A model generated the notes under the pieces. That model saw only the letters and a program-made list of their open reading frames with translations. It was not told where the DNA came from and made no database searches. A stretch of 26,990 bases of DNA from a virus. The stretch covers positions 1 to 26,990 of the IMG/VR virus record IMGVR_UViG_3300025483_000058; one strand, 5' to 3'. Of the stretch, positions 1 to 26,990 are shown one piece after another (within the stretch, counting starts at the first letter, position 1; each line of letters begins with the position of its first letter). Position numbers and translations under genes: made by a program.

Positions 1-105
1 CCAAATGCCAATGATGTTAGTCTTATGTTCCTTAACATAATACGAGTAACCTTTTGGTGGTTGATGTGGGAAATCAGTTGGTAGTTCCTTGAATGGTTGA
101 GTCAT
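1..105 (-). CDS. Unknown phage protein, N-terminal part only
   Basis: The reading frame opens with ATG at 105 and runs off the left edge of the window without a stop, giving 35 residues that begin MTQPFKELPTDFPHQPPKGY. The visible part is rich in proline and aromatic residues and has no signal peptide or membrane segment. Its start lies inside the preceding small membrane-protein gene (32-base overlap, different frame), an arrangement common in compact phage genomes. No clear Shine-Dalgarno sequence precedes it. I recognise no domain and assign no function. It appears to be the last visible gene of the unit that starts with the nuclease/methyltransferase pair. Confidence 0.6.
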   Translation of the reverse strand, partial: MTQPFKELPTDFPHQPPKGYSYYVKEHKTNIIGIW

Positions 106-217
106 AGTAGTTCATCATCTTGTTATCACGATGAGCAAGGAACATCAAATAGGATGACATTGCGAAGATCGTGATAACAAATGCTAGCATGTATTGGATA
201 GCGTTAACCTTACTCAT
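74..217 (-). CDS. Small single-span membrane protein (47 aa)
   Basis: This short frame is MSKVNAIQYMLAFVITIFAM followed by about 27 polar residues (ending STIQGTTN). Residues 7-26 form one hydrophobic stretch typical of a single transmembrane helix, and the C-terminal tail carries charged and polar residues. Its ATG shares one base with the upstream gene's stop (TGATG), which suggests translational coupling, and GTAGG lies just upstream. Its own 3' end overlaps the next gene by 32 bases. Cyanophages carry many such tiny membrane proteins and most have no known role. I do not recognise the family. Confidence 0.6.
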   Translation of the reverse strand: MSKVNAIQYMLAFVITIFAMSSYLMFLAHRDNKMMNYYDSTIQGTTN

Positions 218-471
218 CAACCTACTGCCATTGGAGCGTACTCAGAGCGTGGCATCTGCTCTACGTTGTAACCAGTGACCTCAGCACCGTTAGCAATGCG
301 CTCAGACCACTCGTGACGTGCTGTGAGTGCTGTGACAGTGCTGTAAGACTTGAGACCGTTTGAGTTGAAGGTGACACGCTTCTGGAAACGCTTAACGATC
401 ACGCCGTCCTCTTCAGCGATGAATGCTTCAGGAAAGAAATCAACGGTGGTGACGAGTGTGGTGAGTTGCAT
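217..471 (-). CDS. Unknown phage protein (84 aa)
   Basis: An 84-residue soluble-looking protein starting MQLTTLVTTVDFFPEAF, with a mixed charged middle (EEDGVIVKRFQKRV) and a C-terminus rich in Met, Pro, Tyr and Ser. There is no membrane segment, cysteine or recognisable catalytic motif. It starts 24 bases after the methyltransferase stop, with GAGAGA upstream of its ATG, and ends in a TGATG overlap with the small membrane protein. It is therefore probably co-transcribed with the putative nuclease/methyltransferase pair. I cannot assign a function. A role linked to that pair, such as an inhibitor or control protein, is possible but nothing in the sequence shows it. Confidence 0.65.
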   Translation of the reverse strand: MQLTTLVTTVDFFPEAFIAEEDGVIVKRFQKRVTFNSNGLKSYSTVTALTARHEWSERIANGAEVTGYNVEQMPRSEYAPMAVG

Positions 472-482
472 TGGTGTCTCTC

Positions 483-497
483 GATTACTTTGTAATC
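483..497 (-). other. Small hairpin after the methyltransferase gene
   Basis: On the minus strand GATTAC-AAA-GTAATC forms a perfect 6-bp stem with a 3-base loop. It overlaps the methyltransferase stop codon and ends 11 bases before the next ATG. No T-run follows, so it is unlikely to terminate transcription. It may stabilise an mRNA end or affect translation of the next gene. Confidence 0.4.
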
Positions 498-1302
498 ATA
501 CATGCTCCAGGTGGTCCGTCACGCTAGGGTGTGCAGGTTCCTGAACTGGCACAGCAGCACGGATTCTCTCCGCAGCGATCTGATAATACTCTACATCGGA
601 CTCCATACCAATGAAATGACGATCCAGTACCACTGCAGCAACACCAGTAGAACCAGATCCCATGCAGTTATCCAGCACAGTGTCACCCTCATTAGAATAT
701 GTTTTGATCAACCACTCCATCAGTGGTACAGGTTTCTGTGTGGGATGCACCTGTTGCTGAGCACTGAAGTCGCGTGAGATGTTGAGAATAGACTTAGGAT
801 AGCGTGTTCCCTTGTTCTCAAACTCTTTACGTGGTTTCATACCATATCCATGATCATTCTTTCGTCCCACATATCCTTCAGGATTCTTACTCTTGCGAGC
901 ATATGGTTCTCCAACTTCCATCTGTGGGTTATATGTTCCACCTGCTTCTTTGTAGAAGATTAATATATTCTCATGCGTCTTCATTGGTCGCTTCTTTGCT
1001 AGTCCAGGACTACCACATTTGTTCTTGTTCCATACCAACTCATAGCGAAACCAATCTAACTTAGAGCAGATCAATTGTGCGGAGAATGGTTGTGATCCAA
1101 ACAGCACGATTACACCCTTGGGTTTCAATATGCGATCATATTGTGCCCACATAGTGTTAAAGTCCAAAACTTCATCCCACTTGATAGAAGTAGTTCCATA
1201 AGGGGGATCACAGCAGATAAGATCGATGGATTTATCCTGAATGTCATTCATCAATGAAAGACAGTCACCTTGATGTAACTCAAAGAGATTCATAGTCGTC
1301 AT
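496..1302 (-). CDS. DNA adenine-N6 methyltransferase (N6_N4_Mtase type)
   Basis: Transfers a methyl group from S-adenosylmethionine to DNA, most likely to adenine N6. The catalytic motif DPPY is at residues 32-35 (CCDPPYGTTSIKWDE). An HPTQKP motif lies at 186-191, and the AdoMet-binding motif DNCMGSGSTG at 211-220. The order, catalytic motif first and FxGxG-like motif near the C-terminus with the target-recognition region between, is the beta class (PF01555 family, CcrM-like layout). The length of 268 residues is typical. The ATG start gives MTTMNLFELHQGDCL; an alternative ATG lies three codons in. The gene overlaps the preceding putative PD-(D/E)xK nuclease gene by 23 bases, so the two are translationally linked. 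Solitary adenine methyltransferases are well known in cyanophages; a nuclease partner would be unusual. The target sequence cannot be read from the protein. Confidence 0.9.
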   Translation of the reverse strand: MTTMNLFELHQGDCLSLMNDIQDKSIDLICCDPPYGTTSIKWDEVLDFNTMWAQYDRILKPKGVIVLFGSQPFSAQLICSKLDWFRYELVWNKNKCGSPGLAKKRPMKTHENILIFYKEAGGTYNPQMEVGEPYARKSKNPEGYVGRKNDHGYGMKPRKEFENKGTRYPKSILNISRDFSAQQQVHPTQKPVPLMEWLIKTYSNEGDTVLDNCMGSGSTGVAAVVLDRHFIGMESDVEYYQIAAERIRAAVPVQEPAHPSVTDHLEHV

Positions 1303-1888
1303 GCTGTGCTAGTTTTTTGCGAACAGATTCTTTGTAACATTGTACCAGAAAGTCGTATGCTTGTCTATGAGTACGACTGACCGTAGTAGTGTTATGCTTC
1401 CAATTGATTTGGAATGGTAGATTGTTACCATTAGAGGTGATTCTGTTCAGACTCTTCAGTGAGGACAGATGAACTTCATTGGTATTCTTATTGATTGATA
1501 GGATATAATAGTCTCTATTGTTGTCAGTATCCTTAGCATCTTTCAGTCTATCTTGAAACTGCTTCCACTGATCTCTGCCCTTGATAGCTACATCTTCTTC
1601 ACTTAATGAGGTGAGTGCCCACAGAATAGCAGACTTAGAAGAAAAGTTATCAGCAGCATCATATCCAGAGGATTTGATGTTGAAGAAGTAACCAAAGATC
1701 TTGACATCCCACCAGCAACGCGGAGGTGGTTTGATGATATTCTCCTCACCATACTTCTCAATCAGCAGGTCAATGATAGTATCCTCATCATCGATACTAT
1801 TCACACGACCATCCTCATGACTCTCGCTGACAGCGATGACAATGCTGTTGAGATACTGGAGAACTTCAAGCAGTTTGGCAGGGAACAT
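1280..1888 (-). CDS. Putative PD-(D/E)xK restriction-type endonuclease (202 aa)
   Basis: A 202-residue protein whose core WWDVKIFGYFFNIKSS (residues 59-74) fits a PD-(D/E)xK nuclease: D61, then ten residues later N70-I71-K72 on a following beta strand. An acidic helix upstream (DEDTIIDLLIEKYG, E36) could supply another metal ligand. The stretch after it (YDAADNFSSKSAILWALT) resembles the segment after the active site in several type II restriction enzymes. The usual Glu before the Ile-Lys is Asn here, a known variation but a reason for caution. I chose ATG 1888; a longer TTG-initiated frame back to 1939 would begin inside the terminator and the -35 box. The gene overlaps the adenine methyltransferase gene by 23 bases. 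Together they look like a restriction-modification pair. The family assignment is inference from motif and context. Confidence 0.55.
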   Translation of the reverse strand: MFPAKLLEVLQYLNSIVIAVSESHEDGRVNSIDDEDTIIDLLIEKYGEENIIKPPPRCWWDVKIFGYFFNIKSSGYDAADNFSSKSAILWALTSLSEEDVAIKGRDQWKQFQDRLKDAKDTDNNRDYYILSINKNTNEVHLSSLKSLNRITSNGNNLPFQINWKHNTTTVSRTHRQAYDFLVQCYKESVRKKLAQHDDYESL

Positions 1889-1910
1889 AGTGTTTTGCTT
1901 TGATACAGAT

Positions 1911-1939
1911 AGTATGGCATGAAAAAAGGGCACCGTCAA
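1911..1939 (-). promoter_or_regulatory. Sigma70-like promoter for the nuclease/methyltransferase unit
   Basis: The -35 box TTGACG (1939-1934) and -10 box CATACT (1916-1911) are separated by exactly 17 bases and lie 22 bases upstream of the nuclease ATG. The -35 box is the loop of the terminator that ends the preceding gene set. Spacing and distance to the ATG match the promoters at 3460-3488 and 26899-26927, which supports it as a real early promoter read by the host RNA polymerase. Confidence 0.6.
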
Positions 1940-1945
1940 GTGCCC
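1922..1945 (-). terminator. Rho-independent terminator
   Basis: On the minus strand GGGCAC-TTGACG-GTGCCC (stem 1945-1940 with 1933-1928, 6 bp, 6-base loop) is followed at once by six T residues (1927-1922). It begins 12 bases after the stop codon of the gene ending at 1958 and closes that unit. The stem is GC-rich in an AT-rich setting. The loop carries the -35 box of the next promoter. Confidence 0.8.
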
Positions 1946-1957
1946 CTAACCAGTTCA

Positions 1958-2119
1958 TTAACTGTCACTAAAAATCGGAATGATATCCGTCTTAGCATGT
2001 ACTGTTTTGTTTATGTGCTGTTCCCATAAAGCGGCGTCTTCCAAATTGTAGAAGATCGCTTCTTGGCGGGATGTACTCTTTTTCTTCTTGTTCTTGATCC
2101 AAACGACAGCGTATTTCAT
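1958..2119 (-). CDS. Small unknown phage protein (53 aa)
   Basis: Starts MKYAVVWIKNKKKKSTSRQE and ends TKDIIPIFSDS-like (…AKTDIIPIFSDS). It has a short hydrophobic beta-like start followed by a lysine run and an amphipathic segment (FYNLEDAALWEQHI). An earlier ATG at 2152 in the same frame would add MSISSFIPPIG and has GGTGGGG nearby, so the start is uncertain. The gene overlaps the 3' end of the preceding 103-residue frame by 128 bases in another reading frame, which is long even for a phage. It is the last gene before the terminator at 1922-1945. I do not recognise its family. Confidence 0.55.
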   Translation of the reverse strand: MKYAVVWIKNKKKKSTSRQEAIFYNLEDAALWEQHINKTVHAKTDIIPIFSDS

Positions 2120-2303
2120 TCCAATTGGGGGGATAAACGATGAAATTGACATAGTGACGACCCCACCGTGAGTTTGCTGACTCAGGCAATGGGATGTCGA
2201 TAAAGCAAATACTAATATAGTATTCACTGATGAAGCTAATGTAACCTGTTGTGCCGCGATACTCTACAGGTTGGAGCAACTGAAAATCATTCTTGTTCAT
2301 CAA
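1992..2303 (-). CDS. Small unknown phage protein (103 aa as read)
   Basis: The N-terminal two thirds (MMNKNDFQLLQPVEYRGTTG onward, then SANSRWGRHYVNFIVYPPNWNEI) looks like a compact beta-rich phage protein. Residues after about 65 (RCRLDQEQEEKEYIPP and on) lie where a second frame, starting at 2119, is also open, and they are low in hydrophobic residues. The true product may therefore be shorter than the open frame, either through a frameshift or because the tail is simply the shadow of the overlapping gene. The start overlaps the end of the coiled-coil gene by 17 bases. No catalytic motif or known domain is visible. Confidence 0.6.
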   Translation of the reverse strand: MMNKNDFQLLQPVEYRGTTGYISFISEYYISICFIDIPLPESANSRWGRHYVNFIVYPPNWNEIRCRLDQEQEEKEYIPPRSDLLQFGRRRFMGTAHKQNSTC

Positions 2304-2484
2304 ACAATACCCGATCCTTATTCTCTGGAGGTGGAAGACGGAACATCTCCCTTAGATCATTTAGTTCGGATAATTGACGCTGCAATTGGTCAATTTGTGC
2401 CTGCAAGATCTGAAAGTTGTGATCATTGTTGTTCTGCATCATCAGAACATTGTCCATTGCTTTCTTAAAGTCTTCTTCAGTCAT
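2287..2484 (-). CDS. Small coiled-coil protein (65 aa)
   Basis: MTEEDFKKAMDNVLMMQNNN leads into a heptad-like helix (QILQAQIDQLQRQLSELNDL, residues 26-45), a good candidate coiled coil for oligomerisation or binding. The C-terminus is polar and acidic (PPPENKDRVLFDEQE). Its ATG overlaps the stop of the preceding gene as TGATG, a one-base coupling overlap, and its 3' end overlaps the next start by 17 bases. Function is unknown. It belongs to the run of small genes from 3437 to 1958. Confidence 0.7.
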   Translation of the reverse strand: MTEEDFKKAMDNVLMMQNNNDHNFQILQAQIDQLQRQLSELNDLREMFRLPPPENKDRVLFDEQE

Positions 2485-2738
2485 CAGTAGCGTTCAGGAA
2501 TACGGTGGTCTAGGTTGAGAGCAGTGTTGCCAGTCATAAGATCTCGAAGAGACATAGCACGACAATATGCTGTCTTGTGATATTCTATCACATCATCGAC
2601 GCCAGATAGCATCTCTTCATACGTTTGTCGTGCTGATACTTTACCATCTTGGAGGTAATCATCGATAGCATCTTGCATACGATCTTTGCGTTGCTCTTCA
2701 TAGGTCTTTTGAAGCAGTGGATTGATGTAGTTAGTCAT
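2484..2738 (-). CDS. Small unknown phage protein (84 aa)
   Basis: A mostly helical, charged protein beginning MTNYINPLLQKTYEEQRKDR and ending LNLDHRIPERY. The open frame extends upstream, but ATG 2738 is preferred: AGGA sits eight bases before it (2750-2747), and this ATG overlaps the preceding stop as ATGACTAA, leaving only an 8-base gene overlap. There is no membrane segment. Tyr and Asp/Glu-rich helices (MQDAIDDYLQDG, YEEMLSGVDDVIEY) suggest a small soluble binding protein, but I recognise no family. Confidence 0.7.
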   Translation of the reverse strand: MTNYINPLLQKTYEEQRKDRMQDAIDDYLQDGKVSARQTYEEMLSGVDDVIEYHKTAYCRAMSLRDLMTGNTALNLDHRIPERY

Positions 2739-2922
2739 TGTTGAATTCCTGGTTGCGTCGTTCGTCAAGGTAACGTAGAATGTCTTCACGCCATTCCATC
2801 AATTCATGATAACATGACTGATTATGAGCACAATGGCGCAGTTTGTGATCTGCTTTGAGAACAGACTCATAAAACAAACCCAGTGCATCCCTGCGTTTTT
2901 CATGCTTCTCTGGTGTGTTCAT
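2731..2922 (-). CDS. Small unknown phage protein (63 aa)
   Basis: MNTPEKHEKRRDALGLFYES is followed by a helical stretch with two cysteines and several histidines (HKLRHCAHNQSCYHE, residues 26-40), then ELMEWREDILRYLDERR. The H-x-x-H-C-x-H and later C/H residues could bind metal, but the spacing fits no zinc finger I know. It overlaps the next gene by eight bases. No clear promoter was found in the 68 bases upstream. Function unknown. Confidence 0.65.
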   Translation of the reverse strand: MNTPEKHEKRRDALGLFYESVLKADHKLRHCAHNQSCYHELMEWREDILRYLDERRNQEFNND

Positions 2923-2990
2923 AGTAGTTTAGTGTGGTTCAATGTATTTTAGATTGTTTTGTGAGGAGACCTGTACAATGTTAGACTTTT

Positions 2991-3137
2991 CTAATATCTC
3001 TCACCATCCCGTGCTTTAGCAGGACTGTGAGCAAGATCGACAAATGCCATTGCCAACTCAGAATAGTCATTTGGAACAGTAACAGCAAACAAACCTGTTG
3101 CTGCTACACATAAACACATCGTCCAGAGATGCCTCAT
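2991..3137 (-). CDS. Small secreted or membrane-anchored protein (48 aa)
   Basis: A short frame, MRHLWTMCLCVAATGLFAVT followed by 28 residues ending KARDGERY. Residues 1-21 look like a signal peptide or signal anchor: a basic start, a hydrophobic core and an Ala/Val/Thr region. The remaining segment (NDYSELAMAFVDLAHSPAKA) can form an amphipathic helix. It lies between the 90-residue gene upstream (27-base gap) and the 63-residue gene downstream. No good Shine-Dalgarno sequence is visible. The coherent hydrophobic start and its fit in the gene gap are the main support. Function is unknown. Confidence 0.6.
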   Translation of the reverse strand: MRHLWTMCLCVAATGLFAVTVPNDYSELAMAFVDLAHSPAKARDGERY

Positions 3138-3164
3138 GATGACTGGGAGATCACTACCCCACAA

Positions 3165-3437
3165 TTATATACCAGATGGACCCCATCCGTCGTTCTCGGG
3201 GACAGTATCATCATCGTCCACCTGATCGACAGATGCAATGTCGCACACAGGCACCTCATGATCACCACCAATCAAATACCAGTGCATCATCTGCCCGTGG
3301 TATTCAGGATGTGCTTTAAAACTTTCAGGATAGACACGCTTACCGATATAGCTTAGTTCGCTTTCTGGAATACTTTGATCACGTAACATTGCTTGCATTT
3401 GCAAGTGCATCAACTCGGGTTGCGTAGGAATTTTCAT
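3165..3437 (-). CDS. Unknown phage protein (90 aa)
   Basis: Starts MKIPTQPELMHLQMQAMLRD and ends with an acidic stretch (DQVDDDDTVPENDGWGPSGI). The middle holds HPEYHGQMMHWYLIGGDHEV, a hydrophobic patch rich in His, Tyr and Trp. The frame can be extended to a GTG at 3461, but that codon lies in the -10 region of the promoter at 3460-3488, so ATG 3437 is the likely start. It is the first gene of the small-gene run. The acidic tail is a common feature of DNA-mimic or protein-binding phage peptides, but that is only a possibility. Confidence 0.7.
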   Translation of the reverse strand: MKIPTQPELMHLQMQAMLRDQSIPESELSYIGKRVYPESFKAHPEYHGQMMHWYLIGGDHEVPVCDIASVDQVDDDDTVPENDGWGPSGI

Positions 3438-3449
3438 TGCGCTCTGCTG

Positions 3450-3461
3450 GTGTCTTGACAC
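3450..3461. promoter_or_regulatory. Short inverted repeat at the start of transcription
   Basis: GTGTC-TT-GACAC is a perfect 5-bp inverted repeat with a 2-base centre. It covers the downstream edge of the -10 box and the expected transcription start of the promoter at 3460-3488. Its position would suit a repressor or activator site, but no regulator is encoded nearby. Confidence 0.3.
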
Positions 3462-3488
3462 ACTAGCATGATGTCAGAGCACTGTCAA
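3460..3488 (-). promoter_or_regulatory. Sigma70-like promoter for the small-gene unit
   Basis: TTGACA (3488-3483, perfect -35) and TAGTGT (3465-3460) are separated by 17 bases, with TGC before the -10 as in an extended -10 element. The ATG of the 90-residue gene lies 22 bases downstream. The -35 box contains the TGA stop codon of the preceding oxygenase gene. Confidence 0.6.
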
Positions 3489-4105
3489 GACCATCTAGGA
3501 CCAACGATCCATCCAACTAGTGACTTTCTACATCCAGACTTGACTTTTCTCACTCTATGCATTGTTCTAGCATCAAAGACAATCATTCTACCTCTTGCCT
3601 TTGGAGCAGTCATTAATTTACCAGCATCCAAAAACTGTAACTCACCACCATCATAATCATCAGGACCAGACAGTTGCAATGAGAATGCTAACTTCCTCAC
3701 ATATTCATGCTCTACAAAGGATTCATTAGATGCGTGATTGTACTTAGAACTAGGAACAAGATTTGGAGTATATTCTGTATAGAGGTGTTGATCTGGATGC
3801 CAATGATAGAACTGACCCTCATTATACTCAGTATATTGAATCATTTCAGTATCATAAGACGTTATGTTGTATCTAAAGTTACGTCTATTTGCTGCTTGAA
3901 TCCAATACCAAAGCATTGGTCCAATCCAAACATCAGTTGGGATATAAGAAACCAATGAATCTCTTTGAGTACTAATATGTTGTACTTCACCATCTGGTCT
4001 GAATACAGCACCATCTTTGACAGGATAATCATGTCCTAATTTTATAATTTCATCAACTACCACATCAGGTAGTCTCGTATCAAATTCAACTGCAAATTCT
4101 GCCAT
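3485..4105 (-). CDS. 2-oxoglutarate/Fe(II) dioxygenase, prolyl-hydroxylase-like
   Basis: A 206-residue protein of the double-stranded beta-helix 2OG-Fe(II) family. The iron triad is H103, D105 (HWHPDQH) and H183 (DARTMHRV). R193 (GCRKSLVGW), ten residues after the distal histidine, is placed to bind the 2-oxoglutarate C5 carboxylate. A GGELQF turn at 153-158 precedes the core strands, as in P4Hc/PiuC-type enzymes. Such enzymes hydroxylate protein side chains or small molecules using oxygen and 2OG. It is the last of the run of six genes that begins at 7606, and its ATG overlaps the upstream stop as TAATG. The substrate is unknown; tail proteins are a reasonable guess from context. Confidence 0.85.
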   Translation of the reverse strand: MAEFAVEFDTRLPDVVVDEIIKLGHDYPVKDGAVFRPDGEVQHISTQRDSLVSYIPTDVWIGPMLWYWIQAANRRNFRYNITSYDTEMIQYTEYNEGQFYHWHPDQHLYTEYTPNLVPSSKYNHASNESFVEHEYVRKLAFSLQLSGPDDYDGGELQFLDAGKLMTAPKARGRMIVFDARTMHRVRKVKSGCRKSLVGWIVGPRWS

Positions 4106-4905
4106 TAAATGTCCTCAAAATCATATACACACATCGACTCAAATTCTACTCTTTCGATTGCTTTATCAACCCACAGATACTTCAATGTACCATGTTGCAT
4201 CCTAAGACAGTTATCGACAATGAAATCATAGTTCTCTTGAGTGATGATCTCATCATTTAACAATACATCATAGAACTCTCTCTTTTTACTGAGATAATGT
4301 CTCTCATCTCTTCCCATTGCAACATCAGAATTGGTTATTTGATATGGTGTGTTGTCATGGATGTGAATTGAAAATCTATTGGTATCTGTTAGATCAAACC
4401 ACCACTTTGCATGGAAGAATCCAAAGTGGTTAGTAACAGATTTTCTAATCTTTTCGAAGTTTTCATAATCTGCAAACTCTTCCATGTGTTCGAGTTCCTT
4501 CGTTCCCATACCCATACTCAAATACTTTGGAGTGCCATCGGGAAGAAAATAGACACTGTTACCTGCCATCTTAACACCTTTGTCACGCAATGATACTAAC
4601 GCTACAGGTTCTGTGCTCATGTTGAGGATTTCTCTCACTCTAGAGTCATATTCAAATGCAGCAAAAGAAAGTTCATAACCATATACTTGCTCTAAGTCTG
4701 GAGTATAAAACTTCTTTATACCATCAATTTGTTTCCTAGCAATATGAACAATCCCCTCCAACTGCTTCATTGTTTCCAAACAAGCGTCTGGAACAGATTC
4801 ATTTGTCATAGAAATGTATCTGTAGGGCGTCATCTTGGCATAAGAAATCTTCTCCTGTGTTTCTAAATTGAAGATATTAAACCCTCTATGATAATCTTTC
4901 TGCAT
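4105..4905 (-). CDS. Unknown protein within the oxygenase cluster (266 aa)
   Basis: I do not recognise this protein. It begins MQKDYHRGFNIFNLETQEKI and is soluble, with no signal or membrane segment. A striking stretch at 160-184 (HFGFFHAKWWFDL and FSIHIHDNTPY) is rich in aromatic residues and histidines, including H181-I-H183-D184. That arrangement could bind metal, but it lacks the distal His and Arg pattern of the neighbouring oxygenases. GGAG lies upstream of the ATG. Its stop shares a base with the next oxygenase start, and it follows another oxygenase after two bases. Tight packing between 2OG enzymes suggests a partner, substrate adaptor or second enzyme in the same process. Confidence 0.75.
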   Translation of the reverse strand: MQKDYHRGFNIFNLETQEKISYAKMTPYRYISMTNESVPDACLETMKQLEGIVHIARKQIDGIKKFYTPDLEQVYGYELSFAAFEYDSRVREILNMSTEPVALVSLRDKGVKMAGNSVYFLPDGTPKYLSMGMGTKELEHMEEFADYENFEKIRKSVTNHFGFFHAKWWFDLTDTNRFSIHIHDNTPYQITNSDVAMGRDERHYLSKKREFYDVLLNDEIITQENYDFIVDNCLRMQHGTLKYLWVDKAIERVEFESMCVYDFEDI

Positions 4906-4907
4906 TG

Positions 4908-5426
4908 TTATACTAGCTCCAGTTTCCAGGCTACAGTCTTTCGCAATCCGCCAAATGTTCTTGTAGGTTCTTCAGCAAAGTGTTTGATTTGACCAGGGAA
5001 ATATACTGCTTTATTTATTTCTGGGGTGACCCATACTGGTCCATTGTCAAATATGAAACATGTCTTACCATTCCATCTAACATCCCATGCACCATTAGCA
5101 TACCACAAGAAAGTTCTTGCCCTTTCATCATATCCATCTTCATGTGGTTGCCCACCCAATCCATATGTCTGACCGTTAGCATAAACTGATAACACTTTAA
5201 AATCATCACCAGTTGCTTCACGTATTGGTTGAACTAAAGTTTCTGCAAAGAGTTTATCTCTTCCAAGTTGCATTATCCAAAATGGTGGAGCATTTGTGTT
5301 ACCCGATCCAGTAACATGTCCATATCTCCACAGTGGTCTTTCTAAAAAAACATTAATAGATTCACGGTGCTCTTCAGAAAATACATTTCTAAAAATACGA
5401 ATATTATCTGAACTAAAATTGTGCAT
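4908..5426 (-). CDS. 2-oxoglutarate/Fe(II) dioxygenase
   Basis: A 172-residue 2OG-Fe(II) oxygenase. HxD is at H95-D97 (GGQPHEDGYD), the distal histidine is H149 (PGQIKHFAEEP), and R162 (LRKTVAWKL) is the likely 2OG-binding arginine, 13 residues later. The sequence FLWYANGAWDVRWNGKT and the edge strands are typical of small phage and bacterial family members that keep little beyond the jelly-roll core. It overlaps the previous oxygenase gene by 14 bases and the next gene follows after two bases, so all are probably translated from one late mRNA. The substrate is unknown. Confidence 0.85.
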   Translation of the reverse strand: MHNFSSDNIRIFRNVFSEEHRESINVFLERPLWRYGHVTGSGNTNAPPFWIMQLGRDKLFAETLVQPIREATGDDFKVLSVYANGQTYGLGGQPHEDGYDERARTFLWYANGAWDVRWNGKTCFIFDNGPVWVTPEINKAVYFPGQIKHFAEEPTRTFGGLRKTVAWKLELV

Positions 5427-6066
5427 ATTCTCGTATCAATTGATATCTTGTCCTTTCAAGATCAGCAACAAGCTCTACATCTTTAAGTTTATCATAGTTT
5501 TTAATAATTGTCATTGAATAGTCATTGATAACCTCTCTAATTCTACTGTCAGAAATTACTGATTCCATCCATATCACCATGACTCGTCTCTCACCAGAAG
5601 TAATTTCATTAACTTTGTGATAGACACCAGTTGGATATGCTACACAGGATCCTGCGGGTGGTTTGTATTCAAGTTCTTTCCCACCAACATTTAATATCAA
5701 CTCTCCTCCCTCATATTCATCTGGATCATTGAGAAAGATCGACAGACTATAATCTGTTCTCACTTCATTCATGCAATAAAAATCATTATGATATTTGTAA
5801 TGCATACCCTCTGTATATCTGAGAAACAAAGGGGGAGTAGTAGCTCTAGGAACTAGAATGTAGTTCAATGATTCAGACTTTTTTATCTGATTATCAGCAT
5901 ACTCACATAACTTAGGACCATGCACAAGATCTTGTATCTGTTCATTCCATTTTACAGACTTGTCTTGAGAACCAGTAATAGACCCATCTACAAAGTCACA
6001 GATTTTGTAGTATTCGTTTATAGTATCAAGTTGGGTTTCACTTAAAACTTTAATAGTATAGATCAT
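5413..6066 (-). CDS. PKHD/PiuC-type 2OG-Fe(II) hydroxylase
   Basis: The clearest oxygenase of the set. Over 217 residues it shows the PKHD-hydroxylase (YbiX/PiuC-like) pattern: LRYTEGMHYKYHNDFY with H93 and D95, SIFLNDPDEYEGGEL (109-122), YPTGVYHKV with distal H150, and GERRVMVIWMES with an arginine at 160/161 for 2-oxoglutarate. The C-terminus (DYSMTIIKNYDKLKDVELVA) is the helical part seen after the core in this family. Members act as Fe(II)/2OG hydroxylases. Cyanophages often carry homologues, with substrates not established. It lies 16 bases downstream of the chaperone-like gene and overlaps the next oxygenase. Confidence 0.9.
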   Translation of the reverse strand: MIYTIKVLSETQLDTINEYYKICDFVDGSITGSQDKSVKWNEQIQDLVHGPKLCEYADNQIKKSESLNYILVPRATTPPLFLRYTEGMHYKYHNDFYCMNEVRTDYSLSIFLNDPDEYEGGELILNVGGKELEYKPPAGSCVAYPTGVYHKVNEITSGERRVMVIWMESVISDSRIREVINDYSMTIIKNYDKLKDVELVADLERTRYQLIREYAQF

Positions 6067-6082
6067 TATATTGTCAATAAAT

Positions 6083-6979
6083 TTAATCTTCTACGTGCAA
6101 TAACTCCATTCTTAAATCTGGGAAGAATCCCCAAGCATCGAGAGTTTCCAATAGTTCATAATATTTACGTGTAATCTTTACAGTATCATCATGTCCTTTA
6201 TTTACATATTCCAGGACATTAACAATATTGTTGGTGACAAAATCAGTAGATGCGTTGAAGTCTAGTTTAGTGAATTGATCATCTGTACCCATATATTCTA
6301 CTGAGTTACCATCTGCATCCTGACCATTTGGATACATTTTGAAATAATTATTTGGATCAACCGCAAACTTACATGTTGTTGCAAACTTAAATGCTTCGTA
6401 TCTATTTTCAAACGTATCAATATTTGGTAGAAGATCTCTCAAATGCTGTCTCCACGTCTTCCACATTTCTAATTCACCATCAAACTTTTCTTGATAGTCT
6501 GGAAGCATTCTCCAATCAGAGAAGAGAAGCATAGAACGTACTTCAATAGTTTTCTTTACATATTTTGATTCATAGTAATACTGATAATCAATCAGTTTCT
6601 TACTATCTGCAATAAATTGAGATGTTTTCTCGTGCTTTTGTACTTCAGCTAGAGAATCAAAGAGTTCATATATCCTATTTGCTTCATCATTCGATGCTTC
6701 TGGATAGTTATAACTTCTCCAATATTGATTTCCCTCTGAGTCAGTGACAATTTTTTTCTTTTGGCAGAGATACTCTCCACCCCAGTAGAAAATAAGATAC
6801 TCGATCTCATCCTTATCTGGAAGATGCCATTCAGATCCTAGATTTGGAACAAGAAGATTGTTCCAAACATCTTCTTTCAACCAAACAGCTCTATGTGGAG
6901 GTCTAACGACTACCTTATCCTTAAAATTTACTTCAAGTTTAACTTCCTTAGAAATTACTTTCTCGTTTTTGTTAGTCAT
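6083..6979 (-). CDS. Putative tail-fibre assembly chaperone-like protein
   Basis: A 298-residue soluble protein. Residues 148-190 (RSMLLFSDWRMLPDY … MWKTWRQHLRDLLPN) closely follow the pattern of the phage tail assembly chaperone domain (PF16778-like: a short helix, SDW-x-x-LPD, then W-x-x-W/YRQ-x-LRD). Those domains occur at the end of tail-fibre assembly proteins that help fibres fold. The flanking regions are not recognised. The gene abuts the upstream oxygenase with no gap (stop TAA directly before ATG). Its presence between fibre genes and oxygenases fits a role in fibre maturation. The domain call comes from motif resemblance only, so it is moderate. Confidence 0.55.
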   Translation of the reverse strand: MTNKNEKVISKEVKLEVNFKDKVVVRPPHRAVWLKEDVWNNLLVPNLGSEWHLPDKDEIEYLIFYWGGEYLCQKKKIVTDSEGNQYWRSYNYPEASNDEANRIYELFDSLAEVQKHEKTSQFIADSKKLIDYQYYYESKYVKKTIEVRSMLLFSDWRMLPDYQEKFDGELEMWKTWRQHLRDLLPNIDTFENRYEAFKFATTCKFAVDPNNYFKMYPNGQDADGNSVEYMGTDDQFTKLDFNASTDFVTNNIVNVLEYVNKGHDDTVKITRKYYELLETLDAWGFFPDLRMELLHVED

Positions 6980-7606
6980 TTAGGGAATCTGCAAATACCA
7001 TCCAGTCAATATGTATTTATCTTGGGTGAAGACTGTGTTACCCTTATGAACGTGTGTCATTCCAGCAGGCCATATAGTTACTGTTCCTTGAGTTGGTCTG
7101 ATACGTCTTCTCTGATGCAAAAACTCAGTCTCTCCTTCACCTTCGGGAATGTCATTCAAATAAATTGCCCAAACTAGTTCTCTATTACAGTGATGATAGT
7201 TTTGACTCTCATAATGCCAGACATGATATCCACCCTCAGGTTGTGTCTTCTGCATTTTAACATCACTTGAAAATAATTTTATTGACTTAAGTTGAGAATA
7301 CTTATCAATGTAATGTAATGAACATGCTTGCAAATATTGATTAATGCCAGTAGCAATTTCAACACTACAAGAATTCAAGAGTATAGATGTATCATCTCTT
7401 CCTAGTTTCTTTTGGTGAAATTGCGATTCACCATCCATCGTGACAATTGATGATGTGCTGGACAGTCTCTCGAATTCGTTAATAATTTTTTCGCACAGAT
7501 ATCTTGGTACAAAATTTTCCCAAACGCCAATAAAATCGTTGAACTCAAACTTTGTGAGTTCCTCATTTTTCATTAACTCAAGAGGTTTAATAGGTTGTAA
7601 TGCCAT
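6980..7606 (-). CDS. 2OG-Fe(II) oxygenase-like protein with HxE and Lys
   Basis: A 208-residue prolyl-4-hydroxylase-like protein. The proximal motif is H131-Y-E133 (GGYHVWHYESQNYHHC), so glutamate replaces the usual aspartate. Distal histidines are H185 and H187 (AGMTHVHKG). K197 lies exactly ten residues after H187, in the position where collagen-type prolyl hydroxylases use lysine to bind 2-oxoglutarate. The beta-strand pattern (LVWAIYLNDIPEGEGETEFL) matches the family. It is the first gene of its unit, 21 bases downstream of a CTAAATA late promoter and directly after the glycine-rich collar gene. Activity may differ given HxE. Confidence 0.8.
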   Translation of the reverse strand: MALQPIKPLELMKNEELTKFEFNDFIGVWENFVPRYLCEKIINEFERLSSTSSIVTMDGESQFHQKKLGRDDTSILLNSCSVEIATGINQYLQACSLHYIDKYSQLKSIKLFSSDVKMQKTQPEGGYHVWHYESQNYHHCNRELVWAIYLNDIPEGEGETEFLHQRRRIRPTQGTVTIWPAGMTHVHKGNTVFTQDKYILTGWYLQIP

Positions 7607-7626
7607 TATATTATTTCAGTATAAAA

Positions 7627-7633
7627 TATTTAG
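7627..7633 (-). promoter_or_regulatory. T4-type late promoter (CTAAATA)
   Basis: The minus strand reads ACTAAATATTTTATACTG, with CTAAATA 20 bases upstream of the first oxygenase ATG. The motif matches the late promoter element of T4-like phages and cyanophages, which is a lone -10-like box. It overlaps the stop codon of the preceding collar gene. It implies that the oxygenase unit is transcribed late, with the virion genes. Confidence 0.55.
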
Positions 7634-10600
7634 TATGCCTTAATTATGAACTTTGCTGAGAAAAATGGTTGGATTAGAGGAATAGTTCTGTTTGGTTTTA
7701 ATTTAACAGTTGGAATCAATGCCTTCGATGAATCTAGTTGGAACTGTCCAATGTTAATTCTACTACCCATTTCAGTATGGTTGAATTCTACTCCAGTGGT
7801 AGTACCTCCACCCATGCCACTAGTTTTTGCTCCAGGACCATTTGTGTTACCCCATCCATATACTGTTGTTAAATCACCAAAATCAGTGTCAGAAAGATAA
7901 TGTGAGTGGGTCAAAGTTCCACCTGCAGGTGCATACAAACCAACGGTTGCAGTAGATTCTAGAGTATCCAATGCTCCAAGCCATCTGTTGTCACTGCCAC
8001 CAGTATTCTCTAACTGCAAACTACTGTCTGTTGGTGATGCCCACCAGTTTGTGTATGAAATACTAAAGTTCCAGTCAGAGAAGTTGGATCCTGGTGCATC
8101 AGGAACACCAGGATAGTCACTCAAGTTATTGTTATTAAGCTCTTTGTTGGGACCATATACAGCTCTAGCATTCCAGAACAAGAGTCCAGTATTTACATCC
8201 AAACTAGTAGCACTGAGCATGTCATGAGTATGAGCAGGAATATCAGTTAGAGTATCAACTAATGGTCCAACAGCAGTAGAGACATTTCCTTGAACATTAA
8301 AATTAATACTACCAGATATACCATCATATCCAGTTGTTGTGACATTACCAATGCTAAAGAATGAACCCGCAGTACCTTCCTCATCACCATCACCATCATC
8401 TTCTATCTGTTCTAGTGGTAGTGGTCCGCCTGCATCTACAGTATCAATATACCAATCACCACCAACAGATCCAGCTGTTTGTCCAGAACCAGTTCCAGAT
8501 AATCCAGGAGGAGCAAATCGTGTAGGTGCAATAGGAGAGGCAGAAGAGTTTCCATCTACATTACCACTTCCAAACATTCTTCTATTTCTTGTGTCAGGAA
8601 GATTGAAGTTTCCAAAGTAAGTAACAGTTTGACCTGAGACAAACTTTTCTCCATCACCACCATATCTGTTTCCAATGACTTCCCATAGATCTGGATAATT
8701 AAGAACAGATAATTGTTGTCCAGCACATTCAATAAATCCAGGATATCTGGAATCTAACTCACCATCTAATTGTCCCCAGTTACCCTGAGAATCTCTGAAA
8801 ATACTAATAATAGTTCCAATTGCCAATCCATCCACTTTTGTTCTTGGAGTAGCATTATACCACGTCGATTTATCATTTCCCTCTGGAGATGATGCTAATG
8901 TATCTACAGTCCAGGTATCCTGAACTCCACCAATACTAACTGTTATAGATGTTGTTGGACTTCCAAAACCTGATGTCTGTAATCTCAAACCAACAGGATC
9001 TCCTGGTGTGTATGAACCACTGTATGGAACAGTTTGCCATGTAGATCCACCATCAAAACTTACCCCATGATTAGTAGCTTGCTGTGCATTTACGGTAACA
9101 ATTATAGGAGCAGATGATGTGATTCCAGCTGGCACAATAGTATTACTATAAATTAAACTATTTGCAAACTGATTAGTTCTATCATTAAATGTAAATTGAT
9201 CAGGTACAGTATCACCAGCAGTTCCTGTAATGACTCTCCAATCATCTGTGAAAGCACTAGCAGCTTCTCCAACTTTAATAAATGCAAGTTTGTTGTCATT
9301 TGGTTGAGAAGGAGAAGTTGTCCTAATTTGTAGAGTTTCTGTATTTGCAACTTTAGTAGTAGCATCTGGTGTTACCCAAGCACCGTTACCAATTTTAATT
9401 TCGTAATCTGCTGCAGTACCACCCTGCTCAGTAATACTAACCAAAGCAGGAGTGTTTATACCAGTAATGTTTTGCACATTACTCTCAATTACTGTGCTGA
9501 CAGCAACATTTGCAGCATCAAGGAAGTTAAAAGGATCTGGGTTATCATCGATAACCAAAATAGTCGTTACATCCCAATCTACAATAGATCCAGATCCAAC
9601 AGTTACAAATGCTGTGCTAACAGTATTAACTGTAGATCCAGAAGACATTCTTATTTGTAATTCTTGACCATTTGATATGGTGGCACTACTTGCATTCTCA
9701 TCAACTCCATCGAGAATGATTGATGCAAATTGATTTGCCAATCCGTTAATTGTTGCTGTCACACTGACCACAGCATCCTCTGTGAGACCAGTAATTACAG
9801 CAACGTCACTAATAATATCTGTATCTAATGGTTGCTCATCAACATCAGTAAAATCAAATGGATTAGGAATCAACAGTGGAGGATCTTTAGTTACAATGCT
9901 CCATTGAGCATCAACTGTTTCTCCTGTATCTCCCCAAGTCAAAATTGCAGTTTTTACTGTTGTATATACATTAGAAGACACCATAGTAAGTTCTAATTCG
10001 TCTCCAACAACAACATTTGTTGTACTTCCTACATTAACACCATTTTTTATAATTTCAGCGCCATTGTTAACACTACATGGAACTTCAATATTGATTCCAC
10101 TAACTAAAACTGAATCAACAGTTGTATATTGTGTGTTAATATCGGCACCATTTTTAGTCTCAAAATTTAATACTGGATTTGGATTGCCATCTTCACTGTC
10201 GTATGTAAATGTTACATATCCATCTTGACCTGCAGCAGATTGTCCTCCACCAGTACCAATGCTAGAAACAGCAATAATGGGTGCAATTAATCCAATAATA
10301 GAATTGGTGTGATATGAAGGATTATAATAACTTCCTCCACCACTACCACCTTGAGCATTCTGATCATTTGATGGAGTAGCTCCAGCAGCACCACCAGGGG
10401 TACCACCACCACCACCGCCACCAGCAGGACCATCTAGAACTGTAGATCTTGTAATATCGAAACTGTTACAGTGGTCTCCACTAGGAGAAGTACATGCTCC
10501 ACAAGTATCATCACTACACCAACCATAAGGACTCTCACCTCTTTTTGTTCCAGGAGTCCATCTATATCCACCTGTAACAATTTCGGTTGCTCCACTTGGA

Positions 10601-11316
10601 GGAGTGTCGTAATAAATTGTTGTTCCATTCCATAAAATAACTAATTTTCTGATTCCCTCAGTTGGATTATCTTCAGGAGCTCCAGTTCTTGTATACCAAC
10701 CATTATTAACATTTAAACAAAGAGGATTCTGGTTCAATCCGCCACTAGCTGTTTGGGTTTGACTACTACCACTGCCACCCGCAAAGTTTGATGCATTACT
10801 ACCATTCTCTAAAACGGCATTAGCAGAAAATGTCTGATTAGCATTAGTACCATTTTTATTATACGATACAGCACCCAGAGTACCAGCACCACCAGCGCCA
10901 CCACCGCCACCTGCAATTACAATATATTGATTATTGGTACTATCAAAAAAATAAGAAGCAGCACCACCGCCTCCTCCACCACCAGAAGCAGCGGAGTTTC
11001 CAGCATTACCACCGTCTCCACCATTTCCAGAACTGGTTCCAGTAGATCCTCCGTTGCCGCCACCAGCACCAACTAAGTTACTAACTCCACCACCGCCACC
11101 ACCGCCAACATAAATGGTGAGAGTGTTACCTGCGGTGACATACATCGATCCAGCAACTCTAACACCACCACCACCAGTTCCACCTGCAGATCCAACATCG
11201 CTGCCCGATCCACCTCCACCAGCTCCATGAATCTCATAATCGAGATATTGAACGGTAGGAGGAACTGTGAAAGTATAAGAACCTGGACTGTTGTATGTCT
11301 CTGTAATTGCTGGCAT
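7630..11316 (-). CDS. Glycine-rich tail-collar/fibre adhesin (1228 aa)
   Basis: A large virion protein with clear layers. Residues 30-150 and about 295-335 are glycine-rich (many GGGG and GGGGGGG runs), as in polyglycine-II-type receptor-binding tips of T4-like adhesins. Four Ig-like repeats of about 110 residues start near 379, 485, 597 and 705 (signature P[DN]PFNF … I … DDW-V-T). A phage tail collar domain (PF07484-like) spans about 829-905 (GTIISIF, PGFIECAGQQL, FNLPDTRNRR). Two H-x-H motifs follow, AHTHD near 1028 and THSHY near 1136, like the metal-binding histidines of T4 gp12/gp37. It ends FSAKFIIKAY. It probably sits at the baseplate or fibre tip and contacts the host surface. The ATG lies two bases past the upstream gene's stop. 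Confidence 0.85.
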   Translation of the reverse strand: MPAITETYNSPGSYTFTVPPTVQYLDYEIHGAGGGGSGSDVGSAGGTGGGGVRVAGSMYVTAGNTLTIYVGGGGGGGVSNLVGAGGGNGGSTGTSSGNGGDGGNAGNSAASGGGGGGGAASYFFDSTNNQYIVIAGGGGGAGGAGTLGAVSYNKNGTNANQTFSANAVLENGSNASNFAGGSGSSQTQTASGGLNQNPLCLNVNNGWYTRTGAPEDNPTEGIRKLVILWNGTTIYYDTPPSGATEIVTGGYRWTPGTKRGESPYGWCSDDTCGACTSPSGDHCNSFDITRSTVLDGPAGGGGGGGTPGGAAGATPSNDQNAQGGSGGGSYYNPSYHTNSIIGLIAPIIAVSSIGTGGGQSAAGQDGYVTFTYDSEDGNPNPVLNFETKNGADINTQYTTVDSVLVSGINIEVPCSVNNGAEIIKNGVNVGSTTNVVVGDELELTMVSSNVYTTVKTAILTWGDTGETVDAQWSIVTKDPPLLIPNPFDFTDVDEQPLDTDIISDVAVITGLTEDAVVSVTATINGLANQFASIILDGVDENASSATISNGQELQIRMSSGSTVNTVSTAFVTVGSGSIVDWDVTTILVIDDNPDPFNFLDAANVAVSTVIESNVQNITGINTPALVSITEQGGTAADYEIKIGNGAWVTPDATTKVANTETLQIRTTSPSQPNDNKLAFIKVGEAASAFTDDWRVITGTAGDTVPDQFTFNDRTNQFANSLIYSNTIVPAGITSSAPIIVTVNAQQATNHGVSFDGGSTWQTVPYSGSYTPGDPVGLRLQTSGFGSPTTSITVSIGGVQDTWTVDTLASSPEGNDKSTWYNATPRTKVDGLAIGTIISIFRDSQGNWGQLDGELDSRYPGFIECAGQQLSVLNYPDLWEVIGNRYGGDGEKFVSGQTVTYFGNFNLPDTRNRRMFGSGNVDGNSSASPIAPTRFAPPGLSGTGSGQTAGSVGGDWYIDTVDAGGPLPLEQIEDDGDGDEEGTAGSFFSIGNVTTTGYDGISGSINFNVQGNVSTAVGPLVDTLTDIPAHTHDMLSATSLDVNTGLLFWNARAVYGPNKELNNNNLSDYPGVPDAPGSNFSDWNFSISYTNWWASPTDSSLQLENTGGSDNRWLGALDTLESTATVGLYAPAGGTLTHSHYLSDTDFGDLTTVYGWGNTNGPGAKTSGMGGGTTTGVEFNHTEMGSRINIGQFQLDSSKALIPTVKLKPNRTIPLIQPFFSAKFIIKAY

Positions 11317-11320
11317 GGTC

Positions 11321-12199
11321 TTATATTTTAATTATGTATTCGACAATTATGAAAGGAGCTACCACAGTATCAAAAGTAACTGGATCCTTTACATCTATAG
11401 TTATCTCTGTTCTGATATTACTTGCTGGAATTTGTGTTGTTGGATAAGTGTATTGCATGTTGGAAGTATAGTCCAACGGGGATGTTGGAACTACAAGTCT
11501 ATGAGTGTGTGAAGCACCTGTTACAGTTGTATCATCTGGAGCAGAAATTCTGTAAAGTAAATTACCAGCAAATGGACGACAATTGTTGCCACTGTAAGAC
11601 TCAGAAGCATCAGTTGGACCAATTCCAGGAGAGACAACATAATTACCAGTACAGTTGAGAACAGCCTGGTTACCTGTATGTCCATGTCCCTGATAGTGCT
11701 GATCTGTAATGATAGCAGTTGGTGCATTTTCAGGTCCTGTAAATAAAGGAAATCCTTCTAGATCATCAGTAAAAGTATCAATTGTAAAATTTCCAGAATA
11801 AGAAATATTTTGAGTTGTTCCTATATTTGATCTAACATCAAATTCAGCACCAATTCTTGGTGTTATACCATCAGATAAATTTTGAGAAAGATATGTTCCA
11901 CTAGCAGCTCCAGGTACAAGATATTTTGCACCGATGTCTGGTAACTGAAACTCATCATCTGCCATCTCATCAGGTATCTTAGCAAATTTAGAGTCAGATC
12001 CTAATCCAAGAACTTCTGCCAATGCTGGATATAATTCTTGTTTCAATATAGATCCATCACATCTCAAAAATCCTGCAGGCAATTTTGTTCTAAAATCTCC
12101 AAGATCTGAGAGATTTGCACTAGGTAAGTCAGTGGTAAATATTTGGATACTTCCTACTATGCCACCGTATTTTGCTTTTTGTACTGCGTAATTCGCCAT
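11321..12199 (-). CDS. Phage tail-collar protein (292 aa)
   Basis: A short-fibre-like protein with an N-terminal collar domain: MANYAVQKAKYGGIVGSIQI, then LPAGFLRCDGSILKQELYPA (about 40-60) and FQLPDIGAKYLVPGA (about 84-98). This is the CDG … YP-x-L … LPD pattern of PF07484 (T4 gp12-like). Two H-x-H motifs (QGHGHTG near 172, SHTHRL near 232) probably coordinate a metal in the trimeric tip. It ends VEYIIKI, like its two neighbours. The gene shares one base with the stop of the preceding collar gene (TAATG). It is one of three tandem collar paralogues, probably alternative or co-assembled fibre tips. Confidence 0.88.
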   Translation of the reverse strand: MANYAVQKAKYGGIVGSIQIFTTDLPSANLSDLGDFRTKLPAGFLRCDGSILKQELYPALAEVLGLGSDSKFAKIPDEMADDEFQLPDIGAKYLVPGAASGTYLSQNLSDGITPRIGAEFDVRSNIGTTQNISYSGNFTIDTFTDDLEGFPLFTGPENAPTAIITDQHYQGHGHTGNQAVLNCTGNYVVSPGIGPTDASESYSGNNCRPFAGNLLYRISAPDDTTVTGASHTHRLVVPTSPLDYTSNMQYTYPTTQIPASNIRTEITIDVKDPVTFDTVVAPFIIVEYIIKI

Positions 12200-13488
12200 T
12201 AATATGCCCTAATAATGTACAAAACAACCAGTTTTGGTGTAGGTATAGTTGTAGTAATATTTAGTGCTCCTGGTAGATTATTTGGCACCACATTAGAAGT
12301 TACATTTGTAGCAAGGTTTGAAGGAACTCTTAGTGTAGAGTCATTGTCACTATACTCAATTTGAAACGTTTGGTGGTCATGTGCTTCAATTTTTTGAGTT
12401 GGTTGTCCAGCAGGAGGATTATTTACCACATTGAAGTCAATAGCTGAACTATTAAAGAAAACCTCATATGGTAGATGTGCTTCATTACTTCCAGAACCAT
12501 CTCCATGGTTAAAAGAACCATCATCATAGTTTCTATGAGTTGTCTCAACAGGATCTCCACCTAAACCATATGGTGCCTGTTGACCAATTTCGAATTTTTT
12601 ATTTGCTGCTGCAAAGTTTGGTTCTCTAAGTGGGTCTGGAACGTCAGGTGCATCATCTCGACCAATCCAATTAGAAATACCGTGAGAATATACAGTTCTT
12701 GGTTTTAAGTTACTTGGTGGAATTTCCGATTGAACATTACCAAGAACAACTCCAGGACTTCCATTTCCTAATGCAGTACCATTTGGTTCCGAGAAACCAC
12801 TAACTCTGATCTCAGTTGGAAATATACCAAGAAAATCGTCAAATGCTGCCTTGAAGAAGTCATATTCAATTTCTCTAGAGCAAGAAACTCCAGATCCAGG
12901 TTTAGTACTATTAATACCTGCAATAGTTGGAACACTAGTTGGGTGAGTATGAATTGGCATATGCCTTCTACCCAGTTTTCTACCGCCTGTATATAATGTT
13001 CTAACTCCTACACCAGGATCAAATACTTGGTCCTCAATTCTTCCACTAAAATCACTCTCTGGATCATAAGTGAATAAAATATCTGTATTTGCATCAGATA
13101 TTCTGTTTGGAGCTCCATTATCAGTATTAGCACCAATAAATCCTCCTACGACTGCTGCTGCTTCTGCAGTATCAATCGCAGATTCAATAGCATTAGCACC
13201 AAAATAATCTGTTTGAATATCAGCAAGAGATTTTTGCGAGATATCAGGTAAAAAGAATTGATGAGTTGGATTGTTTATATTCCAAGGAAAATCAAGAACA
13301 CTAAATCCAGGACTAGCACCATAAGTTTCACCAATTGCTTGTGCTAGCAATGGGTAATCCCTAGAAGAAACTCCTGCTCCATCACAAATAATCCAACCCT
13401 TAGGTATCTCAGACAAGGATCCCGTCCATGGCATGATAGTGCCAATGGACGAAGCCTTCATCGTTTTTATTGCTCCGTAGTTTGCCAT
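12199..13488 (-). CDS. Phage tail-collar protein (429 aa)
   Basis: Opens MANYGAIKTMKASSIGTIMP and has a tail-collar domain in residues 14-95 (IPKGWIICDGAGVSSRDYPL, IGETYGAS, FFLPDIS). Past it, HMPIHTHPT near 178 and EAHDHQ near 369 give two H-x-H motifs like those in T4 gp12. The C-terminus LVVLYIIRAY matches the ends of the other two collar proteins. It starts directly after the giant structural gene (stop TAA next to ATG), so it is translated from the same late mRNA. Likely role: short fibre or baseplate-tip protein that binds the host surface, as a trimer. Confidence 0.88.
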   Translation of the reverse strand: MANYGAIKTMKASSIGTIMPWTGSLSEIPKGWIICDGAGVSSRDYPLLAQAIGETYGASPGFSVLDFPWNINNPTHQFFLPDISQKSLADIQTDYFGANAIESAIDTAEAAAVVGGFIGANTDNGAPNRISDANTDILFTYDPESDFSGRIEDQVFDPGVGVRTLYTGGRKLGRRHMPIHTHPTSVPTIAGINSTKPGSGVSCSREIEYDFFKAAFDDFLGIFPTEIRVSGFSEPNGTALGNGSPGVVLGNVQSEIPPSNLKPRTVYSHGISNWIGRDDAPDVPDPLREPNFAAANKKFEIGQQAPYGLGGDPVETTHRNYDDGSFNHGDGSGSNEAHLPYEVFFNSSAIDFNVVNNPPAGQPTQKIEAHDHQTFQIEYSDNDSTLRVPSNLATNVTSNVVPNNLPGALNITTTIPTPKLVVLYIIRAY

Positions 13489-16400
13489 TTAGATTTCCAT
13501 CAACCACCAACCAACAGCAGTGCTTGGTACGTTACTAGCACCACCATCACTATTTATTGGTCCCGCATAAACTAAACCGAAAGCAGCATTTGGAGTTGTT
13601 ACAATCAATTCACCACCATTGTGCTGTGATAGATTAACACCAATTACATCAGCAGCGACGTTGGTAGCATCACCCTGAATTGGTACGCCAGTTCCAGCAC
13701 GAATAATCAACTTAAGATCATACTTGAGGTTACCACCAATGTCAATGATTCTGACCATATCACCATTAGCTGGTGTTTGAGGCAACTTAATATACAGATC
13801 TCCAGTTGCATTGGTGAAGTAGTTAATGTTAGGAGTTATTACTCCAGCATCACCACCAGCAATTGTAACATAATCCCATCTTCTTGCTCCAGTTGGACCA
13901 TAGAAGTACTCAATGCCACCAAGATCAACAGTTCCGTTATCTTGGACCTTGAAGATCTTATTGCCATTACTATTGACAGTTAGATCTCCACCGTTGATAA
14001 CTAGGTCACCAGCAAATGTATTTTCTCCTAGACCATATGAGAAGTATTCACCAGCAATCTCAAGTTTTCCTAGATTGTTGGAGAAGTGGAGTCTGTTATT
14101 GGTATCAGCAGAGTCTCTGACTATTAGATTTCCGCCCTTGATAGTGGTGTTACCAGTATCATCTTCAACCAAGAACTTATTGAATCCAGCACCAACATTA
14201 AGATCACCAAGGATTCTAGTGTTACCTTGAGCACTATCTACATCAAATACAACCGTAGGGATGGTATCACCGTCCGTGATGATTAGTTTTTGATCACCAG
14301 GAGCAGTAGATCCATGAATAGTTGTAGTATCAAAGATATCTGTAGTTCCTCTGATAAACGTGTTACCAGTTGTTGATTCAACTTGGAATGTTATGACTTC
14401 TGGATCACCACCATCGTTAATGGTGAATTTCTGAGTAGATGTTAGAGAAGTGATTAGAGATTCAATCTTCAAGAATTCATTATCATTGATTCTGATGTAA
14501 TCACCTGCTCTTAGAGATCCACCAAATTCAGCAGTTTCTAAGATAGAATCAACGTTAGTAAGATTATCTTTAGAGAAACTTACATTCTCACTCTTCTCAA
14601 TTCTAAAGATTGGTGTATTGTCAGCATGAACTCTTGCTACAGTACCATCAACACCTCTTTCAACCTTAACACGAATACCTTCAGGATCGGTTATATCACT
14701 TAAGTTAGTAAGTTCAATAACTCTAACTAATTCTGATGCTGTTTCTTGCGTATCTGTTCCACTAGCAAGTAGTAGATAATCACCCAGTAGAATTTGTCCA
14801 ACTGAATTAGCACTCAATCTAATGAATTCTTCAGATACTGGCATGTTAGCAACACCTTGAGTATCAAGAGTCTTTCCACCAATATCAATCTTCTTGTAAA
14901 GATCCAAGTTGAAATTATCTGGTAATCCACCTGCAGGCTGACCTACAGCAGGAGTTCCAAAAACACCTCTAATAATATTGACACCGCCAGCATTCAATCC
15001 ACCGTTCTGTTGGATATCTCCATCAAAATCTGCTCTTGCTTTTACATACAAAGCATTGTTGATTGTTGTTGTTCCGCCAACACCACCAATATCGAGAGCA
15101 GAAGCAGTTGTAGCAAGTCTAACAGTAGAAGGTCCGCCACTAGCAGTTAGGAATTCAAATCTAGAATTCAAGGAGAACAATCTTCCAGTTCCAGCACCAG
15201 AAGTATATCCAGAACCAACCTCAACATCACCATCTAGAGAAATGTTCTTATTCTGAATGGTAAGTTGAGATCTCGAACTTGAGAATGCTCCACCAATAGT
15301 AATAGTAGAACTATAACTGTCATTTAGATTAGAAACTGTTCCGATATTAATCGTAGAATCTTGTGAGTTTCTATGAACGTTCAGAGTTGTAACTTCAGAT
15401 TGATCACCAAATGTTAAGGTTTGATTTTGTGCATAATTACCAAACTGGAAACTCATTGTCTCGGTATTGGTCAATTCATTAGCAAACTGGATGTTGCTTG
15501 CATTCATGATGAACCTGATTGTCTCAGGTGTATTCATCATATCAAGTGTTCCGCTGGTAGTGTCGATATCACCAACGAAGATTTCTAATCCACCATTAAC
15601 CTGAAGATTGCCAGTGATGTTAGTAGATCCAATGATAACATGATCTGTTCCGATTGAATTTAATTGATCAAAAGTAGCATTAACACTCATTCTACCTTGA
15701 CCAAATGGTCCAGGAGTTGTAGAAATACGGAATGCTGCGATCTCGTCTGGACTTTCACTATTTCCACCAACCAACAATGCATGGTCTTGATTGGTAAGCG
15801 TTCTGAACTGTAGTCCTTCTCTCAAGAATCTAAGAACCTTCTTACCACTTATAAATGTGTTACCAACAACATCAAAGTTTGCACGAGGTTTAGTGAATAG
15901 AGGATCATTCCAAGCATTCTTAGCAGACTCCCATGGAGTTCTTGCGACGGTATTAACACCAACCTTAAAGTCTCCCCATAATTCAGTTTCAGTTCTGATT
16001 GATTCTGCACCAATAACTCCAAGTTCCTTCCAATTAGAATTAGAGAATTCAACTGTTGGAGCATCACCAGTTGCACCAGAGACTACAGTATCCCAAACCA
16101 AAGTTTGAGCACCAACAGCATCAATTGCTTGGAAATGTAGATAGTTATTATTTCCATTAAACGCATCTCCAGGAGGAGAATAAATCGTCCAGGTTAGGTT
16201 GATTGATGGTTCTGGGTAGAAGTTCGTAAATCTGATTTGAGAAGCAGAAGTAATTCCTAGTTGAGAACATGTGATATCTATTCCACTATTGACATCAACG
16301 AATGTAATCTTGACGACATTTGTGTCATCAAAGATGATATTACCAATGCTAGTATTTGCAATGGTGGTGAAGTAATTAGATAGAATCCACCCCATGGATC

Positions 16401-19400
16401 CTGTGCTTCCAACCTCAGAACCCTTAAACAGGACATCTCCAGATCTTGGAATATCACCATTGTAATTAACAAGTTGTTCGGGGAAGACTCTAGATCCTTC
16501 GAGAGCAGCATTGGGGTCTGAAGGAATCTCTGGAGATTGGTTTGGTGATAAGTTTGATGGAACACCCCCAACAGTGTGAGTCAAGAACTTATATTCTTGT
16601 CCCTGTCCTCTAGAATTGAATCCAAAGATTGCAGATTGAATTCTATTCTTACCGATTCTGATATCGCCTCTGTTAGGATCAGGCAACCATCCAGTTCTAT
16701 CAAGACTCTCATCTTGCTGATCAAAGGTTACAGGATCAATAGAAGAAACATAAGAACGAATGATTAGAGAATGACGTTCTTGGGATAGATCTCCGTCCTG
16801 TACAGCAATGAGAATAGGAGACTCAAATGTATTAGTGAGTTGTCCCTCACCACCAACAACTGTAATGTTTTGGTTAAACGTTACAGGTGTATCGAAGGTG
16901 GTAACGAGACCGCCTATTACGTCCTCATCATCGCCATCATCTTCTAGGATTGCAGCATCGATGAATGTCTCTTCACCAGTGATAGCGTTGATTCTTCTGT
17001 TACCGATGTAAAGATCACCCTGAGAGTTGATACCCGTGTAGAAGACGATACCAGCGTCTTGCTTCTTCGATTGTGCGTAGAAGTCCTCTTCTGGTGTTAG
17101 GACGATCTCCTGACGCGCTGGGAGACCTGTGGAGTAGTTACCAGGACCGAAACCAAGATACTCAAATGTATGGTTACCTGCACGAGCGATAGATGGTCTT
17201 CTAAGTTCAACGTAGTAACGCTGATCTGACATGACCATGCTATCACCAGAAATAGGAATGAGACGATCTTCTGAACCAGAAGTTGCATTACCCTTTTGTG
17301 CTCTAACTCTGTTGTCAATTACATTTCCGTTACCATCAGAGGTTGTATTAGTATATTCATTGTTAATGAACGCTGGTTGATCAAATAGATCCTCAACCAA
17401 TTCTTTGGTTACAGAGTTTTTGTAGTCATTAGTTGTAACTAAACCATGAACATAGTTGTCAGCAGCAGAGAATGTTGATGGTGGGTCAATTAGTAATTCA
17501 TAGTATGCTTTTTCCTTACTAGAAGTACCATTCTTCTTAAACCAAAGAGGATCGTTCTTGTAGTTTAGTGGATATAGTCTGCTAACTGGTTGCGAGAATT
17601 TATACTTCTTAAAGTTATCAGCAACACCAGCACCAGTTGGGAATGGTGAAACATTACCACGGAGTGCAGTTAGATAGTAGACACCATCTTGCTGACCAGC
17701 AATTCTGCGCTGTAGTGTCTCATAACCAAAGATATAGAAGGTATCTTCAATAATACCTGCATCTTCGACGCTATAAACATAGTATTCAACGCCTGCACTA
17801 TCCTGAATACGATCACCAGGAGTGATGGTATAAATGTTAGCGCCGTTTTGCTTGTAATAATACTCAGGATAATTTTTTCTGATTAGTGTTTTCAGAGGTA
17901 GAGATTTGCCCATATCCTGGTCTTCCAGCATATCAGCAAAGACATTACCTTGAGTAAATCTAGTATCATAATACTCACTATACTCAAGTTTGCCACCACG
18001 GATGTTCTTGATGATTAGATAGTGATCACCACCAACACTGTAGTATGCATGAATATTAGCGAGACCAGAAGAATTACCAGTGAAAGCAACTTCGTTCGCA
18101 GTAACACTTTGTGTCTTACTTACAGTGAAATCTCCGCCCTGAGGTGCAGTAATTTTAACTGTAGTAAATACTTCGTTTCTTAGACCAGGGAAGTTGATCG
18201 CATCAACAGCATGATCAAAGACCGTTAGTTCTAGATACTTGATTGTAGGATCAAGAGTGTCCTCAACATATCTACCACTTTGGATGGAAGCTTGAATACC
18301 AGAAGCAAACTTAGCATACTGGATGTAGTTGATACCAGATCCAGTCAAATCCTTCTTATAAGGATCATATGCAGCATCAAGGTTTAGATTGTTATCAGCA
18401 AAGTCCGTTTTGGTGTAACCAATGTATTCATCTGCCTGAACTGGGTTGCTAAAGCGAGCACCATAAACAGATCCAGTTACAGGTTTGAGTAGGAGTTTCT
18501 GTGGAACAAGTTTTCTGGTGTCGTCAGTTCTTGTTTTAAGAACGAAACCATTGATAGGATCTCTAGCATTCTCAAGATACTTAGGAATGACATATCTGAT
18601 CTTATAGGTTCTCTCATCCTTGTCGCGATCATCCTCGACACGCTCGAACCACATGTCTGTAGTCTTAGGTCTATCGCCATAGTCACTCAGTTGAATTCTG
18701 GAGAAAATATTATCAGGAGAACTACTTTCATCTCTACACTGGATAAACCACTTACCAGAATCAGTTGCAGTATCAGTAAAACCAGGATCAAATTTTACAG
18801 GACTTCTTCTCTTGTTAGCATATACTTCAAACTCAATAGAAGTCTGACCAGATCCAAACTGAATTGGATTTACATTATTGATAGCATCCGCATGTGTTTT
18901 GTGGATGGTGAATACTTTGTTGTTTTGATAACGAGCAAAGAATTCTTTGACTGGATTAATTTTTCCTAGATTTGCATTATTTGGATCAGTTACTGCAACA
19001 TCAGAATCATTTTCGAAAGTAGTAGAAACTGCTGGTAGGGTGCCACCAGTAATAGCTCTGAAGAATACCTTTTGAGGAGTTACAGAAGCGAATGGTACAT
19101 CAAAGATGTTGGAGATATTAGTCTCAATACCAGCATTTACCGTGTTGGTTAGATTACAACTATACTTGTGTAGATCATAAGTATCATCAGTTAGGAACTG
19201 ATAGATATCAATTTCAATGTTTGGATCAATACCTTCAGTCTCAGAAGCATAGATGTAGATACCTGCTGCAGCATTCTCCTTAGAAGTTGCAAGCATCAAT
19301 TTCGTTTGATCACTACCATTGAAGAATGTAGTGTTACTATAATCTTCTGGTTGTGTTCTTCTACCAGGAGAAATTACATAGTATGTTCTATTGGTCTCGA

Positions 19401-22400
19401 AACCATTTGGTAGTCTGACGAGACGCTTATCTACATCAACATACTTACCAGTAACCTCATCGAAACGAGGACGTGGAACGAGTCTGACTGCAGTTCCAGT
19501 CTCAAAGTTATGAGGGTTAGATGTGCCAATACCGCTAGTGTCAATTGTAAATACAGTTGCTCTAGAAGAAAGGGAAACACTATTAACCGTTGGTTCTTGT
19601 CTTGTTACACTACCAACACCAGTATTGATGATGGTTGTAATTGCATCAGTTAAAGTTTCAATAGCGTTAGTAACACCAGAACACTCAACATTACCAGGAG
19701 CAGTGGTTGTATCCTGAACTACATCTGGATTGCTAGAAGCAGGTCCGACTGTTACAGTCTTAGGTAGAGTATCTGCCCAAGTTCCTTGCTCGAAGGTGAA
19801 GTAGAGGTCGGTAGTTGTGCTATTTTGTAGTGCGTTTTGAGTATCACCAGTTTCTAGTCTGGATCCTACAACACCCAACTCAATCTGAGTATTGCTTACA
19901 ATCTTCTTAACGAAAGTTCCTTCTGGAATGTTGGAATAAACAGCAGTCGCTCCTGGTTGTAGCAGACCATCAACATAATCTGTGCTGAGATATTCAACAA
20001 CACTCATACCAATTAGAATACCACGAGTGTCGCCAACATCAACGATAGCAGAACCAATTGTAGTGGAGCAGTTGAATGCAAGGAAGTCGAAGTTTCTCAT
20101 GGCAGCAGTTGCCATCTGTCCGACATAATCCCATGCGTCTAGAGTCTCTGTCTTCTCACCATCGATATAATCGAGTTGGTTACCAACAAAGTATGCTTCT
20201 GCTGCCTGAACACAAGCGATATTTCCACCCAATCTCAAGTCATTGACAATACCATCAACGATATATGTTACGTCACGGAAGCACTTAGATGCCTCATTGT
20301 TGAGAGTAAAGTCTCCTTGGTTGAGAACAGGTAGTTCTCCAAGAGTATTGCCAAGGATTGCATCACCAGCAATATCATAGAGAGATTCGATTGTAGAACG
20401 TACATTAGCACAATCCCACTCACCACTATCAATAATTGGTAGAGCATCTAGATCTCCAGCATAGAGAGTATCAACAACAATACTTACAAGAGTATCGATA
20501 GTTCCCAATACATCAGAGCAGTTGCCTATAGCATATGCGGTTGGTTGTGGCGTAGAAGTTCTGGTGATACCATTTAGATTACCAACTCCACCATCGTTGC
20601 CAATTGCTTGAATAATAATACCGAAGAGAGTATCAGTAGCAGCAACAGCAGATCCACACTGAGGTAGTGGTGCTGCGTCATCATCCCAATCATCAGTTTG
20701 AGTAAAATCAAAGATCTGAGTCTCTGTGTTACCAGCAGAAACAGATACAGTTTCGTTGTTGATAACTTGGATGGCGATATTCTTTGCCTCAAGGAATACC
20801 TTGGCAGCTTCATCACGCTCAGCATCAATGAATGTCTCTACGACTTGACCGTTGAAAATATTAGTTACATAAACTTCGGCAGCATCATATGTCTTATGGT
20901 TGCCACCAAACTTAACATCATAAGCGATTTGATCTAGTACATCATAAACATCGTCTAAACAATCCTGTTTGGTGTTTCCTGTCTGAGGAACATATGCTGG
21001 GTAAGCAGCAAGCATACGCTGATATGCTTCTTCCGCAATAAATTTCTTATTGTCTGTGATAGAAATAGAAGCGTTAGAATGAATGTCAGAGAATACTGGA
21101 GGATCACCAACAGCATCTAGAGTGATTGTTAGATCACGATTATAGTATTGGTTATTAACAGCACGGTTCATTAGATCCTGTGCTCTTCTGAATGCTGTGA
21201 TCGAAGGAGCAACTTCGTTATCAACACCGTTGGAGATTAGGACAGTACCATCATTTGCATCAAAGTATTCTTTCGTTGCTGCAATAGTAAATTCGTTACC
21301 ACCAAACCAAAGGTCTTGTGCAACTGCATCAACAATGTGACCGATGTCTCTACGGCACTTAGTTTCACCTGCAAGGAGAGTTCCTAGGTTCTCTGCTGGC
21401 AGACTGTTTAGAGATGGTGTTGGTTGTCCTTGGAATACATCAGTTACGATAGATACCAAGTTAGAAATTGCTGATTGTACATCTGTACAAGCAGTAGAGT
21501 CAATGTTACTAACAACTCCATTGCCATCTCCATACTCAGCTTCACCTGGGGTTACAGTAAGATCCTTGTAGTATAGAGCATTGGTAACTGCCTGCTGCAT
21601 GACGATAGAAGCAGCATCAAAAGCAGTTACACTTTCTGCTTCTTCACCAAGCAATCCATCGGGAATCTGTGTGCTAGAACCAGAGAAATACTGTTGTGCA
21701 TATGTTCTCGTGTGCTTGTTTCCACCAACAAACAAATCAACAGAGATAGCATCAATGAAGTAGTTAATATCTCTGTAGCACTTCAACTCACCATTGACAA
21801 GTGTTCCTTTGTTAAGTTCAATAGGAAGACTGCTTAGGTTGCCATCGATAATAATAGTATTAACAATGGTGGTTAAAGTATCAATAGCAGACTGGACATT
21901 ACCACAGGAATTAACATCTGTATTAGAACCAGTTAGAGGATCTGCTGTAATGGTTAGGTCTGTTACTGTGAGTTGGTTTGCAACTGCCAACTTCATCTGT
22001 GCTGCTGCTTGAGTGAAAGCAACTGAAGATGAACTTTCTTCATCAACCAATCCATTACTGATTGGATCACCATTTACATCAAAATACTCAGCAGCAAATC
22101 TATATGCATACTCATTACTACCTAGGAAGACATCGAGTGAGATAGCATCAAGGAAGTATCCAATGTCTCTCTTACACTTGGTCTCATAATTTGCTGGTAG
22201 AGGAGATGGTGGATTGTTTGCATTCATATAATCGAATGCACTCAGTACAATCTCATCCTTGTTTAGTTGAATCAAACGATAAGCATCAGCAAATCTTGAT
22301 CCAGTATCTGTCTGCTGATCACCAGGGAAGTAGAAATCAGGATGGTTTAGTGCAATAGCAGCAAGAGCTTTATCAGCAACTTCTTTGCTGTTGCGACGAA

Positions 22401-25089
22401 TCATTCTGAAAGCATCAGCATAACGTGACTGTTCGTTGCTCTGTGTATCACCAGGGATGTAGAAGTCTGGATGATATACAGCGATCTCTGCTAGTGCTGC
22501 GTCAAGAATAAATTCACGGTTAGCAACAATACGGTTACGACCATCCTTGTTACGACCTGCGGGATCTTGTGTATTAGCAGCATCAACAGTTACACCATTA
22601 TCTGTTAGTCCTGCTTCTTCTGCTTCTGAACCAGTGTAACCAACACCTACACCATAACCAGCAAGGGTGCTGTTAGGATTAGGATCATAGATATCTGCCT
22701 TGACCTGCAATAGGTTAGCAATTGCTTTCTTACAAAGATCTCTTGATCTATTGAATGCCCAGAGAATTTCGTCTTCTTGTCCAACAAAAGAAGCAAGAGT
22801 TCCAGTACCATTAAAGTATTCTCTTACCTTGCCAATGGTGTTAGCATTACCACCATCTCTCAAGTCTTCTGCAACAGCATCAACAATCTCACCGATATCA
22901 ACCTTATTGATAGTTGTAGATGGATATGTTACTGCAGTTGATGCATATGCGGTATCAATAATTTCCTGACGGTTAGCGATGATTAGATCGCGACCATCAA
23001 AGTAGCGGTTTGCATTTGGATTTAGACCAGGATTGACATAAGAAATATTTCTGAGTCTTGGATACTTCTCAATGATATAACCGAAGACTTCCTCCTGAAT
23101 CATGCGACGGTTGCTCTCAATTAAGTTAGCAGCGTCTGCACTTACACTGTCAATTGCTAGACCAGATGGGTTTAGAATAGAACCCTTAGCAATATACTTG
23201 ATATAACCTGTTGGATCAAGTGTTACATTGAACAACTGAGATCCACCTGATTGAATAGGATCTAGTTTTACATAAAGTTTATCGTCTGTCTTAGCACCAA
23301 GTCTGTAACCACTGATAGCAACAGCAGGACGATCCGATGGAGTGATAATGTCATCACTACCCAAGAACAACTTAGTGAAGTTTGCTGAGTCCTGGGTGGT
23401 TCCAGAGATATCTACTGTATAATAATTGATTTTCTCAACAGTATCAGTATTATCTTCTACTATCTGAGGAGGAATAATATCAGTGATATAACCACCTTTA
23501 TCTTGGTTAAAGGAGAATCCTTTGAAACCAATAGCATGTAGAGATGTATTACCAAAGTTGGAGTTCGAGTTGGTGATAGACATGTCACCACCACTTTCCA
23601 TCAGGAAGTGATCAGCAAAACCAACAGCGAAGATAGAAACGTTCTGAATGAAAGCATCATCCGAAGCACGAACGTGGAAGTTTCTCCAGTCATCCTTCCA
23701 ATAAGAATCACCCTTAGCATGATAAGGAACAGTAGCAAATGCATCTAATAGTGATGCTTGGTTCCAAGTGTTAGAATACTCATCATAACGGATGAATGCT
23801 CTATCGTCCTTCTGCAACGAAACACCCGTGTATTGAGCGATAACCATCGACTTAAAGCCTGTTGCCTTAAGACCGTTTGCCCAGATACCACAAATACCCC
23901 ACGTAGATCTAATCGATACGTTAAAGACATATGGTGATGCAGACTCAACAGAATCAACCTCAGCGAGAGTCTGTGCATTCTGTCCTAGTGCAGGTGTAGT
24001 CAATTGACTAATTAACTGACCAGATACCAAATTTTGTCCAATCGCACTTACAACAATTGGTACTTCATATGTAAATTTACGAGGATCGTTAGGATCGATC
24101 TCCTTAATTGGGAAGAATCCTTCTAGTACGTCATCAATCTCTGTGCTAGAGACAGAAACAAACTGACCTGCAAAGTATCCATGATCAACCTTAGTTGTTA
24201 CCTCAACCTCTGCTGTAGAAGCAGCGATAGTGGGATCAGTTGTTGCATCAGTTAGCTTGAGACTTTCAATAACTCTAGAGTCAGAAAGAGGACCAACAAT
24301 TCTATTCTCTTGAATGTTGAATTCGAATTCACCTGGATCGTCAATCGTTGGTTGATAACCAGCAAATGCTTTTGCAATCTTTCTGTAGAATAGAGACAAC
24401 TCTTCTGTGTCTGCGTATTCAAATACAGTTAGTTTGTGGTGAGAATAGTTAGGAGCAGTCTTTCTAGTAAAGTCATTAGGGTCATAATAAACCTCACCAG
24501 TTCCTGCTGGACCGTTATAAAGAGGAGATTCTGATGTAGTCTGACCATCCTTAATAGTAAATTGCCAGAAATAGCAACCACCAGTTACGTTAAAGATTGC
24601 AGAACGAGGAACTGTAACAGATGCAGGATCTGGAACGTACATAGGACGAACAACAGTTCTTCTTAGGTCATAACCTACGAGAGAAGAACCTCTAGGGATG
24701 ATAGCACCACCCTCAGTGTTGTTAAACTTATAGAGAATGTTATCTGGGTTGGAGATATCAAGAATGCTGTTATCAGTCCAAGCATTAAGTGCTTGGTCAA
24801 ACCCAAACTCATTGATGCCACTGGTATCTACTAGACCAGGACGGTTGTCAATGTAGTGAATACCAGGCATCAACATGATGCTGAACTGGTCAAATCTGTC
24901 GTTATCAGGACCAGGCAGATACGAATATCTGGCAATCTCTAAGAAGGCACGCTGAATGCTCTTGAATGGAGTAATTGGTGAATTACCTCTGTTAGACAAC
25001 GCATCTGTTGCGTTGAAATCATCAGGAGAAACATAAAGATACTTACCAGTTTTGCTACTGATAAGGTTATCCAGACGTGTTAATGGCAT
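13489..25089 (-). CDS. Giant virion structural/tail-fibre-like protein (3866 aa)
   Basis: One uninterrupted 11.6-kb gene. Residues 1-550 look like a right-handed beta-helix fibre (FKSIQRAFLEIARYSY, IIPRGSSLVGYDLRR, SDDAFIQNVSIFAVG). Residues about 650-1850 carry helical repeats of two kinds: C-x-RD-[IV]-x-[YH]-x-[VL]D-A-[IV]-x-x-D-L-x-x-GGN near 731, 970, 1102, 1244, 1375 and 1601, and C-x-x-V-x-x-[AT]I-x-x-L-x-x-I-V near 1060, 1200, 1477, 1524, 1560 and 1804. The C-terminal third is beta-rich, with repeated TGNT-F/R/T-I motifs and GDL-x-V-NGG turns typical of trimeric fibres. It ends STAVGWWLMEI. Very large proteins of this kind occur next to tail-fibre genes in T4-like cyanophages and are virion-associated. 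It is downstream of a TATAAATA late promoter. Exact location on the virion is not shown. Confidence 0.85.
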   Translation of the reverse strand: MPLTRLDNLISSKTGKYLYVSPDDFNATDALSNRGNSPITPFKSIQRAFLEIARYSYLPGPDNDRFDQFSIMLMPGIHYIDNRPGLVDTSGINEFGFDQALNAWTDNSILDISNPDNILYKFNNTEGGAIIPRGSSLVGYDLRRTVVRPMYVPDPASVTVPRSAIFNVTGGCYFWQFTIKDGQTTSESPLYNGPAGTGEVYYDPNDFTRKTAPNYSHHKLTVFEYADTEELSLFYRKIAKAFAGYQPTIDDPGEFEFNIQENRIVGPLSDSRVIESLKLTDATTDPTIAASTAEVEVTTKVDHGYFAGQFVSVSSTEIDDVLEGFFPIKEIDPNDPRKFTYEVPIVVSAIGQNLVSGQLISQLTTPALGQNAQTLAEVDSVESASPYVFNVSIRSTWGICGIWANGLKATGFKSMVIAQYTGVSLQKDDRAFIRYDEYSNTWNQASLLDAFATVPYHAKGDSYWKDDWRNFHVRASDDAFIQNVSIFAVGFADHFLMESGGDMSITNSNSNFGNTSLHAIGFKGFSFNQDKGGYITDIIPPQIVEDNTDTVEKINYYTVDISGTTQDSANFTKLFLGSDDIITPSDRPAVAISGYRLGAKTDDKLYVKLDPIQSGGSQLFNVTLDPTGYIKYIAKGSILNPSGLAIDSVSADAANLIESNRRMIQEEVFGYIIEKYPRLRNISYVNPGLNPNANRYFDGRDLIIANRQEIIDTAYASTAVTYPSTTINKVDIGEIVDAVAEDLRDGGNANTIGKVREYFNGTGTLASFVGQEDEILWAFNRSRDLCKKAIANLLQVKADIYDPNPNSTLAGYGVGVGYTGSEAEEAGLTDNGVTVDAANTQDPAGRNKDGRNRIVANREFILDAALAEIAVYHPDFYIPGDTQSNEQSRYADAFRMIRRNSKEVADKALAAIALNHPDFYFPGDQQTDTGSRFADAYRLIQLNKDEIVLSAFDYMNANNPPSPLPANYETKCKRDIGYFLDAISLDVFLGSNEYAYRFAAEYFDVNGDPISNGLVDEESSSSVAFTQAAAQMKLAVANQLTVTDLTITADPLTGSNTDVNSCGNVQSAIDTLTTIVNTIIIDGNLSSLPIELNKGTLVNGELKCYRDINYFIDAISVDLFVGGNKHTRTYAQQYFSGSSTQIPDGLLGEEAESVTAFDAASIVMQQAVTNALYYKDLTVTPGEAEYGDGNGVVSNIDSTACTDVQSAISNLVSIVTDVFQGQPTPSLNSLPAENLGTLLAGETKCRRDIGHIVDAVAQDLWFGGNEFTIAATKEYFDANDGTVLISNGVDNEVAPSITAFRRAQDLMNRAVNNQYYNRDLTITLDAVGDPPVFSDIHSNASISITDNKKFIAEEAYQRMLAAYPAYVPQTGNTKQDCLDDVYDVLDQIAYDVKFGGNHKTYDAAEVYVTNIFNGQVVETFIDAERDEAAKVFLEAKNIAIQVINNETVSVSAGNTETQIFDFTQTDDWDDDAAPLPQCGSAVAATDTLFGIIIQAIGNDGGVGNLNGITRTSTPQPTAYAIGNCSDVLGTIDTLVSIVVDTLYAGDLDALPIIDSGEWDCANVRSTIESLYDIAGDAILGNTLGELPVLNQGDFTLNNEASKCFRDVTYIVDGIVNDLRLGGNIACVQAAEAYFVGNQLDYIDGEKTETLDAWDYVGQMATAAMRNFDFLAFNCSTTIGSAIVDVGDTRGILIGMSVVEYLSTDYVDGLLQPGATAVYSNIPEGTFVKKIVSNTQIELGVVGSRLETGDTQNALQNSTTTDLYFTFEQGTWADTLPKTVTVGPASSNPDVVQDTTTAPGNVECSGVTNAIETLTDAITTIINTGVGSVTRQEPTVNSVSLSSRATVFTIDTSGIGTSNPHNFETGTAVRLVPRPRFDEVTGKYVDVDKRLVRLPNGFETNRTYYVISPGRRTQPEDYSNTTFFNGSDQTKLMLATSKENAAAGIYIYASETEGIDPNIEIDIYQFLTDDTYDLHKYSCNLTNTVNAGIETNISNIFDVPFASVTPQKVFFRAITGGTLPAVSTTFENDSDVAVTDPNNANLGKINPVKEFFARYQNNKVFTIHKTHADAINNVNPIQFGSGQTSIEFEVYANKRRSPVKFDPGFTDTATDSGKWFIQCRDESSSPDNIFSRIQLSDYGDRPKTTDMWFERVEDDRDKDERTYKIRYVIPKYLENARDPINGFVLKTRTDDTRKLVPQKLLLKPVTGSVYGARFSNPVQADEYIGYTKTDFADNNLNLDAAYDPYKKDLTGSGINYIQYAKFASGIQASIQSGRYVEDTLDPTIKYLELTVFDHAVDAINFPGLRNEVFTTVKITAPQGGDFTVSKTQSVTANEVAFTGNSSGLANIHAYYSVGGDHYLIIKNIRGGKLEYSEYYDTRFTQGNVFADMLEDQDMGKSLPLKTLIRKNYPEYYYKQNGANIYTITPGDRIQDSAGVEYYVYSVEDAGIIEDTFYIFGYETLQRRIAGQQDGVYYLTALRGNVSPFPTGAGVADNFKKYKFSQPVSRLYPLNYKNDPLWFKKNGTSSKEKAYYELLIDPPSTFSAADNYVHGLVTTNDYKNSVTKELVEDLFDQPAFINNEYTNTTSDGNGNVIDNRVRAQKGNATSGSEDRLIPISGDSMVMSDQRYYVELRRPSIARAGNHTFEYLGFGPGNYSTGLPARQEIVLTPEEDFYAQSKKQDAGIVFYTGINSQGDLYIGNRRINAITGEETFIDAAILEDDGDDEDVIGGLVTTFDTPVTFNQNITVVGGEGQLTNTFESPILIAVQDGDLSQERHSLIIRSYVSSIDPVTFDQQDESLDRTGWLPDPNRGDIRIGKNRIQSAIFGFNSRGQGQEYKFLTHTVGGVPSNLSPNQSPEIPSDPNAALEGSRVFPEQLVNYNGDIPRSGDVLFKGSEVGSTGSMGWILSNYFTTIANTSIGNIIFDDTNVVKITFVDVNSGIDITCSQLGITSASQIRFTNFYPEPSINLTWTIYSPPGDAFNGNNNYLHFQAIDAVGAQTLVWDTVVSGATGDAPTVEFSNSNWKELGVIGAESIRTETELWGDFKVGVNTVARTPWESAKNAWNDPLFTKPRANFDVVGNTFISGKKVLRFLREGLQFRTLTNQDHALLVGGNSESPDEIAAFRISTTPGPFGQGRMSVNATFDQLNSIGTDHVIIGSTNITGNLQVNGGLEIFVGDIDTTSGTLDMMNTPETIRFIMNASNIQFANELTNTETMSFQFGNYAQNQTLTFGDQSEVTTLNVHRNSQDSTINIGTVSNLNDSYSSTITIGGAFSSSRSQLTIQNKNISLDGDVEVGSGYTSGAGTGRLFSLNSRFEFLTASGGPSTVRLATTASALDIGGVGGTTTINNALYVKARADFDGDIQQNGGLNAGGVNIIRGVFGTPAVGQPAGGLPDNFNLDLYKKIDIGGKTLDTQGVANMPVSEEFIRLSANSVGQILLGDYLLLASGTDTQETASELVRVIELTNLSDITDPEGIRVKVERGVDGTVARVHADNTPIFRIEKSENVSFSKDNLTNVDSILETAEFGGSLRAGDYIRINDNEFLKIESLITSLTSTQKFTINDGGDPEVITFQVESTTGNTFIRGTTDIFDTTTIHGSTAPGDQKLIITDGDTIPTVVFDVDSAQGNTRILGDLNVGAGFNKFLVEDDTGNTTIKGGNLIVRDSADTNNRLHFSNNLGKLEIAGEYFSYGLGENTFAGDLVINGGDLTVNSNGNKIFKVQDNGTVDLGGIEYFYGPTGARRWDYVTIAGGDAGVITPNINYFTNATGDLYIKLPQTPANGDMVRIIDIGGNLKYDLKLIIRAGTGVPIQGDATNVAADVIGVNLSQHNGGELIVTTPNAAFGLVYAGPINSDGGASNVPSTAVGWWLMEI

Positions 25090-25128
25090 GATTAATCTGA
25101 CCCTGCGGTATATCTTTTATCCTAGGAT

Positions 25129-25194
25129 TTATTTATAACGGGGTCTGTACCTATCTTTGAGAATAAGCATTAATGCTATTTCTTTAAGACACAT
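25129..25194 (-). CDS. Possible micro-gene (21 aa)
   Basis: In the gap before the giant gene, ATG 25194 opens MCLKEIALMLILKDRYRPRY plus a final Lys, then TAA. It has a short hydrophobic helix and a basic tail. GGA lies about nine bases upstream. The stop codon lies within the TATAAATAA late promoter. This could be a real leader peptide or chance. Length alone gives no statistical support. Confidence 0.25.
   Translation of the reverse strand: MCLKEIALMLILKDRYRPRYK
25130..25137 (-). promoter_or_regulatory. T4-type late promoter (TATAAATA)
   Basis: The minus strand has a perfect TATAAATA, the T4 late promoter consensus read with the gp55-type sigma factor, 40 bases upstream of the giant structural gene's ATG. 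The sequence between has no other gene. Its position in front of the largest virion gene makes it a convincing late promoter for the block ending at 11321 or beyond. Confidence 0.75.
25166..25177. repeat. 12-base perfect palindrome
   Basis: AGCATTAATGCT is a perfect inverted repeat with no spacer, between the oxygenase gene stop and the late promoter. No T-run follows on the minus strand, so it is not a standard terminator. It might bind a dimeric protein, or be chance. Confidence 0.3.
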
Positions 25195-25216
25195 GTAAAT
25201 GTATCCGAACTGTTCT

Positions 25217-25807
25217 TTATACGTTGTTCGAACATGAGATGAACTTTGTAATGGCATATCTTTCATAGTCAATCATCTTTGTCACACTGTGTTCTACCCA
25301 ACCAGGAAAAACTACAGTTTCATTGTTTCTTGTCTTGATCCAAAAGTCATGCCTAGGGAAGTACAGATTACCGCCCATGTCCTCTTCATCACATAGTGTA
25401 GTGCTAACAATGGCATTAACCCAAAAATCTGAATGTGGAGCGTATCCATCACCAGGGAAATACTTTCTAACCTTAGTAAAGTCTTGATTAGAGTGAGCGT
25501 ATGTAACCCAATAGTTATCATATCCAATCATATTATCAAGAAAATGAGAATTAAATAAAACTTCTTGAGTAATCTTCAGAATATCAGAAGACGAACGTCT
25601 ATCTCTATACATCTTGTCCAATGACAGACCTTTTGCTTTTGTTAGATATGTTCCATCTTGTGCTTTAGCAGCATCATATTCATCTGGACCAGTTAGATCA
25701 TTATCAAGGAGTTTTAGTTCTTTCCAGACTAACTCCAGTTCTTCCTCGTTAAAGGTTTCTTCGATAATAATGTGTGGGAATGGGTGATTGTATATTTGAA
25801 AATGCAT
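25217..25807 (-). CDS. 2-oxoglutarate/Fe(II) dioxygenase
   Basis: A fifth 2OG-Fe(II) enzyme, 196 residues from ATG 25807. It begins MHFQIYNHPFPHIIIEETFN. H125 and D127 (GYAPHSDFW) and H173 (PGWVEHSVT) form the iron site, and R183 (YERYAITKF), ten residues after H173, is the 2OG ligand. The frame can extend to a GTG at 25816, but that codon overlaps the upstream stop (GTGA) with AAGG too close to it. ATG 25807 has AAGG 11 bases upstream. It directly follows cpeT, away from the late oxygenase cluster, so it may be expressed early and act on a different substrate. Confidence 0.85.
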   Translation of the reverse strand: MHFQIYNHPFPHIIIEETFNEEELELVWKELKLLDNDLTGPDEYDAAKAQDGTYLTKAKGLSLDKMYRDRRSSSDILKITQEVLFNSHFLDNMIGYDNYWVTYAHSNQDFTKVRKYFPGDGYAPHSDFWVNAIVSTTLCDEEDMGGNLYFPRHDFWIKTRNNETVVFPGWVEHSVTKMIDYERYAITKFISCSNNV

Positions 25808-25812
25808 CGTCT

Positions 25813-26331
25813 TCACTGCCTTACAAATTTAAATGCTCCGTAATTAGAACCCCAAATTTTTTGGTGTGTTTCAGCATGAAGACCACGATCAATAACTTGA
25901 TACTCTGTCTCTGACAGCATAACCTCGTTCTGAACGTAAGTCTTCACACCTTTCCAATCGACCCAACAATTACAAGTAGATGTTCCACCTTTGTATGTGT
26001 TGTGACCAACTTTCTCCATAATAATATCACATCCATCACGGCATGTTAAGATGTCATCAGTAAGTTGATCTAAATTCTTGCACCCAATAAACTTTTGAGC
26101 GTCTTTGATTTCATAATTTTTGAGTCGAAATTTTTCTTCCTCAGCGACTACTTCAATCACGAATTGTCGATATGGTCTATTTAGAAGATAACTATATGCC
26201 TGTTCTCCATAGATTCTATTCTCAGAAATTTTTCTGTGTTGAACCCTAATATGTGCATAACGAGTAGGATGACTTTGTGCTTGCCGTTTGTTAGCAAAGG
26301 TGCCTTCCAATAATTCAAGAAAGGTGTTCAT
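25813..26331 (-). CDS. cpeT: CpeT/CpcT-type phycobiliprotein bilin lyase
   Basis: A 172-residue member of the CpeT/CpcT chromophore lyase family, which attaches phycobilins to cysteines of phycobiliproteins. The family signature is clear: LEGTFANKRQAQSHPTRYAH (8-27), then RIYGEQAYSYLLNRPYRQFV (39-58), KNYEIKDAQKFI (71-82), CRDGCDIIMEKVG (97-109), and GGTSTCNCWVDWKGVKTYV (115-133), with ending GSNYGAFKFVR. Host CpcT/CpeT are near 200 residues; the phage form is slightly shorter at the C-terminus. Phage cpeT is a known auxiliary metabolic gene in T4-like cyanophages, and structural work showed a beta-barrel fold. It overlaps the upstream gene by 17 bases and the next oxygenase follows its stop. 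It suggests a phycoerythrin-containing Synechococcus host. Confidence 0.9.
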   Translation of the reverse strand: MNTFLELLEGTFANKRQAQSHPTRYAHIRVQHRKISENRIYGEQAYSYLLNRPYRQFVIEVVAEEEKFRLKNYEIKDAQKFIGCKNLDQLTDDILTCRDGCDIIMEKVGHNTYKGGTSTCNCWVDWKGVKTYVQNEVMLSETEYQVIDRGLHAETHQKIWGSNYGAFKFVRQ

Positions 26332-26599
26332 CAGGTAATACTTCTGGGTTAATGAGATCTAATTCAAACAATACTGGATGACATTCTTCAGCAATCAAGT
26401 AATCAGAAAATCTAAAGATATCCTCTAGTGTATATTCTTGATTAATTGCACATTCAGAAAGAATCCACTTATCTTCTTTTTGCTCTCTTTCGAGAACATC
26501 AAAAGCAAATGGCATATTCTCAACAAAATACATCATCACAGGTTCGTTATCAACGAATACATGACGACGCCTAATTGTGTATTTGAAATCTTGAGACAT
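26315..26599 (-). CDS. Unknown phage protein (94 aa)
   Basis: MSQDFKYTIRRRHVFVDNEP starts a soluble, acidic, aromatic-rich protein ending LINPEVLPDEHLS. Two Phe/Tyr-rich patches (MMYFVENMPFAFDVL and DIFRFSDYLIAEE) and two cysteines lie in the middle. It overlaps cpeT by 17 bases, so the two are translated together. It sits between the tRNA and cpeT. No family is recognised; a link to the light-harvesting function of CpeT is only a contextual possibility. Confidence 0.7.
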   Translation of the reverse strand: MSQDFKYTIRRRHVFVDNEPVMMYFVENMPFAFDVLEREQKEDKWILSECAINQEYTLEDIFRFSDYLIAEECHPVLFELDLINPEVLPDEHLS

Positions 26600-26613
26600 T
26601 TGCTTTGTCAGTG

Positions 26614-26638
26614 TTTCCTGTCTATATTTAACAGGAAA
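26614..26638 (-). other. Hairpin directly after the tRNA, with late-promoter-like loop
   Basis: TTTCCTGT-TAAATATAG-ACAGGAAA forms a perfect 8-bp stem with a 9-base loop, starting one base past the tRNA's 3' end. There is no T-run, so it is not a clear terminator. It may mark processing of the tRNA from the mRNA. The loop region includes TTAAATA (26631-26625), one base off the CTAAATA late promoter. Confidence 0.5.
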
Positions 26639-26711
26639 TGCAGGTTGTGGGGATTGAACCCACTTTAGCCGCTTTATGAGAACGGTGCATTTACCAAATT
26701 GCTAAACCTGC
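26639..26711 (-). tRNA. tRNA with CAT anticodon (Met, or possibly Ile2)
   Basis: The 73-base gene folds as a full cloverleaf: acceptor GCAGGTT/AACCTGC (7 bp), T8-A9, D-arm GCA…TGC with GG in the loop, anticodon stem CCGTT/AGCGG with loop CTCATAA (anticodon CAT), a 5-base variable loop CTAAA, T-arm GTGGG-TTCAATC-CCCAC, discriminator A. CCA is not encoded, so it needs the host CCA-adding enzyme. G1-C72 pairs and the anticodon stem lacks three G-C pairs, so it is not an initiator. CAT could be elongator Met, or Ile for ATA codons if TilS modifies the C. It lies in the leader region of the cpeT unit, 22 bases past a small gene. Confidence 0.92.
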
Positions 26712-26733
26712 ACTCCGTATATTATAACACGGA

Positions 26734-26874
26734 TTATTCAGGACGGGTAGGGGGTGCAGTCAGTTTAGAAAATGACTGTCTCTTAATAAACTCCTTGAGT
26801 TCAGGAGTTTCTTCCCACTCCCAGATTTCCTCGTGCCCGTGCCTGTCAATTCTTTTAAACTGTTTTAAAGTCAT
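26734..26874 (-). CDS. Small unknown phage protein (46 aa)
   Basis: MTLKQFKRIDRHGHEEIWEW is followed by EETPELKEFIKRQSFSKL and a tail TAPPTRPE. It is a small charged protein with a Trp-rich acidic centre and no membrane segment. AAGGA (26887-26883) lies nine bases before the ATG, a good Shine-Dalgarno sequence, and a strong sigma70-like promoter lies just upstream. It ends 22 bases before the tRNA. Good signals at both ends make it a convincing real gene, although it is too short for family assignment by eye. Position first in an early unit suggests an early host-takeover product. Confidence 0.7.
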   Translation of the reverse strand: MTLKQFKRIDRHGHEEIWEWEETPELKEFIKRQSFSKLTAPPTRPE

Positions 26875-26898
26875 GATGCATTATCCTTAACATAGTTG

Positions 26899-26927
26899 AT
26901 CATACTGGATTTTCTGAGATTTGTCAA
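26899..26927 (-). promoter_or_regulatory. Strong sigma70-like promoter of the cpeT/tRNA unit
   Basis: TTGACA (26927-26922, perfect -35) and TATGAT (26904-26899, 5 of 6) are separated by 17 bases and lie 24 bases upstream of the ATG of the 46-residue gene. The -35 box contains the TGA stop of the upstream gene. It should drive the small gene, the tRNA, the 94-residue gene, cpeT and the oxygenase. Confidence 0.75.
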
Positions 26928-26990
26928 GACTCAAGCATCCCAGCATCTTTCATATAGTGTAATGTGTCATGCATATTGCCAAGATGCTTA
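26924..26990 (-). CDS. C-terminal end of an unknown gene
   Basis: A frame entering from the right edge ends KHLGNMHDTLHYMKDAGMLE-Ser then TGA. It could also be a short 16-residue frame from the internal ATG, but the frame stays open to the window edge. The stop codon is part of the -35 box of the next promoter, the same arrangement as at 3485. The visible part is helical and His/Met-rich. No family can be assigned from 22 residues. Confidence 0.5.
   Translation of the reverse strand, partial: KHLGNMHDTLHYMKDAGMLES

Follow-up and report, generated by a model that had tools for sequence, protein, structure and literature searches.

The genes around the tail fibre cluster of this fragment, which is Kyanoviridae-like and derives from a marine virus of cyanobacteria, may form a late-expressed fibre-tailoring module, made up of a bank of 2OG-Fe(II) oxygenases, a tail assembly chaperone and a protein with a predicted PT-barrel fold. 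We place the probability of this reading at about 0.47. In its favour are the order of fibre gene, oxygenase A and chaperone gene, the clustering of oxygenases at fibre genes, the relatives of oxygenases A and B, the covariation of A with the fibre and a conserved promoter-like octamer; against it are PF13640 matches elsewhere, displaced relatives of A and the higher conservation of A than of the fibre tip. Gene order, families, complete motifs, covariation and the conservation of promoter-like motifs were observed directly, and folds were predicted.

Gene content and core order

The window, which is the whole stretch of 26,990 nucleotides that was analysed, contains the Kyanoviridae fibre-module order of giant fibre, STF2, collar, STF1, A and chaperone. 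The six ORFs of the unit at 3485-7606 are tightly packed on the minus strand. The features are as follows.

25217..25816, minus: E, a fifth 2OG-Fe(II) oxygenase (PF13640, 3.5e-6), adjoining a CpeT gene
25130..25137, minus: TATAAATA, late-promoter-like octamer, 48 bp upstream of the giant fibre ATG
13489..25089, minus: giant fibre protein, 3866 aa (44% identity, 2874 aa, to an Sf-CH1b ORF annotated short tail fiber protein)
12199..13488, minus: STF2, short tail fibre protein with collar domain (phrog_4591, 3.9e-85; PF07484, 2.7e-12)
11321..12199, minus: tail collar protein (phrog_4714, 1.4e-65; PF07484, 3.9e-6)
7630..11316, minus: STF1, short tail fibre protein (phrog_4924, 4.6e-124; PF21722, 1.7e-7; PF07484, 2.4e-7)
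7627..7633, minus: CTAAATA, overlapping the STF1 stop codon
6980..7606, minus: A, prolyl-4-hydroxylase-like 2OG-Fe(II) oxygenase (PF13640, 1.3e-8)
7014..7021, minus: GATAAATA, late-promoter-like octamer in codons 196-198 of A, 42 bp upstream of the chaperone ATG
6083..6979, minus: tail assembly chaperone (phrog_4697, 5.4e-55; PF16778, 0.0013, under the cut-off)
5413..6066, minus: B, PKHD/PiuC-type 2OG-Fe(II) oxygenase (PF13640, 2.7e-13)
4908..5426, minus: C, small 2OG-Fe(II) oxygenase family (PF13640, 7.6e-4; phrog_274, 2.3e-23)
4105..4905, minus: former orphan, predicted PT-barrel (ABBA prenyltransferase fold) protein (AF2 model, Foldseek)
3485..4105, minus: D, 2OG-Fe(II) oxygenase of the T4-GC 412 type (PF13640, 7.2e-13)
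3165..3461, minus: conserved 98-aa protein downstream of the unit, with no Pfam match (27 family matches in the scanned loci)

The earlier note had read this unit as four 2OG-Fe(II) oxygenases and a tail-assembly-chaperone-like protein behind fibre and collar genes, and this was borne out: all four oxygenase ORFs carry complete motifs, PF13640 exceeds its cut-off in A, B and D, and the chaperone ORF matches phrog_4697. Its three preceding collar/fibre genes do precede the unit, and become four if the 3866-aa ORF is counted. The fifth oxygenase, which sits directly upstream of the giant fibre gene on the other flank of the fibre cluster from A-D, and the PT-barrel fold of the orphan go beyond it. 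STF1 has a Gly-rich N-terminal and a collar domain, and its C-terminal HxH (residues 1137 and 1139) is present in 41/42 loci; prolines 1202, 1208 and 1213 are conserved in the STF1 type. Methyltransferases, helicases, CpeT and many hypothetical genes are also found around the fibre cluster.

Among 86 loci picked by a close relative of A, with redundant contigs included, a fibre gene lay directly before A in 85 (gaps of -4 to 44 bp) and a chaperone gene directly after it in 85 (gaps of -28 to 10 bp), the two exceptions being contigs that end there. The fibre/A/chaperone core is an old module. The order fibre, A, chaperone, B and C is common to the window and to the corresponding Kyanoviridae region of S-PM2 (T4-GC 734-743), Syn1, S-CAM1/3/4 and S-RIM32, and likewise to S-H9-2, ACG-2014e/i and Sf-CH1b. 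In these relatives C is followed by a small gene and then by a gene of 700-990 bases in the place of the orphan, whereas in the window the PT-barrel gene comes straight after C, without the small gene, and is followed by a GC412-type oxygenase (D).

Relationships of the oxygenases

Predicted fold and profile similarity show A to be a prolyl-4-hydroxylase relative. H131, H187 and K197 are invariant in 48 aligned sequences and E133 is kept in at least 90%. The iron-ligand set H131-x-E133...H187, with K197 as the putative 2OG-binding residue, is complete but of the HxE form, and H128 is a possible alternative ligand. Its profile matches a bacterial P4H (3e-11) and the PBCV-1 P4H (3.5e-9), and the closest fold match is P. 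putida P4H (Z 20.1). Nearly all of the 50 fold matches listed are prolyl hydroxylases (Z 20.1-17.6), including PBCV-1 vCPH, B. anthracis P4H, Cr-P4H-1 and PHD2, and the solved relatives are peptide or protein prolyl hydroxylases. As in collagen P4Hs, the distal His is followed by a Lys ten residues on. A differs from the prolyl 4-hydroxylases in having HxE in place of HxD, in its 13-20% identity to them, and in a gene that lies beside a phage fibre and a substrate that is only proposed. The A profile had no match in P-HM1, P-HM2 or S-SM2 at E 0.001.

B is, by sequence, a PKHD-type relative of PiuC; its family profile aligns over the full length with solved PKHD-type proteins (best E 2.3e-42), and H93, D95, H150 and R160 are invariant in 22 sequences. 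PiuC is encoded in a bacterial iron-uptake locus, whereas B has a phage fibre context, and members of one B subgroup in the loci are short, at about 160 aa. C falls under the PF13640 cut-off in the window (20.8 bits against 27), and its relatives are above it in 6/10 genomes (33.1 bits in Syn1, for example) and below it in 4/10. H95, D97, H149, R156 and R162 are invariant in 23 aligned sequences of C, giving H95-x-D97...H149. PHROGs and RefSeq label the family 'DNA endonuclease V'.

D, with 37% identity to Syn1_072, has H103, D105, H183 and R193 invariant in 5 sequences. D and E both combine a triad with a PF13640 score above the cut-off, E barely so (28.3 against 27 bits), and the translation of E shows H128-x-D130...H176...R186. 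An annotated oxygenase lies between CpeT and the giant fibre in S-PM2 and S-CAM1 and directly ahead of the giant fibre in S-H9-2; in 7/10 genomes PF13640 has a match no more than 2.5 kb upstream of the giant fibre. E itself bears a weak resemblance to such genes, with Sf-CH1b giving the best tblastn value (E 0.001).

A predicted PT-barrel fold in the former orphan

The ORF at 4105-4905 had been called an orphan, and as a direct query it has no match in annotated phages and finds only two near-identical contigs in IMG/VR. Intermediate sequences lead to a family at the same position in many cyanophages, represented in S-PM2 by GC743, and the term orphan no longer applies. The AF2 model of this family (22 sequences; pLDDT 86.4, pTM 0.86) has ten strands in five hairpins, and all of the 50 PDB matches listed by Foldseek are prenyltransferases (best E 3.7e-6). 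A separate fold comparison gave Z 14.9-11.9 over 213-241 residues for its 50 listed entries. The protein is thus predicted to have the PT-barrel fold of aromatic and cyanobactin prenyltransferases, sharing the ten-strand barrel with NphB, AmbP1 and CloQ, the cyanobactin enzymes PatF, KgpF and DciF, and LimF, the last of which appears in the Foldseek list only. It differs from these enzymes in its 4-10% identity, in alignments that begin at target residue 36 or later, and apparently in lacking a diphosphate pocket conserved across the family.

None of the 22 family members matches a Pfam or NCBIfam prenyltransferase model, hhalign of the family against a cyanobactin-prenyltransferase alignment and one Orf2-type protein gave a probability of 0.1%, and a cellular scan with A6 (two short patterns) found no relative. 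Since it has no sequence-profile similarity to a known prenyltransferase family, the orphan family was not classed as prenyltransferase. A degenerate oxygenase was also considered and rejected: relatives do not share the HIHD motif or the weak OGFOD2-like match (0.11), and the barrel that the model predicts is of another kind.

Whether the protein is a non-enzyme, with the barrel reused in a chaperone or adaptor dedicated to the fibre, is a question apart from the function of the whole module, and we regard it as evenly balanced. Of the members with a letter there, 86% have K/R at position 167 and 77% at position 242, and strand alternation suggests that both probably lie on faces turned to the barrel lumen. 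A non-enzymatic role is favoured by the replacement of these residues in Syn1 and S-CAM4 types, by divergence faster than that of the fibre tip (median identity 0.23 against 0.28) and by the lack of a profile match to prenyltransferases. It is disfavoured by the retention of the basic, probably luminal residues in the clades of the window, L011 and A6, and prenyltransferase families also share little sequence among themselves.

Late-promoter-like motifs

A CTAAATA late promoter had been proposed ahead of the unit. The heptamer is present at 7633-7627, but it overlaps the STF1 stop codon and is kept at the exact STF1/A junction in 9/42 loci. It occurs on the minus strand of the window at chance level (3 against 2.84 expected) and was therefore rejected as evidence by itself. 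Comparison across loci does support late-like motifs: YTAAATA occurs within 70 bp upstream of A in 27/42 loci, mostly within the STF1 3' end, and in the same interval upstream of B in 0/34, C in 0/28, collar in 5/25 and STF2 in 3/23. Within the codons of A, upstream of the chaperone, GATAAATA or AATAAATA is found in 42/42 loci; NATAAATA within A was observed in all 42 against 28 expected from codon use, with the motif starting 19-63 bp from the chaperone ATG. This is a putative T4-type late-promoter motif shortly before the chaperone. TATAAATA before the giant fibre, present once on the strand against 0.8 expected, is weak alone.

Conservation and covariation

A is the most conserved gene, with a median identity of 0.58. 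Because this identity is kept although that of the fibre tip is 0.28, A may act on something conserved. The earlier note had suggested asking whether oxygenases and fibres co-vary across phages, and they do so for A: its partial covariation with the STF1 tip is 0.53 given B, 0.74 given C, 0.34 given collar and 0.35 given chaperone (each p 0.001), and 0.49 given all others. B and C show little covariation with STF1 when A is held fixed (0.17 and 0.19). The adjacent pairs chaperone-B and B-C gave 0.08 and 0.0 by comparison, which makes linkage less likely as the sole cause of the covariation between A and the fibre.

Wider distribution of the oxygenases and alternative functions

Beyond the close relatives of A the association is looser. 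In 34 further loci fetched via D, 14/21 A-type ORFs lie outside the fibre-A-chaperone order, mostly next to an oxygenase of the D or B type. The idea that all A-type genes are strictly bound to that order was rejected on this ground for the more distant relatives; confidence in fibre tailoring was lowered slightly, and that in the metabolic and cargo alternatives raised slightly. In the cargo alternative, the late region would be a cargo site, with the oxygenases and the PT-barrel protein acting late on host-surface or small-molecule targets such as pigments, lipids or cell wall. Besides the displaced relatives of A, the methyltransferase, helicase, CpeT and many hypothetical genes around the fibre cluster fit this alternative, as do the fast evolution of the PT-barrel protein and the many enzymes of small aromatics among its relatives listed; the constant adjacency of A and chaperone among close relatives is unlike cargo, and the partial covariation of A with the fibre tip also speaks against it, leaving it unlikely.

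In 10 genomes chosen for carrying the module, 45/67 PF13640 matches fall no more than 5 kb from the fibre cluster against 3.9 expected, and 35/57 when A is left out, in a sample where loci and genomes were selected via A and orthologues are not independent. The remaining 22/67 lie away from the cluster. Ten other cyanophages, which gave no collar match in a phrog_4714 search run without a positive control, have 3-12 PF13640 matches each, so a strict tie of the oxygenases to the collar module was also rejected. In Syn9, S-SM1 and P-HM2 oxygenases follow fibre genes at a distance of some kilobases; 2OG oxygenases likewise follow fibre, fibre-assembly or structural genes in Syn9, S-WAM1 and S-RIM44 (P-TIM40 by layout). 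The Syn9-type gene banks differ in having PF04820 halogenases with JmjC_2 or 2OG_5 oxygenases and no A-B-C set. Tryptophan halogenases follow fibre or structural genes in some related phages.

The oxygenases away from fibres would suit a role as auxiliary metabolic genes (AMGs), in which the enzymes use or sense 2-oxoglutarate and thereby tune host nitrogen status and respiration. Passages of Sullivan et al. 2010 (PMC3037559) propose such a role for cyanophages, reporting 2OG-FeII oxygenases in 14/16 genomes, NtcA sites and PhyH-type core genes, and a figure of a 2023 review places the family among AMGs of photosynthesis and carbon metabolism. A 2-oxoglutarate sink would have no need for a bank of diverged, substrate-specific enzymes, the oxygenases of module genomes cluster at fibre genes, A tracks the fibre tip and its nearest solved relatives act on proteins or peptides; we therefore consider the metabolic role improbable. 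AlkB- or TET-like repair or modification of phage or host DNA or RNA, a repair role being mentioned in a passage of Sullivan et al. 2010 (PMC3037559) that cites Weigele 2007, is highly improbable: it is suggested by the database label of C and by an insignificant match of the C profile to DNA N6-methyladenine demethylases (E 0.5), but the best solved matches of C, OGFOD1 (0.08) and PHD2 (0.21), are likewise insignificant, the matches listed for A and B are protein and PKHD hydroxylases with no AlkB or TET among them, and the genes adjoin the fibre.

Both published proposals match the genomic context less well than fibre tailoring. The preference of the earlier note for modification of virion proteins over metabolism is thus supported in part, and indirectly, by gene order, clustering, the relatives of A and B, covariation and motifs, and is tempered by the 22/67 matches away from the cluster, the ten other cyanophages and the 14/21 displaced relatives.

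A proposed model of fibre tailoring

For fibre tailoring, we infer substrates, chemistry on the fibre, timing and effect as follows. The fibre and collar genes and those behind them would be co-transcribed late in infection, aided by late promoters that lie within STF1 and A, at their 3' ends. A would hydroxylate the newly made adjacent gp12-like fibre STF1, or its complex with the chaperone, most likely at prolines, and the chaperone would help the fibre to fold or attach. B, C, D and E could hydroxylate other sites on fibre and collar proteins, and the PT-barrel protein could modify the fibre chemically or serve as a dedicated binding partner, with possible effects on fibre-surface stability or receptor binding. 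The accessible part of the description of S-SCSM1, which has 24 oxygenase genes, names no oxygenase among virion proteins and is silent on virion proteins as substrates. Titles and abstract openings listed for phage hydroxylases or dioxygenases and tail fibres included no paper on fibre hydroxylation, and those for cyanophages and prenyltransferases reported no phage prenyltransferase.

A bolder and improbable extension is a RiPP-like line acting on the phage's own virion, in which, before chaperone assembly, 2OG oxygenases would hydroxylate the fibres and PT-barrel enzymes would prenylate them, with fibre-linked flavin halogenases acting on Trp as well in Syn9-type phages. If so, the receptor-binding surface would be diversified by chemistry and not by sequence alone, and the fibre would be a natural substrate for phage flavin halogenases.

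Cyanophages commonly carry genes for 2OG oxygenases, which are unexplained and usually classed as metabolic. The PT-barrel assignment provides a testable biochemical lead for a family that had no name. If the fibre-linked oxygenases tailor fibres, cyanophages would have a post-translational layer of host recognition that sequence comparison has missed.

Gene order and conservation of the fibre module

The proteins of this 26,990-base virus record match those of Kyanoviridae (T4-like cyanophages). The earlier note rightly observed a bank of 2OG-Fe(II) oxygenase genes behind the fibre genes, and this bank belongs to a widespread module with a gene order that was also found in ten named phage genomes.

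Genes in and around the module in the window, from first to last in gene order
25813-26331, minus: CpeT
25217-25816, minus: oxygenase E, between CpeT and giant fibre
13489-25089, minus: giant fibre
12199-13488, minus: short tail fibre STF2
11321-12199, minus: collar
7630-11316, minus: short tail fibre STF1
6980-7606, minus: oxygenase A
6083-6979, minus: tail assembly chaperone
5413-6066, minus: oxygenase B
4908-5426, minus: oxygenase C
4105-4905, minus: former orphan
3485-4105, minus: oxygenase D
3165-3461, minus: conserved 98-aa protein

The 98-aa protein, which gave no match in a Pfam scan, is conserved behind the module in several loci, and several named phages also have an oxygenase in E's place, between CpeT and the giant fibre. 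An N6/N4 DNA methyltransferase (496-1302; PF01555, 3.5e-36) likewise has matches in several related loci.

Close relatives of A were compared in 86 loci, made up of the window, 80 IMG/VR loci and five phage records and including redundant contigs. All were fetched through A, so that the constancy of A's neighbours, not its presence, is the result. In 85 of the 86, A is immediately preceded by STF1, at a gap of -4 to 44 bp, and in 85 it is immediately followed by the chaperone, at a gap of -28 to 10 bp; the exceptions are one locus that starts at A (L077) and one that stops behind it (L074). Many loci are incomplete; 67 contain B, 55 contain C and 35 contain a member of the former orphan's family. 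Some give only a weak match to STF1 (down to about 1e-7), indicating that other fibres fill this slot there. The module is old.

A further 34 loci, fetched through D, contained 21 A-type ORFs (E below 1e-20), seven in the fibre-A-chaperone order and 14 outside it. Of these 14, eight adjoin a D-type ORF, five come ahead of another oxygenase-type ORF and the remaining one comes after a giant-fibre-type ORF. Most of the more distant A-type oxygenases outside this order (L096, L100-L107, L110-L116) are fused in tandem to a D- or B-type oxygenase gene. The ten named genomes contain 67 PF13640 matches (E up to 0.01), 45 of them at most 5 kb from the fibre cluster, against 3.9 expected by length; once A's ten matches are removed, it is 35 of 57. 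The p value of 3e-39 for this clustering is not literal, since the genomes were picked via A and orthologues across them are non-independent. In seven of the ten, and in the window (E), the 2.5 kb ahead of the giant fibre contain a PF13640 match.

Oxygenase families

The PF13640 cut-off was passed by A, B and D, with E just above it and C below it in the window. The iron and 2OG motif of A (H131-x-E133, H187, K197), complete but of HxE type, comes from a 48-sequence family alignment in which H131, H187 and K197 are invariant and E133 is at least 90% conserved. Complete motifs are also seen in B (H93-x-D95, H150, R160; 22 sequences), C (H95-x-D97 and H149, with R156 or R162; 23 sequences), D (H103-x-D105, H183, R193; five sequences) and, in its own sequence, E (H128-x-D130, H176, R186).

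Against the PDB, the A profile matched prolyl 4-hydroxylases, with E values from 3e-11 to 8.8e-7 among the five best, and its predicted model (pLDDT 85.6) matched the folds of P. putida P4H (Z 20.1), PBCV-1 vCPH (Z 19.8), PHD2 (Z 19.6) and algal P4H (Z 19.2). B matched PiuC-type hydroxylases over its full length (2.3e-42), and D matched PiuC only in part (7e-8); against solved structures the C profile gave nothing significant (best E 0.08) and E no match. The C family (4908-5426), which has an invariant triad, looks like a 2OG oxygenase, and its name 'DNA endonuclease V' (phrog_274, RefSeq products) is probably wrong. The C-terminal end of the phrog_3531 'ferrochelatase' weakly matched D, B and A (3485-4105, 5413-6066 and 6980-7606; 3e-6 to 0.002), and some of the 'ferrochelatases' annotated in cyanophages may therefore be oxygenases; a Pfam scan of the Syn9 'ferrochelatase' gave no match.

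Predicted fold of the former orphan

The product of 4105-4905 was formerly called an orphan, but it has relatives at the same position in many cyanophages, all named hypothetical only. They form a fast-diverging family (T4-GC 743 in S-PM2, phrog_4851). Its AlphaFold2 model, built from 22 sequences, is confident (pLDDT 86.4, pTM 0.86), and each of the best 50 Foldseek matches in the PDB was a PT-barrel prenyltransferase (TM 0.41-0.59, lowest E 3.7e-6). VIA-align aligned 213-241 residues in the best 50 entries, with Z scores of 14.9 for NphB-type, 14.8 for AmbP1 and 12.7, 12.4 and 12.1 for the cyanobactin-type DciF, PatF and KgpF. The best five matches in a viral structure library were proteins of cyanophages ACG-2014e, S-RIM44, S-CAM1, S-CAM3 and S-RIM32. 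No sequence or profile homology to aromatic or cyanobactin prenyltransferases was detected. Lysine or arginine occupies position 167 in 86% and position 242 in 77% of the members with a residue there, and is absent in the Syn1 and S-CAM4 types. The former orphan is thus predicted to have the PT-barrel fold of aromatic and cyanobactin prenyltransferases, a claim of fold and not of activity.

Covariation with the fibre tip

Covariation was analysed in a non-redundant set of 42 loci, in which no two A sequences are more than 97% identical; two loci without STF1 or chaperone were left out. Median pairwise identity was 0.58 for A, 0.46 for C, 0.40 for the collar, 0.36 for B and STF2, 0.32 for the chaperone and 0.28 for the last 250 residues of STF1 (its tip); the former orphan, at 0.23 among detected relatives only, was the fastest-evolving gene compared. 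The partial Mantel correlation between A and the STF1 tip was 0.53 with B held constant (29 loci), 0.74 with C (25), 0.34 with the collar (24) and 0.35 with the chaperone (36), and that of the chaperone with the tip was 0.52 when controlled for A, 0.67 for B and 0.33 for the collar (p 0.001 each). The former orphan reached 0.15 when controlled for A (p 0.09), 0.12 for B (p 0.15), 0.39 for the chaperone and 0.41 for C.

Across the 23 loci in which none of the five genes is missing, partial correlations with the remaining genes held constant were 0.49 for STF1-A, 0.39 for A-B, 0.36 for chaperone-C, 0.34 for A-chaperone, 0.26 for STF1-B, 0.09 for STF1-C and only 0.07 for STF1-chaperone, the chaperone's tie to the tip thus varying with the locus set. 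The covariation of oxygenases with fibres that the earlier note had suggested checking therefore holds for A, but is low given A for B (0.17, p 0.05) and C (0.19, p 0.01). Adjacency alone does not yield such values here, as the neighbouring pairs chaperone-B and B-C reached 0.08 and 0.0; recombination history could also be the source of the A-STF1 covariation.

In 41 of 42 loci, STF1 (7630-11316) carries near its C-terminus an HxH that resembles the metal-binding motif of the T4 gp12 head; conserved prolines follow it.

Late-promoter-like motifs

The CTAAATA heptamer earlier taken as a late promoter occurs in the window about as often as expected by chance, although in 27 of 42 loci YTAAATA lies no more than 70 bp ahead of A. 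NATAAATA, which we take to be the cyanophage late motif, does so in eight. These motifs fall mostly inside the STF1 3' end, and either one precedes B in 0/34, C in 0/28, the collar in 5/25 and STF2 in 5/23. Ahead of the chaperone, GATAAATA (39 loci) or AATAAATA (three) is present in 42/42. In the window this octamer (7014-7021) covers codons 196-198 of A, where the D/N-K-Y codons spell it. Lys197 is encoded by AAA in all 42 loci, and the conserved Lys117 by AAA in 19 and AAG in 11 (30 loci matched by codon pattern). Free synonymous choice would leave the octamer intact in 28 of 42 loci, against 42 observed (p 3.8e-8, assuming an independence that these loci do not fully have).

Other cyanophages and halogenases

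In ten further cyanophages, a search for the phrog_4714 collar, run without a positive control, found none, the chaperone family was at best weak (two), and matches were obtained for the A profile in seven and for PF13640 in all ten (3 to 12 each). Three were inspected because their PF13640 matches cluster, and in all three the oxygenase genes lie some kilobases behind fibre genes: in Syn9 they begin some 9 kb after the last gene with a fibre name and 5 kb after fibre assembly; in S-SM1 the genes named T4-GC 240 (of A type) and 412 (of D type) begin about 4 kb after fibre genes that belong to other clusters (345, 346); and in P-HM2 the distance is 2 to 6 kb.

Between fibre assembly and oxygenases, Syn9 encodes two tryptophan halogenases (L254, 8966-12071; PF04820, 1.4e-99 and 5.1e-105), and the oxygenases behind them include 2OG_5 and JmjC_2 types. 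Halogenase matches occurred in 78 phage records, of which three were inspected besides Syn9; in three of these four, the halogenase lies behind fibre, fibre-assembly or structural genes and ahead of 2OG or JmjC oxygenases. In S-WAM1 (L260) it comes after fibre and fibre-assembly genes, with two oxygenases behind it. S-RIM44 (L259) has two behind a structural gene of 10.5 kb, at a site apart from its fibre cluster, with 2OG or JmjC domains in four of seven scanned proteins behind them. The layout of P-TIM40 (L261) is similar, with 2OG domains in two of three scanned proteins behind the halogenases and genes without functional annotation ahead. A paper by Gkotsi from 2019 is said to concern a viral halogenase, for which we know of no natural substrate.

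Fibre tailoring as a reading of the module

Roles of such oxygenases in 2OG/nitrogen metabolism and DNA repair were put forward by Sullivan et al. 2010 (PMC3037559), the 24 oxygenase genes of S-SCSM1 were stated to have functions not specifically investigated (Wang et al. 2022), the family was counted among AMGs in a 2023 review, and a table in Mizuno et al. 2014 placed eight Fe(II)-dependent oxygenases under host recognition, without mechanism. Among the titles and abstract openings listed in literature searches, there was no proposal of fibre tailoring by 2OG oxygenases and none of a prenyltransferase fold in a phage.

Fibre tailoring, in which the oxygenases and perhaps the PT-barrel protein would modify fibre proteins late in infection, with STF1 as proposed substrate of A, is the best reading of the module, at about even odds. 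Together with the halogenase parallels, the PT-barrel finding makes a broader tailoring cassette worth testing.
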